DNA of 64,000 bases, taken from the NCBI RefSeq assembly GCF_001632775.1, contig NZ_CP015249.1, forward strand, positions 3,204,686 through 3,268,685, given 5' to 3'. Each line of letters starts with the position of its first letter. Position 1 is the first letter of the stretch. The notes beneath the pieces were generated by a model that was not told where the DNA came from, did not search any database, and worked only from the letters and a program-made list of their open reading frames with translations. The translations under genes and the position numbers were made by a program. Shown piece by piece: positions 1 to 64,000 of the stretch. Origin of the DNA: Dokdonella koreensis DS-123 (GTDB lineage Bacteria > Pseudomonadota > Gammaproteobacteria > Xanthomonadales > Rhodanobacteraceae).

Positions 1-469
1 ACGTGCGGTGTTTTTTCCTGCGGGGGGTGGTCCATGAAGAACTCCGAATTCGTGTCGTGCAGACTGATAGCCGGATCACGATGCGGTACGTCGCATCGGA
101 CCATCACCGCGATGTCGCTCGCCCCCAGGGCTGTCAGGTCCGGCCAACGAGCTGGCGTGTAGCCGGACCCGCCGACGCCTGCTCATCCTCCTCCGCTGAG
201 CGCTGGATGGGCCCGCGGCACCCATCCCCCCACGATCGGCACCCAAGCGACGATCTCCCCGCGCATGATCGATTTTCGCCGCCCTCGGCTCGGGTATGCC
301 AGCCCCTCCCGCAAAGCTCATCCGGTTTCCGGCCCGTGCATGCGTCTTCCCGACAGGGCTCCGGATCTTTCCGGGACAGGGGTCAGCGGCTGAAACACGC
401 GAGGGCCGCCTTGCCCGCCCCCCGTCCACGGGCTCTGCTACTGTCGGCCTACCACTCTGGGGGGAGACC
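1..469. other. non-coding stretch, nothing recognised
   Basis: No frame here shows the G/C-ending codon pattern or protein-like composition seen in the neighbouring genes. It presumably holds the promoter of the lipoprotein gene that starts at 470, but no convincing -35/-10 pair was found. The window edge cuts it on the left. Confidence 0.5.
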
Positions 470-2140
470 ATGATGATTCGTCGATCCTTGCTGCTGCCGC
501 TGCTGGTGGTCCTGCTGGCCGGCTGCGATCCGGTGCAGAAAACGACCACCGGTGCCGCTGCCGCTCCCGATGCCGCCGTCCCGCTGTTCGACACCTTCGG
601 CGACCTGCACCGTGATGTGGGCACGCGCGTGCCCACGGCCCAGCGCTACTTCGACCAGGGCCTGCGCATGGCCTACGGCTTCAACCACGAGGCGGCCGGG
701 CGCGCCTTCGCCGAGGCGGCGCGGCTCGACCCGGACTGCGCGATGTGCGTATGGGGCCAGGCCCTGGTGCTGGGGCCCAACATCAACCTGCCGATGGATC
801 CGGCGCTGGCGAAGGACGCCACCGCCTTCGCCGCGCAGGCGGCGCGCCTCTCCGGATCGGCGCGCCCGGCCGACCGTGCACTGATCCAGGCGCTGCAGGC
901 GCGCTACGCCGACCCGGCGCCGGAGGACCGCCAGCCACTGGATCGCGCCTACGCCGAGGCGATGGCCCACGTGGTCACGCAGTTCCCCGACGACGACGAT
1001 GCGGCGACCCTGTACACGGAAGCGTTGATGGACCTCTCGCCCTGGGCGTACTGGGAGAACGATGGCGCCCCGGCGCAGTTCACTGCGCGCATCCTCGGCG
1101 AACTGGAACGCGTGCTGGCGCGAAACCCACGCCACATCGGTGCGATGCACTACTACATCCACGCCACCGAGGCCTCGCCCGCGCCCGAGCGCGCCCTGCC
1201 CTATGCCGATGCGCTGGCCGCGCTCGCACCCGGCTCCGGCCACCTCGTGCACATGCCCGCGCATACCTACATCCGCGTCGGCCGCTACCACGACGCGACG
1301 CTGACCAACTTCGCCGCGACCACCGCGGACAAGGATTTCCTGGCGGTGTGCCGCGGCAGCAACGGGGTCTACCCGCTGGGCTACGTGCCGCACAACTGGC
1401 ACTTCGTCACGATGACCACCAGCCTGACCGGATCACGCACGCTGGCGCTGCAAGCGGCGGGACAGACCGCCCAGCGCGCGGACCGCGCCGCGATGGGCCA
1501 GCCGCCGATGGAATTCATGCAGCAGTACGTGGTGGCGCCCCCGCTGGTCCAGGTCCGGTTCGGCGACTGGGACGCGATCCTGTCCGATTCCAGCGCACCA
1601 CCGGAGCTGCCCTACCCCGCCGCGATCCGGCACTTCGCCCGCGGCATGGCCCACGTGCGCAAGGGCGCATTGGCCGAGGCCGGGCGTGAAGCCGACGCCT
1701 TGCATGCAATCGCGCGCGACCCGGCCATGGCGACGGTGAGCTTCTTCGACATCAACCACGCCGACACCGTGCTGCGCGTCGCCGACGCCCTGCTGCGCGG
1801 GGAACTGCTGCGTGCGCAGGGCGAGCACCCGCAGGCCATCGCCGCGTTGCGCGAAGCGGCGGCCGTCGAGGACACCCTGGCCTACAACGAACCGGCGGAC
1901 TGGCCGCTGCCGGTCCGGCCCTACCTGGGCGCCGCGCTGCTGGAAGCAGGCGATGCGAACGGCGCAGCGGAAGCGTTCGGCCACGACCTGAAGACCTATC
2001 CGGACAACGGCTGGTCGCTGTTCGGCCTGGCGCAGGCGCAACGCGAACTCGGGCAGGCCGATGCCGCGCACGAAACGGCGCGTCGGCAGGCGGCCGCGTG
2101 GCAGTGGGCAGACGCACCGCTGACTGCGGCACGCTACTGA
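470..2140 (+). CDS. TPR-repeat lipoprotein
   Basis: Predicted lipoprotein of 556 residues. The N-terminus MMIRRSLLLPLLVVLLAGC is a lipoprotein signal with lipobox LAGC and the acylated Cys at about residue 19. The mature part consists of helical TPR-like repeats and has the block HLVHMPAHTYIRVG (about residues 260-273) that is typical of a widespread family of bacterial TPR proteins with no defined reaction. ATG 470 was chosen because the signal peptide starts there and GGGGAGA lies just upstream; a longer reading frame upstream has no signal peptide at its start. ATG 473 is an equivalent alternative. It is probably a periplasm-facing scaffold; the partner is unknown. Confidence 0.85.
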   Translation: MMIRRSLLLPLLVVLLAGCDPVQKTTTGAAAAPDAAVPLFDTFGDLHRDVGTRVPTAQRYFDQGLRMAYGFNHEAAGRAFAEAARLDPDCAMCVWGQALVLGPNINLPMDPALAKDATAFAAQAARLSGSARPADRALIQALQARYADPAPEDRQPLDRAYAEAMAHVVTQFPDDDDAATLYTEALMDLSPWAYWENDGAPAQFTARILGELERVLARNPRHIGAMHYYIHATEASPAPERALPYADALAALAPGSGHLVHMPAHTYIRVGRYHDATLTNFAATTADKDFLAVCRGSNGVYPLGYVPHNWHFVTMTTSLTGSRTLALQAAGQTAQRADRAAMGQPPMEFMQQYVVAPPLVQVRFGDWDAILSDSSAPPELPYPAAIRHFARGMAHVRKGALAEAGREADALHAIARDPAMATVSFFDINHADTVLRVADALLRGELLRAQGEHPQAIAALREAAAVEDTLAYNEPADWPLPVRPYLGAALLEAGDANGAAEAFGHDLKTYPDNGWSLFGLAQAQRELGQADAAHETARRQAAAWQWADAPLTAARY

Positions 2141-2612
2141 GCCCCGACGCCGCGGCAATCACCGCGGCGATCACGTCCCCGCTGACGGGCGCCACGCCGG
2201 TCGGAGCGTCCGTCAGGACGCGGCGCGCAGGCGCCTTCCGCGATTCCGTGGCGATGCCGCGGACTGGCCCTCGGCCAGGACGAGGCCCCGCCCGCGCGCG
2301 CTGCCGGCGGGGCGATGGCGGCTGGCCAGGCCTCGTATTCGCTCGGCCTGATCGAGGCGAGCGCCGGCGCCGGAAGGCCCGCGCGCACGGGCGGCCGGAT
2401 GCCGCCCCAAGCTTTCCCTAAGGAATGCGGACGCGGCCTCGCCAGGCCCCATGCCTTTCCTCAAGCGTCCGCCGCATGCCCGCGAAATACTGCGGGACAG
2501 GGGCCGCGACCGCCCGCGGGCCGTCCCCGCGCGAGAAATGACGCTGTCCAAGCGCGATCTCATCGAGGCCAGACCAGCCCCGGAACCCGGAATCACCGAA
2601 GGAGAAGGGATC
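2141..2612. other. intergenic, nothing recognised
   Basis: About 470 bases between the TPR lipoprotein and the small secreted protein. Open frames on both strands lack protein-like composition. No RNA gene or clear terminator with a T-run was seen. The last bases hold the strong ribosome site AAGGAGAAGGGA of the next gene. Confidence 0.5.
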
Positions 2613-3146
2613 ATGAGCACCTGGCGTTCCTTGTCGCTACTCCCGTCCGGCATCGTGCTCGGCGCCGCGATGGTCATCGGCCAGGCGGGCGCCCAGACCT
2701 GCGCTGCCCCCTCCGTGCTGACCGTCAATGAATCGACCTTCTTCAATACGTGCCTGAGCGGCGACAACAGCCTCGTCGTCGCCTGCGGCATGTTCGCGTT
2801 GACCGGCCCGGCCCTGGTCATACGCATGCCGTTGCCCTACCCGATCGGGCAGATTTCAGTGCAGTCGGCGAGTGCGGGCTACGATCCGGCCTTGTTCCTG
2901 TTGCGCGCGCAATGCGGCAACAACGCGCCGTGCGGATACGCGGTGGACTCCGGCAGCGTGGTCGATACGCTGGACCTCGCCCAGGTGGACAGCGGCGACT
3001 ACTTTCTCGCCATCGCGCCCTTCCACTTCGAATCGAGTTCCTGTGGGCAGATCATCGTCACCCACAGCATGACGCCGCAGCAGCAGGCACTTGCGCGCGA
3101 TGGCGTGTTTCGCGGCGGTACCAGCGCGCCGTCACCCAACCTGTGA
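2613..3146 (+). CDS. small exported protein, PPC-like domain
   Basis: A 177-residue exported protein of unknown function. ATG 2613 follows a strong ribosome site (AAGGAGAAGGGA) and opens a signal peptide that ends near GQAGAQT (about residue 28). The mature domain is beta-rich, with paired cysteines and the pattern of a bacterial pre-peptidase C-terminal (PPC)-like domain: a stretch 'YDPALFLL', then 'DTLDLAQVDSGDYFLAI'. It stands alone, with no peptidase domain attached. The function is unknown; the PPC assignment is by pattern only. Confidence 0.7.
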   Translation: MSTWRSLSLLPSGIVLGAAMVIGQAGAQTCAAPSVLTVNESTFFNTCLSGDNSLVVACGMFALTGPALVIRMPLPYPIGQISVQSASAGYDPALFLLRAQCGNNAPCGYAVDSGSVVDTLDLAQVDSGDYFLAIAPFHFESSSCGQIIVTHSMTPQQQALARDGVFRGGTSAPSPNL

Positions 3147-3499
3147 CGCCAAGCCGCTCTGCGGGCATCCGGACATGCCCGGTGCAAGGCCGTGCCTCGC
3201 GCAGCGCAACCGGGGCCGCCGCAGCTGGCGATCTCGACGCCCGACGCCCGGCGCGCCGTCCCGTTCGTGCCCTCGGGACCATCGCGGGACTGACCCACAC
3301 CACTGCACGCGCCGTTCGACGCGGACGGCGCACCGCCGCTCTCCACGGCTGATACGCGGGCAGGATCGAGCCGCGCGAAGGCGCCCAGCCTGGACGTTCC
3401 TCTCGGGAAGCCGACGATCGCCGGACCATGGCCGCCACGATCCGGCAGGCGCTTTTCCGCGAAGGCCTGCCGCCGCGCGATCCGCGCGCCGTCCTGCGA
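3147..3499. other. intergenic between convergent genes, nothing recognised
   Basis: About 350 bases between the 3' ends of the secreted protein (+) and the DUF2306-like gene (-). No frame looks coding, and no hairpin followed by a T-run was found. Confidence 0.45.
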
Positions 3500-4369
3500 T
3501 CAGCGGGGTACGAGCTGCAACAGGTGCTTTCCGTATTTCCCGGTGGGGGTGGCGCTGACCGCAAGGATCGCATAGGCGAAAACCAGCCCGGTGACTGCGA
3601 GCACGGCCACGGCCGGCCACGTCAGGCGGCGTGGCAGGACGATCCGCCGGTGCGCGTTGCGGATGAAGAACTCCGCGATCACCAGGTTGGGGACGAAGAA
3701 GAGGTACAGGATCGCCTGGTCGAACGGCCCGCTCGCGCCGCCCTTGCCGATACCGATGCCACCGGCAAGGTCCTTCCAGGCCCGGAATTCGAGATCGAAC
3801 AGCCACGCGCCGAGCACCATCGCGAACAGGCGGATGACCCACGCCCGGTGCAGGTCGAACCGTTTCGCGCGGGCATGGACGTACGCCATCACCGCACTCA
3901 ACGTCAGCACCGCCCCCCAGAGGCCGAATGCAATGGAGGCCGACCGGGTGTAGGCGCCGTGGGTCAGAATGAACGACAGGCCGCCGATCCCCGCCAGGAC
4001 ACCCGCGCTCACGTAGACCCGGCCGGTCCAGCGGTGCACGGCGCGATGGCGGGCCCGGATCCGGGCCGAGAACAGGATCGGCCAGGCCAGCACCAGTACC
4101 GCGCCCGTGACGAAGTGCACGCCGATGCCGATGTTGGCGATCCAGTCGGACACCGTCGGCATCGGCAGGCCTGCCACCAGGGTGTGCCACTGTTCGAAAT
4201 TCTTGAACGTGGCGCCGGCCGCCCGGAGAATGATGTAGCTGCCGAACGCCGCCAGGCCCGCCAGGGCCGCGAACCGGTAGAAGCGGCCGACCCCGCGGAG
4301 CACGCGGTCTTCGACGGGAGCGGGCTGGGGCTGGACCCGGCCCATGGTCGGCCTGGCTTGCTCGTTCAC
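3500..4369 (-). CDS. DUF2306-type integral membrane protein
   Basis: An integral membrane protein of about 289 residues with seven or so hydrophobic segments. Conserved histidines include 'RARHRAVHRWTGRVYV', which, with the following 'AKRFDLHRAWVIRLFA', is characteristic of the DUF2306 family (possible haem-binding four-helix core, function not established). GTG 4369 is preferred: GGGGAG lies 6 bases upstream, and the in-frame ATG at 4345 has no such site. It is transcribed divergently from the regulator at 4565 across 195 bases, so the two may share control. Confident as a membrane protein, moderately so for the family. Confidence 0.8.
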   Translation of the reverse strand: MNEQARPTMGRVQPQPAPVEDRVLRGVGRFYRFAALAGLAAFGSYIILRAAGATFKNFEQWHTLVAGLPMPTVSDWIANIGIGVHFVTGAVLVLAWPILFSARIRARHRAVHRWTGRVYVSAGVLAGIGGLSFILTHGAYTRSASIAFGLWGAVLTLSAVMAYVHARAKRFDLHRAWVIRLFAMVLGAWLFDLEFRAWKDLAGGIGIGKGGASGPFDQAILYLFFVPNLVIAEFFIRNAHRRIVLPRRLTWPAVAVLAVTGLVFAYAILAVSATPTGKYGKHLLQLVPR

Positions 4370-4525
4370 GGCGTGCTCCCCGCAGGTGGATGGCACCGGA
4401 TCGCTTCCGGCGCGGCCAGCTTCCCGCGGCGGCGCGGGCACGTCTTGAGGAACGCCGCAGGCCTTGCGCAGGGTGGTGAGGAAAAGCTCAGAAGGGGTTT
4501 AGGCCGGCCCGGACGGCCGCGCATC

Positions 4526-4531
4526 TATACT
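4526..4531 (+). promoter_or_regulatory. possible -10 box of the regulator gene
   Basis: TATACT lies 34 bases upstream of the ATG at 4565, inside otherwise very GC-rich DNA, so it stands out as a sigma-70 -10 element. No good -35 match is present 17 bases upstream, so activation or a weak promoter would be expected. Inference from sequence only. Confidence 0.3.
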
Positions 4532-4564
4532 GATCGGACGGGGGCTTTCCCGTCGGGAGACCGC

Positions 4565-6598
4565 ATGTCGCAACCCGTTCCGCGCAGCCTCGCCTTCGAC
4601 GACGTGGTCATCGACTTCGCCGGCCGGCGACTGTCGCGCGCGGGGGCCGAGCAGGCGCTGGAACCCAAGGCCTTCGCCGTGCTCGCGCTGCTGGCCGGTT
4701 CGCCGGGCCAGGTGTTCACCCGGGACGAGATCCTGGACGCGGTCTGGAGTCACCGGCACGTCACCCCGAGCGTGCTGAACCGGATCATGAGCCTGCTGCG
4801 CCAGGCGCTGGGCGAAGACGCGCAGCACCCGCGCCTGCTGCATACCGTGCACGGGATCGGCTACCGCTTCGACCTGCCGGTACCGGCACCGGTGCCGGAA
4901 GCAACGCCGGCGGCCGAGTTCCCCGCTGCAACGAACGCACTGCCGCCGACGCCGCCTCCGGCCGGCGCGGCACCGGGAGCGGCCCGGACGCGCCGCTCCT
5001 GGCTCACCGCCGCTGCCGTTGCCGCGGCGCTGGCACTCGCGGCGGCGGCATGGCTGCTGCGCGAGGACGAACCCACCGCGACGCCCACCGCCCAGGACGA
5101 TCCGCCCGCGGCGCCGGTGCGGCCTTCGCTGGCGGTACTGCCGTTCGCCGATCTTTCCCGGGCACGCGACCAGGAGTACCTGGCCGACGGCCTGGCCGAG
5201 GAAATCCTCAACCAGCTGGCGCAAGCGCAGGCGCTGCGGGTGGCCGGACGCACGTCGAGCTTCTCGTTCAAGGGCAAGAACGAGGACCTGCGCGCCATCG
5301 GCCGCAAGCTCGACGTCGCCTACCTGCTGGAAGGCAGCGTGCGCAAGGAGGGCGAGCACCTGCGCGTCACCGCGCAACTGGTCCGCGCCGACGACGGCAC
5401 CCACCTGTGGTCCAAGACCTACGCGCGCGAGCTGCGCGACGTCTTCGCGGTGCAGGAGGAAATCTCGCGCGACGTGGCGCTGGCCCTGAGCGTGAAGCTG
5501 GACGTGGCCAGGTTCAACCGCGAGCAGGGCGGCACCACCCAGGTGGAGGCCTACGAGCGCTTCCTGCGCTGGCGCAGCATCGTGATGCGGGAACAGTTCG
5601 ATTTCGCTCACGACCGCGAACGCCTGCAGCTGGCGCGCGAAATGGTGACCTTCGATCCGCAGTGCGCCTTGTGCTGGGACGCGCTGGCCGGCTCGCTGAC
5701 TGCCGTGGCGCAGGAAATCGGCGGCACGCAGGCCGAGCGGCTGCGGGCCGAGGCGCTGCAGGTGCGTGAGCGCATCGCGCGGATCGCGCCGGACAGCTGG
5801 GTGGCCAAGCGCGACCGGTCCAATGCGCTGTGGCGCCAGGGCCGGCGCGCCGAGGCCATCGCCCTGGCGAAGGAGATCGTGGATTCCGGCCCGCCGAGCA
5901 AGGAGCGCGTCTGGGACTACAGCTACATGATCTACGCCATGGGCCACCTGGACGAGGCCGTGGCGCTGGTCGAACAGGTGCGCGCGATCGAGCCGATGGC
6001 GCTGTTCCTTTCCCGCGACCTGCAGTTCGACTACACCGCCGCGCGCCGCTATCAGGATGCCGAGGCGGAGTACCAGCGCGGCCGGAAGCTGGAAGGCAAC
6101 CAGCTGGAGCCGGACTATGTCGCCTTCTTCCGCCAATTGGCGGGCAAGCGGCCCGGCGGACTCGAGGACCTGCGCGAACTGCACCGCCGCCTGGTGCGGC
6201 AGAGTTTCGATACGCCGTTCTTCCACGACCTGGGCAAGGTGCTGGACGACCGCGAGGCGATGCTGGCCCTGGTGCGCAAAGCGCTCGCCGACGACGCCTA
6301 CGACGGCGGCATCGACGTCGCGCACGCGTGGATCAACGTGGCCGATGCCCTGGGCGACGCCGACCTGGCCGTGGCCGCGCTGCGCAAGAACCTGCAAACC
6401 CAGGCGGGATTCAAGGAAGGCAGCATGGCGCAGTTCCCCTATGTCGCATTCTGGAATGCGCCCTACTCCGACCTGCGTGCGCACCCGGATTTCAAGACGC
6501 TGCTGACCGAGGCCGGCGTGGTCGCCTACTGGCGCCAGACCGGACACTGGGGCGACGGTTGCGAGCCGGTGGGCACGGACGACTTCCAGTGCCGGTGA
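4565..6598 (+). CDS. winged-helix regulator with TolB-like and TPR domains
   Basis: A ToxR/CadC-like transcription regulator of 677 residues. Residues 1-105 are an OmpR-type winged helix (ending 'HTVHGIGYRFDL'). A Pro/Ala-rich linker follows, then one membrane segment near 145-165, then a periplasmic TolB-like domain (about 185-305, 'SLAVLPFADLSRARDQEYLADG'-type start), then helical repeats. There is no phospho-receiver domain, so DNA binding is probably controlled by signals sensed across the membrane. ATG 4565 has GGGAGA upstream, and the whole family begins at this point. It is divergent from the DUF2306 gene; the target genes are unknown. A second regulator of the same design lies at 22471-24855. 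Confidence 0.88.
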   Translation: MSQPVPRSLAFDDVVIDFAGRRLSRAGAEQALEPKAFAVLALLAGSPGQVFTRDEILDAVWSHRHVTPSVLNRIMSLLRQALGEDAQHPRLLHTVHGIGYRFDLPVPAPVPEATPAAEFPAATNALPPTPPPAGAAPGAARTRRSWLTAAAVAAALALAAAAWLLREDEPTATPTAQDDPPAAPVRPSLAVLPFADLSRARDQEYLADGLAEEILNQLAQAQALRVAGRTSSFSFKGKNEDLRAIGRKLDVAYLLEGSVRKEGEHLRVTAQLVRADDGTHLWSKTYARELRDVFAVQEEISRDVALALSVKLDVARFNREQGGTTQVEAYERFLRWRSIVMREQFDFAHDRERLQLAREMVTFDPQCALCWDALAGSLTAVAQEIGGTQAERLRAEALQVRERIARIAPDSWVAKRDRSNALWRQGRRAEAIALAKEIVDSGPPSKERVWDYSYMIYAMGHLDEAVALVEQVRAIEPMALFLSRDLQFDYTAARRYQDAEAEYQRGRKLEGNQLEPDYVAFFRQLAGKRPGGLEDLRELHRRLVRQSFDTPFFHDLGKVLDDREAMLALVRKALADDAYDGGIDVAHAWINVADALGDADLAVAALRKNLQTQAGFKEGSMAQFPYVAFWNAPYSDLRAHPDFKTLLTEAGVVAYWRQTGHWGDGCEPVGTDDFQCR

Positions 6599-6706
6599 CA
6601 TGATCTGGGCCGGTGCTCACTGCCCTCCAAATCATCATGCTGCACGGTACGCAGATCGATCTTGCCGCTGCGCCGCACGCGGGGCATCACCATCGACCGT
6701 TCCACC

Positions 6707-8044
6707 TCAACGCAGGTAGGGCAGGACGTGCCCGGCGATCGTCTCGAACTCCGCATCGGTCAGCGGCAGCAGCATGCGGAACGCCGCCCAGGCCTGTCGC
6801 GGCGGCGGATTGCCGTCCTCGCCGACCGCGAGATCCGCCCCGAACACGATGCGCTCGATCCCGACCTGCCGGATGCGCCGCGCGATCCGTTCGGCCGTTT
6901 CCGGCGACGTGTCCATCGTCACCACGGTAGCCGCGTCGAAGACCAGGTTCCGGGTGCGCGGGTCGCCGCGCGCGATCGCATCGGCGAACACCTCGAATGC
7001 CTCGTCCGCGAATGCCGGATAGCCCGGCCCCGATCCTGCCATGTGCGCGACCTGGACCGTGACGTCCGGCGCCTTCGGCAGAATGTCGTCCAGGAACGCG
7101 CGCGCATCCTGGCGACCGTAATCCGTCGCCCGCGTCTTGGCATGGACGATGATCGGCAGCCGATGTGCGTTCGCGGCGGCGAACACACGGGCGAGGCGCG
7201 CGACGTGCTCGGGGTTGCGCAGATCGACGCCCGAATTGCCGAGATGCAGCTTGATTCCTTTCGTGTGCGGCAGCCGCGCGCAGCGCTTCAGTTCCCGCAG
7301 TGCGTAGGGGCGCAGCGGACTGAATCCGCAGAAGGCCACCAGCCGGTCCGGATGACGCGCGACCTGCGCTTCGGTCCAGTCGTTCTCGGCACGCACGCGC
7401 GCGTACTCGTCCTCGACCTGCCGGCGCGGGTCGCCGTAGAGGTAGGCGACGGACAGCACGGCGGCGCGCTCGATGTGGGCGGCGTCCATGTCGGCGATCA
7501 GGCGATCGGCATCCATCGGCGCGGTCGTTCGCGGCGGTGCGAACAGGATCGTCTCCGTCGCGATCGACCAGCTCTCATCGTCGCCCTTGCGCAGGACCAG
7601 GAGGACATGGGCGAAATGGCGTGCGGCGTCGCCGTCCCCGCGCGTGAGATAGCCGGCGATGCGGCCGGCGGTGCCATCCCGTTCATAACCGACGGCGGTG
7701 AAGCGGTAGGCCCGGCCGAACGTCCCGGCGAGCCGGCGACCGATCTCGACGCGACCGCGCACCCAGCCCGGCTGGTCGGAGGCGAGGAAGAGCGCGTCTT
7801 CGTCATAGAGCCGTGCCAGCGCGGCCGGATCGCCGAACGCCGCGGTCCGCGCCGCCAGCAGGCGGGTGAACGGCTGCGGCAGGGCGACCTCGGCCAGCGG
7901 ATCGCTCGACCACAGGGCGGCGGTGGCCGGGCTGATCAGGTGCTGGTGGTGGGACGCCCGCGGAAAGCGCCCGTCCGCAGCCGCTGTCGCCGTCGCGAAC
8001 ACCAGCGCCAGCAGCGCCAGGGAACTCCGGAGAACACGCTTCAT
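6707..8044 (-). CDS. exported amidohydrolase-family protein
   Basis: A 445-residue protein with an N-terminal signal peptide ending near ATAAADG. Residues 25-140 are a SnoaL/NTF2-like segment. The rest matches the amidohydrolase-2 barrel: an N-terminal HHQH near residue 33, 'GIKLHLGNSGVDL', 'IIVHAKTR', 'VQVAHMAGSGP' and 'LVFDAATV' supply the metal/acid residues expected of TIM-barrel hydrolases. The exact substrate cannot be read from the sequence. ATG 8044 has GGAGAG upstream. It follows the alpha/beta hydrolase by 21 bases and is the last gene of the minus-strand run headed by the AraC regulator. Confidence 0.82.
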   Translation of the reverse strand: MKRVLRSSLALLALVFATATAAADGRFPRASHHQHLISPATAALWSSDPLAEVALPQPFTRLLAARTAAFGDPAALARLYDEDALFLASDQPGWVRGRVEIGRRLAGTFGRAYRFTAVGYERDGTAGRIAGYLTRGDGDAARHFAHVLLVLRKGDDESWSIATETILFAPPRTTAPMDADRLIADMDAAHIERAAVLSVAYLYGDPRRQVEDEYARVRAENDWTEAQVARHPDRLVAFCGFSPLRPYALRELKRCARLPHTKGIKLHLGNSGVDLRNPEHVARLARVFAAANAHRLPIIVHAKTRATDYGRQDARAFLDDILPKAPDVTVQVAHMAGSGPGYPAFADEAFEVFADAIARGDPRTRNLVFDAATVVTMDTSPETAERIARRIRQVGIERIVFGADLAVGEDGNPPPRQAWAAFRMLLPLTDAEFETIAGHVLPYLR

Positions 8045-8065
8045 GGATCGCTCTCTCCTGAATCG

Positions 8066-9418
8066 TCAGCCGCCAGCGGCGTTCGTCACGTCCCGCACCC
8101 AGCGGACGATGACGTCCGGATAGCCCGGCGCGGATGTCGGCCACTCGAACGGTCCGGTGTCGCGGGCGCGCAGACGGAACGTGTGATCGGCGGCGGGAAA
8201 GAAGATCGTATCCAGGCGCGTCCCTCGAGCGCCCAGATACGCCTCGGCGATGCGCGCCGCGCTCGCTCTGGGTGGAACGCGTTCGTCGGCTTCGCCGTAG
8301 ACGAGCAGGACGGGCACGGCGACCCGCCGCCAATGCACCAAGGGGTCGAACGAGGCGATGCGCCGGGAGAAACGCCAGTAGAAGTCCGATTCCGGCGGGG
8401 GAGCGAACGCCCAACGCCGTCCGCTCGCCGCCTGCCACGCCAGGTCCAGCGCCTCGCGCGAGGCGCCCCGGTAGGCGGTCGCGACCAGGGCGCTCACGAA
8501 GCGCTCGGCCAGCATCCGTTCCTCGGCCGGGAGATCGTCCACGCCGATGGAGTTCCGCAGACTGAAGGTCTCCGCGTCCGCCATCGACACGCCGACGGCC
8601 GCCGAGCCGATCACGAAAGCGACGGGCGCGCCCTCGCCCGCCACCCAGGGCGCGAGGGTTCCTCCCTGGCTGTGCCCGTGGATGCCGATACGCGCCGGGT
8701 CGATTCCGGTCCGGCCGCGCAGCATCTCGACGGCGGCCCGGGCATCGCCGGCCAGCTCCGCAAACCCGGCTTCGCGCCAGTCTCCGGAGGACGCGCCGAC
8801 GCCCCGCTTGTCGTAGATCAGCCCTGCGATGCCGTGGCGGGCAAAGGCATCGGCCAGGAACCGCGATGCCCAACGCCCTTCGGGCCCCGACCCGTGCAGG
8901 AAGACGACCGCCGGATGCGGCCCCGGACCGGCAGGTCTAACGAGCGTGCCGGCCAGCTTCACGGCACCGTTGCTGAAGCTGACAGCTTCCTCCGCGGGTC
9001 CGGCATCGCCCGCGGTCGAACGCTTCAATCGAAACGTGCCTGCGGCCTCGCCCTCGCGGAACCGTCCTTCCAGCACGTCGCCGGCCAAGACGCCCTGAAA
9101 GATCGACGTCGTCGCATCGCCGGCCAGGGTCCACGCGACGCGTCCCTGCTCGACGCTGACGCGCTGGAACGGAACATCCACGACACGAAGCTGCTCGGCG
9201 GAAAACCGTCCGGCGTACCCGTTCGCCGCGTGGGTGAAGACGACCTCGACCTCGAGTCTCGCCTGGTCCCGCTGCCAGTAGCCCTTCCACAGCCCGGCGA
9301 GATTCTCCTGGGCACGTGCCGGACCGGCGAACGACACGCCGAGGACGGCCATGAACGACAGCATGCGCACCCACAGGTTGCGAGACCCTCGGGCAGGCTG
9401 TGCGGCCCGGGGATGCAT
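8066..9418 (-). CDS. exported alpha/beta hydrolase (dipeptidyl-peptidase/esterase-like)
   Basis: About 450 residues. It has a signal peptide (hydrophobic run LSFMAVLGVSFAGPARA), a beta-rich N-terminal domain and a C-terminal alpha/beta-hydrolase fold. The fold shows the oxyanion 'FLHGSGPEG', the nucleophile elbow GHSQGG, a late Asp in 'YGEADERVPP' and the catalytic His in 'AADHTFR'. This combination resembles bacterial proteins annotated as S9-like peptidases or acyl hydrolases; the substrate is unknown. The start is uncertain: ATG 9418 gives a basic n-region, while ATG 9364 would start just before the hydrophobic run. Either way the gene lies within about 80 bases of the serine hydrolase upstream and is probably co-transcribed with it. 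Confidence 0.82.
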   Translation of the reverse strand: MHPRAAQPARGSRNLWVRMLSFMAVLGVSFAGPARAQENLAGLWKGYWQRDQARLEVEVVFTHAANGYAGRFSAEQLRVVDVPFQRVSVEQGRVAWTLAGDATTSIFQGVLAGDVLEGRFREGEAAGTFRLKRSTAGDAGPAEEAVSFSNGAVKLAGTLVRPAGPGPHPAVVFLHGSGPEGRWASRFLADAFARHGIAGLIYDKRGVGASSGDWREAGFAELAGDARAAVEMLRGRTGIDPARIGIHGHSQGGTLAPWVAGEGAPVAFVIGSAAVGVSMADAETFSLRNSIGVDDLPAEERMLAERFVSALVATAYRGASREALDLAWQAASGRRWAFAPPPESDFYWRFSRRIASFDPLVHWRRVAVPVLLVYGEADERVPPRASAARIAEAYLGARGTRLDTIFFPAADHTFRLRARDTGPFEWPTSAPGYPDVIVRWVRDVTNAAGG

Positions 9419-9441
9419 GCGGCGCGGCGCGTCGAGGGGCT

Positions 9442-11250
9442 TCACCGGGTCCGCCGCAAGACGATGTCCGTTCCCGCGATCGCGACCGTGCCTCCCTCCC
9501 GGCCGGCGTCCAGGCACAGCTTCGCCGATGTCGCGGCGGCCGGGTCGAAAGCCACCAGGCACGTCGCCGACACCGGAAAGAAGCGGCCCGCCGGCGGTTT
9601 CTCGATCGGCCCCACGTCGCCGACGAGCCCGTCCTTCGTCCAGAAATACTCACGCCACGTGCTGCCGCGGCTGAAGTCGACCGCCACGATGGTCCTTCCC
9701 ACGTAGCGCCGGCCGGTGGGCTTGGACGTGCCCAGGACGCGCGTGCGGCGGTAGTCGCCCAGGCGGTCGTGCCGCTTGGTCCAGAAGGCCGCCTCGGACG
9801 CGGCCAGTTCGTCCTTGGCGATCCACGGCCCGAAGTGCTTCGCAACGGCGTCGACCTGTCCCAGCCGGCTGGCTTCGATCGCCTGGGCCGCCGCCGCATT
9901 GAGTGCGCCGAGCTCCGCCGACGATGTCCATTGCCCATCGGCCACGAACGCGAACGCCTCCTGCCCCTCCCCGGAAGCCAGGAGAAAGCCGCGGTGGACG
10001 GCCAATGTCAGCAGGGCGCCGCCGGGTGCGCGATAGGTTCCTGCGAAGCGCGCGAGCGGGCGCGGCGCGAGTGGACGTACCTTCGGTGGAGCCTCGACGC
10101 TCTCGCCGGCGATGATGCGCTCGACCGCCGGTACCGGATACTGCGGGTCGTTGAATTCCGAGACGTTGGTGCCGTAGACGATCCACCGCTGCTCGTCCAG
10201 GTGGAACCGGAGTCCCGCATTGGTGACCCGGTTCCCGCCCAGGTGCCAGATCAGTGTCTTGCCGGCCGGGGACTTCGAGACGTACCACCCATAGCCGTAG
10301 AACAGCTGCGTCCCCGACCCGAGGTAGTTCGCATTGACCAGGACGTGCGGCTGGAAGAACTTCTGCCGGCTCGCTGCGGGCAGCACGGCATCGCCTCTCA
10401 GCGCGAACGCCCACTGCTGCAGGTCCTCGAGCGTCGTGTAGATCCCGCCGTTGCCGAGAAGATTCCACATCTGTCCGCGCGTGGCCTGTGCCCGCTCCAA
10501 CAGCCGGGCGTCTTCGCCGTCCTCGTAGCCGCGAGCGACGCGGCGCGCCTCGGCGTCGGACAGCTGGTAGCCGCTGGACGTCATCCCGGACGGTCCGAAC
10601 AGCCGTTCACGGAGGAACCGGTCCAGGCTCGTGCCGGAAACGATCTCGACGATCGCCGCCAGCAGGCTGTAGCCGGCGTTGGAGTAGGCGTGCTTCTCCC
10701 CGGGCTTGCGAAGCAGGGGCGCCGCCAGCACGCCGGCCACGTACGGGTCGCGCGCGATCACGTCGTAGTCGTCGCCGAAATCCAGCCGCAGCCCGGCCGT
10801 ATGCGTCAGCAGATGATGGATCGTCATCGCGCTCTTGTCCGCCGGAACGCCGACCAGATGCTTGGAGACCGGATCGGACGTCCGCAACTTTCCGTCGGCT
10901 TCGAGGGCGAGAATCGCGGCCGCGGTGAACTGCTTGGCGCAGGAGCCGATGTCGAGGATCGTATCGGACCGCCATCGGCGGCCTGTTTCCTGATCGGCCA
11001 GGCCGTGAAGACTCCGCAGCAGGACGGTGTCGCCCCCGGTGACCAGCAGCGCACCCGAGAACCCGAAACCTTCCAGGCGCGACAGGTAGGTACTCACATC
11101 GCGCAGGGCACGCGAAGGTGGCGGCGACGGCACGGTCCCGAGCAGGAGCTCGGCCAGCGGGCTGGCTCGAAGCGCGGAGGCGCAGCCGAGGCCTGCGCCC
11201 CATATCAGCACGTCCCGACGACTGATCGCGCGACTACCGTTGCCTTTCAT
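9442..11250 (-). CDS. Tat-exported serine hydrolase, class C beta-lactamase fold
   Basis: A 602-residue penicillin-binding/beta-lactamase-related hydrolase. A twin-arginine signal (ISRRDVLIWGAG, residues 9-20) points to folded export. Catalytic motifs are visible: S103-C-A-K106 (SxxK), Y189-S-N191 (YxN) and a later 'HLGGNR' in the KTG/HxG position. The HxG form is usual in esterase or D-aminopeptidase-like members rather than true beta-lactamases. A C-terminal beta domain of about 200 residues follows. ATG 11250 gives the Tat signal and has GGGGGCCGGG upstream. It sits second to last but two in the minus-strand run, and its neighbours are other exported hydrolases, which suggests turnover of an imported or cell-wall compound. 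This role is inference. Confidence 0.87.
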   Translation of the reverse strand: MKGNGSRAISRRDVLIWGAGLGCASALRASPLAELLLGTVPSPPPSRALRDVSTYLSRLEGFGFSGALLVTGGDTVLLRSLHGLADQETGRRWRSDTILDIGSCAKQFTAAAILALEADGKLRTSDPVSKHLVGVPADKSAMTIHHLLTHTAGLRLDFGDDYDVIARDPYVAGVLAAPLLRKPGEKHAYSNAGYSLLAAIVEIVSGTSLDRFLRERLFGPSGMTSSGYQLSDAEARRVARGYEDGEDARLLERAQATRGQMWNLLGNGGIYTTLEDLQQWAFALRGDAVLPAASRQKFFQPHVLVNANYLGSGTQLFYGYGWYVSKSPAGKTLIWHLGGNRVTNAGLRFHLDEQRWIVYGTNVSEFNDPQYPVPAVERIIAGESVEAPPKVRPLAPRPLARFAGTYRAPGGALLTLAVHRGFLLASGEGQEAFAFVADGQWTSSAELGALNAAAAQAIEASRLGQVDAVAKHFGPWIAKDELAASEAAFWTKRHDRLGDYRRTRVLGTSKPTGRRYVGRTIVAVDFSRGSTWREYFWTKDGLVGDVGPIEKPPAGRFFPVSATCLVAFDPAAATSAKLCLDAGREGGTVAIAGTDIVLRRTR

Positions 11251-11302
11251 CCCGGCCCCCGGCGTAGGGCGCCATCGTATACGGCACCGTCGCGGCCCAC
11301 CA

Positions 11303-12085
11303 CTAGCCGGCCGGCGCCGACACCGCAACCGGCGGCCGCGCCGCGTCGATCCGTCGGGCCCAGGCGGCGTGCCCTTCCGAGCGTGCCAGATCGGCCGGGC
11401 GCTGCCCGTCCTCGGAAGTGAGCGCCGGATCGGCGCCGAACAGCAACAGCAGCGCAGCGGCGGTGAAGCTGCCCTGCCGGGCCGCTTCGTGGAGCGGACG
11501 GATGCCCTGCTCCTGCGGCAGGTTCGGATCGGCCCCGTGCACCAGCAGGCGTTCCAGGGTCGCCAGGTCCTCCCGGGCCAGCGCGGCGTGGATCGGCCCC
11601 ACGTGCTGGCGGTTCGTCGCACGCGCATTGACGTCGGCACCGGCATCGATGAGGCGGGCGGCCAACGCGGGGTGGCCGAAGAACACGGCGAGCCCCAGCG
11701 CCGTGAACCCGTCCGGCGCCGGCACGTTGATCGACGCCGGATCGCGCGCGATCTCGGCGGCCACGGCGGCCTCGTCGCCGACGATGCAGGCTTCGTACAG
11801 ATCCGGCGTGCCACGCCGTGCCCGCAAGGCCTCGATGATCGCCGGGTCTTTCATGTAGGCAGCCCAGCTCAATGCCGAGATCCCCTGCGCGTTGCGCTTG
11901 GCCAGGAGCGAGGGGTCCGCATCGACCAGATGGACGACGGCGTCGATGTCCTTCGAACGAATCGCGGTGAACAGGTTCTCGATCATGGGCGTATCCCCGT
12001 GTTCTGGCGCTGCCGCGCGTGTAGCGGGGCCAGCAATGGCGGCTGTCAGCAGGATGGTCGCGGGAAACAGCATGAGCAGGTGCAT
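11303..12085 (-). CDS. exported ankyrin-repeat protein
   Basis: A 260-residue protein with a signal peptide (hydrophobic run LLMLFPATILLTAAIAG) and five or more ankyrin repeats, recognisable from units such as 'DGFTALGLAVFFGHPALAARL' cut into the usual 33-residue spacing and 'GADVNARA', 'GADPNLPQ', 'GADPALTS'. Ankyrin proteins act by protein binding, and no catalytic motif is present. ATG 12085 has AAGGG upstream. It lies 52 bases before the serine hydrolase start and 56 bases after the AraC gene stop, consistent with one transcript. In other bacteria, periplasmic ankyrin proteins often accompany enzymes they protect; here that is only a guess. Confidence 0.82.
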   Translation of the reverse strand: MHLLMLFPATILLTAAIAGPATRAAAPEHGDTPMIENLFTAIRSKDIDAVVHLVDADPSLLAKRNAQGISALSWAAYMKDPAIIEALRARRGTPDLYEACIVGDEAAVAAEIARDPASINVPAPDGFTALGLAVFFGHPALAARLIDAGADVNARATNRQHVGPIHAALAREDLATLERLLVHGADPNLPQEQGIRPLHEAARQGSFTAAALLLLFGADPALTSEDGQRPADLARSEGHAAWARRIDAARPPVAVSAPAG

Positions 12086-12141
12086 GACGGGACCCTTGCG
12101 GCCTTGACCGTTGCAGCCTACCGAAGCGGGGCGCGCCGCTC

Positions 12142-13026
12142 TTATCGCGCCTTGCGAAGTTTGCGCCGGTAGGCAGCCGGAGGCATGCCGACGCGGCGGC
12201 GGAACATCGTCGTGAAGGAAGGCGCGCTTTCGTAGCCGACGGCGCCGCAGATCTCCGTGATCGGCGCATCGGTTTCCTCCAGCAGCCGGCGCGCGCGCGC
12301 CAGCCGGCGGCGCTCGACGTAGGCATGGGGCGCTTCGCCGAACGCAGCGGAGAACGTGCGGTGGAAATGGTGCGGGGACAGGAACGCCGCCGCGGCCGCC
12401 TGCTCCAGATCGAACGGGCAGGCGATCATTTCGTCGATGGCGGCCCGTCCACGCAGCACGCGCCGATGAAGCTCGGCACGCGTGGCCGGCTTGGCCGCCG
12501 CGATGCGGTCGCGCTCGGACCGGACCCGGACCAGGAGATCGGCGCAGTGATCGACCATGCCCCGCAACTGGACGTCGAGCACGATGAGATCGTCGGCGGC
12601 GGTGCGCCGCAGGCGGTTCACCACCGCCAGCAGGGGCGTGTCCTCGGTCCATAGACGGCGCGCGATGGAAAGCACGGCGCGCGCACGCGGTGCCGGATCG
12701 TCGAGCAGGCTCTCGATCGGTCTCAGTCGGGCATTCGCGACGTCCCTGGCCAGGTCGTCCGCGAAGAAGATGACGAAGGTCTCGACCGGCTCGCTGGCGT
12801 CGATGACCAGGTCGTAGGGCTCATGGTGGTCCACGACGAGGCAGGCCGTGCGATCGACCCGATACGGCACACCGGCTACGCGCCAGACGGCCTCTCCACG
12901 GACCACGGCCTTGATCGACAGGGGGCCCGGGAAACCCGTGACGGTGTAGCGCCGCGCGCGGGCCGACAGGACGATGTTCGCCTGGAAGAGCTGGTCGAAG
13001 CGGGGGCCATGCAGGATCGGAACCAT
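12142..13026 (-). CDS. AraC-family transcriptional regulator
   Basis: A 294-residue regulator with an N-terminal sensing half (residues 1-190, beta-rich with a HHEPYD cupin-like signature) and a C-terminal AraC/XylS DNA-binding half with two helix-turn-helix units. The second contains 'ITEICGAVGYESAPSFTTMFRR', shown here only for position (about residues 258-279). ATG 13026 gives the natural N-terminus. It is the first gene of five minus-strand genes with small gaps, so it may control its own operon of exported hydrolases. The effector is unknown. Confidence 0.88.
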   Translation of the reverse strand: MVPILHGPRFDQLFQANIVLSARARRYTVTGFPGPLSIKAVVRGEAVWRVAGVPYRVDRTACLVVDHHEPYDLVIDASEPVETFVIFFADDLARDVANARLRPIESLLDDPAPRARAVLSIARRLWTEDTPLLAVVNRLRRTAADDLIVLDVQLRGMVDHCADLLVRVRSERDRIAAAKPATRAELHRRVLRGRAAIDEMIACPFDLEQAAAAAFLSPHHFHRTFSAAFGEAPHAYVERRRLARARRLLEETDAPITEICGAVGYESAPSFTTMFRRRVGMPPAAYRRKLRKAR

Positions 13027-13531
13027 CGCGTCAGGCCCCGGCCGGAACCGAGACCGGCCCTCCCGCTGCGGGCCGGGCGAATGCCGCCGATCGCCGGTGT
13101 GTTCTCACGAGACGGACTCCAGCGCTGCCAGATTCCAGGGTGTCGACCCGAGAGGCTCCTAGCGTATCGCTTCTGCGGCACGAAGAAGAGGAAGGCCTGC
13201 CTTGCGGCGCGGCGCGGAACAAGCACCCGGGCCACCGCGCGAAACCCGGCCTGCCGGGCGGGGGCGAATGGCACCATCGCCGGAGTGGCACGGCAGCGAC
13301 GGCGCCGTCCGATGGACGCCGGTCCGCGGCGGCCGGGCCTGGACGGAGCGCCGGCCGCGTGCAGCGTGCTGGACACGGTGCCGCATCCGCACGCGCCGCC
13401 GCGGCGATCGTGCGACGAAGGCACTGCACGGTGCCGTCCGATTGGCGATACTGGCCCCCCGCCCGGTCCGGGCGGTCGCGCGGTGGCGCGCGGCCCGGAC
13501 CAGCGCCCTCCTCTTCACGGTGCCAACCTTC
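13027..13531. other. divergent intergenic region, nothing recognised
   Basis: About 500 bases between the divergent AraC regulator (-) and the M28 peptidase (+). No frame shows coding composition. The region should hold promoters for both directions and the AraC operator, but no convincing direct repeat or -35/-10 pair was identified. Confidence 0.4.
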
Positions 13532-14833
13532 ATGATCCGGCCTGTCCTGCCAACCCTGTTCCTGACCGCCTGGGCGGCGATCGCATCGGCCACGCCGGCA
13601 CCGGACGCCGCTGCGGCCGGGCCGCAGTACATCGTGACCTCGATGCAGACCTACCAGGGCATCCATGCGATCGCGCCGATCGCGCAGCCGCGGCGCGACA
13701 GCCTCGGCACGCCGCTGATGCTGGTGCAGGCCGATGCACGCCAACAAGCGCGGATCACCCACTACGTGCACGAGTACGAACACCGTTGCGGCGGCTACTT
13801 CGCCTTCGATTCGCTCGCGGATGCCGAGGCCTTCCTGGCCGGCGAGAAGACCGCCGAGGCGATCGCGGCACCGGCGCGCGGCGCCTACACGATCGACAAC
13901 CAGGCCACCGTCGACGCCTGGCTGCCGCAGGTCGGCGACCTGGCCATCTACGAGACGATCAGCCACCTGTCCAGCTACCGCAACCGCTACTACGCCAGCC
14001 CCTACGGCCGCGAGGCGGCGGAGTGGATCCGCGACACCTGGCTGGCGCTGGCGGGCGGCCGGGCGGACGTCACGGCCGAGCTGTTCACCGCCTGCACCAA
14101 CTGCAGCACGCAGCCTTCGGTGATCCTGACCATCCGCGGCGCCGAGCTGCCGGACGAGGTGGTCGTCGTCGGCGCCCACCTGGACTCCATCAACGGCCAG
14201 TCCACCAATCCCGAACAGATCGCACCGGGTGCCGACGACGACGCCTCCGGCATCGCGACCATCACCGAGATCATCCGCGTCGCGATGGCCGGCGACTGGC
14301 GTCCGCGCCGCACCGTGAAGTTCATGGGCTACGCGGCCGAGGAGGTCGGCCTGCGCGGTTCCACCGCGATCGCGCGCCAGTTCGCCAGCACCGGCGTGGA
14401 CGTGGTCGGCGTACTGCAGCTGGACATGACCAACTACAAGGCCGGTCCGGTCGCCGACATGAAGATCATCAGCGACTACTCCAATGCCGCGCTGAAGACC
14501 TTCCTCGCCGAGCTGTTCGACACCTATCTCGCACCGCTGGGCCTGACCCGCGGCAGCTACGCCTGCAACTACGGCTGCTCGGACCATGCCTCGTGGACCA
14601 GTGCCGGCTTCCCGGCCGTCATGATGGCCGAGCCGGGCGACACGCAGGCGCCGTTCTTCCCGCGCCTGCACACCACCGGCGACACGCTGGCGAACATGGG
14701 CGATTCGGCGGTGAACAGCGCGAAGTTCGCGCGCCTGGGCCTGGCCTTCGTCGGCGAGCTGGCCAAGACGGCAGCGCCGGAGAACGACACGATCTTCGGC
14801 GACGATTTCGATACCGCGCCCACCGGCCGCTGA
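13532..14833 (+). CDS. exported M28-family zinc aminopeptidase with 'IF.DDF' tail
   Basis: A 433-residue zinc peptidase like Vibrio leucyl aminopeptidase. The signal peptide ends near ASATP (residue 20). The zinc ligands of family M28 can be placed: H216 (GAHLDS), D235 (GADDDASG), E270/E271 (AAEEVGLRG, catalytic Glu and ligand), D298 (QLDM) and H380 (HTTGDT). It would remove N-terminal residues from peptides outside the cell. The very C-terminus, NDTIFGDDFDTAPTGR, carries the short tail motif shared with three other exported proteins in this window. ATG 13532 starts the signal peptide; no strong ribosome site precedes it. The longer open frame upstream is not coding-like. Confidence 0.9.
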   Translation: MIRPVLPTLFLTAWAAIASATPAPDAAAAGPQYIVTSMQTYQGIHAIAPIAQPRRDSLGTPLMLVQADARQQARITHYVHEYEHRCGGYFAFDSLADAEAFLAGEKTAEAIAAPARGAYTIDNQATVDAWLPQVGDLAIYETISHLSSYRNRYYASPYGREAAEWIRDTWLALAGGRADVTAELFTACTNCSTQPSVILTIRGAELPDEVVVVGAHLDSINGQSTNPEQIAPGADDDASGIATITEIIRVAMAGDWRPRRTVKFMGYAAEEVGLRGSTAIARQFASTGVDVVGVLQLDMTNYKAGPVADMKIISDYSNAALKTFLAELFDTYLAPLGLTRGSYACNYGCSDHASWTSAGFPAVMMAEPGDTQAPFFPRLHTTGDTLANMGDSAVNSAKFARLGLAFVGELAKTAAPENDTIFGDDFDTAPTGR

Positions 14834-15046
14834 CTGCGCGGCCCGATCCGCTGCGGGGCGCGACGCCCCGCGCGTCACGCCAGCGCACGCGGGCATCAGC
14901 AGTCAGCACCGAGGGCGCCCGCGCCGCGGTCTTGCACGGCCCGATCCATCCGCCGGGAGCCGATGCGGTACGCGACGCGCCTTGTCGCTGGTCCGCCGGA
15001 TCGATGCGAGGCGGGAAGCCCGGCCTCCGCCCGCCGGCCATGAGTG

Positions 15047-15317
15047 CTAGGGCGTGTCATCAATCCCTCGGTAGGCCGCGCCGTTCTTGCGTGCGTCCGG
15101 GACAAGGAAGAGGGAGGAAGTGGACGTCGGTCCACGCCCGAGCGATGACGCAGTCCCGGGCGCACGCAAGAACGGCCCTACGGGTTGGCCCTGGAAAGCC
15201 GCCAGCGTGCGTTGCGCGGCTTGACCTGACGGCCAGTCAGGCGCGGCGCCACACAACACCCCCTGACAACTTTCCAGGGCCAACGCGACCTGCCGGGGGA
15301 TTGATGACGCGCCCTAG
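15047..15317. mobile_element. MITE-like structured insertion with 17-bp terminal inverted repeats
   Basis: The ends GGCGTGTCATCAATCCC (15051-15067) and GGGATTGATGACGCGCC (15297-15313) are inverted repeats matching at 16 of 17 positions, and both are flanked by CTAG (15047-15050, 15314-15317). Inside are two strong hairpins: arms 15080-15103/15153-15176 (23 of 24 paired) and arms 15184-15198/15270-15284 (15 of 15). Each encloses a smaller stem: TGGAC/GTCCA at 15121-15134 and CCTGAC/GTCAGG at 15225-15241. No coding frame is present. CTAG fits the YTAR target duplication known for the IS5 group, so a non-autonomous IS5-type element is the best guess. The TAG of the right CTAG is the stop codon of the downstream minus-strand gene. 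Confidence 0.75.
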
Positions 15318-16399
15318 GGCGCCTGCACCGTCCGCGCGACCGCCGGCAGCGTGCACGCACCGGCCGGTCCGCCGGCGGTGAGGTCCACCACGAACGAATC
15401 GAGCTGGCCGTCGCGCTTGCCCCAGCCGGCCAGGCGCTCGCCGTTGCCGCTGACGGCCGTCAGCGCCAGGAGCTGCCAGCCGGGCGGCACGGCCACACGG
15501 TACCGCGCCAGCAGGTCCGGCAGGGCCACAAAACCCTCGCCGGCAATCCACACCCACGGCGCGCGCCGGCCGCCGCGGTCGCTGCCGCCGGCCAGCACGC
15601 GGCCGTCGTCGCTGCCGGCATGGAAGCGCGCCGCCGCCGCCGGCTCCGGTGTCGTCGCCAGCAGCTCCAGGGTCGCCGCGTCGCGCCAGCGGTAGGCCGC
15701 GGCGGCAGCCGCGCCATCGATCGGCCGCAGGCCGAACAGGAGCGCGGCATCGCGGCTGGCGCCTGACAGCTCGGCCGGCGCGCCGCTGGCGATCGGCAGC
15801 GGCAGCGCCTGCCCGTTCCGCCAGACGATGCCCGTCGTCTGGCCGGCGCGCTGCTCCCAGCCCACGATACGGTTGCCATCGCGGCTGACACCGACCGCCC
15901 GGCCCGAGGCGCCGGCCGCCAGGCCCGGCAGCGAACGCATGCCGTGCCGCGGCGTCCACTCGAAGGCGATGCTACCGCCGCCGGGACGGCGGGCGTTGCC
16001 GACGATGCGCGGCTCGTCGTTGATCGCCTGGGCCTGGCTGACCACGCCGAGCGACTCGATGCCGGGCATCGAGTCGAGCGGGTGCGCCATGCCGGCGGCG
16101 TCCCAGTAGCTGGCGAACTGCCGCTGCAGGCCGTCGAGCACGGCGCCGGCGACATAGGCGCCGCTGGCCGACAGGCCCTGCACCGAGACCGCGCCGGCGA
16201 GCCGCTCGGCACCACCGGCCGCGGACCAGCGGAAGCCGCCACCGGCATCGCCGAGCAGGTTGCCGGCGACGATGCAGCCATCGGCCGAGATCGCCACCGC
16301 CTGGCTGCCCGGAAGATCGAGCGAGACGAAACCGGCGGCCGCGGCCGGCAAGGGGCCCGCCAGGAGGGCAAGGACGAGCAAGCGGCGTGCGGACGGCAT
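15314..16399 (-). CDS. exported HAF-repeat-like protein
   Basis: A 361-residue exported protein. Its signal peptide is MPSARRLLVLALLAGPLPAAAA. The mature part has repeats of the kind 'AVAISADGCIVAGNLL', 'AQAINDEPRIVGNARR', 'AVGVSRDGNRIVGWEQ' and 'LTAVSGNGERLAGWGK', which match the extracellular HAF-repeat propeller family (function unknown). ATG 16399 starts the signal peptide. It is the last gene of a three-gene minus-strand operon, 77 bases after the delta-60-repeat gene. Its stop codon lies in the flank of the insertion at 15047-15317, so the original C-terminus may have been longer and could have carried a tail motif now lost. Confidence 0.8.
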   Translation of the reverse strand: MPSARRLLVLALLAGPLPAAAAGFVSLDLPGSQAVAISADGCIVAGNLLGDAGGGFRWSAAGGAERLAGAVSVQGLSASGAYVAGAVLDGLQRQFASYWDAAGMAHPLDSMPGIESLGVVSQAQAINDEPRIVGNARRPGGGSIAFEWTPRHGMRSLPGLAAGASGRAVGVSRDGNRIVGWEQRAGQTTGIVWRNGQALPLPIASGAPAELSGASRDAALLFGLRPIDGAAAAAAYRWRDAATLELLATTPEPAAAARFHAGSDDGRVLAGGSDRGGRRAPWVWIAGEGFVALPDLLARYRVAVPPGWQLLALTAVSGNGERLAGWGKRDGQLDSFVVDLTAGGPAGACTLPAVARTVQAP

Positions 16400-16476
16400 G
16401 GGCAGGGAGCGATCGTTGGAAGGAGAACGGTCCGGCCGGTCGCCCTGTCGGCACCGGCCGGCCACCGTCGGCGCGC

Positions 16477-19050
16477 TCAGCGCGCGCCGTCCCCGAAGCC
16501 GTCGGCGAAGATGCGGTCGGCGGCATCCGCGGACGGTGTCCGGACACGCGCCACCGTCTCGAACAGCGAGCCCGGCGAGCGGCGCGTGGAAGACACCGCA
16601 CCTTGCGCCCGGATCCACAGGTCGGTCTCGGGCGGCAGCGCCGTGCCGGCCAGCGTCCAGCCGTCGGCGACAGGCGCACCCGCACCGAGCGGCAACCAGG
16701 CGGCGCCGTCCAGCGAATAGGCGAACTGCACCGCCCGCAGGTCCGGCGCGGCGCCGCCGCGCGTCCAGCGCAGACGGCCGTCGGCATCCAGCCGCAGCGC
16801 CTGCACGGCCGCCTGTCCGGTCGCGATGCGCGCCAGCCCGCTGCGTGCCGCACCGTCCACGGCCTGGAACCCGCCGGCGACCAGCAGCTTGCCGTCGGCC
16901 TGCTGGGCGAGGCCGACCAGCGGCCCGTCGGTCGTCACGCGGAAGTCCGGATCGATCGCGCCGTCGGCGCCGAGCTTGAGCACATGGCCGAAATAGGTAT
17001 CGGCGAAGCCGCCGATCAGCAGCGTGCCGTCGGCCTGCAGGACGATGCCCTGCACGTTGAGCAGCACGTCGTCGGGCACGGCCGGCGCAAAGCCGGCATC
17101 GAGCACGCCGGCCGCGCTCAGCCGCGCGACGTGCGACCGGGCGGCGCCCTGGACCGTGGTGAACCAGCCGCCGATCACGATGCGGCCATCCGGCAGCACC
17201 TGGATCGCCATGACGTCGGCGTCGACGGCGACGTCGAAACCAGCATCGTGCGTGCCGTCGGCGTGCAGGCGCGCCAGGCCCGAACGCGGCGCGCCGGACA
17301 CGGACGTGAAGCGGCCGCCGATCAGCAGGCTGCCGTCGGACTCGAGCGCCAGCGCGGAAATGCTGCCGTAGGTCGAATCGATCGCCGGGCGGCTGAAGCC
17401 CGGATCGATCGCACCGTCCGCCTGGAAGCGCACCACTTCGATCGTCGAGACGCCGTTCCCGTCGCGCCAGTAGCCGGCGATCACGACGCGACCGTCCGGC
17501 TGCAGCAGCAGCGCCGTCACCGTCGGCGACTGCCCGCCCTGGCTCCAGTCCGGCGCGGCGAAGCTCGCGTCCAGCGTGCCGTCGGCGTGCAGGCGCGCGA
17601 TGCCGGGGCGCGGCTGGCCGCCGATGCTCGCGAACTCGCCGGCGACCAGGATGCGGCCGTCCGGTTGCAAGGCGAGCAGGTTCACACGCGCATCCGGCGC
17701 CTGGAACGTGGCGTCCACGGAGCCATCGGGACGGATCCGCGCGGCGCCGTTGTAAGGATCGACGCCGATGAAGCCGAAGGTGCCCACCACCAGCAGTTGG
17801 CCGTCGGGCTGCAAGGCCATGCCGTCGACGCCGCCGAGGAAGCCGCCGCCGCCGATGCCCGGATAGAGCGGGTCGTTGCCGGCGATGAAGTCGGTCTCCA
17901 GCGTGCCGTCCGGTTCCAGCCGGCCCAGCCGCTGGCGGGCGACGCCGGCCAATGCGCTGAAGTCGCCGCCGAGGACGATCTTGCCGTCGGCCTGGATCGC
18001 CACCGCGCGGACGCTGCCGGTAGCCGGAACCGCGGCCGTGTCCGCGCTGCCGTCGCTGCGCAGCCGCGCCACGCCGGCACGCGCCGCGCCACCGATCGTC
18101 GTGAACTCGCCGACCACCACGATGGCGCCGTCCGGTTGCAGCGCGAAACCCTGCACGGCACCGTCCGGGCCGGGCCGGAAACTCTCGTCGAGGCTGCCGT
18201 CCGGCCGGATCCGCAGCAGGCCCGTCCAGGTCTGCCCGCCGCGCGTCAGCGTGAAGGAGCCGGCGGCCAGGATGCTGCCATCCGGCTGCACGGCCAGTTG
18301 CGTCACGCTCTCGAACAGGGCCCACATCAGGTCTTCTTCTAGCGTGAACGCCGTATCGAGGGCGCCGTCGGCCCGGAGGCGAACGAAACCGTACATCGGT
18401 GCCTGGAAGATCGCGCCCGCCGCATAGGTCCGGCCCTGCCGGTCGGTCGCCAGGGCCGCGACGTCGAGCAGCGGCGCGGCGAAACCGGTGTCCAGGCCGC
18501 CGTCGGCGAGAAGGCGGGCGACGCCGCCCTTGATGGCATGGCCGCCTAGGCGGTCGAAGTTGCCGCCCAGCACGATCTTGCCGTCGTCCTGGCGCACCAG
18601 GGTCGAGACGGTATTGGCGCCGCCCGGCGGCTGCAGCGTGAAGCCGGTGTCGAGCGAGCCGTCCGCCCGCAGCAGCGCCAGCGAAGGCTGCGCAGTGCCG
18701 TTCACCTGCGTGAACTCGCCGGTGATGAGGATGCGGCCGTCGGCCAGCGCGGCCGCGGCGTTCACCACGCCGTCGATCGTGACCGAGAAATCCGCGTCGA
18801 GCGATCCGTCCGTGCGCAGCCGCGCCAGGCGGCTGCGCGCGCCACCGCCGATCGACGTGAAGTCGCCGGCGACCAGCAGCGTGCCATCGGCCTGCACGAA
18901 GAGCCGGCGGACGCTGCCGTCGGCGCCCGGATCGAAGCCATCGCTCGGACGCTGCGCCAGGACGGCCAGCGGCAGCCAGGTCAACAGCAGCAGTGCCAGT
19001 ACCGGCAGGCACCGCCGCAGCGGCCGGAGTGGAACAGCACGGGTCTTCAT
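16477..19050 (-). CDS. large exported delta-60-repeat protein with 'IFADGF' tail
   Basis: An 857-residue exported protein. After a signal peptide (hydrophobic run LPVLALLLLTWLPLAVLAQ) it is built almost wholly of delta-60 repeats of about 50 residues, each with a core like 'QADGKIVLGGDFSALAG', followed by 'RLEPDGTLETDF'. More than a dozen units can be counted, predicting a beta-propeller or solenoid. The C-terminus is DRIFADGFGDGAR, the tail motif shared with neighbouring exported proteins. ATG 19050 starts the signal peptide. It is the middle gene of the operon 22209-15314, with gaps of 81 and 77 bases. A binding or adhesive role is likely; no catalytic site is seen. Confidence 0.88.
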   Translation of the reverse strand: MKTRAVPLRPLRRCLPVLALLLLTWLPLAVLAQRPSDGFDPGADGSVRRLFVQADGTLLVAGDFTSIGGGARSRLARLRTDGSLDADFSVTIDGVVNAAAALADGRILITGEFTQVNGTAQPSLALLRADGSLDTGFTLQPPGGANTVSTLVRQDDGKIVLGGNFDRLGGHAIKGGVARLLADGGLDTGFAAPLLDVAALATDRQGRTYAAGAIFQAPMYGFVRLRADGALDTAFTLEEDLMWALFESVTQLAVQPDGSILAAGSFTLTRGGQTWTGLLRIRPDGSLDESFRPGPDGAVQGFALQPDGAIVVVGEFTTIGGAARAGVARLRSDGSADTAAVPATGSVRAVAIQADGKIVLGGDFSALAGVARQRLGRLEPDGTLETDFIAGNDPLYPGIGGGGFLGGVDGMALQPDGQLLVVGTFGFIGVDPYNGAARIRPDGSVDATFQAPDARVNLLALQPDGRILVAGEFASIGGQPRPGIARLHADGTLDASFAAPDWSQGGQSPTVTALLLQPDGRVVIAGYWRDGNGVSTIEVVRFQADGAIDPGFSRPAIDSTYGSISALALESDGSLLIGGRFTSVSGAPRSGLARLHADGTHDAGFDVAVDADVMAIQVLPDGRIVIGGWFTTVQGAARSHVARLSAAGVLDAGFAPAVPDDVLLNVQGIVLQADGTLLIGGFADTYFGHVLKLGADGAIDPDFRVTTDGPLVGLAQQADGKLLVAGGFQAVDGAARSGLARIATGQAAVQALRLDADGRLRWTRGGAAPDLRAVQFAYSLDGAAWLPLGAGAPVADGWTLAGTALPPETDLWIRAQGAVSSTRRSPGSLFETVARVRTPSADAADRIFADGFGDGAR

Positions 19051-19131
19051 GTCGGAGATTCCCCAGTAGCGGAGCGGAAGGACGCGCGACCCGCGGGTCG
19101 CGCCGGGAAGAAACAGGAATGCGGCAGGGGG

Positions 19132-22100
19132 CTAGTGCAGCGGCGTCTCGAAACCATCCGCGAACAGGCCGTCGCCACCCACGGTGAACGTGACCGGCAC
19201 GGCAGCACGCCGCCGGTTGAGGTCGTTGCTGTGCAGGCACAGGTTGGCGTGGTGCACGCCGGCTGCCAGCCCGCTGGCGTCCAGGCGCAGCTCCAGCTCG
19301 ACCGCGCCGGTGCCCGGTTCGATCGTGCCGCCCGGCTGGCTCAGCGTCAGCCACGGCACCTCGGACAGCTCGACGCAGCGGTTGCCGGGCCGCGCGATCG
19401 CCATCGCACCGAACTGCGCCAGGCCGCCGTCAGGGCCGGAGATCTGCCCGACCGGCTGTGCCTGGCCGGTCGCCTTGTCGACGGTCCAGAACCAGCCCCG
19501 GTTCTTCGCCACCGTGGCGAGATGGAAGCGGTCGTCGTGCGCCGGGTCGAACGCCAGCGCCGAGATGCTGCCGCCGGTCGGGGCACCGAGCGACCCGACG
19601 ATGCGTCCGGCGCCGGTGGTCTTGTCGATCGCGACCAGCGCGTCGAGCACGACGTCCAGTCCGTACAGGTTGCCGTCGTTGTCGAAGTCCATGCTGATGA
19701 TGCCGGGCGCGTCGGTGATCGGGCCGACCAGCCACGTCGCCGCGGTCAGCGGATCGACCCGCCACAGCGTGCTGGCTGCACCATCGGCGGTGGCCATGTA
19801 GACCGCGCCGGTGGTCGGGTCCTGCTTGAGGCCGCTCGGCGTCGTGCCGGCGGGGACCGCCACCGTGCCCAGCACCTCGTCCTGCGTCAGGCTGCCGCCG
19901 ACGGTCGTCGGCGTGAAGCGCCGCAGCGTGTGGGTATCGGCATCCAGCGCGTAGAGCGTCGTGAAGTCGTCGTCGAGGAAATCCGTGCCGGTGAACGTGG
20001 CCACGCCCGGATAGCCCTCGACCACGGCCGTCTCGGCGTAGCCCGGAGCGGCCGGATCGGCGCTCACCAGCATCGCGTTCCAGACGTCGAAGGCCCACAG
20101 CGTGTGGTCGCCCTGGCCGGCCGGCGTGGTGGCCGGCAGCGCCGGGGCCGGCCCGAACCCGTGCTGCCAGGCTGCCTGCACCGGCCGCTGCAGCGGCGCG
20201 AACGCCGCGGCGGCGCCGGCGGCACGCAGCGGCAGTGCCAGGCGCGGCGTCACCGGCAGGTGGCTGTTGGCCGCCGTGACGCCGGCCTGCCAATCCAGGC
20301 GGCCGTCGCCGGCGTTGGCGACGCCGATGCGTGCCGTCGCCTGGCCGCCGACCTCCGCCTGCGCATCGATCCGCTCGGCATCCAGGGCCAGCACGGCGCC
20401 ATGCGCGGTGATCTGCACCTGGCGCGTGCGGGTGTGCACCACGGGAGCCGTCGGCCGCCAGGCGATGCGGCTGACGTTGCGCAGGCTCGGCGTACCGAAC
20501 GAGTACTGCCAGCCGCGGTTCTTGTTCTGCAGGCCGATGCCGGCGCAGCCGCCGTAGGCGCAGCTCGGCTCGCCGCCGAACAGCACGTTGGCGTACTGGA
20601 ACTCGACGAGGTGGCTGCCTTCGTTGAGGATCACCTGCGCTTTCAGGCCGCGCTCGGGCTGCGGCAGGCCGAACGCGATCGGCCACTGGTGGTACTCGAT
20701 CACGTAGCGGCGGTTGGGCGCCGTGCCGACGATCGTGTGGAAGGTGTCGCCGGCGGCCTGGAACCGCGTCTCGAACAGCGCCAGCGCGGTGCCGTAGATC
20801 GTCAGTTCCGAATCCGGCAGCGGCCGGATGCCCCAGTACAACCCGTTGTACGAGCAGCCGCCGTAGCTGCGCTTGCTGGCGATTACGCCGAATCCGGTCA
20901 CGCACAGCTCGTCGACGCGCTCGCCGAACAGGCGGAAGTCAAAGTCGGCCGGGAACGGCAGCGCCGCGCCGCTGAACAGCTCGTTCGGCTCGATCGGCGT
21001 GCCGCCGGTGGCGTCGACGTAGGCCGCGGGCGCGTTGTCCTCGACCGCGTAGCCGTCGGGCAGCGCCTGCGCCATCCAGGTGCTCGACGGCGACATCGAC
21101 CGGCTGACCGTCACGATGCGGTTGTGCTGCAGGGTCGCGCCGGGTGCCAGCGCCTCCTCGCGCGCGTCGAAGATCGGCCCGACCTGGTCGTCGCGCAGCG
21201 CGTGATAGCGCAACGCCTCGCCGCTGTGATTCGTGACGCGATAGCACAGGTTGACCTGGTCGCCGGCGGCGACGTCGATCGCGGTCGCGCTGCCGCAGGC
21301 GGCCGGCGCCGCCGGATCGGCATGGCTGACGGTGACCTCCAGCCCGAGCGGGCTGGTCTCGCCGCTGCCCTGCTCCACCACCACCCGGTCCAGGCCCAGC
21401 CAGCCGCCGCGCAGCAGGCCGTCGTCCTGGTGGACATGGTGACGGAACGCGATGCGGCCGCTGCCCGAGGTCGGCAGGCCCTCGGCCGCGGTCAGCGTGT
21501 AGCGCGTCCACTGCGCCGGATAGCCGGCCTGCACCTCGGTCGGGTTGATGTCGAGCACCAGGGTCGCGAACTGGCCCACGTCGCCGGGCTCGGTACCGAC
21601 GTCGGTACACGTGCCGACATTGCAGGCGCGGACCTGGAGGCGCGTCGGCAGCGTGCTGCCGCCGACCTCGCGCGTGTAGAACGACAGCCGCGTGGTCGGC
21701 GTGAAGTTGATCGGCGGCGTCAGCAGCCAGGAACTGATCGTGCCCTGGTCGGACAGGGTCGCGAACGGGTGCGAGCCGATGTAGGCGTCGATCGGCCCGT
21801 CCTGCGCCAGGAACATCGACGGCAGGCCCTGCTGCCAGGTGTTGGCCGGACGGTCGCTGTTGTTCTGGCGGATCCAGCCCTGGGTGAACAGGCCGCCCGG
21901 CGCCATGTGGCGGCCGTCGCGGCTGAGCAGGTCGGCCTGGTTGAAACCTTCGTCGATCACGCGCAACGGCGCGTCGGCACCCGCCGGGACCGCCGGATCG
22001 GCCTGCGGCGCGGTCGCGTCGGGCCGCCGGCCCGGAGCGAAATCGTCCTCGGCGATCGGCCGTTCCGGATGGCGGGCCGCATCGGCCAGGAAGGCGGCAC

Positions 22101-22209
22101 GGCTGCCGGCCGGGGCGGCCGGGACGCCGTCGCCGCGGACCGGGACCGCCAGGCTGCCGACGGTGCCGGCGAGCGCTGCCGCGAGGAGGGTTCTGCGAAC
22201 TGCCTGCAT
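19132..22209 (-). CDS. large exported multidomain protein with 'LFADGFE' tail
   Basis: A 1,025-residue exported protein. A signal peptide is followed by a jelly-roll domain of the 'choice-of-anchor J'/cleaved-adhesin type (about residues 85-280), a conserved-repeat beta domain (about 285-380), a beta-rich middle domain with paired cysteines, then a propeller-like segment ('IDKTTGAGRIVGSLG', 'VDKATGQAQPVGQIS') and a final Ig-like domain ('LCLHSNDLNRRRAAVPVTFTV'). It ends GDGLFADGFETPLH. The C-terminal 300 residues are clearly related to the protein at 59842-61095. ATG 22209 opens the signal peptide. It is the first gene of the three-gene secreted-protein operon. It is probably surface-bound or secreted; the ligand is unknown. 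Confidence 0.85.
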   Translation of the reverse strand: MQAVRRTLLAAALAGTVGSLAVPVRGDGVPAAPAGSRAAFLADAARHPERPIAEDDFAPGRRPDATAPQADPAVPAGADAPLRVIDEGFNQADLLSRDGRHMAPGGLFTQGWIRQNNSDRPANTWQQGLPSMFLAQDGPIDAYIGSHPFATLSDQGTISSWLLTPPINFTPTTRLSFYTREVGGSTLPTRLQVRACNVGTCTDVGTEPGDVGQFATLVLDINPTEVQAGYPAQWTRYTLTAAEGLPTSGSGRIAFRHHVHQDDGLLRGGWLGLDRVVVEQGSGETSPLGLEVTVSHADPAAPAACGSATAIDVAAGDQVNLCYRVTNHSGEALRYHALRDDQVGPIFDAREEALAPGATLQHNRIVTVSRSMSPSSTWMAQALPDGYAVEDNAPAAYVDATGGTPIEPNELFSGAALPFPADFDFRLFGERVDELCVTGFGVIASKRSYGGCSYNGLYWGIRPLPDSELTIYGTALALFETRFQAAGDTFHTIVGTAPNRRYVIEYHQWPIAFGLPQPERGLKAQVILNEGSHLVEFQYANVLFGGEPSCAYGGCAGIGLQNKNRGWQYSFGTPSLRNVSRIAWRPTAPVVHTRTRQVQITAHGAVLALDAERIDAQAEVGGQATARIGVANAGDGRLDWQAGVTAANSHLPVTPRLALPLRAAGAAAAFAPLQRPVQAAWQHGFGPAPALPATTPAGQGDHTLWAFDVWNAMLVSADPAAPGYAETAVVEGYPGVATFTGTDFLDDDFTTLYALDADTHTLRRFTPTTVGGSLTQDEVLGTVAVPAGTTPSGLKQDPTTGAVYMATADGAASTLWRVDPLTAATWLVGPITDAPGIISMDFDNDGNLYGLDVVLDALVAIDKTTGAGRIVGSLGAPTGGSISALAFDPAHDDRFHLATVAKNRGWFWTVDKATGQAQPVGQISGPDGGLAQFGAMAIARPGNRCVELSEVPWLTLSQPGGTIEPGTGAVELELRLDASGLAAGVHHANLCLHSNDLNRRRAAVPVTFTVGGDGLFADGFETPLH

Positions 22210-22470
22210 GGAATGGGTTCCCCGTTGAAGGATGAGGCCGGGAACGGACGCGGCGCCGGACGCCGGACCTGTTCCCCCTCGATCGAGTTTCTTTCAGCGC
22301 GTCGAGCGCGCCCGCACGCCGGCCGCATCGGCATCGCACAGGATCCGCACAGGCGCTCAACACCCCATGCGGATCAATGGCTTGGTGGCAGGATCGCCCG
22401 CCCCCGGCAGGCCGGCCGGTGGCGCCGGACGCACGCTGGCACCGCCCGGCAAGCGGCGGCCGGCGGGGGC

Positions 22471-24855
22471 TCAGAACCGGTCGGTCAGGTCACGCTCGCC
22501 GGCCAGCGCGGCGGCCTTGCCGGCCGCCGCCTGCGCCAGCGACGGCCGCCCCAGGGCGCGGTACAGCGCTTCGGTGGCGCGCGCGGCCCGGTAGTCGCGA
22601 TCGGCATAGGCCGCCAGCCGGCCGCCGACCGCGGCGGCGCGTTCCAGGTCGCCGTCGGCGAGCAGGGGACGCAGCCAGGCCACCGCCACCACGATGATGC
22701 TCTCCGGCGCACCACGGGCTTCGGCCTTGGCCAGGGCTTCGGCGTAAAGCGCGCTGCCGTCGCCCTCGCCGCGCAGGCGGGTTCGCTCGGCCCGGATCAG
22801 GTCGAGGATGATCGCCCGGTCGATGTCCTGCGGCGCCGACGATGCCGATTCGAGCTGGTGCAGCATGCGCTCGACCGGCGCGATGCGCCCCTGCGCCGCG
22901 GCCGCCTGCACCACCAGCCAGCACACCTCGCCCATCGACGTCTGGCCGGACAGGTCGGCCGAACGCGAGATCCGCGCCACGATCGCATCGGCGCGCTCGA
23001 CCAGGCGGTCGCCGTGGCCCTGCTCGGTCAGCAGCACCGCGCGCAGGGCCGCGAACTCGGTGTCGCTGGCGGCCGGATCGTCGGGCCTGTCGTCGAAGCG
23101 CTCGATGACCTCGCCCGCCTCGCGCAACAGGCCGGCCGCCAGCAGGCTGCGCGTGAACGCCGCCGCCACGCGCCGGTTGATCGCCGGGTTGGCCAGGTGT
23201 TCGATCTGCTCCATCGCCTGCCGGCCGGTGGCGACCGCGCCGGCCACGTCCAGCAGCGCCAGTTGCGTGTAGATCTTGTTGTGCAGGCTGATGACCAGCT
23301 GGTCGCGGATGCCGAAGCCGGCCAGGATCGCGATCGCGCGGTCCTGCGCGGCCAGCGCCTCGGTGTAGCGGCCGCGGTAGGCGTCGGCCATGCCGACGTT
23401 GATGTCGAGGTTGGCCTGGCCGATGCGGTCGCCGGCACGATCGAGCTCGACGCGCGCGCGGCTGAAATCGGCGGTCGCCTCGTCGTAGTGTTCGAGCGCG
23501 ACCTGGCTCGCCCCGCGCCCCATGTACGAGCGGCCGAGCCAGCCGCCCTCGCGGCCGTCGCCGAGCAGCGTGATCGCCTGCGTGTAGGACTGCACCGCCG
23601 CGGCGTTGTCCGCTTGCAGCAGCTGCACCGCGCCCAGACCCATCCAGGCCCGCGCGCGCAGCGTGGCATCCGGCTGCGCGAGATCCTCCGCCAGCGGCCG
23701 GTACAACCGCTCGGCATCGGCCAGCCGGCCCTGGCGCACCGCCACGTTGCCGGCGCGCACGCTGAAGCGCGGATCGGTCCCGGCCGCCGCGCCACCGCGC
23801 TCGATCAGGCGCTTGGCCTCCTCCAGGTCGCCCATCAGCAATGCCGCGTCGATCCGTGTCAGCCGCTCGTCGTCGGGCAGCGGCGCCACACGCACCGTCG
23901 CATGCAGGCGCAGGTGCGCCATCAGCTGCGCGATGGCCTGCGCCGCCGCCTCCAGCGGCGCGGCGGCGCTGCTGGCGTAGGTATCGAGCGTGCCGTCGTG
24001 GAACACGTCCAGGCTGAGGTGCCAGCGCCCGTCGGACTGCTCGGCCCGCGGCAGGACGATGTGCGTAGCGCCGGTCGCCGCGCGCAGCCGGCCCAGGTTC
24101 TCGCCCTCGCGCCCCTGTATCGGCTCGTCGCCGACCAGGCTCACCACCTGGTCGCTCGGCAGGACCGGCTGCCCGCCGTCCTGGCGCAGCAGCGTCGCGA
24201 TGTAGTCCATGACGCCCAGCCGCACCCAGGTCGTGGCGGCCTGGCTGCCGTCCAGCTGCACCGGCAGCACCATGAACAATGCACCGCTCGCCGGCGGCGC
24301 GGTCGCCGGATTCCGGGGGGCTGGCGGCCGGGCCAGCCACAGGCCCAAGCCGACGCCGGCCAGCACCACGACCAGCCCCAGCGCGATCCGCGTCCACGGC
24401 CAGCGCCGCACCGGCCGGGCACCGTCCGCCGCCGCCGGAGGCAGCGGCTCGACCGGCTCGACAGGCTCGACCGGCGGGGCCGTCGCGACCGGCCGCTCGG
24501 CAGCCGGCGGTGCGGCCGGTGCGGCCGCTTCGTACTCGATCACCTCCACCACGGCGATCCAGCGATAGCCGAACCGCGGCACCGTGCGGATCATGCTGCG
24601 CTCGGCTTCGACGTCGCCCAGCGCCTGGCGCGCACGCAGCAGGGTCTGGCCGAGCGTATGGTCGTTGACGTCGGCCACGCCCCACACCGCCGAGATCAGC
24701 TCGTCCCGGCCCACCGCCCGGTCGCGGTGCTCGACCAGGTAGGCCACGCAATCGAACGACTTGGGCGGGATCGCCAGAAGCACGCCGTCCTCGCGCAGCT
24801 CGCGGCCCTTCGCATCCAGCGCGAAGCGACCAAACCGGTAGACGGATGTTTGCAT
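22471..24855 (-). CDS. membrane-anchored winged-helix regulator with TPR domain
   Basis: A 794-residue ToxR/CadC-like regulator. Residues 1-105 form the OmpR-type winged helix ('YRFGRFALDAKGRELR' at the start, 'IRTVPRFGYRWIAVVE' at the end of the wing). A Pro/Val/Glu-rich linker leads to one membrane segment (IALGLVVVLAGVGLGLWLA, near 155-173). The periplasmic part starts with a TolB-like region and continues with TPR-like helices ('ALEHYDEATADFSRARVELD' type). ATG 24855 is the natural start. It is divergent from the copper receptor at 25218 (362 bases apart) and just upstream, on the same strand, of the exported-protein operon, so either could be its target. Confidence 0.85.
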   Translation of the reverse strand: MQTSVYRFGRFALDAKGRELREDGVLLAIPPKSFDCVAYLVEHRDRAVGRDELISAVWGVADVNDHTLGQTLLRARQALGDVEAERSMIRTVPRFGYRWIAVVEVIEYEAAAPAAPPAAERPVATAPPVEPVEPVEPLPPAAADGARPVRRWPWTRIALGLVVVLAGVGLGLWLARPPAPRNPATAPPASGALFMVLPVQLDGSQAATTWVRLGVMDYIATLLRQDGGQPVLPSDQVVSLVGDEPIQGREGENLGRLRAATGATHIVLPRAEQSDGRWHLSLDVFHDGTLDTYASSAAAPLEAAAQAIAQLMAHLRLHATVRVAPLPDDERLTRIDAALLMGDLEEAKRLIERGGAAAGTDPRFSVRAGNVAVRQGRLADAERLYRPLAEDLAQPDATLRARAWMGLGAVQLLQADNAAAVQSYTQAITLLGDGREGGWLGRSYMGRGASQVALEHYDEATADFSRARVELDRAGDRIGQANLDINVGMADAYRGRYTEALAAQDRAIAILAGFGIRDQLVISLHNKIYTQLALLDVAGAVATGRQAMEQIEHLANPAINRRVAAAFTRSLLAAGLLREAGEVIERFDDRPDDPAASDTEFAALRAVLLTEQGHGDRLVERADAIVARISRSADLSGQTSMGEVCWLVVQAAAAQGRIAPVERMLHQLESASSAPQDIDRAIILDLIRAERTRLRGEGDGSALYAEALAKAEARGAPESIIVVAVAWLRPLLADGDLERAAAVGGRLAAYADRDYRAARATEALYRALGRPSLAQAAAGKAAALAGERDLTDRF

Positions 24856-25217
24856 CGGGAACGTGGCGGGGCGGCGGCGCGCTGTCGTGACGGGCGAGTG
24901 AGAAGTGGCCAGCCCGACCGCGGGCGGCGCGCGACAGCGGACAACCAGGAGGCCAGGAACGCAGCAACGATACCAGCATCGTACGCCCGAGGCGTCGTCC
25001 CTGCGCTGGCGGCGTTCGCCCGGCGGCGCGGGTGCCCGTGGCCTCCCAGGCGCGGATGCGGACCTGCGGCAATGTGTCACCCACCGGCCGGCCCGCCACG
25101 CCGGCCGCTGCCGCGCCGCCCTGCGACCGCCGGTCACATCCCGGTCGCGGCAGCGGGTGCTGCAATGGTCCGTCCCGTCGGCGCGCACGCCGACGCTGCC
25201 GGACTGCCAGCCACGTC
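24856..25217. other. divergent intergenic region
   Basis: 362 bases between the winged-helix regulator (-) and the TonB-dependent receptor (+). No coding frame stands out, and no copper-box-like palindrome or Fur-like site was recognised. It must hold promoters for both genes. Confidence 0.4.
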
Positions 25218-27287
25218 ATGCCACCGAACGCATCGCCCGCCGTGCTCGCCGCGGCCCTGCTCGCCTGTGCCGTGCCGGCGCAGGCGACCGACCCGAGCGT
25301 CACCGATCCCGCGCCGGAGACGGCGCGTCTCCAGCCGGTCGTCGTTACCGCCGTCGCGCCGCAGTCCCCGCTGCTGTTCACGACCGATCCCAAGCTGCCG
25401 CGCCAGCCGGTACCGGCCAGCGACGGCGCCGACTACCTCCGGACCATCGCCGGCTTCGGCGCCGTGCGCAACGGCGGCACCAACGGCGACCCGGTGCTGC
25501 GCGGGATGTTCGGCTCGCGGCTGAACCTCCTGACCGGCGACGGCGCCATGGCCGGAGCCTGCCCGGCGCGCATGGACAATCCGCTCTCCTACGTGGCGCC
25601 GGAGACCTACGACGTGCTCGCCGTGATCAAGGGCCCGCAGACCGTGCTGTGGGGGCCGGGTGCCTCGGCCGGCACGGTGCGCTTCGAGCGCCGCACCGCG
25701 CCGTTCGAGACCGCCGGTGCGCGCCTGTACGGCAGTGCGCTCGGCGGCAGCTGGGGCCGCAACGACCAGGTGGCCGACATCGCGCTCGGCGCGCCCGCCG
25801 GCCATCTGCGCCTGGTCGCCAACCGCTCCGAGCAGGACGACTACGACGACGGTGACGGCCGCACCGTTCCCTCGCGCTGGAAGAAGTGGAACGCCGACGT
25901 CGAGGCCGGCTGGACGCCCGGCGCCGACACGCGCGTGATCGCCACGTTCGGTACCGGCGATGGCGAGGCGCGCTATGCCGGCCGCGGCATGGACGGCACC
26001 CGGTTCAAGCGCGAAAGCGCCGGCCTGCGCGTGGAGAAGACCGGCTTCGGCGGCGCGCTCGCGCGCATCGACGCCAGCGTCTTCCACAACGACGCCGACC
26101 ATGTGATGGACAACTTCCGCCTGCGCGAACCCGATCCGCTGGGGCCGATGCCGATGCCGATGGAAGCACGCCTGGATCGCCGCACCACCGGTGGGCGTGC
26201 CGCCGCCACCTGGCAGCTCGGCGCCTGGGACCTGGTCACCGGCCTGGACCAGCAGGCCAGCCGTCACCGCAACCACGAGGCCGCCCACGCGATGGACATG
26301 CACGCTGGCACCGCCTGGGTGCCCGACGCGCGCTTCACCACCACCGGCGCCTTTGCCGAGGCCACGTGGAAGGCCCGCCCGCGCGACCGCCTGGTCGCCG
26401 GCGCCCGTGCCGATCGCGCGCGGGTCGAGGACCGGCGCGCGACCACGGACGGCATGATGCCGATGCCCAATCCCACGGCCGGTGCCACGCGCCGCGAGAC
26501 GCTCGGTGCCGGCTTCGTGCGCTACGAGCACGACCTCGCGGCCACGCCCGCCACCGTCTATGCCGGCCTCGGCCGTACCGAGCGCCTGCCGGACTACTGG
26601 GAGCTGTTCTCGCCCGACCACGGGCCGATGGGCGCCGCCAATGCCTTCGCCGCGATCCGCCCGGAGATCACCACCCAGCTCGACGTCGGCGCCCAGTACC
26701 AGGGAGCGGTGTTGCGCGCCTGGGCCTCGCTGTACGCCGCACGCATCGACGACTACATCCTGTTCCGCTACGGCAGCGGCGGCATGATGGGCCCGTCCTC
26801 GCAGGCGCTGAACGTCGATGCGCGCACGCGCGGCGGCGAGCTCGGCCTGCAGTGGCGTTTCGCCCCGCGCTGGACCACCGAGGCCACCGTCGCCTACGCC
26901 TGGGGCGAGAACCGCAGCGACGACCGCGCGCTGCCGCAGATGCCACCGCTGGAGGCACGCATGAACCTGACCTATGCGCGCGCCGACTGGTCGCTCGGCG
27001 CGCTGTGGCGGCTGGTCGCGCGGCAGGGCCGCATCGCCGTGGACGAGGGCAACGTCGTCGGCCGCGACCTCGGCCCCAGTGCCGGCTTCGGCACGTTCTC
27101 GCTCAACGCCGGCTATCGCTTCGGCAAGACACTGCAGCTCACCGCCGGCATCGACAACCTGTTCGACCGCACCTACGCCGAGCACCTGAACCTCGCCGGC
27201 AACGCGGCCTTCGGCTATCCGGCCGATCCGGTGCGCATCCACGAGCCGGGACGGCTGGTGTGGATGAAGCTGGCGCTGGACTATTAG
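25218..27287 (+). CDS. TonB-dependent copper receptor (OprC/NosA-like)
   Basis: A 689-residue outer-membrane receptor. A signal peptide is followed by a TonB-box-like 'LQPVVVTAV', a plug domain ('DYLRTIAGFGAVRNGGTNGDPVLRG' region; 'RMDNPLSYVAPETYD'; 'VIKGPQTVLWGPGASAGTV') and a 22-strand barrel ending in an aromatic residue (ALDY). Methionine clusters (PMPMPME, HAMDMHAG, GMMPMPNP, GGMMGPS) fit binding of copper or a copper-carrying ligand. The plug sequence matches the family known as TonB-dependent copper receptor. ATG 25218 gives the signal peptide. Uptake would depend on TonB-ExbB-ExbD encoded elsewhere. Confidence 0.88.
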   Translation: MPPNASPAVLAAALLACAVPAQATDPSVTDPAPETARLQPVVVTAVAPQSPLLFTTDPKLPRQPVPASDGADYLRTIAGFGAVRNGGTNGDPVLRGMFGSRLNLLTGDGAMAGACPARMDNPLSYVAPETYDVLAVIKGPQTVLWGPGASAGTVRFERRTAPFETAGARLYGSALGGSWGRNDQVADIALGAPAGHLRLVANRSEQDDYDDGDGRTVPSRWKKWNADVEAGWTPGADTRVIATFGTGDGEARYAGRGMDGTRFKRESAGLRVEKTGFGGALARIDASVFHNDADHVMDNFRLREPDPLGPMPMPMEARLDRRTTGGRAAATWQLGAWDLVTGLDQQASRHRNHEAAHAMDMHAGTAWVPDARFTTTGAFAEATWKARPRDRLVAGARADRARVEDRRATTDGMMPMPNPTAGATRRETLGAGFVRYEHDLAATPATVYAGLGRTERLPDYWELFSPDHGPMGAANAFAAIRPEITTQLDVGAQYQGAVLRAWASLYAARIDDYILFRYGSGGMMGPSSQALNVDARTRGGELGLQWRFAPRWTTEATVAYAWGENRSDDRALPQMPPLEARMNLTYARADWSLGALWRLVARQGRIAVDEGNVVGRDLGPSAGFGTFSLNAGYRFGKTLQLTAGIDNLFDRTYAEHLNLAGNAAFGYPADPVRIHEPGRLVWMKLALDY

Positions 27288-27313
27288 CCTGATGGTCGGG
27301 ATAGGGTGTCCTG

Positions 27314-27496
27314 CCCTTTCCCGGCTCGGCCTGTCCAGCGCAGGTCCGGACAGGCCTCCGACGCAGCGGCAGTGAAACCGCCGCCGCGCGCGCGATCCCT
27401 CCGTGGATCGCATCGCTCCGTGCGGTGAAACAGGGCCGGCCCTTTCCCGACTCGGCCTGTCCAGCGCAGGTCCGGACAGGCCTCCGACGCAGCGGC
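27314..27496. repeat. two 57-bp direct repeats, each with a 9-bp hairpin
   Basis: Copy 1 spans 27314-27370 and copy 2 spans 27440-27496, identical except for one base. Each contains GGCCTGTCC, an 11-base loop, then GGACAGGCC (27328-27356 in copy 1), a perfect 9-bp stem. They lie between the convergent 3' ends of the copper receptor (+) and the ABC-F gene (-). No T-run follows, so an intrinsic terminator is less likely than a REP-like intergenic repeat, though the hairpins could still block or stabilise transcripts. Confidence 0.8.
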
Positions 27497-27565
27497 GGCA
27501 AGGCCATCGCTGCGCGCGCGATCGGGCGGCGGATCACGTCGGCAACCGCCCGCCGCCGCGGTGGC

Positions 27566-29176
27566 CTACCACGGCGCCAGCCGCCAGCCGTGCGGCGTCG
27601 CCGCCAGCCGCGTCGTCAGCGCCAGCTGGTCGAGAAAGCGGTCGTCGTGCGAGACCACGACCAGGGTGCCCGGATACTGGCGCAGCATCACCTCCAGCGC
27701 CTCGACCGCGGCCAGGTCCAGGTGGTTGCTCGGTTCGTCGAGCAGCAGCAGCTGCGCCGGCGGATCGGCATGGATCGCGCAGGCCAGCGCGGCCTTCAGG
27801 CGCTCGCCGCCGCTCAGGGCACCGGTCGGCACGTGGATCGTGCGGGCATCCAGCCCTGCCTGCGCCAGGCGCGTGCGCAGTACGTCCTCGGCCTCACGAT
27901 CGTTGGCCGCGCGCAGGTGTTCCAGCGCCGTGCGCTGCGGGTCCAGGTCCGCCAGGGACTGATCCAGGTAGGCCGTCGCGACCGCGCGTTCGCAGCGCCC
28001 GGCTGCCGGTGCCAACCGGCCGGCCACCAGCTTGAGCAGGGTCGACTTGCCGCAACCGTTGGGGCCGACCACGCCGACGCGCTGGCCGCCGGTCAGGATC
28101 CAGTCGATCTGCCGCAGCGCCGACGGCCCGAACGGCAGCACGGCCGCATCGAGCACCGCCACGCGGCGCGGTCCGGCATCCGCCGCCGGTGCGTGCAGCG
28201 CGATCGGTGCGTCCTGCTCGACCTGGCGCGCCGCTTCGCGCACGCGCGCGGCCAGCGCATCGCGCGCGGCCGCCTGCTGCAGCCGCAGCTTGCCGGCGGT
28301 GCTTTCGCTGCGCTCCTTCCGGCGGCCCAGCAGGATCGGGGCCTGGTTGGCCTCGCGCCCGTGCCGGTCGCCACGCGCCTGGCGCCGGTCCTGCCGCTCG
28401 CGCTGCGCGCGCAAGGCGCGCTCCTCGCGCCGCTGCTCGCCCTTCTGCCGGTCCAGCTGCGCGAGCGCACCGGCGCGCTCGGCGGCCTTGTGCTGCGCGT
28501 AGAACGCATAGCCGCCGCCGTAGCTCTTGAGACCCAGCGACGACAACTCGACCGTACGCGTCATCCGGTCCAGCAGCGCGCGGTCGTGGCTGACCAGCAG
28601 CAGCCCGCGCGTCCAGCACTGCATGTGCTCGGCCAGCGCCGCGCGGCCGGAGCGGTCCAGGTGATTGCTCGGCTCGTCGAGGATCAGGAAATCCGCATCG
28701 GACACGAAGGCGCCGGCCAGCATCACGCGCAGGACCTGGCCGCCGCTCAGCGTGTGCGCCGGCGTGTGTGCGTCCAGGTGCCCGAGGCCGCCCTGGTCGA
28801 GCGCCTGCGCCAGGCGCTGGCGGACGTCCCAGCGCTCGCCGACCGCCTCGAAATCGGCCGCGGCCGCGCTGCCCGCCTCGATGCGCCCCAGGGCCGCGAC
28901 GGTCGCCGCGACACCGGCCAGGTCCGCCACGGTGGCTGCCGCGTCGAAGGGCAGGTGTTGCGGCAGGTAGTACGCGCTACCCGAGCGCAGGCAGCGGCCG
29001 GCCGAGGGCTGCAGCTGGCCGGCCAGCAGGCGTGCGAGCACGCTCTTGCCGACACCGTTGCGCCCGACCAGCCCGGTGGGGCGCAGGTCGAACTGCTCGG
29101 TGAGACCGGAGAACAGGAGCCTGCCGTCGGGCAGGACGTAGGACGCGCTTTCCAGCGCCAGGAACGGATTCGCCAT
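27566..29176 (-). CDS. ABC-F family ATPase (ribosome-associated type)
   Basis: A 536-residue cytoplasmic protein with two ABC ATPase domains and no membrane segments. Domain 1: Walker A GRNGVGKS, signature LSGGQ, Walker B 'FLILDEPSNHLD'. Domain 2: Walker A GPNGCGKS, signature LSGGE, Walker B 'LLLLDEPSNHLD'. A basic, Arg/Glu-rich linker of about 90 residues joins them ('ERQDRRQARGDRHGREANQ'). This is the ABC-F layout, whose members act on the ribosome rather than in transport. The subfamily cannot be fixed here. ATG 29176 follows a short GGGA site; TATAGT at 29301-29306 on this strand may be its -10 box. Confidence 0.88.
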   Translation of the reverse strand: MANPFLALESASYVLPDGRLLFSGLTEQFDLRPTGLVGRNGVGKSVLARLLAGQLQPSAGRCLRSGSAYYLPQHLPFDAAATVADLAGVAATVAALGRIEAGSAAAADFEAVGERWDVRQRLAQALDQGGLGHLDAHTPAHTLSGGQVLRVMLAGAFVSDADFLILDEPSNHLDRSGRAALAEHMQCWTRGLLLVSHDRALLDRMTRTVELSSLGLKSYGGGYAFYAQHKAAERAGALAQLDRQKGEQRREERALRAQRERQDRRQARGDRHGREANQAPILLGRRKERSESTAGKLRLQQAAARDALAARVREAARQVEQDAPIALHAPAADAGPRRVAVLDAAVLPFGPSALRQIDWILTGGQRVGVVGPNGCGKSTLLKLVAGRLAPAAGRCERAVATAYLDQSLADLDPQRTALEHLRAANDREAEDVLRTRLAQAGLDARTIHVPTGALSGGERLKAALACAIHADPPAQLLLLDEPSNHLDLAAVEALEVMLRQYPGTLVVVSHDDRFLDQLALTTRLAATPHGWRLAPW

Positions 29177-29627
29177 GCGTGTATCCCATCGATGCCAGCA
29201 CACTCCCCTGCACGGGGCCGTGGAGTCGTGCCGTCCAGCGGACGGCGGCATCAATGGCGCATCGGACGAAACCCTCTGCAGTGCGAAAACAGGCGCGCAC
29301 TATAGTCGGCCGGGCGCGCCGGGCAAAGAGGCATCGGTGCCGTGCGGCCATCGCCATTCAGGCTTCGACCCGGTTTCACGTCGGCATCTGCCTCCTGCCC
29401 GGGCACGGGTTTCGTTCGCTGCACTGCCAGCGCGCACCGCCCAGCCGGCGATGCCTCGTGCAGGTCGGTCACCGCCGCCCCTGCGACGTCACGCGCACGC
29501 CGGCCAGCGCGCGCGCTGCCGGGCGGCGATGCCCGGCGCGCGCATCCGCCCGATGGGCGCGCCGCGTTTGATCCCGGCTTCACGCCGGCTGCCGAGACTG
29601 CGGTCCTCTCCCCGAAGGAAGCCCGCG
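29177..29627. other. divergent intergenic region
   Basis: About 450 bases between the ABC-F gene (-) and the DJ-1/PfpI gene (+). No coding composition is seen in any frame. TATAGT on the minus strand (29301-29306) could be a -10 element for the ABC-F gene; the plus-strand promoter was not recognised. Confidence 0.4.
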
Positions 29628-30740
29628 ATGAAGACCTTGCTGACCGCCGCCGCGCTGGCCATCGCCAGTGCCGCCGCGCCCCCGGTCGCCCACGCCGCCG
29701 ACACCGTGCTGATCGTCCTCAGCGGCGAAGGTCGCGACCAGGGCAAGACCCGCCCCGGCTACGAGATGGATGAGCTGGCCCAGGCCTGGCTGGTCTTCGC
29801 CGACAACGGCCTGGCGGTGGAGGTGGCCAGTCCGCGCGGTGGCGCGGTGGAGGCGGACCGCTACGACCCGAAGGACCCGTTCAATGCGCGCCTGCTGGCC
29901 GATGCCGGCAAGACCGCGCAGCTCGCCGACACGCGCCCGACCGCGGCGCTGCGCGCGGCCGACTACGCCGCCGTGTATGTCGTCGGCGGCAAGGGCGCGG
30001 TGTTCGACCTGCCTCGCGATGCGGCGCTGGCGCGCCTGATCGGCGAGATCCACGCGCAGGGCGGCATCGTCGCCGCGGTCTGCCATGGCCCCGCCGTGCT
30101 GACCGCCGTGCGCGACGCCGGTGGCCGGCCGCTGGCCGCCGGCCGCGCGATGACCGGTTTCAGCAACGAGGAGGAAACCCTCTTCGGCAAGCGCTGGGCC
30201 AAGGAGTACCCGTTCCTGCTCGAGGACCGCCTGCGCGAGCAGGGCGCCCGCTGGAGCGAGGCGGCGCCGATGCTGCCGCACGTGGTGGTGGACGGCGGCC
30301 TGATCACCGGCCAGAACCCCTACTCCACCCTCGGCGTCGCCGAGGCGCTGGTCCGCGCCACCGGCCGCACGCCGGTCGCCCGCACGCCCTCGCGCGACGA
30401 GCGCAGCATGGCCGTGGCCCAGCAGGCACTGCGCGGCGAGGCCGCCGCGGCCCGCGCCGCGCTGGCCGCCGACGTGGACACATATCACGTGCAGCTGATC
30501 GGCATGCTCGGCTACTACCAGTTGCAGGCCGCCGACGGCGACGCCGCGGTGCGCGACGCCGTCACCCTGATGACCCTGGCCGAGCCGCATTTCGCCGAGC
30601 CGCGGCTGCAGGTGGCGATCGCCGACGGCGAGTGGCGGCTCGGCCGGTCCGGCCCGGCGCGCGAGCGGCTGCAGCGCGTGCTGGCGCAGCACCCGCAGAT
30701 GGACGAAGCTAAACAGCTGATGGCCCGCATCGACGGCTGA
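29628..30740 (+). CDS. exported DJ-1/PfpI (Hsp31-like) protein with C-terminal helical repeats
   Basis: A 370-residue protein with a signal peptide ending AHAAD. The first two thirds are a DJ-1/PfpI domain of the Hsp31/HchA type: E46 in GYEMDEL and the nucleophile C152 in AAVCHGPAVL followed by H153. Such proteins act as glyoxalase/deglycase or as chaperones; the exact activity here is unknown. The last 120 residues are TPR-like helices, an addition to the usual fold. ATG 29628 has GAAGGAAG upstream. Its stop lies 3 bases before the GTG of a response regulator, so it is the first gene of an operon with a two-component pair, which suggests a stress-related role. Confidence 0.85.
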   Translation: MKTLLTAAALAIASAAAPPVAHAADTVLIVLSGEGRDQGKTRPGYEMDELAQAWLVFADNGLAVEVASPRGGAVEADRYDPKDPFNARLLADAGKTAQLADTRPTAALRAADYAAVYVVGGKGAVFDLPRDAALARLIGEIHAQGGIVAAVCHGPAVLTAVRDAGGRPLAAGRAMTGFSNEEETLFGKRWAKEYPFLLEDRLREQGARWSEAAPMLPHVVVDGGLITGQNPYSTLGVAEALVRATGRTPVARTPSRDERSMAVAQQALRGEAAAARAALAADVDTYHVQLIGMLGYYQLQAADGDAAVRDAVTLMTLAEPHFAEPRLQVAIADGEWRLGRSGPARERLQRVLAQHPQMDEAKQLMARIDG

Positions 30741-30743
30741 GCC

Positions 30744-31430
30744 GTGTCCGAACCGCTACGCATCCTGGTGATCGAGGACAACTACGCCCTGCGTGCGAGC
30801 CTGGCCTCGCTGCTGGCATTCCACGGCCATCGTGCGGACTTCGCCGCCGATGGCCGCACCGGCCTGGCCCTCGCCCTGGCCGATCCGCCGGACGTCGTGG
30901 TGCTGGACCTCGGCCTGCCGGGGCTGGACGGCGTGCGCGTCTGCGAGGCGCTGCGCGCCCGTGCCGACCGCCACGTGCCGGTGCTGATGCTGACCGCCCG
31001 CCACGCGATCGAGGACAAGCTGCGCGGTTTCCAGGCCGGTGCCGACGACTACCTCGTCAAGCCGTTCGACGGCCAGGAACTGCTGGCGCGCTGCCTGGCG
31101 CTGTCGCAGCGCCATCGCGCCGGCCAGGCGCATCGCCTCGTCGTCGGCGCACTGTCGATCGATCGCCGCAGCGGCGAGGTGATGCGCGCCGGCCGGCGCC
31201 TGGTGCTCACGCAGATGCCGTACCGCATCCTGCTGGCGCTGGCCGAGGCCTGGCCGCGCACGCTGACGCGCTCGGAACTGATGCAGCGGCTGTGGGGCGA
31301 GGAAACCCCGCCGTCCGACCCGCTGCGCTCGCACCTGTACCTGCTGCGCCGCGCGCTGGACCGCCCGTTCGAGCGGCCGATGCTGATCACCGTGCAGGGC
31401 GTCGGTTTCCGCCTGGATGCCGACGCGTGA
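30744..31430 (+). CDS. OmpR-family response regulator
   Basis: A 228-residue regulator. The receiver domain (1-118) has acidic residues E11/D12, phospho-acceptor D55 (VVLDLGLPG) and the conserved Lys in 'DDYLVKPF'. The output domain is an OmpR-type winged helix ending 'LITVQGVGFRLDADA'. GTG 30744 is the only sensible start and lies 3 bases past the DJ-1 stop. Its last codons overlap the GTG start of the kinase (GTGA), so regulator and kinase are translationally coupled. Targets are unknown; autoregulation of the DJ-1 gene is plausible. Confidence 0.92.
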   Translation: MSEPLRILVIEDNYALRASLASLLAFHGHRADFAADGRTGLALALADPPDVVVLDLGLPGLDGVRVCEALRARADRHVPVLMLTARHAIEDKLRGFQAGADDYLVKPFDGQELLARCLALSQRHRAGQAHRLVVGALSIDRRSGEVMRAGRRLVLTQMPYRILLALAEAWPRTLTRSELMQRLWGEETPPSDPLRSHLYLLRRALDRPFERPMLITVQGVGFRLDADA

Positions 31431-32695
31431 AGCCGCGCCGCCGCCTGCAACGCCGGCTGCTGGTCGCCTTCGCCGCGCTGACGCTCGGCGTCGCCGGCCT
31501 GTTCGCGCTGTACGCGATCGCCTTCGTCTACATGGTGGAGGACCACTTCTTCGTCGCGCAGCTGCGCGACGAGGCCGCCTACCTCACCGACGCACAAGCG
31601 AAAAGCGGCCAATGGCCGGCACCCCGCAGCCCGCACCTCGCCCTCTACACCGACACCGCCACCCTGCCCGACGACCTGCGCGCACAGTTCCGGCAGGAGA
31701 GCTGGCGCAGCGAGTTTCCCGGCCGCGACGGGCGGCACTACCACGTGCTGCCGCTGGCCGGCACCGACGGCCGGCCCGCCTGGCTGGTCGCCGAGGTCGG
31801 CAGCCGGCTGGTGGTACGGCCGATCCGCAACCAGATCTTCGCGCTGCTGGCCTGGTCCGGCGCCGCCGTGCTCGCCGCGGCCCTGCTGCTCGGTGCCTGG
31901 GTCGCGCGGCGCACCAGCCGGCCGCTGGCCGAACTCGCCGACGTGGTGGCCGCGCTGCACCCCGGCGACCTGCCCGAGCACCTGCCGGCCGCCACCGGCG
32001 ACGACGAGGTCGGCACGCTGGCGCGCGGCCTGGACGCCCTGATCGGCCGCATCCGCACCTTCATCGCGCGCGAGCAGGACTTCACGCGCGACGCCAGCCA
32101 CGAACTGCGCACGCCGCTGGCGGTGATCCGCAGCGCCGGCGAACGCCTCGCCGCCGAGGCCGACCTCGACGCCACGCAGCGCCGGCACCTGGACCACATC
32201 CGCCTGTCGGCCGCCCAGTTGGAGCAGACCGTGACGACGCTGCTGGCGCTCGCGCGCGAACAACCGCTGGATGCGGCCGGCCCGACGCGCCTGCTGCCAC
32301 TGATCGAGCGCGTGATCGTCGAGCAGGCGCCGCTGATCGGCGACCGGCCGATCCGGGTGGACCTGGACGTCGCGCCCGCCGCAGCCTCCACGCATCCGGC
32401 CGCCGTGCTGCACATCCTGCTGTCCAACCTGATCGGCAACGCCTTCGCCCACACCGCGCGCGGCACCGTGCGCATCGACATCGCCGACGGCACCCTGCGC
32501 ATCGCCAACCACGGCCATGCGATCGACGACGCGCTGCGCGCCACCCTGCACCAGCCGTTCACCAAGCGCGAAGGCAGCGCCGGCTTCGGCCTCGGCCTGG
32601 CGATCGTCCAGCGCCTGTGCGACCGCAACGGCATCGCGCTCGCGATCGACCACGACGCGGACGGCACGCAGGCCCGCATCGGGCTCGACGCCTGA
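31427..32695 (+). CDS. sensor histidine kinase
   Basis: A 422-residue inner-membrane kinase. Membrane segments lie near residues 11-35 and 137-160, bracketing a periplasmic sensor of about 100 residues. A HAMP linker, an H-box with H225 in DASHELRTPLAVI, an N-box in LLSNLIGNAFAHTA and a G-box in GFGLGLAIV follow. GTG 31427 overlaps the stop of the response regulator. It forms a cognate pair with the gene before it, in an operon starting with the DJ-1 gene at 29628. The sensed signal is unknown. Confidence 0.92.
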   Translation: MKPRRRLQRRLLVAFAALTLGVAGLFALYAIAFVYMVEDHFFVAQLRDEAAYLTDAQAKSGQWPAPRSPHLALYTDTATLPDDLRAQFRQESWRSEFPGRDGRHYHVLPLAGTDGRPAWLVAEVGSRLVVRPIRNQIFALLAWSGAAVLAAALLLGAWVARRTSRPLAELADVVAALHPGDLPEHLPAATGDDEVGTLARGLDALIGRIRTFIAREQDFTRDASHELRTPLAVIRSAGERLAAEADLDATQRRHLDHIRLSAAQLEQTVTTLLALAREQPLDAAGPTRLLPLIERVIVEQAPLIGDRPIRVDLDVAPAAASTHPAAVLHILLSNLIGNAFAHTARGTVRIDIADGTLRIANHGHAIDDALRATLHQPFTKREGSAGFGLGLAIVQRLCDRNGIALAIDHDADGTQARIGLDA

Positions 32696-32766
32696 GCGCC
32701 GCGCTCATCCGCGGTCCAGCCGCGCGGTAGCATCGTGCGCCCTCATCCCTTGCGGAGACCCGAACA

Positions 32767-33195
32767 ATGGAAACCCAGGAACTGCACCGCGGCCGCCTGA
32801 TCGATCACATCCAGCTGGTCGTGCGCGACCTCGCCGTGTCCCAGGCGTTCTACGCCGCCGTCTTCGACGTGCTGAAGGTGCCGATGGGCGGCACCGGCGA
32901 TAGCTACTTCTGGGCGGACGAGCTGTTCGTCTCCAGTGCCGACAGCGAAGCCGCGCAAGGCGCGCTGACCGGCCGCCACCACCTGGCCTTCCAGGCACCG
33001 GACCGCGCGACGGTGGAGGCGTTCCACGCCGCCGCGCTCGCCCATGGCGGCACCGACAATGGCGCGCCCGGCGAGCGCCCGTACCACCCCGGCTACTACG
33101 CCGCGTTCGCGCTGGACCCGGACGGCAACAACATCGAGGTGGTCTTCCACGGCGAGGCCAAGCGCAGCGCGCCGTCGGTGAAGATCACGTTCTGA
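32767..33195 (+). CDS. VOC-family (glyoxalase/dioxygenase fold) protein
   Basis: A 142-residue protein with the vicinal-oxygen-chelate fold: 'IDHIQLVVRDLAVSQAFYAAVF' at the start supplies the first metal ligand His, 'HHLAFQAPDRATVEAFH' the second, and 'AAFALDPDGNNIEVVFH' the terminal Glu. The pattern is typical of glyoxalase-like proteins of undefined substrate. ATG 32767 lies about 10 bases after a purine-rich GGAGA. It lies 71 bases downstream of the kinase gene and could be on the same transcript. Detoxification near the DJ-1 gene would make sense, but this is inference. Confidence 0.85.
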   Translation: METQELHRGRLIDHIQLVVRDLAVSQAFYAAVFDVLKVPMGGTGDSYFWADELFVSSADSEAAQGALTGRHHLAFQAPDRATVEAFHAAALAHGGTDNGAPGERPYHPGYYAAFALDPDGNNIEVVFHGEAKRSAPSVKITF

Positions 33196-33258
33196 CGCGC
33201 GGGTGGAACGCGGCCCGGCACCGGCGCGCCCGGGCCGGGCACTCGATGGTGGGCCGGC

Positions 33259-33402
33259 TCATCGGACCGGCATTGCCGCCTCCACCTTCGTGCGTATCCA
33301 CTTGGACAGCGGCGCGCTGAAGATGCCGACCAGCAGCCCGCCCCACAGGTCGTTGATCTCCAGCGCGATCGGTGTGGATCTGCTGGCACCGCCCACCGGC
33401 AT
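33259..33402 (-). CDS. possible small hydrophobic protein or gene remnant
   Basis: A 47-residue frame starting at ATG 33402. It shows strongly G/C-ending codons and a hydrophobic core (DLWGGLLVGIFSAPLS) followed by a basic end. No ribosome site is evident upstream. The composition is more protein-like than any other frame in this gap, so it is either a small membrane protein or the 3' remnant of a longer gene. Not recognised. Confidence 0.3.
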   Translation of the reverse strand: MPVGGASRSTPIALEINDLWGGLLVGIFSAPLSKWIRTKVEAAMPVR

Positions 33403-33490
33403 TTCATCGGGCCCGGCCGGCAGCACCCGTGGGCGGGACGCGGGCGCCGTCGCCCGTCGTACGATGGCGCGACGACTCCGCGAGACCGCC

Positions 33491-34552
33491 ATGCGCCGAT
33501 CGAAAACCCGCCACCGCCGCCCCGGCCGGCCGCGCCTCGCACTCGCTGCGCTGATTGCGCTGGCCGGTGCCGGCCTGGTCGCATTCATGGCCAGTCCCTG
33601 GCCTTCCGCGCTGCTCGTTCGCTGGGCGTTCGACCTCGGCGGCGTGCTGGCCGATCGCGCGCTGGCCGCGCACGTGCCTGCCACCGTGCGCAGCGATACC
33701 GGCCTGCGCTACGCCGCCGATCCCGATGCGCTGCTGGACGTCCACCGCCCCACAGGCATTGCGCAGGATGCGCGCCTGCCGGTGATCGTCTGGGTGCACG
33801 GCGGCGGCTTCGTCGCCGGTAGCCGCACACAGGTCGGCAACTACGCCCGCATCCTCGCCGGCGACGGCCATGCCGTGGTCGCCGTGGACTACGCGCTCGG
33901 TCCCGGCACGCACTATCCGGTACCGGTGCACCAGGTCAATCGCGCGCTGGCCTACCTCGTCGCCGAAGCCGACCGCCTGCAGCTGGACACGACGCGCGTC
34001 GTGCTGGCCGGCGATTCCGCCGGCGCGCAGATCGCCGCACAGGTGGCCGCACTGATCACCTCGCCCGCCTATGCCAGGGCCATGGCGATCGAGCCCGCCC
34101 TCGACCGTGCCCACCTGGTCGGCACCGTCCTGTTCTGCGGCCCCTACGATGCCCTGCTGATGAAGCTCGGCGAGGCCGACCACTGGCTGGTGCGCACGAT
34201 GCTGTGGGCCTACCTCGGCGACCGCCTGCCCTCGGCCGAGGCGATCGCGCAGCTCTCGATCACGCGCCACCTGACGCCGGATTTCCCGCCGAGTTTCATT
34301 TCCGTCGGCAACGACGATCCGCTCGCGCCGCAGTCCCATGCACTGGCCGAGGCACTGGACCGGCACGGTGTGCGCGTCGAACGGCTGTTCTTCGCGCAGG
34401 ATCACATGCCGTCGTTGCCGCACGAGTACCAGTTCGACCTGTCGCGCGCGGAAGCGCGCGAAGCGCTGACGCGCGTGAAGGCCTTCCTCGCACGCGTTTT
34501 CGACGCGCGCGGTGGCCCATACGCTGGTGCCACCCTGGAACCGCTGCGCTGA
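33491..34552 (+). CDS. membrane-anchored alpha/beta hydrolase, hormone-sensitive-lipase type
   Basis: A 353-residue esterase-like protein. A basic N-terminus and one hydrophobic segment (residues 16-34) suggest membrane anchoring. The HSL-type oxyanion motif HGGGF is at 103-107 and the nucleophile S176 is in GDSAG; an Asp in 'NDDPLAPQ' and a His in 'AQDHMPS' complete the triad. It would cleave a carboxyl ester; the natural substrate is unknown. ATG 33491 is preferred over the in-frame ATG at 33464 because the n-region is shorter, but neither has a strong ribosome site. Confidence 0.82.
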   Translation: MRRSKTRHRRPGRPRLALAALIALAGAGLVAFMASPWPSALLVRWAFDLGGVLADRALAAHVPATVRSDTGLRYAADPDALLDVHRPTGIAQDARLPVIVWVHGGGFVAGSRTQVGNYARILAGDGHAVVAVDYALGPGTHYPVPVHQVNRALAYLVAEADRLQLDTTRVVLAGDSAGAQIAAQVAALITSPAYARAMAIEPALDRAHLVGTVLFCGPYDALLMKLGEADHWLVRTMLWAYLGDRLPSAEAIAQLSITRHLTPDFPPSFISVGNDDPLAPQSHALAEALDRHGVRVERLFFAQDHMPSLPHEYQFDLSRAEAREALTRVKAFLARVFDARGGPYAGATLEPLR

Positions 34553-34585
34553 GCCCACACGGGCACGGCGGACGGCCCGATCCGC

Positions 34586-37441
34586 TCACCGCACTGCGGC
34601 CAGACGCGATGCCCGCCGCTTCAACGAATGCCCTTCCGGCAGCCGGGCCACTGCCTCGACGACGGCCTCCCGTTGCCGCAGCGATCCGGCTGTGTCGTGC
34701 AGGCGCTGCAACGTCTCGGCCAGGCCCAGGCGTGCCTGGATCACGTACAGCGCGTGCTCGCCGGCGGAGGCCAGGCCGATGCGCAGGCTTTCCTCGTAGT
34801 GGGTGCGGGCCTCGTCCAGCGCGCCGAGCGCGACATCCGCCTCGGCCAGTGCCAGGTGACGCTGCGCCAGACTGGGGTGGTCCGGCGGAAACAGGCGCCG
34901 GCTCTCGGCGAGGCTGGCCGCGAACAGGTCCCGCGCCTCGGCGGCGCGGCCCGTATCGAGCCAGACCGCACCCAGCACGGCGCGGCTGTTGAACCATTCC
35001 TCGCCCGGCGTGCCGCCCAGCGCCTCGCGCAAAGTCAGCGCCTGCCGCGCCGCGGCTTCGGCCTGGTCCAGCCGCCCGGCACCGCGTTCGGCGCGGGCAC
35101 GGTTGGTCTGCACGTTGGCCTGCCAGTAGCGCCAGTCGCCCTCGCCGGCCGCCAGAAGGGTGGCGGCACGGTCGAGCACGGTGCTGGCCTCGTCGTAGCG
35201 CTCGAGCTGCACCAGCGCGCCGCCGAGGTTGCTCATCGCCTTGCCGGCTTCCGGGTCGTTCTCGCCGTAGAGCGCCACGCGCAGGCGCAGGCTTTCGCGG
35301 AACAGCTCCGTGGCCTCCGCCGTGTCGCCCTTGCGCAGCAGCACGCTGGCCAGGTTGGCCAGGTGCACGGCATGGACACGGTGCGGCGTGCCGTAGACCT
35401 TGGCGTCCACGGCCACTGCCTCGCGCATCGCCTGCCCGGCCTCGTCCAGCCGGCCCATCGCCAGCAGGCAGGCGCCGAGGTTGGACAAGGTCATGCCGAT
35501 GTCCGCATGCACCTCGCCGTAGACCGTGCGCTCCAGCGCCAGGGCCTGCCGATACACGCGCACGGCCTCGTCGAAGTGCTTGCCCTGCGTCAGCACGAAG
35601 CCGAAATCGTCCAGCACGCTGGCGGTCTTCTTGCCGGGTGGGTTCTCGACCTGCTGCAGCAGGGCCAGCGCTTCGCGCAGTTCTTCGGCGCCGACGTCCG
35701 GCGCGCCGTCCTGGGCCAGCACGATGCCGCGCAGGACACGGATGTCCACCTGCTGCAGCGACGCGTGGGCCGGCACCCGTACCAGCGCCTGGTCCAGCAG
35801 GGCACGCGCCTCCGCATAGCGGCGCAGCTCCTTCACCGATCGCGCCAGCTGATAGAGCGTGTCGGCTGCCCGCGTCGGATCGGTGCCGCCGGCGGCCTGC
35901 TGCAGGTCGTGTGCCTGCCGCAGCAACGGCTCGGCCTCGACGAAGAGGTTGAGCTGGTTGTGGATGCGCCCGAACGTGGTCAACAGGTCCGCGCGCAGCG
36001 CCGGCTGGTCCTTCATCTCGGCCTGGACGCGCTCCACGCCGCGCGCCAGCAGCTCGCGCGTGCTGGGCACGCGGTCGGCCGCGCCGCCCGGCGCGCTGCT
36101 GTCGAACACGCTGAGCAGGAAGGCCTGGATGGAGTTGGCGCGCTCGGCCGCCCGCACCGCCTGGCGCGACTTCCACAGCATGCCGCCGAGGCCGGCCAGC
36201 AGCAGCACCAGGGCCATGCCGGCCAGCGCCACCGGCAGCCGGTGGCGCCGGATGAAGGTGGCCATGCGGTAGCCCATGCCGTTGCCGGATACCCGCACCG
36301 GCGCGCCGGCCAGCCACTGGCGCAGGTCCGTCGCGAAGGCATCCACGCTGGCGTACCGGTCCGCCGGCTCCTTGGCCAGCGCCTTTTCCAGGATGCGGGT
36401 GAGGTCGCCACGCACCGCACGGCGATAGCTGGCCGGCGTCTCGCCGCGGGCCTCCAGGCGCTGCAGCGCGGCGGACGCTGCCGGCACCGGCGGGGCGTCC
36501 TCGCGCGCCAAGGCTGCCAGCAGCGTCTGCGGCGGCATCTCGCGCACGATGCGCTCGGTCGCGATCAGGTTGCCGCGGTCCAGCGGGTACGGCAGCGCGC
36601 CGCTGACCAGCTCGAACGCGATCACGCCCAGCGCATAGACATCCACCGCCACGCCCGCGCCGCCGCCGCCGAACTGCTCCGGCGCCGCGTACTCCGGCGT
36701 GAAGGCGCGGCGCTGGCCGATCGTCGTCGGCGCTGCGGCAGTATCGGTTTCGTCCTCGCCCAGCAGTCCGGCGATGCCGAAGTCCAGCAGGCGCACCGCG
36801 CCGGTCTGGTCCACCAGCACGTTGCCGGGCTTGAGATCCCGATGCACCACCAGATGCGTATGCGCGTGCTGGACCGCTGCGCAGACATCCAGGAACAGCG
36901 CGATGCGCGCACGCACGCCCAGGCGGCGCGCATCGCACCAGCGCGTGAGGGTGGTGCCGCGCACGAACTCCAGCGCCAGCCACGGCCGGCGGTCCGGCGA
37001 CAGGCCGCCGTCGATGAAGCGGGCCAGGTTGGGATGCGACAGCCGCGCCAGGATGCGCCGCTCGCGCAGGAAGCGCGCCTGCACGTCGTCGAAGTCGAAA
37101 CCGCGGCGGATCAGCTTGATCGCCACCTCCTGCGCGAAGTCCGCTTCTTCGCGCAGGCCCCGGTAGATCACGCCGGTGCCGCCGCGACCGATCCGCTCAA
37201 TCACGCGGAACGGCCCCAGCAGGCTGCCGATCAACGCATCACGCGTCTCGTCCGGCGGCGGCGCGTCGATCTGCGCGACACAGCCCTCCAGCATCGCCTG
37301 AACGCGCGTGCGCAGCGCCGGCTGCCCGGCACAGCGCTGGTCGAGGAATGCCGCGCGTTCCTCCGGCGTATCCAGATCCAGCGCCCGGCGCAGCAGCGCC
37401 AGCGCCGCCGTCAGGGACGGATCACCGGGCAGACCGCTCAT
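34586..37441 (-). CDS. Ser/Thr protein kinase with transmembrane segment and TPR domain
   Basis: A 951-residue Hanks-type kinase. After a short helical N-terminus the kinase domain starts near 78 (IERIGRGGTG glycine loop), with the ATP Lys in VAIKLI, the catalytic loop HRDLKPGN (near 198), DFG (near 216) and the activation segment with TPEYAAPEQF. One membrane segment lies near 400-420 (LPVALAGMALVLLLAGLGGML region). The C-terminal 500 residues are TPR-like repeats, predicted to be outside the cytoplasm. ATG 37441 fits the family start. It is divergent from the MipA-like gene across 300 bases. Such kinases in this lineage often sit near extracytoplasmic-function sigma factors; none is present here. 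Confidence 0.9.
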   Translation of the reverse strand: MSGLPGDPSLTAALALLRRALDLDTPEERAAFLDQRCAGQPALRTRVQAMLEGCVAQIDAPPPDETRDALIGSLLGPFRVIERIGRGGTGVIYRGLREEADFAQEVAIKLIRRGFDFDDVQARFLRERRILARLSHPNLARFIDGGLSPDRRPWLALEFVRGTTLTRWCDARRLGVRARIALFLDVCAAVQHAHTHLVVHRDLKPGNVLVDQTGAVRLLDFGIAGLLGEDETDTAAAPTTIGQRRAFTPEYAAPEQFGGGGAGVAVDVYALGVIAFELVSGALPYPLDRGNLIATERIVREMPPQTLLAALAREDAPPVPAASAALQRLEARGETPASYRRAVRGDLTRILEKALAKEPADRYASVDAFATDLRQWLAGAPVRVSGNGMGYRMATFIRRHRLPVALAGMALVLLLAGLGGMLWKSRQAVRAAERANSIQAFLLSVFDSSAPGGAADRVPSTRELLARGVERVQAEMKDQPALRADLLTTFGRIHNQLNLFVEAEPLLRQAHDLQQAAGGTDPTRAADTLYQLARSVKELRRYAEARALLDQALVRVPAHASLQQVDIRVLRGIVLAQDGAPDVGAEELREALALLQQVENPPGKKTASVLDDFGFVLTQGKHFDEAVRVYRQALALERTVYGEVHADIGMTLSNLGACLLAMGRLDEAGQAMREAVAVDAKVYGTPHRVHAVHLANLASVLLRKGDTAEATELFRESLRLRVALYGENDPEAGKAMSNLGGALVQLERYDEASTVLDRAATLLAAGEGDWRYWQANVQTNRARAERGAGRLDQAEAAARQALTLREALGGTPGEEWFNSRAVLGAVWLDTGRAAEARDLFAASLAESRRLFPPDHPSLAQRHLALAEADVALGALDEARTHYEESLRIGLASAGEHALYVIQARLGLAETLQRLHDTAGSLRQREAVVEAVARLPEGHSLKRRASRLAAVR

Positions 37442-37682
37442 GCCGTGCCTGCCGCCCGCTGCGGTGACGCAAGACCGGCTCCACCCGATGCGCTCACGCG
37501 TACTTCGCCTTGCTGGGAAAAGGGTTGCGCCCACCGGTCCGCGCAGGCAGCGCCATTCGACCGGCTCGCCAGGGGATACGCAAGAGGCCGGCCGAATCGG
37601 ACAGACGCGCTGCCTGCCCATCGGCAGCGCCGGAAAGAGCGCCGCCTGCCCGGCTTCCGGCGCCCCTGAAAACCCGGTCGCT

Positions 37683-37699
37683 GTAAGTCGAACGTAAGT
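37683..37699 (+). promoter_or_regulatory. direct-repeat operator upstream of the MipA-like gene
   Basis: GTAAGT occurs at 37683-37688 and again at 37694-37699, eleven bases from start to start, about one helical turn. Paired half-sites with this spacing are usual for OmpR/PhoB-type regulators. The site ends 42 bases before the ATG of the MipA-like gene, which is followed by an OmpR-type regulator and its kinase, so the regulator at 38592 is the natural candidate to bind here. Seen in sequence; binding is inferred. Confidence 0.5.
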
Positions 37700-37741
37700 G
37701 ACGCCCACGCACAGTGACGCTCCCTTTCGCGGTGTCTCGAC

Positions 37742-38542
37742 ATGATCCGGCTAGCAATCGCGCTCACGGCGCTCATTCCTCTTTCCACCTTCGCCCAGGC
37801 CGGTCCGGCCGAGCCACCCGGCGCCGGCGAACAGCCGGACAACGATCCCTGGACAATCGGCCTGGCCGCCTCCGTCAAGGACAGCCCGTATGCCGGAGAA
37901 GGGATCCAGGTACGACCGTTCCCGTGGGTGACCTACGAGGGCGAACGGGTCTACTGGCGGGGCGTCACGTTCGGTGTCCATCTGGTGAAAACCGACAATT
38001 TCACGCTGGACGCCGTGGTATCGGGCCGCTTCGACGGGTTCGACCGCGGCGACCTGGGCCGCACCGAGCTGGCACGGAACGGCGTGGACATCGACCGGCT
38101 TGCGGATCGGGACGATGCGGCCGACGCGGGCGTCGCCGCCCGCTGGGCCTGGGGCGGCAACGAGCTGCGCCTGCGCGCGGTCGCCGACGTCACCGGCACC
38201 AGCGAGGGCTACGAGGTCTCCGCGGACTACGGCTACCGGTTCCGCATCGGCAAGACCACACTGATCCCCGGCATCGGCGTGCAATGGCTCTCGAAGGACC
38301 TGGCCGACTACTACTACGGCGTGCGGCCGGGCGAGACCTTCGCCGGCACGTCCTACCGACCGGACGCCGCGCTGGTGCCGCGTGCCAGCCTGTCCTTCTC
38401 CAGGCCGCTCGCCGGCAAGTGGCGGCTGCAGGGCCTGCTACAGTACCAGCGCCTGCCGGACGAACTCGCGCACAGCCCCCTCCTGGAAAGGAACTCGACC
38501 GCGGTGGGACACCTGATGATCGGCGTGGTCCGCGGTTTCTGA
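37742..38542 (+). CDS. MipA/OmpV-family outer-membrane protein
   Basis: A 266-residue outer-membrane beta-barrel. A signal peptide ends near TFAQAG. The mature start 'WTIGLAASVKDSPYAGEG' and 'VRPFPWVTYEGERVYWRGV' are hallmark MipA/OmpV sequences, and the last residue is aromatic (VVRGF), as barrel insertion requires. Members act as scaffolds for peptidoglycan enzymes or as porins, and several are induced by antibiotics or cationic compounds. ATG 37742 gives the signal peptide. It is the first gene of a set with a two-component system (38592, 39265), a common arrangement for this family, and a likely target of it through the repeat at 37683. Confidence 0.9.
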   Translation: MIRLAIALTALIPLSTFAQAGPAEPPGAGEQPDNDPWTIGLAASVKDSPYAGEGIQVRPFPWVTYEGERVYWRGVTFGVHLVKTDNFTLDAVVSGRFDGFDRGDLGRTELARNGVDIDRLADRDDAADAGVAARWAWGGNELRLRAVADVTGTSEGYEVSADYGYRFRIGKTTLIPGIGVQWLSKDLADYYYGVRPGETFAGTSYRPDAALVPRASLSFSRPLAGKWRLQGLLQYQRLPDELAHSPLLERNSTAVGHLMIGVVRGF

Positions 38543-38591
38543 TCCACGCGCAGCCTTCCGTCGCGGCCCTGCCCTTTCCGTTCGATCGCCC

Positions 38592-39278
38592 ATGAACCGC
38601 ATCGCCCTCGTCGAGGACCATGAGCGCATGGCGAGCCTGATCGTCCGGGGCCTGCTGCCCGCCGGTATCGCCACCGATGTGTTCCACACGCTGGAATCGG
38701 CCTGGCGCCCGCTGATCGAGCGCGACTACGGCATGGTGATCGTGGACCGGGGCTTGCCCGGCGGGGATGGGCTGGACCTGGTCCGGCGCCTGCGCGCCGC
38801 CGGGCGGCTGACGCCGTGCCTGATGCTGACCGCGCGCGACGCGTTGCGGGACCGGGTGGACGGCCTGGAGGCCGGCGCCGACGACTACCTGCCCAAGCCC
38901 TTCGCCATGGAGGAGCTGCTGGCCCGGGTCCGGGCCCTGCTGCGCAGGACACCGTCGCTCCAGTCCACCGAACTCGCGCACGGCGGCCTGCGCATCGCCC
39001 CGGAGGCCGGTTGCATGGCGTTCGGCGGGAAGGTCGTGACGCTGTCGCACGCCGAACTTCAGATGATCGTCTGCCTGGTACGGGCCAAGGGCCAGACGGT
39101 GCGGCGCCACAGCCTGGAGCAGGCGGCCTGGGGCCTCATGGACGCCGTCACGCCGAATGCCTTCGATGTCGCGATGCATCGCCTGCGCAAGAAGCTGGCG
39201 GCGGTCGGCTGCGATCTGGCCCTGGTGAACACCCGCGGGCACGGCTTTGCGCTGAGGACCACCGATGTGGCCGACTAG
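38592..39278 (+). CDS. OmpR-family response regulator (MipA-linked)
   Basis: A 228-residue regulator. The receiver has E8/D9, phospho-acceptor D52 (VIVDRGLPGGDG) and the Lys in 'DDYLPKPF'. The winged-helix output ends 'VNTRGHGFALRTTDVAD'. ATG 38592 is well supported by the family start MNRIALVEDHE. It lies 49 bases after the MipA-like gene and overlaps the kinase start by 14 bases. It probably controls the MipA-like gene. Confidence 0.92.
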   Translation: MNRIALVEDHERMASLIVRGLLPAGIATDVFHTLESAWRPLIERDYGMVIVDRGLPGGDGLDLVRRLRAAGRLTPCLMLTARDALRDRVDGLEAGADDYLPKPFAMEELLARVRALLRRTPSLQSTELAHGGLRIAPEAGCMAFGGKVVTLSHAELQMIVCLVRAKGQTVRRHSLEQAAWGLMDAVTPNAFDVAMHRLRKKLAAVGCDLALVNTRGHGFALRTTDVAD

Positions 39279-40626
39279 CCTGTCCGGGCGGCTCCTGCTC
39301 TCCGCGCTGATCGGCGTGTTCGCCGCATGCATCGCCGCCGGCGCCATCGTCGGCGCCTTTGCCTACCTGCTCGAAACCGACTACCTGGCCGACATCGAAC
39401 TGGTGGACGAACTGGACAAGCTCGAACGCGGTCTTCGGACCGGGGCGGACGGACGGCTGGCATTCACGCTGCAACGGTCTTCGGACATGTACGACGCGCT
39501 CCGGAAGGACACCGCGTTCCTGATCGCGGACGCCGGCGGGCGCGCCGTCTTCAGCAGTCCCGCCGGCCCCGCGCTCGAAGCCTTGAAACACCTGCCGCCC
39601 GCTGCCAGCGAGGCGCCCGTGGACGATCCCGTGCTGCCGGTGCTGCTGCAGGTGCGGGAACGCCGGGTGATACGCGCCGGCACCGGTTACACGCTGCGGG
39701 TGGCGCGCAGCAATCGCATGGTGGAGCGGCTCGGGGTCTATGCCCGCCAGTTGTATCTGGGCTCGGCCGCGGCCTCGGTCCTGGTCGCGCTCTCGGTTTT
39801 CGCAATCGTCATCTACCTCACCGTCCGCCGCGCGGTCGTGCCGCTGCAGCGGGCATCGGCGATAGCGGCAGGGATCGGGCCGCGCGCGCTTTCGACGCGA
39901 CTGCACGCCGAGGGCATCCCGTCCGAGATGACACCGCTGATCGATGCGCTCAATGCCGCCCTCGAACGCCTCGAACAGGGATTCAAGGTCCAGCAGGACT
40001 TTCTCGCCATGGCCGCGCACGAGCTCAAGACGCCGCTGACCCTGCTGCAGGCGGAGATCGAAATCGGCGGCGACATGAACCAGGCGGCCATGCTCCGCGA
40101 AACGCAGCTGATGGCGCGCCAGACCCACCAGCTGCTCCACCTCGCGGAAGTCAGCGAGGGACGCAACTATCGCTTCTCCAGACGCTCGCTGTGGGCGTTG
40201 GCCGCCGATGCGGCCGGTTACCTCGGGAGGCTGGCCGAACGCAGCAGCGTGTCCCTGCAGGTGGAGCGCCAGGGACCGGAAGCGTTTGTCGATGCGGACG
40301 AAGGCGCGGTCTTCGTCCTGCTGAAGAACCTGATCGAGAATGCCATCCGCCATTCGCCGCCGGGCAGCGTCGTGACGCTGGACGTATCGGCGCAGGGGTT
40401 CGCGGTCGTCGACCAGGGTGCCGGCGTGGACCCGGCCGACTGCGAGCACCTGTTCAAGCGCTTCTGGCGGGCGTCGAGCGCCACCGAAGGCGCCGGCCTC
40501 GGCCTCGCCATCGTCCGCGAGATCTGCACGGCGCATCAGTGGGAGGTCCGGTTCGAGGAGGCGCCGGCCGGAGGCGCACGGTTCGTGGTGACCATTCCCG
40601 CGGCCGCCCTGCGAGTGGGCGAATGA
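39265..40626 (+). CDS. sensor histidine kinase (MipA-linked)
   Basis: A 453-residue inner-membrane kinase with membrane segments near 10-35 and 165-188, a periplasmic sensor of about 130 residues, a short linker, an H-box with H252 in AMAAHELKTPLTLL, an N-box LLKNLIENAIRH and a G-box GAGLGLAIV. ATG 39265 overlaps the regulator gene, which implies coupled translation. Its own stop overlaps the next ATG (ATGA), so the 82-residue protein at 40623 is part of the same unit. Confidence 0.92.
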   Translation: MWPTSLSGRLLLSALIGVFAACIAAGAIVGAFAYLLETDYLADIELVDELDKLERGLRTGADGRLAFTLQRSSDMYDALRKDTAFLIADAGGRAVFSSPAGPALEALKHLPPAASEAPVDDPVLPVLLQVRERRVIRAGTGYTLRVARSNRMVERLGVYARQLYLGSAAASVLVALSVFAIVIYLTVRRAVVPLQRASAIAAGIGPRALSTRLHAEGIPSEMTPLIDALNAALERLEQGFKVQQDFLAMAAHELKTPLTLLQAEIEIGGDMNQAAMLRETQLMARQTHQLLHLAEVSEGRNYRFSRRSLWALAADAAGYLGRLAERSSVSLQVERQGPEAFVDADEGAVFVLLKNLIENAIRHSPPGSVVTLDVSAQGFAVVDQGAGVDPADCEHLFKRFWRASSATEGAGLGLAIVREICTAHQWEVRFEEAPAGGARFVVTIPAAALRVGE

Positions 40627-40871
40627 CGGCGCGCACGCTCGAGGCGTGGATTGTTTCGCTGGCCACGCTGGTGACCGAGGACGCGCGCGAGGCGCGGCGC
40701 TGGTACCGATCGGAAACGATCGCACAGCTGGACCACACGACCGCGCACGAGCTCGTCCAGACCGGACGCGGCCCGGCGGTGGTCCTGTTCCTGCTGGACG
40801 TGCTGCGGTGCGAGCTGCCCGCGGCGGCCCAAGCGGGCAGTCCGCAGGCGCGGATGATCCGCACCGCATGA
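40623..40871 (+). CDS. small protein of unknown function, coupled to the kinase gene
   Basis: An 82-residue soluble-looking protein. Its ATG overlaps the stop of the histidine kinase as ATGA, the usual sign of translational coupling, and its codons end in G or C like real genes here. A central stretch 'DHTTAHELVQTGRGPAVVLFLLDVL' lies at residues 37-61. No family is recognised. It could be an accessory or feedback protein of the MipA-linked two-component system; this is inferred only from the gene arrangement. Confidence 0.6.
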   Translation: MTARTLEAWIVSLATLVTEDAREARRWYRSETIAQLDHTTAHELVQTGRGPAVVLFLLDVLRCELPAAAQAGSPQARMIRTA

Positions 40872-41155
40872 AACGGGCCTCCCGGCATCTGTCCGTGGCG
40901 CCAGCGACTCCGCCGTGCAATCCACACGGTCCGCGGCGCGCCGGAGCGGACCGCAACGAACCCGGCTCCGGCGAGCACGCGTCCCAGCGGGTATATCGCT
41001 AGGCACTGCGCCGGCGGCGGGCTAAGATCGCCGCGCGGAGCAAGCCGCACCCGGGTCCGCGGGCAGGGTCCAACCCACTTGCCTTTCCACACCTTCCAGA
41101 CCTTTGTGCAGCCGGCATTGCGGACCTTCGGCGATTCCTGCATGGAGGTTTCCCC

Positions 41156-42802
41156 GTGAACGCGCTTCCCGAGCACGCCCATATCGATCACCTGCGCAAG
41201 CAGGCCAAGGCGCTACTGCGCGCCTACCAGGCCGGCGATGCCGAGGCATTGCACCGCTTCCGCCAGGCCTTGCCGGCCGCGTACGGCACCAGCGATGCGC
41301 AGCTGGCCGCGATGCAGCTGCGCCTGCACGACGCGCAATCGTGCATCGCGCGCGAGTACGGCTTCCCAAGCTGGAACGAGCTGCGCGACTACGTGGCGTG
41401 GCAGCGCCTGCGTACGCAGGACCGTGCCGCCACCGTGCGGCACTGGCTGGGCCTGGTGTATGCCGGCGACGTCACCGGCGACCTGTTCGGCGCCCGGCCC
41501 AGGCTGGCCGCGCGCGTCCTGGCCGAGCAGCCGGACCTGGCCGACGGCGATGCATCCCTCGCCTGCGCCGTCGGCGACGAAGCCGCCGTACGTGCCGCGA
41601 TCGCAGCCGATCCCGGCTGGGTCCATCGCCCTGGCGGCCCCTTGAACCTGCCGCCACTGGTGGCGGTGACGCATTCGGCCCTGTTGCGCCTCGACGGTTT
41701 CGCCGAGCGCCTGCGCCGCTGCGCACGCCTGCTGCTGGAGGCCGGCGCGCCTCCCGACCAGTCCATCGGCAACCGCTGGCCGCCGCACTCGGTCGACCAG
41801 CCCGGTGACGACCGGCTCAGCGCCCTCTACGGCGCCGCCGGCCAGGCGCACGACCTGGCATTGACACGCCTGCTGCTGGAGCGCGGTGCCGATCCCAACG
41901 ACGGCGAATCGCTCTACCACGCCGTGCAAAGTCCTGCGTGCATACGCCTGTTGCTGGAGCACGGCGCCCGCCCGGCCGGCACCAACGCGCTGGCGCATGC
42001 CATCGTCCAGGCGAACCTGGCTTCCGTGCAGCTGCTGTTGGCGCACGGCGCCGATCCCAACGAGGTCACCGCCCAGGACACCACGCCGCTGATCGCCGCT
42101 CTGCGCGCGCGCTGCCCCGTCGCCGTGATCCAGGCCCTGCTCGACGCCGGTGCCGATGTCCACGCCGCCACGCCCGAGGGCCAGGGCACGTATGTCTACG
42201 CCCTGTCGCTGGGGCTGACCGATGTCGCGCAGGTGCTGGAGAACGCCGGTGCCGACGCGGCCCTGACCGACGAGGACGCCTTCGTCGCCGCCTGCGCGCG
42301 GGGCGACGAAGCCGACGCCCGTCGCCGGTTGGCGCGCCAGCCGGATCTGCTCGACCGGCTGGGACCCGAGCGGCTGGCCCGCCTGCCGGAGCTGGCGATG
42401 AACGGCTGCGACGCCGCCGTGCGGCTGATGGTGACGCTCGGCTGGCCGGTGGCCACGCGCGGCGGCGATGCCCCGTTCCGCGGCTCCGCGCTCAACTGGA
42501 CCGTGTTCCGCGGCAACGCGGCGCTCGCCGGTTTCCTGCTGGACCACGGCGCCCACTGGCACGAAGCGCACGGCTACGGCAGCGACGTGCTCGGCACGCT
42601 GTCCTGGGCCTCGTGCAACGAGCCCCACGGCGAAGGCGACTGGGTCGGCTGCGCCCGCGCCCTGGTCGCGCATGGCCTCGCGCCCGCGACGCGCCTGCCG
42701 GGCGCGCCCCAACAGGAACCACCGGAGTACGTGCTGATCGACGGACGCGAGATGACGTTCTCGGAGGATGTGACGGCGTTCCTGCTCCAACCCGCACCGT
42801 AG
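41156..42802 (+). CDS. large cytoplasmic ankyrin-repeat protein
   Basis: A 548-residue protein without a signal peptide. The first 90 residues hold a conserved helical motif ('[20 protein letters not shown]' and '[16 protein letters not shown]') that often precedes ankyrin repeats in bacterial proteins. Residues 120-480 contain many ankyrin units ('[12 protein letters not shown]', '[13 protein letters not shown]', '[13 protein letters not shown]'). The function is protein binding, partner unknown. GTG 41156 is chosen because GGAGG (41144-41148) lies at the right distance. It stands alone on its strand between the MipA-linked set and the IPTL-CTERM gene. Confidence 0.85.
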
Positions 42803-42877
42803 GACCGGTCGTCGCTCGATCGGATCGGGCCGCGTCGAATGCAGGGCCGGCGCACCGGGCACCGGCCCGGACGCACG

Positions 42878-43624
42878 TCAGTGCACGCGCCGCCACCACA
42901 GGCCGAGGCCCGCCAGCAACGCAGCCAGCACCGCCAGCGCCGCCTGCGAGAGCACCGGCACGGCAATCGCTTCCAGGACCAGCACGACCGTCTGCGACAC
43001 CGGTGCCGCCGGCGCGTAGACACCGCTGCCGGCCTGGCTGGCGGTGATCGCACACGCGCCCGGATAGAGCATGGTCACCGTGATGCCGGAGATCGTGCAC
43101 ACGTTCGACGGGCCCGCCGTGTAGGTCACCGGATTGCCCGAGGCGCCGCCGGTCGCGAGCGGATCAACGGCGAAGGTTCCTCCCGGAAAGAACGGCCGCT
43201 GCGCGACCGCCTGTACCGGGAACGTGATCGTCTGCGGCTGAAGATCGACGACCTCCAGCGTATACGCGCGCTCGCCGGTCAGCCCGCTGCTGTCGATCGC
43301 AATGGCCGTGAACGTGTAGATGCCCGGTACGGTCGGGATACCGACCACGGTCTGATGGTGGAAGACGAAACCGGGTGGCAGCGTGCCTGGAACAAAGACC
43401 CAGTGCGGTGGGACGCCGCCGATCGCCCTCAGTCCCTGGTTGTAGTGGACGCCCACAATGGCGACCGGCAGCGTCTCCGGAAGGATCTCGAGCGTCGGCG
43501 CGCCGACATCGGGCGCCTCGGGCGCGGCGTAGCGCGAAACCGGCGCCGCCCAGGCCAACGACAGCGAAAGGCACATGGCAGTGCCTGCAACGGCAGCCCA
43601 TCGCAGGAAATGACGTCGTTCCAC
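42878..43624 (-). CDS. exported putative-Ig protein with IPTL-CTERM tail
   Basis: A 248-residue exported protein. The N-terminus (MERRHFLRWAAVAGTAMCLS) is a signal with an RR pair, possibly Tat. Residues 45-130 form a putative Ig domain ('GTLPPGFVFHHQTVVGIPTVPGIYTFT' region). The C-terminus has VPVLSQAALAVLAALLAGLG followed by WWRR, which is the IPTL-CTERM sorting pattern: Pro-x-Leu-Ser, a membrane helix, then Arg. Such proteins are thought to be processed by a membrane sorting protease after export. No sorting enzyme gene is in the window. ATG 43624 starts the signal. Confidence 0.83.
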   Translation of the reverse strand: MERRHFLRWAAVAGTAMCLSLSLAWAAPVSRYAAPEAPDVGAPTLEILPETLPVAIVGVHYNQGLRAIGGVPPHWVFVPGTLPPGFVFHHQTVVGIPTVPGIYTFTAIAIDSSGLTGERAYTLEVVDLQPQTITFPVQAVAQRPFFPGGTFAVDPLATGGASGNPVTYTAGPSNVCTISGITVTMLYPGACAITASQAGSGVYAPAAPVSQTVVLVLEAIAVPVLSQAALAVLAALLAGLGLWWRRVH

Positions 43625-44012
43625 AGCCTTCTCCCCGGTTGTGCGCCAGCCATTCGGCGCGGCGCGCTAGCCTGTATCGCGAACCGACCACGCGACCGAT
43701 TGTAGCGGCGAACCGGTTCTGCAGAACTCCTTTTCCGAGAAATGGCAGGCGTTCGCGACTTTCCCACCGCGCAGATCTGCCCGCTCAAACAGGTGATACC
43801 GATGAAGCGGCGCCCACAAACATCAAAGAAGCCTGGAACTTAATCGCTGCCATGGATCAGCAAAGGTTGTGCCCGGTATCGGTCGCAGCCCGCTCGCCCA
43901 CCTGCGATTGCGGAAGACCCGGCGGGCGGGCGGCTGCATTTGGGCACTTTGCCGTGCAAAATGTGACACGACCTCCCGGCGGGGCGGGCAGTTTCAGTGC
44001 AACGGATGGACC
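43625..44012. other. divergent intergenic region
   Basis: 388 bases between the IPTL-CTERM gene (-) and the membrane protein (+). No coding frame or recognised site was seen, although base composition becomes less G/C-biased towards the right. Confidence 0.4.
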
Positions 44013-44729
44013 ATGGATTTCCTGAAGATTCTCAAATCGTTCGAGGAGTTCGTTTACGAGGCGCTGACCTGGCTGGTGCTGCTTCCACGCACGTTATGGC
44101 GCATTGTCGTGGCACCCCGTCGTATGACCCACTACGCCAGTGTCCAACTGGCTTCGCAGAGCGAAACCCGTTTTAGTGAAGCGGTCAGCCCTCCCTTGCT
44201 GCTGATCCTGTGCGTACTGATCTCGCACTTCGTCGACCTGGCTGTCCGCAATCCAGTACCGGCAGCGGACGAATCGCTCGCGAACGTCCTGTTGTCGTCC
44301 GAGCAGAACCTGCTGCTTTACCGGACCATCGCCTTCGGCGTCTGGTCACTGGCCGGCGCCGTGTACATGCTGGTTCGTACTCATCAGCCCGTCAACCGCG
44401 AGACCTTGCGTGCCCCGTTCTACGAGCAGTGTTATCTCGTCGCCCCGTTCGCCTTTGCGATATCAGTATCGGTCACGCTCATTGCCCTGGGCCGCCTTTG
44501 GTCGCTGCTGACAGCCGTGCTGCTGAGCCTATCGGCGACCACGTGGTTCTGGCTTGCACAGGCGGCGTGGCTGCGGGATCGCGCATCGCTGAGTCTGTGG
44601 CGCAGCCTTGCCGCAGCCATCCTCGTGGTGATGGTCGGGTCCGCCGCCAACGCCGGTGTTGGCCATGTGCTGCGCGCGAAGGGCAACACACCAGCGGCCT
44701 CGGAGGCAGCGAAAGACGCTTCACGCTAA
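44013..44729 (+). CDS. integral membrane protein of unknown function
   Basis: A 238-residue membrane protein with about five hydrophobic segments, for example 'LLLILCVLISHFVDLAV', 'TIAFGVWSLAGAVYML', 'YLVAPFAFAISVSVTLIALG' and 'LWRSLAAAILVVMVG'. The amphipathic N-terminus lies in the cytoplasm. No family is firmly recognised; the layout recalls Yip1-like permease-domain proteins. ATG 44013 follows GGATGGA. It lies 57 bases before the L,D-transpeptidase gene, so a link to the cell envelope is likely. Confidence 0.75.
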   Translation: MDFLKILKSFEEFVYEALTWLVLLPRTLWRIVVAPRRMTHYASVQLASQSETRFSEAVSPPLLLILCVLISHFVDLAVRNPVPAADESLANVLLSSEQNLLLYRTIAFGVWSLAGAVYMLVRTHQPVNRETLRAPFYEQCYLVAPFAFAISVSVTLIALGRLWSLLTAVLLSLSATTWFWLAQAAWLRDRASLSLWRSLAAAILVVMVGSAANAGVGHVLRAKGNTPAASEAAKDASR

Positions 44730-44786
44730 GCCGCCATGCACAACGAGATCTTCCATCCACGGGCTCCACATCCATAGAGAATCGCG

Positions 44787-45800
44787 ATGATCCGGATTGC
44801 ACTAGCCTTGGTATTTTCACTGGCAGCACTACCGATCAGCGCGTTCGCGGCACCCTCCTGGGGCGCGAAGAGCTCCAGTCCGGCCGGTGCCCTGCCGGCC
44901 ACGCTACGCCCCGGCGAGTGGGTTTGGGGGGGCGATGCGAAGGAGATGGGCCCAATGGCGGTGGTGGTGAGCCTCACCGAGCAGCGCGCCTACGTTTATC
45001 GTAACGGACTGCTGATCGCCGTCTCGACGATCAGCAGCGGCAAGCCGGGCCATGAAACGCCGACCGGCGTGTTCACCATCCTGCAGAAGGACAAGAATCA
45101 TCACTCCAGCAAGTACAACGACGCGCCGATGCCGTATCAGGAACGCCTGACCTGGGATGGCGTGGCGCTGCATGCAGGCGGGCTGCCCGGCTACCCGGAA
45201 TCCCACGGTTGCGTGCACCTGCCTACCGAGTTTGCCCGCCTGCTGTTCGATGCCACGACCATGGGCATGGTGGTGGTAATCGCGAAGGAGGGCTTGGCGC
45301 CTGAGGATCTGGTACATCCGACCGTGGCCAGCCCGATCGATCCTCGGTCAGGCGCCGAAGACCTCGCGCCGCTGTTGAGTCCGCAGGAACAGTTCCGCTG
45401 GGAGCCGCAGAAATCTCCAGTGGGGCCGCTTTCGATGGTGATGAGCACCGCAGACAGACGGCTCTTTGTCTTCCGCAATGGCATCGAGATCGGCCGGGCG
45501 CGCGTCGATTTTCGCAACGGGCCAGCCCCGCAAGGAACGCACGCATATCTGGTATCGGGCGCTACGCCCGATGGCGGGCCGACGTGGAGGCGGATCGGCA
45601 TTCCCGGCCACGAGGATGAAGCCGGCCAGAACGTGGCCGCCCAGGATGTCGCGCGGGTCGTAGTTCCCTCGGCATTCCGCACCGCGGTCACGCCGCTGCT
45701 GCAGCCCGGGGTGGTGCTGCTGCAGACCGACCTGCATGTCCTGCCGAGCACCACCGGCCCATCCCTCCAGGTCCTTAACGCCGATGTTCCTACGCTCTGA
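44787..45800 (+). CDS. periplasmic L,D-transpeptidase (YkuD domain)
   Basis: A 337-residue exported protein with a signal peptide ending AFAAP (residue 22). The YkuD domain spans about 55-170. The catalytic motif is H129 (LHAGG) followed by SHGCVH with nucleophile C142. It would make or exchange 3-3 peptidoglycan cross-links or anchor proteins to peptidoglycan. The C-terminal 160 residues hold a second, degenerate beta domain ('GPLSMVMSTADRRLFVFRNGIEIG') that resembles the start of the YkuD fold but lacks the Cys motif. ATG 44787 opens the signal. Its neighbour is the membrane protein at 44013. Confidence 0.88.
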   Translation: MIRIALALVFSLAALPISAFAAPSWGAKSSSPAGALPATLRPGEWVWGGDAKEMGPMAVVVSLTEQRAYVYRNGLLIAVSTISSGKPGHETPTGVFTILQKDKNHHSSKYNDAPMPYQERLTWDGVALHAGGLPGYPESHGCVHLPTEFARLLFDATTMGMVVVIAKEGLAPEDLVHPTVASPIDPRSGAEDLAPLLSPQEQFRWEPQKSPVGPLSMVMSTADRRLFVFRNGIEIGRARVDFRNGPAPQGTHAYLVSGATPDGGPTWRRIGIPGHEDEAGQNVAAQDVARVVVPSAFRTAVTPLLQPGVVLLQTDLHVLPSTTGPSLQVLNADVPTL

Positions 45801-46049
45801 GCGGCAGGGCGGCGGGAAGCCACCTTCATGCGCGCGGAGCGTGTATCCGGCGCTCACACGCTTGGTTCACCACGCTTTCCCGGCGGCTCCACCGCGGGCT
45901 TGCGGAGACATTCGCAGGCATTCGACCGGGCGAAGTTTTCGGGATCTTTGCACGCCTGGCAGGTGCCGATGCCACGACAATCGTTGCCGGCACCTTCATG
46001 CTGTACCCACAGGTTGAAAGTACTGCGACTGAATAGGGGTCGGATCGCT

Positions 46050-46065
46050 ACGTCTGCTTTCGACC
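46050..46065 (+). repeat. left half of an interrupted palindromic repeat
   Basis: ACGTCTGCTTTCGACC ends just left of the IS30-type element; GACCCGAAGCGGACGT resumes just right of it (47293-47308). Joining the two with the shared GACC counted once gives a 28-base imperfect palindrome whose outer ten bases pair at nine positions. GACC would then be a four-base target duplication. A further partial copy is at 51853-51866. Confidence 0.55.
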
Positions 46066-47292
46066 GCGGATTCATATGATCGATGCAACACACAGATAGC
46101 TGCGTAGGCAGCAGGGGTGTTGCAGATGAAGCGCAGGAAGAGGATCTATTACACCGACACCCAGAAGGCGATGATGTGGGATCGCTGGCAGCAGGGCGAG
46201 CCCCTGCACCAGATCGCGTCCCTGTTTGACCGGCACCACAGCTCAGTGCGGAACATCCTGGCCGAGCATGGCGGCATTCGTCCTCCGACAAGGCGAAGGT
46301 CCCCGAGGGTGCTGAGCCTGGCCGAGCGCGAGGAGATCTCCCGCGGCCTGGCGGCGGGACGATCGATCCGCATGATCGCCGCGTTGCTCGGGCGTGCGCC
46401 ATCCACGATCAGCCGCGAGATCGGTCGCAACGAAGGCTCTGAAGGCTATCGAGCCAGCCAGGCCGACCGGGCCGCTTGGGACCGGGCACGACGCCCCAAG
46501 CCCTGTAAGCTGTTGCTGCATCGAGCCTTGGCTGCTCTCGTGGCAGGGAAGATCCAGCGGCAGTGGTCACCCGAGCAGGTGGCAGGCTGGCTCAAGCGTA
46601 CCTATCCAGATGATGCGAGCCGTCAGGTGTCCCACGAGACCATCTATCGCACGCTCTACATCCAATCGCGCGGGGCTCTGAAACAGGAGTTGCTCGCCCA
46701 TCTGAGGCGCACGCGGGCGATGCGTCGCTCGCGACACCATACCCAGAAGACAGAGAGCCACGGCCGGATTGCCGACACCGTCTCAATCAGCGAACGGCCG
46801 GCCAATGCCGAAGATCGGGCCGTGCCGGGACACTGGGAAGGCGACCTGCTGTTCGGCGACCGGAACAGTCAGATCGCCACGCTGGTGGAGCGACAGACAC
46901 GCTATCTGATGCTGGTGAAAGTGGCAGGCAAGGACACCGAGACCGTGGTCAATGCACTGATCAAGAACGCACGTCGCCTGCCAAAGCAGCTGTACCGATC
47001 ACTGACCCGGGATCGGGGCAAGGAGATGGCGGCACACCGTCGCTTCACCTTGGCCACGGACATCCAAGTCTATTTCTGCGACCCGCACCATCCTTGGCAA
47101 CGCGGCACCAACGAGAACACCAACGGCCTACTACGGCAGTACTTCCCCAAAGGGATCAATCTGACCGACGTCTCGCAGGCGAAGCTGGATGCCGTGGCAC
47201 GCCAGCTCAACGAACGGCCACGCAAGACGCTTGACTACGAAACGCCAGCAGAGCGGTATCGGCAAACCGTTGCGTTGATCGGTTGAATCCAA
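46066..47292 (+). mobile_element. IS30-family insertion sequence, apparently intact
   Basis: Imperfect terminal inverted repeats of 22 bases lie at 46068-46089 and 47269-47290 (17 of 22 paired; both start GGATTCA read inward, with GATC and GCAAC shared further in). One full-length transposase gene fills the element. The flanks suggest insertion into the middle of a palindromic repeat with GACC duplicated. IS30-family elements usually duplicate 2-3 bases, so the exact ends could differ by one or two bases from those given. Confidence 0.8.
46126..47286 (+). CDS. IS30-family transposase
   Basis: A 386-residue transposase. The N-terminal helix-turn-helix pair ('LAEREEISRGLAAGRSIRMI', then 'GRAPSTISREIGRN') is typical of IS30. 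The DDE core shows D in GHWEGDLLFG, D in LTRDRGKEM and E in GTNENTNGLLRQYFPKG, with the conserved 'RYLMLVKV' strand. ATG 46126 has GCAGGGG upstream; GTG 46117 is an in-frame alternative. The reading frame is undamaged, so the element may be active. Confidence 0.9.
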   Translation: MKRRKRIYYTDTQKAMMWDRWQQGEPLHQIASLFDRHHSSVRNILAEHGGIRPPTRRRSPRVLSLAEREEISRGLAAGRSIRMIAALLGRAPSTISREIGRNEGSEGYRASQADRAAWDRARRPKPCKLLLHRALAALVAGKIQRQWSPEQVAGWLKRTYPDDASRQVSHETIYRTLYIQSRGALKQELLAHLRRTRAMRRSRHHTQKTESHGRIADTVSISERPANAEDRAVPGHWEGDLLFGDRNSQIATLVERQTRYLMLVKVAGKDTETVVNALIKNARRLPKQLYRSLTRDRGKEMAAHRRFTLATDIQVYFCDPHHPWQRGTNENTNGLLRQYFPKGINLTDVSQAKLDAVARQLNERPRKTLDYETPAERYRQTVALIG

Positions 47293-47308
47293 GACCCGAA
47301 GCGGACGT
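47293..47308 (+). repeat. right half of the interrupted palindromic repeat
   Basis: GACCCGAAGCGGACGT, directly right of the IS30-type element. Its first 14 bases recur at 51853-51866 in the same orientation, so the helicase-nuclease gene and the recombinase pseudogene lie between two direct copies. Confidence 0.6.
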
Positions 47309-47386
47309 TGTGTGTCTGCCATAAGCCCAAGTAACCCACTAAGCTTGCTGAACTGTACTCATACTTTTTTAAGGAAAGGGGGGGGC

Positions 47387-50300
47387 ATGTTTCATTTGAC
47401 AGCAAGAGTGGCGTGGCACGACTCACAGTGGAACGGCGCCGTGTGCCGTCGACCATCTTGCAATTCCTTTTGCGTTGCACTCGATCGTATTCGCGAGGAG
47501 CGCGACGACTCCAAAGAGGATTCAATCGCAGGCAAGCGCTGGAACACGCTCGAGTCCGACAATCTGCCCGCATGCAAGGCCGAGTCGGGCGCTTTCATGA
47601 ACGATGAGGAGTGGTCGCGGCGCTTCGTTCACCCGTACGCGGGCATCAAGAAGGCCGACGACACACACGGTCACCTGAAGCCGACACTTGTGAAAATCCC
47701 GTCATACGCCACGTTCGTCGTGCCTTTCGCGTGGATGCTCAAGAGCGAGCAGGAGGCGATCGACGGGAGGCTGCCAACGCCGCTTCCCCTCGACGAGAAA
47801 GCTCCGTTCAGCAGCCCTTGGGTCTTTGGACGCGAGCGTCAGGAGGCGATCCTCAAGCTGTTCGCGAGTCGCCTCACGGCAGAGCGCTCGCTGGTCTTCT
47901 TCTACTGCAAGGAGGGGCAGCCCCTCGGCGACACCATCTCGCGGCTCGTGATAGGCGTCGGACGGATCGCGAATGTCGCGCAGCCGAAGGGCTACGACGT
48001 CTCGAAGAAGAAGCCCACGCACCTCATGTGGGACCTACTCATCCGGCACACGATCCGACCCGAGGGCGAGGACGGGTTCCTGCTCCCGTATCACGACTAC
48101 TTGGAGCCGACCGGCGACGCATCCGAAGACGCGCGGCGCCAGCAGCTCCTTCGTGAGATCGCGGTACCCGCCGACCCAGCGCACGTTCGCGTCTTCTCCT
48201 ACGCCGCCGAGCTCGCGCCCGCCGACATCGCTCTCTCGACCTTAGTCCGCTGCCTTGAGTCGGTGCGGAAGATCCGCGAGCACGGCATCGCCAAGGGCCC
48301 GTGGGAGCGCCGCGAGGAGTGGCTCAACCAGCAGATCGCCCAAGCGTGGCAGGACCGAGGCCCGTTCCCAGGGCTCGGTCCGGTGCTCGAAGCGCTCGGC
48401 ATGCGGCTCGGAACGGCGCTCGCGCTGGAGATGCGCTCGTCGGGCACGGTGAAGACTGACGCCGACCCGTGGCCAACGGTGGACTCGATCCTTCGCGGGA
48501 AGCAGAGGCCTCCGCAGCCTGCCTACGCCAAGGATCTGAAGGCGGTCCGCGAGACGTGGACGGACCTCCCCGACGAGCGCCGTGCCCTGCTCAAGCTCCT
48601 CTCACGCTTCGCGCTCACCACGGAGCAGGCGCTTCGCTGGTTCGATCTGAAGGAGCGCGCAAAGGGCACGGCAGCGAAGGTGACCGACGAGGAGATCCTC
48701 GCTAACCCGTACCGCATGAGCGAGGTCGACCTCGGTGACTGGAGCGACTCTCCAGTCTCCGTTGGCGTCGTCGATCGTGGGCTGCTTCCCGACGCGACCA
48801 TCGCCGCGAAGCATCCGGTGCCGGCGCCGTCGAAGGTGGGCTCGCCGAACGACGCGCGGCGCCTGCGAGCCGCGCTGGTCGCGGTGCTGCGTAAAGCGTC
48901 GGAGAACGGTGACGCGCTCCTCAGCATGCACGAGGCGCTTCAGCGCGTCGGCTCCCTCGACCTCGCGCATCCGTGCGTCATCGGCACCGATTGGCCTAGC
49001 ACGAACCGTTCGACGATGGCGGGCGTCGTCGAACTGATCGACATCCTTGCGTCGGAGGGAGCGCCGACGGCCGCGCTCCAGCTCACCGAGCTGAAGGGCC
49101 GTGAGGACCGCCTTCGCTCCGTACTCGGCAAGCGCGCGGCGAAGGCTGCCGCGCCCATCAAGGCCGACTGGCGGAGGCTACTCGTCACGGCCATCTCCGA
49201 GGCGGGCGGCAAGTTCGACAAGACGAACGAGAGCCACCGGGAGGCCATCGAGGAGCAGGCCGTCGCGCTCGAGCGACTCCTGTCGCGTCGTCTCAGTGTT
49301 CTCGTCGGGCGCGCAGGCACGGGCAAGACGTCGGTCATGGGCGCGCTCATGCTCTCGGAAGCGCTCACGAAGGCCGGCATCCTGTTGCTAGCGCCGACCG
49401 GCAAGGCGCGCGTCCGCCTCGGCAAGGCGACGAACGCGCAGGCGATGACAGTCGCCCAGTTCCTCCACCGCCTCGGTAGGTACGACGGCTCTCGCCAGCG
49501 GCCGAAGTTCGACGGCAAGGACAAGTACCGCAAGGAGAAGACCGTCGTCATCGACGAGTGCTCGATGCTCACGATGGACGATCTGGTCGCCGTCCTCGAA
49601 GCACTCGACCTCGCGCACGTCCAGCGAGTCATCCTAGTCGGCGATCCGAACCAGCTTCCGCCCATCGGCGTCGGGCGTCCGTTCGCCGACCTCGTATCGT
49701 ACCTCGAAACCACGGATGTGAAGGGCGACGACGGCTCGCCGCTCGGCAACGCACTTGCCCGGCTCTCTGTCGAGGTCCGCGCAGCAGCCGCGGCGTCCTC
49801 GACGACCTCGGACGCGCTCCGGCTCGCCTCGTGGTTCACGCGCGAGCAGCAGCCCGTCGACGCCGACCGCGTGCTCAGCGACCTCGAGCTGGGCGAGAAG
49901 TTTAACGACCTCGAGATTGCGCTGTGGAAGACGCCCGACGACCTGCGCGCACAGCTCCTTGCTGCTTTCCAGCGGCACCTCGGGCTGAGCGGCCCGCACG
50001 ATATCGCGGGCTTCGACAAGGCGCTCGGTCTTGACGACAAGGGCTGGGTCCCGTTCGACGCGCCGGAAGGCTCCGAACGCTGGCAGATCTTGTCGCCGGT
50101 CCGCATGCATCCACACGGGGTCCACGACCTTAACCGCTGGGTGCAGCGCCAGTTCCGCGCGAAGGAGCTGGAAGCGGCGGCGACCGCCTGGGGCGTGAGC
50201 CTCGGCGACGAGACCATCGTCGCCAAGGACAAGGTGATCCAGACCACGAACCAGAAGCGCAAGGCGTACAACTGGGTCGAGCGTGCGGTGGATGAGCACT

Positions 50301-51076
50301 ACATCGCGAACGGCGAGGTCGCCTTGATGTCGAAGGTGAAGACCATGCTGAAGGGCGTGTTCGCCGGTCGGCCCAACCTGACCTTCGACTACTGGCCCAA
50401 CCAGTTCTCCGATGGCTACGCGCCCCTCGAGCTGGCGTATGCGCTCACCGTTCACAAGTCGCAGGGCAGCGAGTTCAAGAAGGTCTTCGTTATCCTGCCG
50501 AAGAACAGCAGGCTGCTCTCGCGCGAGCTCGTCTATACCGCGCTCACGCGCTCGCGTGAGCAGCTCGTGCTCCTCATCGAGGGCAACGACCCGACGGTTC
50601 TCTTCGACCTCACCCGGCCGGAGCGCTCGGAGACCGCGCGCCGCAACACGAATATCTTCCTGAGCGTTATCCGCGCCACCGACGACTCGGTGCCGTTCGC
50701 CGAGCACCTGATCCACCGGACCGAGAAGGGGCACCTAGTGCGCAGCAAGTCGGAGCTAGTGATCGCGAACATGCTGTTCCAGCTCGGCATCCCTTACGAG
50801 TACGAGCGCGTCCTCGACGGGACTACCGCAGCAGGCCGCCTGCGCCCCGACTTCTCCTTCGTCACGGCCGATGGTGACCTGCTCGTCTGGGAGCACCTGG
50901 GGATGCTCAGCCGCCCTTATTACAAGCGTGGCTGGGACTGGAAGCGCGCTTGGTACCAGAGCAACGGTTTCGTCGAGGGCAAAACGCTATTCACGTCAAC
51001 GGAGGAAGACGGCAGGGGTCTCGACTCTGGAGAGTTGAAGAAGACTGCTCTCAAAATCAAGTCTTTGATCGATTGA
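47387..51076 (+). CDS. RecD-like SF1 helicase fused to a PD-(D/E)XK-like nuclease
   Basis: A 1,229-residue protein. Residues 1-75 have a Cys-containing segment ('ARVAWHDSQWNGAVC'). The helicase core has Walker A GRAGTGKTS (about 641-649), Walker B VVIDECSML (about 718), motif III GDPNQLPP (about 752), and motifs V/VI in ALTVHKSQGSEF and YTALTRSREQL (about 1049), as in RecD/TraA-type 5'-3' helicases. After this come SKSELVIANML (about 1120), RLRPDFSFV (about 1151) and WEHLGM (about 1167). The E, PD and E-x spacing fits a PD-(D/E)XK nuclease in which the usual Lys is replaced. ATG 47387 follows AAGGAAAGGGG. Codon choice (TCG, CTC and AAG rich) differs from the backbone. A DNA-targeting defence role is inferred. 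Confidence 0.85.
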   Translation: MFHLTARVAWHDSQWNGAVCRRPSCNSFCVALDRIREERDDSKEDSIAGKRWNTLESDNLPACKAESGAFMNDEEWSRRFVHPYAGIKKADDTHGHLKPTLVKIPSYATFVVPFAWMLKSEQEAIDGRLPTPLPLDEKAPFSSPWVFGRERQEAILKLFASRLTAERSLVFFYCKEGQPLGDTISRLVIGVGRIANVAQPKGYDVSKKKPTHLMWDLLIRHTIRPEGEDGFLLPYHDYLEPTGDASEDARRQQLLREIAVPADPAHVRVFSYAAELAPADIALSTLVRCLESVRKIREHGIAKGPWERREEWLNQQIAQAWQDRGPFPGLGPVLEALGMRLGTALALEMRSSGTVKTDADPWPTVDSILRGKQRPPQPAYAKDLKAVRETWTDLPDERRALLKLLSRFALTTEQALRWFDLKERAKGTAAKVTDEEILANPYRMSEVDLGDWSDSPVSVGVVDRGLLPDATIAAKHPVPAPSKVGSPNDARRLRAALVAVLRKASENGDALLSMHEALQRVGSLDLAHPCVIGTDWPSTNRSTMAGVVELIDILASEGAPTAALQLTELKGREDRLRSVLGKRAAKAAAPIKADWRRLLVTAISEAGGKFDKTNESHREAIEEQAVALERLLSRRLSVLVGRAGTGKTSVMGALMLSEALTKAGILLLAPTGKARVRLGKATNAQAMTVAQFLHRLGRYDGSRQRPKFDGKDKYRKEKTVVIDECSMLTMDDLVAVLEALDLAHVQRVILVGDPNQLPPIGVGRPFADLVSYLETTDVKGDDGSPLGNALARLSVEVRAAAAASSTTSDALRLASWFTREQQPVDADRVLSDLELGEKFNDLEIALWKTPDDLRAQLLAAFQRHLGLSGPHDIAGFDKALGLDDKGWVPFDAPEGSERWQILSPVRMHPHGVHDLNRWVQRQFRAKELEAAATAWGVSLGDETIVAKDKVIQTTNQKRKAYNWVERAVDEHYIANGEVALMSKVKTMLKGVFAGRPNLTFDYWPNQFSDGYAPLELAYALTVHKSQGSEFKKVFVILPKNSRLLSRELVYTALTRSREQLVLLIEGNDPTVLFDLTRPERSETARRNTNIFLSVIRATDDSVPFAEHLIHRTEKGHLVRSKSELVIANMLFQLGIPYEYERVLDGTTAAGRLRPDFSFVTADGDLLVWEHLGMLSRPYYKRGWDWKRAWYQSNGFVEGKTLFTSTEEDGRGLDSGELKKTALKIKSLID

Positions 51077-51121
51077 TTGAAATATCGAAGTAGGTTGGTC
51101 AAGCCACCATAGGGATCTAAC

Positions 51122-51169
51122 GTCCGCTACTGGCCGGATCGCGACCGATGAGGCGATCCGGCCGCGGAC
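51122..51169. terminator. long hairpin between convergent genes
   Basis: GGCCGGATCGC (51132-51142), a 10-base loop and GCGATCCGGCC (51153-51163) form a perfect 11-bp stem. Outside it, GTCCGC (51122-51127) pairs with GCGGAC (51164-51169) with four unpaired bases on the left. It lies just after the helicase-nuclease stop and just before the recombinase 3' end, where a two-way terminator is expected. No T-run follows. Confidence 0.5.
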
Positions 51170-51175
51170 CCTACG

Positions 51176-51796
51176 CTACCCTTCGGTCTGCTCGGCGATC
51201 TCCAGCGCGTCGTCAACCTCGATGCCGAGGTATCGAACGGTGCTTTCGAGCTTGGTGTGGCCCAAGAGGAGCTGCAACGCACGAAGATTCCTCGTCCGCC
51301 GGTAGATGAGCGACGCCTTGGTCCGCCGCATCGTGTGCGTTCCGTACGATCCCCCTTCGAGCCCAATGGCGTCAATCCAGCCATGAACGATTCGGGCGTA
51401 CTGTCGGGTCGAGAGATGTGGCGATGCGTGCAGCCTCGTCGGGAACAGGAAGTCGCTGGCGCGGGGGCCGGCGGCGGCTATCCACGCCGTCAGCGATTCC
51501 CGCGTCAGCTGCGTGATCTCGAACTGCACCGGCCGACCGGTCTTCTGCTGGAGCACGACAGCTCGCGAACCAATGGCCCCTGCATGTGCGACGTCGGCGA
51601 CCCGAAGCTTCACGAGATCACATGCCCTGAGCTTGGAGTCGATCGCCAGATTGAAAAGCGCGAGGTCGCGAGTCCTCCTGCCAAGCTGTAGTCGCACTCG
51701 GATAGCCCAGATGTCCCGGAGCTTGAGGGGTGCTTTCTAACCGACGAGCTTTCCTTTGTTCCATGGGGCCGGTCGGACCTGGACTGCGGCGTTCAT
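51176..51796 (-). pseudogene. small tyrosine recombinase with an amber codon at position 20
   Basis: A 206-codon tyrosine-recombinase gene of a widespread short type with no N-terminal arm-binding domain. Reading from ATG 51796 (GAGG upstream) gives MNAAVQVRPAPWNKGKLVG, then TAG at 51737-51739, then KAPLKLRDIWAIRV in the same frame. A single C-to-T change from CAG would explain it, and Gln is what I would expect there. Downstream the catalytic set is intact: Arg in SKLRACDLVKL, HTMRR, LLGHTKLES and Tyr in TVRYLG. Restarting at GTG 51697 would lose the conserved N-terminus. It is therefore inactive, or expressed only by suppression. Confidence 0.75.
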
Positions 51797-51852
51797 GAGA
51801 TATCCTCACGGGACTCTCAGGGTCGCGCCCGCTGCCTGAAGGGACGCGATCC

Positions 51853-51866
51853 GACCCGAAGCGGAC
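51853..51866 (+). repeat. third copy of the GACCCGAAGCGGAC repeat
   Basis: An exact 14-base match, same orientation, to 47293-47306. It lies 57 bases upstream of the recombinase start codon. The two copies bracket a 4.5-kb segment holding the helicase-nuclease and the recombinase. Confidence 0.6.
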
Positions 51867-51882
51867 ACACACAGTAACCATG

Positions 51883-52665
51883 TCATGTGCTGCTTATTGG
51901 ACTGCTTCGTTTAGCATGAGGCTGTGCGCCAAGGTGTCGTGACCGCGTGTTTGGATCGCATACTTCAAACAGGTCGTTATGCCACTTCACCGACGTCAGA
52001 TCCATGTCTCTGGGTGGAGGGAGTCCGCCTAGATGGAGTTCGTTATCCCAGATGATGCCGATCTCTCTCGCGGGACCCTGTCGATATATGGCCGCTAATT
52101 GTGGCGCCCCGCCAGTTTGTGGGTCTTGCCCACTTTTCAGTGCGTCGCAAAATGCTGAGAAAACACTACGACTAGTTCGACCTGATACATCCTGGCTTAC
52201 CCATTTCCTAAGTTCGCTAAATGCTATGGCTCTACCGGATCCATATGCACAGATAATATCTGAATGCTCAGTTGGTATCGGGTGATTGCGGACGCGCCAT
52301 GAGCGATCTTCGTATTCATGTGCAGTGACAACAAATTGGGTCGCCATACCTTCCCCAACCCGGCGTGCAAAAACAAATGCTGTGCCCTCTAGTGATCCGA
52401 TGGGGAAGCTGTCAGACAACTCATGCAGACGTTCTTCAAGCTGACCGTCACTGAGCGCCCCTCCACTTAAACCAACTAATAGGTTTTGCCCAAAGGTGAC
52501 ATCGCCGGCGAATGCCAATATCGCTGCGTCGCGTGTTCGAACCGAAAGCTTCCTCCCTCTGTCCCATTGGGTTGCTGACGGCCAAGAGAAGCGACTGTCG
52601 GTTGCAATATAGAGGGACGATGGAGCCCTCGAGTCTAGGCCGCACCAACATATCAATGTGGTCAC
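51883..52665 (-). CDS. proteasome-like (Ntn-hydrolase fold) protein, orphan
   Basis: A 260-residue soluble protein. The start MTTLICWCGLDSRAPSSLYI, followed by ATDSRFSW and 'RDAAILAFAGDVTFGQNLL', resembles proteasome beta-type Ntn hydrolases, where a strand with a Thr near the N-terminus is followed by 'DSR' and a 'GD' turn. Thr2 or Thr3 would be the nucleophile after Met removal, but this is a structural guess. GTG 52665 is the first possible start after an in-frame stop at 52681-52683; no clear ribosome site is present. It is visibly richer in A/T than the chromosome. It lies between the dead recombinase and a decayed IS3 element, so it may itself be horizontally acquired. Confidence 0.55.
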   Translation of the reverse strand: MTTLICWCGLDSRAPSSLYIATDSRFSWPSATQWDRGRKLSVRTRDAAILAFAGDVTFGQNLLVGLSGGALSDGQLEERLHELSDSFPIGSLEGTAFVFARRVGEGMATQFVVTAHEYEDRSWRVRNHPIPTEHSDIICAYGSGRAIAFSELRKWVSQDVSGRTSRSVFSAFCDALKSGQDPQTGGAPQLAAIYRQGPAREIGIIWDNELHLGGLPPPRDMDLTSVKWHNDLFEVCDPNTRSRHLGAQPHAKRSSPISST

Positions 52666-52861
52666 GTGGTCTGTCTGTGTCTATTGAGATATAGTTGCCA
52701 GGCAACTCCCCGGCCCTCCACCATCTTAGCCATGTTCGCCTGAGGGGGGCAGCTCGAGGAGCAGCCTCTGGGCACATCGACAGATGTGCCCAGAGGAAGG
52801 CGGGGTTTATCAGAATGCGGCGAAGTTCGACCCGTAGCAACGTTGTTCGCCATGCGGCGCC

Positions 52862-54165
52862 TGAACCGCCCCGGGATTCCTGGAGGCTCCAACCTTTGAG
52901 AGGATGGAGTCATGAGCAAGCCAGTGAAGTACTCACCGGAAGTCCGGGAACGAGCGGTTCGGATGGTGCTCGAGCACCAGGACGAGCACGGTTCGCAGTG
53001 GGCGGCAATCGCGTCGATTGCCGGGAAGATCGGTTGCACGGCCGAGACGTTGCGCTTGTGGGTGCGGCGGGCCGAGCGTGACTAGGTGTTGCGCCCGGGG
53101 CTGACGACGGACGAGCGGGCGCGGATGAAGGTGCTGGAGCGCGAGGTCCGGGAGCTGCGGCAGGCCAACGAGATCCTGCGCAAGGCATCGGCGTATTTCG
53201 CCCAGGCGGAGCTCGACCGCCGCTTCAAGCCATGACCGGGTTCGTATCGGTCCACCGGCACGCCTACGGAGTCGAGCCGATCTGCTGGGTGCTGGAGATC
53301 GCTCTGTCGTCCTCCTACGGCCATGCTGCACGGGAGGCCGATCCGGACGCCCGTCCGGATCACTGGTGGCGGGAGCGGGCGCTGGAAGCGGAAGTACGCC
53401 GGGTGTGGGACGAGAACGGGCAGGTGTATGGGGCGAAGAAGGTCTGGAAGTAGTTGCTGCGGGAAGGCTGGCAGGTGGCGCGGTGCACGGTGGAACGACT
53501 GATACGTCGGCTGGGCCTGCGTGGCGTGATCTGGGGCAAGGGCGTGAAGACCACGGTGGGCGACCCGGTACGGCCGTGCCCGCTGGATCGGGTCAACCGA
53601 CAGTTCCATGCTGACCGGCCGAACGCGCTGTGGGTCAGTGACTTCACGTATGTCTCGACCTGGCAGGGCATGGTGTACGTGGCCTTCGTGATCGAAGTGT
53701 ACGCACGCCGGATCGTGGGCTGGAAGGCGTCCAGTTCGATGACGACGGACTTCGTGCTCGACGCCCTGGAACAGGCTCTGCACGCCCGGCAGCGGGATAG
53801 CGAACTGATCAATCACTCCGACAGGGGGCGCAGTACGTGAGCCTCCGCTACAGCGAACGCCTGGCCAAGGCCGCGGGCGTCCGTCGGTGAGAAGTGTGGG
53901 CGACAGCTACGACAACGCGCTGGCCGAAACGATCAACAGGCTGTACAAGGCCGAGGTGTTCCATCGCAAATCGTGGCGCAACCGCGAGCAGATAGGAACT
54001 GGTCACGCTGGACCGGTTGCACTGGTACAACCACAAGCGATTGCTGGAGTCGATCGGGTACATCCCCCAGCGGAAGCCGAAGCGGCTTATTATCGGCAAC
54101 AAGCCGGTGAGGCCAAGGTGGCCTGACTCAAACCAAACGGCCTCCAAGAAAACCGGGGCGGTTCA
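52862..54165 (+). mobile_element. decayed IS3-family insertion sequence
   Basis: Terminal inverted repeats: TGAACCGCCCCGG begins the left end (26 bases, 52862-52887), and the complement occurs at 54140-54165, with 23 of 26 bases paired. The element is 1,304 bases, normal for IS3. It starts TG and ends CA as usual. No matching 3-4-base target duplication is visible at the flanks (GCC on the left, ACC on the right). Its genes carry several stops and frameshifts, so it cannot move by itself. Confidence 0.85.
52912..54126 (+). pseudogene. IS3-family transposase orfA/orfB, multiply broken
   Basis: OrfA reads [20 protein letters not shown] from 52912, with TAG at 53083-53085 (codon 58). It resumes with the leucine-zipper region '[20 protein letters not shown]' and stops near 53235. 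OrfB follows in another frame with TAG at 53451-53453 after GAKKVWK, then the DDE core part 'NALWVSDFTYVSTWQGMVYVAF'. A frameshift near 53825-53835 precedes 'YSERLAKAAGV', and another near 53885 precedes 'SVGDSYDNALAETINRLYK'. A last one near 53995 precedes 'LHWYNHKRLLESIGYIP'. At least five lesions show long decay. Confidence 0.85.
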
Positions 54166-54333
54166 ACCTGCCGAGCGCTTTCAAGCGGGTTCGGTAATTG
54201 GAGATTTCGGATCCGACCTACTGTCTGAGCTACCCCGCCCAACACTAGCCGCAGAGCGGAATCTAGGGGAGAGAGGCTGGGGTATGCTAACGCCAGTCTG
54301 GGGGCAGCAATTGTCATTTTGGAGAGCGGGCAC

Positions 54334-56349
54334 ATGCGACTGAGTAGGGCGAGGGTCACCAATTACCGCGGCATCATCGACACTGGCTGGTTTGATGTCG
54401 AGAAGAACAAGACCATCATGGTCGGCCCCAACGAGGCAGGTAAGACGGCCGTTCTGCAAGCCCTTCAGCAAATCAACCCGCCGCCGGATGTGCCGAAGTT
54501 CGATGCGCTGCGCGACTACCCTCGCTCCAAGTACAACGATATAACGACGGGGCGGGTTGACCCTAAAACAGTTACTGTGGTGGAGGTCGAGTTTGAACTC
54601 GATGACGCAGACCGCGCGGCGATTCCCCCGACCATGCACAGTGTGCGGTACGCCTTCAGTAGGAGGTTAGACAACTCCGCGCGGCACAACCTGCTTGATG
54701 CCCCTCCGCTGCCTACCTTCGGCAGCATCACCAAAGACTTGACTCGTCTCTGTGCCCACATTGACCCGCGCGCGGAAGCTAAGACGCCGGGTGGCCCGTC
54801 GCCGAGTGCAGAACTGGCCTCGATCACCAACGAATGGACTGCGACGACAGCTATCGAAGGCGAGCGAGCAACTGCCCTGAAGTCGTGGCTAGATAAGTCT
54901 TTACCTTTGGTTGACGAAGCCAACGACACTGAGGAGAAGCGGTTCGACAGCCTTGTAGCGGCGGCAGCAGCTTACGTCGATCGAGCGACAGCTCTCAAAG
55001 TACTCGATGGTCGGAAGCCAGTCTTCGTGCTGTTCAACAACTATTTCCGTGTAAGACCATTAATTCAACTCGATCATCTTGCTCAGAGGTTGTCCAACAG
55101 TGTTCTCGACGACGATCAGTACGACTACGGCAATGTCTGTCTACTAAAGTTGCTTGGCTTTACCGCACAGGAGCTTTCTGACCTTGGAAGAACGTCACCG
55201 CCTGCAGCGAATAATCCCACTGCCCTTCAGACCTACCGCGATCAGCTCGATAAGCGCACCTATCAGCTTAATGCCGCGAGCGTACAGCTAACGAATGAGA
55301 TCCGCTCGGTCTGGCGCCCGCGGGAAGGTCGCGCAGAAGCAGACAAATTACGCATTCAGGCGGATGGACAGTATCTCAAGGTGGTAGTCGAGGACGAGCT
55401 TGGCGTTGACATCGAATTACATCAGCGCTCGGAAGGATTCCAATGGCTGGTGTCATTCTTTGTGGTGTTCTTCGCTGAAGCCGCCGGTAAGCACAAGAAC
55501 GCCATTCTGTTACTCGACGAGCCAGGCTTGTCTCTGCACGGACTCAAACAGCGTGAGTTCCGGTCAACCCTTAGCCGGCTATCCGAGAGCAATCAGACAA
55601 TCTATACCACTCATTCCCCTTTCCTCGTTGGTCCAGATGAATTGAACTTGGTCCGGGTTGTTGAGATGCTTGATCGTATCGTTGGCACCAAGGTGCATAC
55701 GACCGTCACTTCAGGGGATCCGGCAGCGCTCCTGCCGCTACAAGAGGCGCTGGGATACGATTTGGCCCAGAGTTTATTTACCCAAGAGCGCAACCTTGTG
55801 CTTGAAGGGTTGACGGACTATTGGTACGTCGATGCGACTGCGGCTCTGCTTCGCGCGGCGGACGTGGTTAACTTGAACGAGAAGGTTGCTTTGGTTCCAG
55901 CCGCAAGTGCGGGCAAGGTGGTGTATTACGCCACCATCCTCTATGCGCAAAACTTCAAGGTTGCAGCACTGCTTGACTCTGATGTTGCTGGCGATCAAGC
56001 AGCACAGCAAGAAACACTGGTTCACACACTGGGGAACAAATGCATCCTGCGAACCAAGGACGCATATTCCGGCCCCGTTGCCAAGCCAGAAATCGAGGAC
56101 TTGCTGCGAGAGACGCTTGTCAACATCGCTAAGGAGTCCTTGGCAATCGATGTGACTGTCGATGCTGCGGCCCAGCCCGCTCGCCCGATCATCGATCTAC
56201 TCGAGTCCACTGGTAGCGGCTTCTCGAAGTACAAGCTAGCAAAGGCGTACATCCGCTGGGCCCGCGATCACTCTGCCAGCGATCTAACGGCGACCGAACG
56301 AGACCAGTTCAAGGTGTTGATCGAAAAGATCAACAAGGCCTTGAAATAG
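54334..56349 (+). CDS. OLD-family ATPase/TOPRIM nuclease
   Basis: A 671-residue protein. An N-terminal ABC-type ATPase half has Walker A GPNEAGKT (31-38). After a long coiled insertion it is completed by Walker B ILLLDEPG (about 388-395) and 'YTTHSPFLV'. The C-terminal TOPRIM domain has the Glu in LVLEGLTDYWYV (about 491) and the DxD pair in LLDSDVAGD (about 546). This is the OLD architecture, as in phage P2 Old and GajA, which nick or cut DNA. ATG 54334 has GGAGAGCGGG upstream; TTG 54319 is an unlikely alternative. Base composition is more A/T-rich than the backbone, pointing to transfer. No dedicated helicase gene is adjacent. Confidence 0.88.
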   Translation: MRLSRARVTNYRGIIDTGWFDVEKNKTIMVGPNEAGKTAVLQALQQINPPPDVPKFDALRDYPRSKYNDITTGRVDPKTVTVVEVEFELDDADRAAIPPTMHSVRYAFSRRLDNSARHNLLDAPPLPTFGSITKDLTRLCAHIDPRAEAKTPGGPSPSAELASITNEWTATTAIEGERATALKSWLDKSLPLVDEANDTEEKRFDSLVAAAAAYVDRATALKVLDGRKPVFVLFNNYFRVRPLIQLDHLAQRLSNSVLDDDQYDYGNVCLLKLLGFTAQELSDLGRTSPPAANNPTALQTYRDQLDKRTYQLNAASVQLTNEIRSVWRPREGRAEADKLRIQADGQYLKVVVEDELGVDIELHQRSEGFQWLVSFFVVFFAEAAGKHKNAILLLDEPGLSLHGLKQREFRSTLSRLSESNQTIYTTHSPFLVGPDELNLVRVVEMLDRIVGTKVHTTVTSGDPAALLPLQEALGYDLAQSLFTQERNLVLEGLTDYWYVDATAALLRAADVVNLNEKVALVPAASAGKVVYYATILYAQNFKVAALLDSDVAGDQAAQQETLVHTLGNKCILRTKDAYSGPVAKPEIEDLLRETLVNIAKESLAIDVTVDAAAQPARPIIDLLESTGSGFSKYKLAKAYIRWARDHSASDLTATERDQFKVLIEKINKALK

Positions 56350-56739
56350 TCGTTGCTGGAAAGTGGCGAATGGCCGCTCTTGGCCGATACCGGCTATTTC
56401 GCCGAGTCCGCGACAATGCTCACTTGACACCACAAAAATCCAAATGCAGACTTGACCGCGGAGTGTAGAAGCTCCTTGTGAAGCGGCGCCCACCTCCGAC
56501 AACCCGGTGGGTTTTTTGTGCCCTACGATCCCGCAGGGCATCTCGGTGCATCCGTGCGCCGGGAGGGTGGCTAATACAACACCCCGCAAGGGGGAATACG
56601 CCCACCGTCTTCACACGGCTTCTAACCTCCCGGCATCCCGGCGCATGTCGTGCGCCGGCGTGTTGCGTGTTCCGCCGGATGCGGAAATCTCCGCCGTCCT
56701 CGCGGATTCCTTCACACACCAAGGAACGAGGTGATCGCC
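56350..56739. other. leader region with terminator-like hairpin
   Basis: 390 bases after the OLD gene. AACCC (56501-56505), loop GGT, GGGTT, then six T residues (56512-56517) form a small terminator-like hairpin. It is followed by a 75-codon frame (listed separately) that runs to the ribosome site of the next gene. The rest shows nothing recognised. Confidence 0.45.
56507..56734 (+). CDS. possible Ash/leader-like small protein
   Basis: A 75-residue frame from GTG 56507 that begins VGFLCPT, contains 'ASRRMSCAGVLRVPPDAE' and ends two bases into the next gene's ribosome site (AGGTGA). The start with GFLC after a CCGGTGGGTTTTTT hairpin recalls short Ash-like frames of P4-type elements. The alternative is that the conserved feature is the RNA leader itself and the frame is incidental. 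No ribosome site is evident before the GTG. Confidence 0.3.
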   Translation: MGFLCPTIPQGISVHPCAGRVANTTPRKGEYAHRLHTASNLPASRRMSCAGVLRVPPDAEISAVLADSFTHQGTR

Positions 56740-57327
56740 ATGAAGCACATGACCATCGCGCCGCCGATCGGCGGCATCGTGCGGTTTTCCAAGAACGTCA
56801 CGGCCAACCAGAAGCCGATGTGGCTGGGCAACTGGCCGCGGGAGATCTACCGCGAGGCACCGCCGCGTACCGACCTCACGCCGGACATCCAGAGCGAGGA
56901 CGGCATCTTGATGAAGGGCTACTCCCCGCTGTTCTGCCATCCGCCGGCGATGTCGGTGGCGGAGATGGAAGCATGGGAGAAGGACCTGGTCGATCCGCGC
57001 AGCGAGCAGTCGCGCCGGCGGCGCTGGGCGATGGCGGCCTTGCTGGAATCGGAGGATGCGCTGCGCGCGGCGGTGCAGTACCCGGACGGCAAGAAGATGC
57101 TGGAGGACTGGATGGACGTGGCCAGCGAACATCAACTGGCCATGGTCGAGGCCTGCGGGCTGGCCTATCGCGCGCACCAGCGCTTGCAGGCGCTGTACGA
57201 CGAGGTATTCCTGGCGCCGGTGTTCAAGCGCAAGTACAAGCCGGAACCGAAGTTCGACGCCAACAACCGGCCGATCCCGGAGCCGGAACCGGAAAAGAAG
57301 CCGCGCCGGCGCAAGACCAAGGCCTGA
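56740..57327 (+). CDS. lineage-specific protein of unknown function
   Basis: A 195-residue, highly charged protein beginning MKHMTIAPPIGGIVRFSKNV and ending in a Pro/Glu- and Lys/Arg-rich tail (PEPEPEKKPRRRKTKA). The middle is helical. No membrane segment or catalytic motif is seen. ATG 56740 has GGAACGAGG 8 bases upstream. I recognise the opening as that of Xanthomonadales proteins with no known role. It may pair with the XAC0095-like gene 116 bases downstream. Confidence 0.7.
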   Translation: MKHMTIAPPIGGIVRFSKNVTANQKPMWLGNWPREIYREAPPRTDLTPDIQSEDGILMKGYSPLFCHPPAMSVAEMEAWEKDLVDPRSEQSRRRRWAMAALLESEDALRAAVQYPDGKKMLEDWMDVASEHQLAMVEACGLAYRAHQRLQALYDEVFLAPVFKRKYKPEPKFDANNRPIPEPEPEKKPRRRKTKA

Positions 57328-57443
57328 CCCAGCCGACGGGAACCGAAGGCGCCGGCCGGGTGGCGGCGCCTGACCGGATGACGCCGATGAACCCTGGGGG
57401 CTGCACGGGAAACCTCGGCCTGCCGCTGCAAGGAGGATCGACG

Positions 57444-57698
57444 ATGAACGAAGGAATCGACGCGCCTGGGGTCACGGGCCACTACCGCCTGCCGGAAGAA
57501 GCCTATGTCACCCTGCTGCAAACGCGCGACCAGTTGCGCCTGCTGGAACTGCTGGCGATGCCGTGCACCCTGCAGGACGAACAACCGGGCCGCGGGCTGA
57601 CCGTGGCGCCGGGCGTGCTGGCGCAGTGCTTCGGCCAGTTGGCGCGGCACCTGGACGGCTGTCTGGCGCAGACCCACTGGCTGCCGGGGCGGCGCTGA
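57444..57698 (+). CDS. XAC0095-like small protein
   Basis: An 84-residue protein. GHYRLPEEAYVTLLQTRDQL at residues 12-31 and the later helix 'VLAQCFGQLARHLDG' match the pattern of the XAC0095 family known in Xanthomonadales (function unknown). ATG 57444 has a perfect AGGAGG at 57431-57436. It lies downstream of the other lineage-specific protein and may share its transcript. Confidence 0.7.
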   Translation: MNEGIDAPGVTGHYRLPEEAYVTLLQTRDQLRLLELLAMPCTLQDEQPGRGLTVAPGVLAQCFGQLARHLDGCLAQTHWLPGRR

Positions 57699-58010
57699 CA
57701 CGGTACGCACCGGCCGGACCAAGGCTGGCGCGCTTTCGCCGGCAGCGCTGTCCCCTGCCGTGCAGCTCCCGCGTGGGAACGGTGCCGGCCGACCCAGCGG
57801 CCGGCCCACCTGCGCCCGCGCTGGGCGGCGCGCCTGCCCTGGACGCGCGGCGGCCCCCGTCCAGCCGGCTGGCGCCAGGCCGGTCACGCCGCCGCCACCC
57901 GCTGCCCGGATTGCGCAAGAATGGTGCCCTGCTTCGGCTTCATGGGCGGCCCACCGTGCGTGCACGTCCACCGCGACGACGGGGACCCTTTCGGACAGGA
58001 GGCACGGCCA
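57699..58010. other. intergenic, nothing recognised
   Basis: About 310 bases before the membrane protein at 58011. Frames are open because of high G/C but do not look like protein. AGGAGG at 57997-58002 is the ribosome site of the next gene. Confidence 0.4.
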
Positions 58011-58577
58011 ATGGCAATGAGTACGACAGTAGGCAATGACCGGCTCTGGCGCGGCCTGCGCTGGGTGGTCTGGGGCGGCGCGGCGATGCTCTTGCTGCTG
58101 CCGCTGGTCGCGATGCAGTTCACCGCGGACGTGCGCTGGTCGCCGTTCGACTTCGCCCTGATGGGCCTGATGCTGGCCCTGGTCGGCGGCGCCTACGAGC
58201 TGGCCGTGCGCGTGGCGCGCAGCCACGTCTATGTCGTCGCGTTCGGCGTCGCGGTGCTGACGGCGTTCCTGATGACCTGGGCCAACCTGGCCGTCGGCAT
58301 CATCGGGGAGCCGGACAACCCGGCCAACCTGCTGTTCTTCGGCGTGATCGCGGTGGCGGTCATCGGCGCGGTGCTGGCGCGGCTGCAATCGCCCGGCATG
58401 GCGCGGGCGATGATCGCGACGGCGATCGCCCAGGCCGCGACGTGCGTGGCAGCCCTGGTCCTCGACGGCGTCTACGTGTTCGTGCTGACGGGGGTCTTCG
58501 TCGTGCTGTGGCTGATTGCGGCGCAGCTGTTCCGCACCGCGGCGCGACGGCCGGCGGCCGTCATGCCCCCACGCTGA
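58011..58577 (+). CDS. small integral membrane protein, unknown function
   Basis: A 188-residue protein with five to six hydrophobic segments ('GGAAMLLLLPLVAMQF', 'FALMGLMLALVGGAYEL', 'VVAFGVAVLTAFLMTWANLAVG', 'LLFFGVIAVAVIGAVLA' and 'GVYVFVLTGVFVVLWLIAAQLF'). ATG 58011 has AGGAGG 8 bases upstream; ATG 58017 is in frame and possible. The family is not recognised with certainty. It converges with the nuclease-like gene at 58609. Confidence 0.75.
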   Translation: MAMSTTVGNDRLWRGLRWVVWGGAAMLLLLPLVAMQFTADVRWSPFDFALMGLMLALVGGAYELAVRVARSHVYVVAFGVAVLTAFLMTWANLAVGIIGEPDNPANLLFFGVIAVAVIGAVLARLQSPGMARAMIATAIAQAATCVAALVLDGVYVFVLTGVFVVLWLIAAQLFRTAARRPAAVMPPR

Positions 58578-58608
58578 CGGAACGCGCGGACACACGCCGG
58601 CGGGCCGG

Positions 58609-59487
58609 TCACGGCATGCGGTCCGGCTCCCCCGCGATGCCGGGTGAAGGGACGTCGCCGGCCAGCCGGCGGCGGCGCTCCAGGCGCCAGGTGGGCCAGT
58701 AGAAACGCTGCTTGTCCTTGGCGGCGGCCAGGCGCTCGCCGTGCTCGGCCTCGCTCAGTTCGCCGGTGCCGAACTTCACTACCCAGAAGCCGTCCGGGTC
58801 GTGCGGGGCGACGGCGAGCGGCAGCCAGCCGCAGCCGCGATGGGTCTCCGGGATCAGGTGCTCCAGCCCGAAGCGGGCGCACTCGCCACGCACGGCATCG
58901 AGCCGTTCGCGAATCGTTTCCTCGCGCTGCAGGCCCGGCGGCGATTGCAGCACCAGCTTGATGTCCACCTGCGACACGTCGGGCGCGGCATGCTGCAGGA
59001 TGCCGCAGAGGCGGGCCACCTTGGACGCGAGCTGCGCGTCGGTGAAGCCGCTGGTGCACTTGGCCTCGACCAGGATCAGCTGCGTGCCGCCGTCGGGCCG
59101 GACGTAGGCGAGCAGCAGGTCGATGTCTTCCTGGCTGTTCTCGATCAGGAAACGCGGCGGATCGGCCCGGGCCTCGTCGCCGGGATCGGCGGACCGGAAC
59201 GGCGCGAGCCGCGCGTTGTGCCGGGCGGCGCCGTCGGGCGTGCCACCGGCCAGGGCGGCGTACAGCCAGTTGAGGTGGTAGTCCATCGCCAGGAAGGCGG
59301 ACCGCACGGCGGCCGGCTGTGGCGGGTCCACGCCGGCCGCGCGCGCGGCCGCGCGCAGGAAGGCGACGCTGGGCTGGAAGCGGCCGAGTGCCTGGCGCAC
59401 CACCCAGTACCGTTCTTTCGCGTTGAAACAACGCAGCCGGTCGATGACGGACCACGGTCCGCCCTCGACGTTGTGTGTCTCCACCAT
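58609..59487 (-). CDS. PD-(D/E)XK nuclease-like protein
   Basis: A 292-residue soluble protein. The centre has 'EDIDLLLAYVRPDGG' (D121, D123) followed by 'LILVEAKCTSG' with E141 and K143, the D..ExK core of restriction-endonuclease-fold enzymes. The N-terminal 110 residues are helical. No helicase or methylase gene is beside it, so it is not an ordinary restriction gene. Function is unknown: nuclease, repair or DNA-binding. ATG 59487 has AGGGGGG upstream. Codon use is like the backbone. Confidence 0.6.
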   Translation of the reverse strand: MVETHNVEGGPWSVIDRLRCFNAKERYWVVRQALGRFQPSVAFLRAAARAAGVDPPQPAAVRSAFLAMDYHLNWLYAALAGGTPDGAARHNARLAPFRSADPGDEARADPPRFLIENSQEDIDLLLAYVRPDGGTQLILVEAKCTSGFTDAQLASKVARLCGILQHAAPDVSQVDIKLVLQSPPGLQREETIRERLDAVRGECARFGLEHLIPETHRGCGWLPLAVAPHDPDGFWVVKFGTGELSEAEHGERLAAAKDKQRFYWPTWRLERRRRLAGDVPSPGIAGEPDRMP

Positions 59488-59841
59488 GAGACCCCCCTGC
59501 GAAAAACGCCCCCTGATCTCGGCGTGCGGACAGCGTACGCCACCGCGGGCCGATCACCAAACGCCGGCGCACGGTCCGGCTGCCCGGCACGCCCGCCCGG
59601 CACGGCAGCCGAGCGCCAAGCCGGGCGCCCATGGCCCGGCCTGGCCGTGGACGGCGCGGCCCAGGCCTCGCCGTCTTAGATGACATTTCTTTTTTCATCA
59701 TCCACTTGCATGCATCGGCCACGGAAAGGCCATGCGCCGAACAGGCAGTGTGGTAGACGCTAAACAATAGTCGGTCGCCAGCCGTGGGCTGGTCCTGCCG
59801 CAAGCGGCGGCGACACTTCTTCAGATCCGGAGCGAGGGGCA
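59488..59841. other. divergent intergenic region
   Basis: 354 bases between the nuclease-like gene (-) and the exported protein (+). An A/T-rich patch at 59677-59705 (CATTTCTTTTTTCATCATCC) stands out and could be part of a promoter for the plus-strand gene. GATGA and TCATC at its edges can pair weakly. Confidence 0.4.
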
Positions 59842-61095
59842 ATGAGAGCAGTCATCGTCGGTGTTTCACTGGTCGCCACGGCGGGCATGGCAACGGGCAT
59901 CCACGCCGAGACGCCGGCGGGGGCGGCAACGCTGGTGGTGCCGGCAGGCGTGAGCGCCGCGGCACAGGCGGGCACCACGGCGACGGCCTCGCTGGTGATC
60001 GGCAACAGCGGCGGCACCGCGCTGGACTGGAACCTGCGCGAGGCGCCGCGCCAGTCGCACTTCCTGGCCGGGTCGGTACCGCACCTGCCGCTGCCGGCGC
60101 CGGTGGGCGTGGGACCGGTGCCGGCCTATGCGCTGAACAACACGGGCGTGGCCACCACCTACATCGCCGAGGACGTGCTGGACCCGGCCGGCCTGACCAC
60201 GATCGGCCCGGCGCCGACCGGCACCTGGGTCAGCGGCACCTTCATCGGCAACGACTTCGCGCACCACTACATGCTGGAGTCGCACTGGCAGGTACCTACC
60301 TATGCGCTGATCGCGATGGATACCGCCACCGGCCAGAACACGCCGGTGACCACCTTCCCGCTGACCGAGGGCCAGTGGGCCGGCATCACCTGGGACGCCA
60401 CCACCAGCACGCTCTACGGCGTGGCCTGCGCGGAGGCGATCTGTACGCTCTACACGCTGGACCCGTCCACCGGCACGCACACGCGGGTCGGCCAGGTCGT
60501 CGGCGCGGAAGACGGCACCGGCCAGACCAGCCTGCTGGACCTCACGGTGGACTCGGCCGGGCGCCTGTACGGCATCAACTTCTTCACGCGCAGCCTGTAC
60601 GCGATCGACAAGACCACCGGCGCGGCGCAGACCATCGGCGCGCTGGGCGTGACCGAGACGCCGATGTACATCCAGAGCATCGACTTCGACAAGCGCAACG
60701 ACACGCTGTACTGGTTCGCCTTCGTCAGCACCGGCGGCCCCAACGTGCAGGGCCGCATCTACACGATCGACCCCAGCACCGGCGTGGCCACGCAGCAGGC
60801 ACTGATTCCCGGCCCGGCCGAGCAGTTCGCGGCGGCGATCGCCACGGTCGGCCCGTGCGCGGCGCCCTCGACGGTGCCTTGGCTGCGCACCGAGGCGATC
60901 AGCGGCAGCACGGCACCGGGCGGCACGTCCGCGGTGACGGTCACGCTGGACGCCGCCGGCCTCGCGCCCGGCACCTACAGCACCGACGTGTGCGTCTACA
61001 GCAACGACGCCAGCCAGGGCCTGCGCGCCCGCGTGCCGGTGACCTTCACGGTCACGCCGGACACGCTGTTCGCGAACGGCTTCGAGGCACCGTAG
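59842..61095 (+). CDS. exported propeller-like protein with 'LFANGFE' tail
   Basis: A 417-residue exported protein. A signal peptide ends near IHAETP. An Ig-like N-terminal part precedes a propeller-like middle ('ITWDATTSTLYGVAC', 'AIDKTTGAAQTIGALG', 'TIDPSTGVATQQALI'). The final Ig-like domain ('VCVYSNDASQGLRARVPVTFTV') leads to the C-terminus DTLFANGFEAP. The last 200 residues align with the C-terminus of the protein at 19132-22209, so the two are paralogues. ATG 59842 has GAGGGG upstream. Function is unknown; the tail is discussed as a finding. Confidence 0.85.
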   Translation: MRAVIVGVSLVATAGMATGIHAETPAGAATLVVPAGVSAAAQAGTTATASLVIGNSGGTALDWNLREAPRQSHFLAGSVPHLPLPAPVGVGPVPAYALNNTGVATTYIAEDVLDPAGLTTIGPAPTGTWVSGTFIGNDFAHHYMLESHWQVPTYALIAMDTATGQNTPVTTFPLTEGQWAGITWDATTSTLYGVACAEAICTLYTLDPSTGTHTRVGQVVGAEDGTGQTSLLDLTVDSAGRLYGINFFTRSLYAIDKTTGAAQTIGALGVTETPMYIQSIDFDKRNDTLYWFAFVSTGGPNVQGRIYTIDPSTGVATQQALIPGPAEQFAAAIATVGPCAAPSTVPWLRTEAISGSTAPGGTSAVTVTLDAAGLAPGTYSTDVCVYSNDASQGLRARVPVTFTVTPDTLFANGFEAP

Positions 61096-61167
61096 CCGGC
61101 ACCCCCGACCCGCCCGGCGTGCCCGGGCGGGTGGGTCGTCTCCGATGCACATAGCGGTGGCGCCGCG

Positions 61168-62109
61168 TCACGGCGTTGCGTCGGGCACGGCATCCAGCGA
61201 GGCCAGCCAGGCCTGCTTGAGCTGGTCCAGCGTGCGGCCGCTGACCGCATGCGCGGCCGCCTGCTGATCGTCGGCCGTGGCGATCGCCCGGAGTCCCTGC
61301 ACGCCGACGGCATCGACGAGGTAGTCGACGAACGACCACGCCAGCGCGTAGAACGGTGGCGCGTATTGGCTGCGATCGGCCATCAGGCGGCGGAACAGCG
61401 CCGCCGGCGCGGGCGCGTAGGTGGAACGGCGGCCGTCGGCCCCGACCAGCGGCAGCATCGCCCTGCCCTGCGGCGAGCGGCGATGGTGCTGCAGGTCGTG
61501 CAGGCCATCGGGCAGCACGAAACTGCGGTGGTAGCCACGGGTGCCGCCGACCACCGCCGCGGCGACATGGTTGGCATAGCCTTCGGCAATCCACTCGGAC
61601 CTGCGCCAGGACCATTGCGCCATCGCGTGGACCATCTCGTGGAGATACGGCGCGTGGTCCGCCCGGATCGTCTCCGGATGCATGAAGATCCACGGCTCGC
61701 GGTTGATCGTGACGTGCGGCGGTCCGACGTCCGACCCGACGAAGAACGCCACGCGGCGGTCGTTGCCGCCGGGCAGGTCCAACTCGGCGCCCAGATGCAC
61801 ACGGATCGCGACGGCGCCCTCGTCGGCCAGCGCGACGAAACGCGCGGCCTGCTCCTCGGTCAGCGCCCCGCGTTCGACGCAGACGCTGACGTACCGGGTG
61901 GATCGGCAATCGCCCGCCCGCTGCAGCGCGTGCGCGGCCAGGCGATCGCGTTCGGCCGGTGTCGGCGGCTTGGCGGTGGCAGTGCTGCCGTACACCAGAC
62001 ACGCCAGCAGTACCCATCCCGCGCCGACCGCGAAACGCGACGGCACGCGCCGCCCGGCACGCACGCTACGGCGGAAAGCCAAGGGTCCTCCGCGGTCCGG
62101 CTCATGCAT
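61168..62109 (-). CDS. membrane-anchored HEXXH metallopeptidase-like protein
   Basis: A 313-residue protein. One hydrophobic segment (about 27-44, '[15 protein letters not shown]') serves as signal or anchor. H157-E-M-V-H161 is the zinc motif HEXXH, and E176 in WIAEGYANH fits the third ligand of gluzincin-type (peptidase MA-like) enzymes. '[13 protein letters not shown]' and the preceding '[11 protein letters not shown]' are consistent. The substrate is unknown. ATG 62109 is chosen because GGAGG lies 9 bases upstream; the frame extends further but without a better start. It is divergent from the gene at 62323. Confidence 0.78.
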
Positions 62110-62322
62110 CGATGCGACCTCCAGCGCAACAAAAGCGGCAACGATAGCAGCGTGTCGCGCAATGCCCGCAGCACGTTGCGACGGCGAGGCTCCGCAGCGC
62201 CGGAACGCGTTCGCGATGCGACGTCGAATCAGCCGCCGGCCCACGCGGGGCAGCGGCCGTGTTCACGGCCCAGCAGCCGAGCCGGCATCATGATCGACGC
62301 CTTCCACGTCAGAGGACTCGTC

Positions 62323-63666
62323 ATGAACGGTAGAACCCCACCGTGGCGCTGGGTATGGGCCGGTGCCGTCCTCGGCGCGGTCGCGCTGGCCGGCTGCGCG
62401 CTCTTCCCGCCCCGGGCCGCGCTGACGGTGGACGCCGGCACCGGGCCGGCGCCGGTGCTGCCGGCGCCGAAGCGGACGCTGCTGCCGACCCTCGACATCG
62501 CGCCGGCCGTCGGCTGGCGCGACGGCGCCACGCCGCAGGCCGCCGCTGGCCTGCGCGTCGCCGCGTTCGCGCGCGACCTGGCGCATCCGCGCTGGCTGTA
62601 CGTGCTGCCCAACGGCGACGTGCTGGTGGCCGAGTCCAATGCGCCGCCGCAACCGGCGGATGCACCCTCGCGTGGTCTCAAGGGCTGGTTCGCCGGCAAG
62701 GCGATGGCCCGCGCCGGTGCCGGCGTGCCGAGTGCCGACCGCATCACCCTGCTGCGCGATGCCGATGGCGACGGCGTGCCCGAGCAGCGCAGCGTGTTCA
62801 CCGAGGGTCTCGCCTCGCCGTTCGGCATGGCCCTGGTCGGCGGCGACTTCTACGTCGCCAACGCCGATGCGCTGGTGCGCTTTGCGTACCGCGACGGGCA
62901 GACCCGTCTCGACGCGCCGTCGCAGAAGGTCGTGGACCTGCCGGCCGGCATCAACCATCACTGGACCAAGAACGTCATCGCCAGTGCCGACGGCCGCCGG
63001 CTCTACGTCACGGTCGGCTCCAACAGCAACGTCGGCGAGAACGGCCTGGCCATCGAGGAAGGCCGGGCGATGATCTGGGAACTGGACCGCGCCAGCGGCC
63101 GCCTGCGCGCCTTCGCCACCGGCCTGCGCAATCCCAACGGCCTGGCCTGGGAGCCGGCGACCGGCGCGCTGTGGACCGCCGTCAACGAGCGCGACGAGAT
63201 CGGCAGCGACCTGGTCCCGGACTACATCACCGCCGTGAAGGACGGCGCCTTCTACGGCTGGCCGTACAGCTATTTCGGCCCGCACGTGGACGTGCGCGTG
63301 CAGCCGCCGCGCCCGGACCTGGTCGCCCGCGCGATCGCGCCCGACTACGCGCTGGGGCCGCATACCGCCTCGCTCGGCATCGTCTTCACGCACGGCAGCG
63401 CCCTGCCGGCCGCATGGCGGCAAGGCCTGGTGGTGGCCCAGCACGGTTCGTGGAACCGCAAGCCCAAGAGCGGCTACAAGGTGATCTACGTGCCGTTCGC
63501 CGACGGCCGGCCGGCCGGTCCGCCGGTGGACCTGCTGACCGGCTTCCTCGATGCCGGCGAGAACGCGCAGGGGCGGCCGGTCGGCGTGGCGATCGACCGC
63601 CACGGCGCGCTGCTGGTGGCGGACGACGTCGGCAACACGGTCTGGCGCGTCAGCGCCGTGCCGTAG
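62323..63666 (+). CDS. PQQ-dependent sugar (sorbosone-type) dehydrogenase-like lipoprotein
   Basis: A 447-residue lipoprotein: the lipobox LAGC puts the acylated Cys at about residue 25. The mature part is a six-bladed propeller of the soluble glucose/sorbosone dehydrogenase type: '[18 protein letters not shown]', '[12 protein letters not shown]', '[19 protein letters not shown]', '[14 protein letters not shown]', '[16 protein letters not shown]', 'GWPYSYFG' and '[16 protein letters not shown]'. Members use PQQ to oxidise sugars or aldehydes; many have undefined substrates. ATG 62323 has AGAGGA upstream and opens the lipoprotein signal. It is followed convergently by a TonB-dependent receptor. 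Confidence 0.88.
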
Positions 63667-63696
63667 CCGGCGCTGGCCGCGTCCATCCGCGGGCGC

Positions 63697-64000
63697 TCAC
63701 GGCCGGCGCCACTCGAAGCCGACGTATACCGAGCGGCCCTCGCCCGGCAGGAAGTTGGCCGCGTCGCGGCCGCCGGCATCGGCGACCACGTTGGTGCTGG
63801 CGATCCAGCGCCGGTCCTGCAGGTTGCGTGCGTCGACGAACCAGCGCCAGCGCGCCGCGACGTCGCCGCCGATGCGCAGCCCCAGCAGGTGGTAGCCGGG
63901 CGCGCGGAACGTGTTGGCGTGATCGATGAAGGTGTCCTGCACCACCCATTCGGCGTTGGGCGTCAGGTACAGGTGCTCGCCCACCTGCCAGCGCAGCTCG
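63697..64000 (-). CDS. TonB-dependent receptor, C-terminal part (cut by window edge)
   Basis: The last 100 residues of an outer-membrane receptor; the gene continues beyond 64000. 'YHLLGLRIGGDVAARWRWFVDARNLQDRRWIASTNVV' and 'FLPGEGRSVYVGFEWRRP' are the typical final barrel strands and the conserved 'NLxDRRW' turn of TonB-dependent receptors. The stop is at 63697-63699. The ligand cannot be judged from this fragment. Confidence 0.85.
   Translation of the reverse strand, partial: ELRWQVGEHLYLTPNAEWVVQDTFIDHANTFRAPGYHLLGLRIGGDVAARWRWFVDARNLQDRRWIASTNVVADAGGRDAANFLPGEGRSVYVGFEWRRP

Follow-up and report, generated by a model that had tools for sequence, protein, structure and literature searches.

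A mobile helicase-nuclease of the PDC-S68 family as a candidate stand-alone phage-defence enzyme

A gene encoding a 1229-aa helicase-nuclease was analyzed at positions 47387..51076 (+) of a 64,000-nucleotide stretch of DNA from Dokdonella koreensis DS-123 (hereafter the window). On balance, this horizontally transferred gene of the PDC-S68 family rather probably encodes a phage-defence enzyme that targets DNA and acts autonomously, where the defence role, the recognized feature and the substrate are what we infer. In the mechanism proposed, the N-terminal half, comprising a putative metal-binding motif and a region without known fold, would recognize a feature of invading DNA, which may be a DNA end, a modified base, or DNA caught at an intermediate stage of replication or recombination. 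A RecD-like SF1B motor would load and then translocate, with a 5' to 3' polarity presumed by analogy with RecD2 and RecD, and a tethered PD-(D/E)XK domain would cut unwound or branched DNA, with E1123, D1155 and E1169 holding metal ions and K1186 probably replacing the usual Lys.

Gene, family membership and spread

The open frame has its first possible start, a GTG, at 47312. ATG 47387, or an adjacent position, is the start in homologues from several phyla, in agreement with the coordinates 47387-51076 of the first-pass annotation, and a AAGGAAAGG-like stretch lies just 5' of it. A mis-called start as the source of the Cys-rich N-terminus was ruled out, this region being kept even by full-length relatives with as little as 28% overall identity. 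Residues 1-1224 of 1229 matched positions 5-1218 of 1221 of the PADLOC-DB PDC-S68 profile PDLC05065 with 1475.7 bits and, judged by this match, the protein is a member of a catalogued family and not of a new one. PDC-S68 is a computational 'phage defence candidate' of PADLOC-DB 2.0.0, with profiles PDLC05064-05066. A literature search found neither a paper that names it nor a functional description, and the terms RecD, PDC, PDDEXK and helicase are absent from the text of the DefensePredictor paper (PMC13092281). The protein runs from a conserved Cys/His N-terminus through about 400 aa of unmatched fold and an SF1 helicase to a predicted nuclease. The first-pass annotation, which knew of no described system with its order of segments and active site, is corrected in that the family had been catalogued.

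Mycobacterium, Myxococcota, Burkholderia and Massilia contain relatives with 84-92% protein identity. Against seven relatives in that identity range dN/dS was 0.08-0.10, near 0.09, and it was 0.05-0.14 across four gene segments taken singly (0.06-0.14 for the nuclease domain). The gene is under purifying selection and, because these low ratios go together with a full-length profile match, it is conserved beyond chance; a dead gene was ruled out by the intact frame and the dN/dS of about 0.09. Presence is patchy, with counts of 4/398, 4/233, 3/296 and 8/188 that each include the centre genome and in which some matches are fragments. A phylum search with PDLC05066 returned the same three places as in the 4/398 set and its centre, with no new member. 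In a sibling genome the gene is missing and different DNA fills the space between the same flanks, and a near-full-length member is present on eight plasmid records. The gene is intact and recently acquired and, as read from sequence comparison, the family has been transferred across distant bacterial phyla. Identities of up to 92% across phyla suggest that the gene spreads far and does not depend on partners particular to one lineage, and a laboratory host should therefore allow testing. A phage-borne gene was rejected on the few matches in phage and viral collections: most of the query was present in two of 53 phage records, both from human faeces and one of them marked UNVERIFIED, and viral contigs gave one close relative, with four more full-length relatives among the best 80 matches listed.

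The GC content of the gene is 65.5%. Its codon use, annotated at first pass as foreign to the chromosome, is low, yet within the range of the chromosome (of 18 reference genes selected with a high-GC3 filter, 2 are lower), and the claim therefore stands as marginal only.

The alignments excluded homologues that are truncated, broken or fragmentary (L008, L010, L027, L055 and L057) as well as fragments (L036, L037, L041 and L045-L048); the near-identical L003, L007 and L012 were omitted from the 20-sequence alignment A1 and from A5-A7. L021 was left out of A6, though its motifs agree. L062-L065 were the only loci used of the best 80 on viral contigs, and of the diverse sets only A5 and A6 include them.

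Domains of the protein

The RecD-type helicase core proposed earlier was recovered by Pfam (AAA_30, 4.9e-31; UvrD_C_2, 1.1e-14) and by the RecD2 structure 3e1s, which matched at a whole-sequence E of 7.4e-24. A RecD2-like segment and the first helicase domain, delimited by 3e1s and AAA_30, occupy residues 485-771 (48839..49699, +). These include the Walker A motif GRAGTGKT (residues 641-648; 49307..49330, +), in which G641, A643, G644, G646 and K647 are invariant (n = 20), and the Walker B/motif II sequence DECS (residues 723-726; 49553..49564, +), with D723, E724 and S726 invariant (n = 20). Motifs V-VI lie in the UvrD_C_2 match (residues 1016-1063; 50432..50575, +). With motif III also present, the SF1B RecD-like signature has its key residues invariant (n = 20), and RecD2 and RecD are the closest solved relatives of the helicase. 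The RecD2 equivalog TIGR01448 (NCBIfam) gave 206.5 bits against a curated cut-off of 500, which was not reached, and a housekeeping RecD2 was ruled out by this score together with the patchy distribution.

A PD-(D/E)XK-type nuclease domain is predicted at residues 1110-1229 (50714..51073, +) from an AF2 model, Foldseek and an alignment with T7 endonuclease I. The AF2 model of the C-terminal segment (m6d62f8e37e61; pLDDT 78.5) contains, in model numbering, a helix at 52-63, strands at 87-90 and 96-102, a helix at 108-123 and a strand at 132-136, the first core strand appearing in two-residue pieces only; an alpha-beta-beta-beta-alpha-beta PD-(D/E)XK core is thereby predicted. Foldseek against the PDB placed PD-(D/E)XK enzymes among the top matches, but none of 256 reached E <=1e-3 and ribosomal and actin-binding proteins were matched as well. 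Against a viral model library 7 of 520 matches were at E <=1e-3, the best at 3.1e-6. The nuclease fold suggested by the first-pass annotation was thus predicted here too, with weak support from the PDB and better support from viral models. Pfam gave no strong or majority-shared match to the segment, the best being DUF1122 (0.0012, in 3 of 23 members), and PADLOC matches of the members were to PDC-S69 (20/23) and HEAT_CxxC_PDDEXK (11/23).

The C-terminal motifs quoted at first pass are present: SKSE (residues 1120-1123; 50744..50755, +), containing the proposed catalytic E1123 (23/23); PDF (residues 1154-1156; 50846..50854, +), containing D1155 as proposed metal ligand (23/23); and WEHLG (residues 1168-1172; 50888..50902, +), in which alignments place E1169 and, at the canonical Lys position, Leu1171. 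Residues S1120, E1123, P1154-D1155-F1156, E1169, H1170 and G1172 are invariant in the 23 aligned sequences (window included), and position 1171 holds L, W, C or V, so that the replacement of the canonical Lys, also annotated earlier, extends to 23/23. The S..E, PDF and E-x-K-G motifs of T7 endonuclease I align with S1120..E1123, residues 1154-1156 and E1169-x-L1171-G, respectively (E 0.73). Because the canonical catalytic Lys is missing, the domain might only bind DNA. K1186 (50942..50944, +), which is Lys in 22 of 23 sequences and Arg in one, corresponds to model residue 117 in helix 108-123; located on the next helix, it is the likeliest substitute for the missing Lys, a candidate migrated catalytic residue.

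At the other end of the protein, conservation in 24 sequences led us to propose a CCCH metal site within an N-terminal module of residues 1-80 (47387..47626, +). Conserved positions are H3, R7, W10-H11-D12, W15, G17, C20, P23, N26, C29, E44 and C63. H11, C20 and C63 are kept in 23/24 sequences and C29 in 22/24 (window included), bearing out the Cys-bearing N-terminus noted earlier. Homologue L023 lacks all four of H11, C20, C29 and C63, and L059 lacks C29 only; near-invariance combined with joint loss in L023 suggests a metal site. The structure model, with pLDDT <50 over residues 11-37 and 47-68, is too low in confidence to place the Cys and His residues. A whole-protein Pfam search gave no match in residues 1-80, for which the best E of a PDB profile search was 0.15.

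Residues 81-485 (47627..48841, +) form a conserved region without known relative in Pfam, PDB profile and PDB fold searches. The window sequence had no Pfam match there at E 0.1, and among 20 members the best was ABC_tran_CTD, in one member (8.7e-05). The best PDB profile E was 0.24, and a model of residues 1-485 gave no meaningful PDB fold match (best E 0.82). Within this region, residues 156-198 (SLVFFYCKEG...LVIGVGRIANV; 47852..47980, +) weakly resemble the strand-loop-strand core of EVE/PUA-like modified-base readers, a lead in which homology may be absent. With hhalign, the comparison to EVE covered 36 columns with a score of 24.6, a probability of 13% and a P of 0.0021, a value that does not come from a blind test, the idea having arisen from reading the alignment by eye. 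The top score of 330 column shuffles was 20.7, and the model has strands at residues 169-174 and 187-197, within the segment. A longer alignment was obtained by forcing with a lowered threshold, and global mode scored lower (P 0.016). EVE (PF01878) was not matched by Pfam in residues 81-485 (E 0.1) or in the whole protein (E 1). The EVE profile was built from 6 of 30 loci of one set and 21 of 26 of another, with L208 excluded for a stop within its translation.

A more specific version of the proposal, tentative and in our estimate unlikely, is that of a modification- or end-sensing enzyme, in which the CCCH module and an EVE/PUA-like reader would gate the RecD-like motor feeding a nuclease with a migrated Lys. 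If true, the protein would act by itself as a type IV-like restriction machine, with an architecture that none of the passages and searches in this analysis turned up; it would spread between phyla beside modification-based defences and perhaps catch phages that evade those neighbours by modifying their DNA.

Genomic neighbourhood and alternative explanations

The recombinase, IS elements and OLD nuclease listed for the island by the first-pass annotation were all found. An IS30-family transposase (46117..47286, +; NF033563, 297 bits) lies directly upstream. The other neighbours are a 173-aa tyrosine recombinase/integrase fragment (51176..51697, -; PF00589, 7.8e-17), a transposase remnant with an integrase core, delimited by ORF calls (rve; 53232..53840, +; PF00665, 3.2e-18, on 53454-53840), and, in the same island, an OLD-like AAA/TOPRIM protein (54319..56349, +; PADLOC Old, 9.2e-24). 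A second PADLOC-matching gene lies <=10 kb away at 11 of 16 scanned loci; with the patchy presence, this speaks against homologues sitting mainly in conserved housekeeping positions, which would have refuted the first-pass reading. PADLOC matches at <=1e-10 were given by 25 of 39 neighbour proteins, picked by hand as mostly long ORFs and with some generic matches (kinase, SNF2 helicase), versus 2 of 10 in a control set of long chromosomal proteins from the window. At L006, L009, L054, L058 and L059 no PADLOC match was found among the one or two neighbour proteins tested each. When 216 ORFs from 21 loci were compared with blastp (E 1e-10), no neighbour family recurred beyond 4 loci, as would be expected of a gene that stands alone.

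The alternative that survives best, possible if somewhat unlikely, is an abortive-infection effector, whose auto-inhibited nuclease would be released by infection, for example by a phage SSB, with death of the infected cells. The precedent is Hna, a broadly distributed anti-phage system described as a 3'-5' ssDNA exonuclease whose auto-inhibited dimer is activated by phage SSB, leading to abortive infection (PMC13381803). Against such a role, the loci compared do not share a partner gene. The helicase of Hna is of SF2, so the precedent is an analogy only.

Quite unlikely is an accessory subunit, that is, an optional effector of MADS, BREX/Hma, DISARM or type I RM that needs their marks or partners. 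In its favour, the gene of L005 begins 51 bp after a mad6-mad7-mad8-like (MADS-like) run, homologues of all three of these ORFs lie in the same order just upstream in L008 and L012 (blastp E <=1e-10), and several other scanned neighbours are methyltransferase-based. However, partners vary among close copies (IS30 in the window, PDC-S06 in L007, an SspB-like protein in L004, and both a BrxH/HmaA-like protein and a methyltransferase in L003), the low recurrence of neighbour families argues against it, and scanning of ORFs next to the window gene identified no methyltransferase.

A RecD2-like DNA repair or recombination helicase-nuclease carried on mobile elements, without anti-phage role, would agree with the closest solved relatives and the eight plasmid records, but it is made very unlikely by the 206.5 bits against a RecD2 cut-off of 500, the rare and patchy occurrence and the richness of scanned neighbours in defence genes. 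Least probable by our estimate, and very unlikely, is a helicase-only protein whose C-terminal domain has lost catalysis and is left as a DNA-binding remnant, as the absent canonical-position Lys would allow, given three invariant acidic residues, the Lys on the next helix in 22/23 and a nuclease-domain dN/dS like that of the rest of the gene.

Comparison with known systems

The protein shares its helicase core and motifs with the SF1B enzymes RecD2 and RecD, from which it differs by 485 N-terminal residues without RecD2 match and by the added C-terminal nuclease. Nhi is a single-gene nuclease-helicase defence that likewise joins both activities in one protein and may work alike; a full-length profile match is absent, and the helicase segments alone match weakly (E 0.0013). 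T7 endonuclease I and PD-(D/E)XK resolvases share the S..E, PDF and E-x-[K/L]-G motifs, and differ from the PDC-S68 protein in its replaced catalytic Lys position and helicase fusion. To EVE/PUA readers the likeness is confined to the short strand-loop-strand described above. The N terminus of Hna carries the motifs of an SF2 helicase, whereas the helicase of the PDC-S68 protein is SF1B and central, and no Hna profile is among the 25 PADLOC families listed for the protein. In common with the PDC-S68 protein, the anti-phage system Hna has sites for both ATPase and DNA nuclease activity, and it may serve as a model for regulation (PMC13381803). With PDC-S68 itself the match is whole-length and no difference was found, and this catalogued candidate now has parts that can be put to the test, namely a putative metal site, a region that may act as a reader, a RecD-like motor and a predicted nuclease.

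Gene boundaries, family membership and spread

The reading frame of the helicase-nuclease gene (47387-51076, forward strand) is open across 47312-51076. Because homologues from several phyla begin at or adjoining ATG 47387 and a AAGGAAAGG-like stretch precedes this codon, the start was placed at 47387, in agreement with the first-pass annotation, giving a protein of 1229 residues. At curated cut-offs Pfam recognized helicase/ATPase domains only, and no NCBIfam model reached its cut-off, the best being RecD2. The whole protein was matched by the PADLOC-DB phage defence candidate family PDC-S68 (1475.7 bits; residues 1-1224 against positions 5-1218 of the 1221-position model), a label also borne by S. 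thermophilus genes in PMC11514479. A full-text literature search for 'PDC-S68' found no paper naming the family, and no title or abstract start describing it was found in the helicase-nuclease and embedding-study literature, with bioRxiv and most subscription papers outside the scope.

Homologues were sampled on a small scale and partly from a single genome-collection scan, in which 10 of 23 pattern matches encoded relatives, at 9 loci. Seven full-length relatives, from a 'Deltaproteobacteria' MAG, Burkholderia, Massilia, Mycobacterium, Rhodanobacteraceae, Myxococcota and a viral-collection contig, showed 84-92% protein identity, 78-88.5% DNA identity and dN/dS of 0.08-0.10 (0.05-0.14 in every one of four segments). 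Such identity across phyla points to recent transfer. At E 1e-60 or better, 4 of 398 genomes in the same phylum gave a match, as did 4 of 233 in the family, 3 of 296 in the Mycobacterium phylum and 8 of 188 in the phylum to which the MAG locus L009 belongs; these counts take in the centre genomes and include some fragments. In the same-phylum scan a member also gave a match in the control genome of Methanocaldococcus jannaschii. A shortened copy (L055:9968-12574), whose alignment ends at residue 857, and one whose annotation splits it into two ORFs (L027:10327-13721) were observed, and some PDC-S68 copies are decaying.

Domains of the protein

Walker A, Walker B and the motifs GDPNQLPPIG, VHKSQGSEF and YTALTR kept their key residues unchanged in all of 20 sequences, the window included. 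The closest solved relatives of the motor were RecD2 (3e1s, E 7.4e-24) and RecD of RecBCD, by analogy with which its polarity would be 5' to 3'.

In the model of the C-terminal domain (residues 1070-1229, mean pLDDT 78.5), E1123 sits in a first helix, D1155 immediately precedes a strand, E1169 belongs to the strand after that, and K1186 is on the following helix, after which comes another strand; the first core strand was seen as two-residue pieces only. A Foldseek-type search of the PDB with this model gave weak matches, none of the 256 reaching E 1e-3 and the best standing at 0.02; the 50 matches listed comprised many PD-(D/E)XK enzymes (DrdV, arenavirus cap-snatching endonucleases, TnsA, PvuRts1I), together with unrelated entries such as ribosomal proteins. 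Against a viral model library, 7 of 520 reached E 1e-3 or better (best 3.1e-6), namely one restriction enzyme, one homing endonuclease and five proteins that are unnamed or uncharacterized, with endonuclease I, DUF2726 and DUF559 proteins lower in the list. The sequence profile matched T7 endonuclease I with a weak score (E 0.73-1); S..E, PDF and E-x-K-G, which contribute catalytic residues in that enzyme, fall on S1120..E1123, P1154-F1156 and E1169-x-L1171-G1172. In all 23 sequences the canonical lysine position (1171) was occupied by L, W, C or V, bearing out the earlier claim that the usual nuclease lysine is replaced, and K1186 and K1121 were each present in 22 of 23 (Arg in homologue L060 and Ile in homologue L059, respectively). 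Since some cap-snatching endonucleases have the lysine shifted to the next helix, the site is unusual but has precedent.

At the N-terminus, H3, R7, W10, G17, P23, N26 and E44 were invariant in 24 aligned sequences, window included, reaching down to 25% identity over the segment. H11, C20 and C63 were kept in 23 of these and C29 in 22; the Vibrio plasmid homologue L023 (L023:9995-13612) lost all four together while keeping the nuclease acidic residues, and L059 lost C29 alone. This pattern of conservation and joint loss suggests a putative CCCH metal site. In the AF2 model, residues 11-37 and 47-68 have a pLDDT of less than 50. At a threshold of E 0.01, the first 80 residues of the window protein matched no PADLOC profile except PDC-S68, and one of the 24 members also matched LmuB (0.0097). 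A PDB profile search with the module gave a match at chance level only.

Residues 81-485 were conserved among homologues; the window sequence had no Pfam match there and no credible sequence match in the PDB, and a PDB fold search with the model of residues 1-485 gave no meaningful match. By eye, the alignment showed a likeness between residues 156-198 and the EVE-domain core FYHS...GIVGIA.V. In a test that was not blind, hhalign against a 27-segment EVE profile gave P 0.0021, score 24.6 and probability 13% over 36 columns (P 0.0093 and 4% in an earlier test with 11 close EVE sequences). The top score among 330 column-shuffled profiles was 20.7 (30 in one set; 300 in a second, maximum 19.7), and the reversed profile scored 12.2. 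When the protein was tiled into 16 windows, a score above 19 was reached only by the two that span residues 156-198. The likeness is a lead, not an identification.

Genomic surroundings

In the sibling genome L161, which lacks the gene, the flanks 41012-43336 and 58040-61088 are collinear with the window and separated by about 8.6 kb of different DNA (GC 65-74%), so the island, at about 43-58 kb, is a variable insertion region. An OLD-like AAA/TOPRIM protein (54319-56349, forward strand; PADLOC Old 9.2e-24; GC 55%) is a more foreign companion within the island and possibly a separate defence gene. A 260-aa ORF (51883-52665, reverse strand; GC 52.5%) had the most atypical codon use of six genes tested and, at E 1, matched nothing in Pfam, NCBIfam or PADLOC; its start looked Ntn-hydrolase-like by eye. 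Outside the island, PADLOC matched a PD-T4-6/mad6-like kinase (34589-37708) and a mad3-like ATPase (27569-29251), both on the reverse strand and probably ordinary chromosomal paralogues.

Among 39 hand-picked neighbours of homologues at 16 loci, 25 matched PADLOC at E 1e-10, at 11 loci (7/10, 7/10, 7/10 and 4/9 by batch, a truncated PDC-S68 copy being excluded from the last), compared with 2 of 10 long window proteins outside the island. This enrichment is indicative only: hand choice favours long ORFs, some matches are generic and the sample was not blind. Matches included a mad6-mad7-mad8-like run (L005:43-9949), homologues of all three proteins occurring at L008 (1-9948) and L012 (3-9968) with 943-945, 560 and 1815-1819 aa; the mad8 profile spans only the last ~380 residues of the 1820-aa L005 protein, and the run is a long MADS variant. 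Other loci carried BrxH/HmaA-like and methyltransferase (L003), DrmD-like (L053, L063), type I RM (L062, L064), type IIG (L011), CBASS cyclase and SAVED effector (L056), SspB (L004), PDC-S06 and MkoC (L007), or type III methyltransferase and NsnB (L061) neighbours. Of seven plasmid loci fetched from eight near-full-length records, four had an annotated gene of a type often seen in defence: a NACHT protein at L020, type ISP RM at L022, a DNA methyltransferase together with helicases at L024, and type I RM at L025. L021, L023 and L027 had no obvious one. A stand-alone gene is favoured because, in an all-versus-all comparison of 216 called neighbour ORFs from 21 loci, no family occurred at more than 4 loci.

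Proposed mechanism and known systems

The account with the best support is a predicted defence in which a single protein processes DNA: the N-terminal half would perform recognition, the RecD-like motor would unwind DNA and the C-terminal domain would cut it. Modification-dependent restriction with EVE domains is described in PMC7641849, where a term search did not find 'RecD'. As to the trigger, the precedents given in PMC12904381 are variation in phage SSB for Nhi, DNA ends for Shedu and Gabija, and modified bases for type IV systems, and auto-inhibited Hna is activated by a phage SSB (PMC13381803); among these, the EVE lead would slightly favour modified bases.
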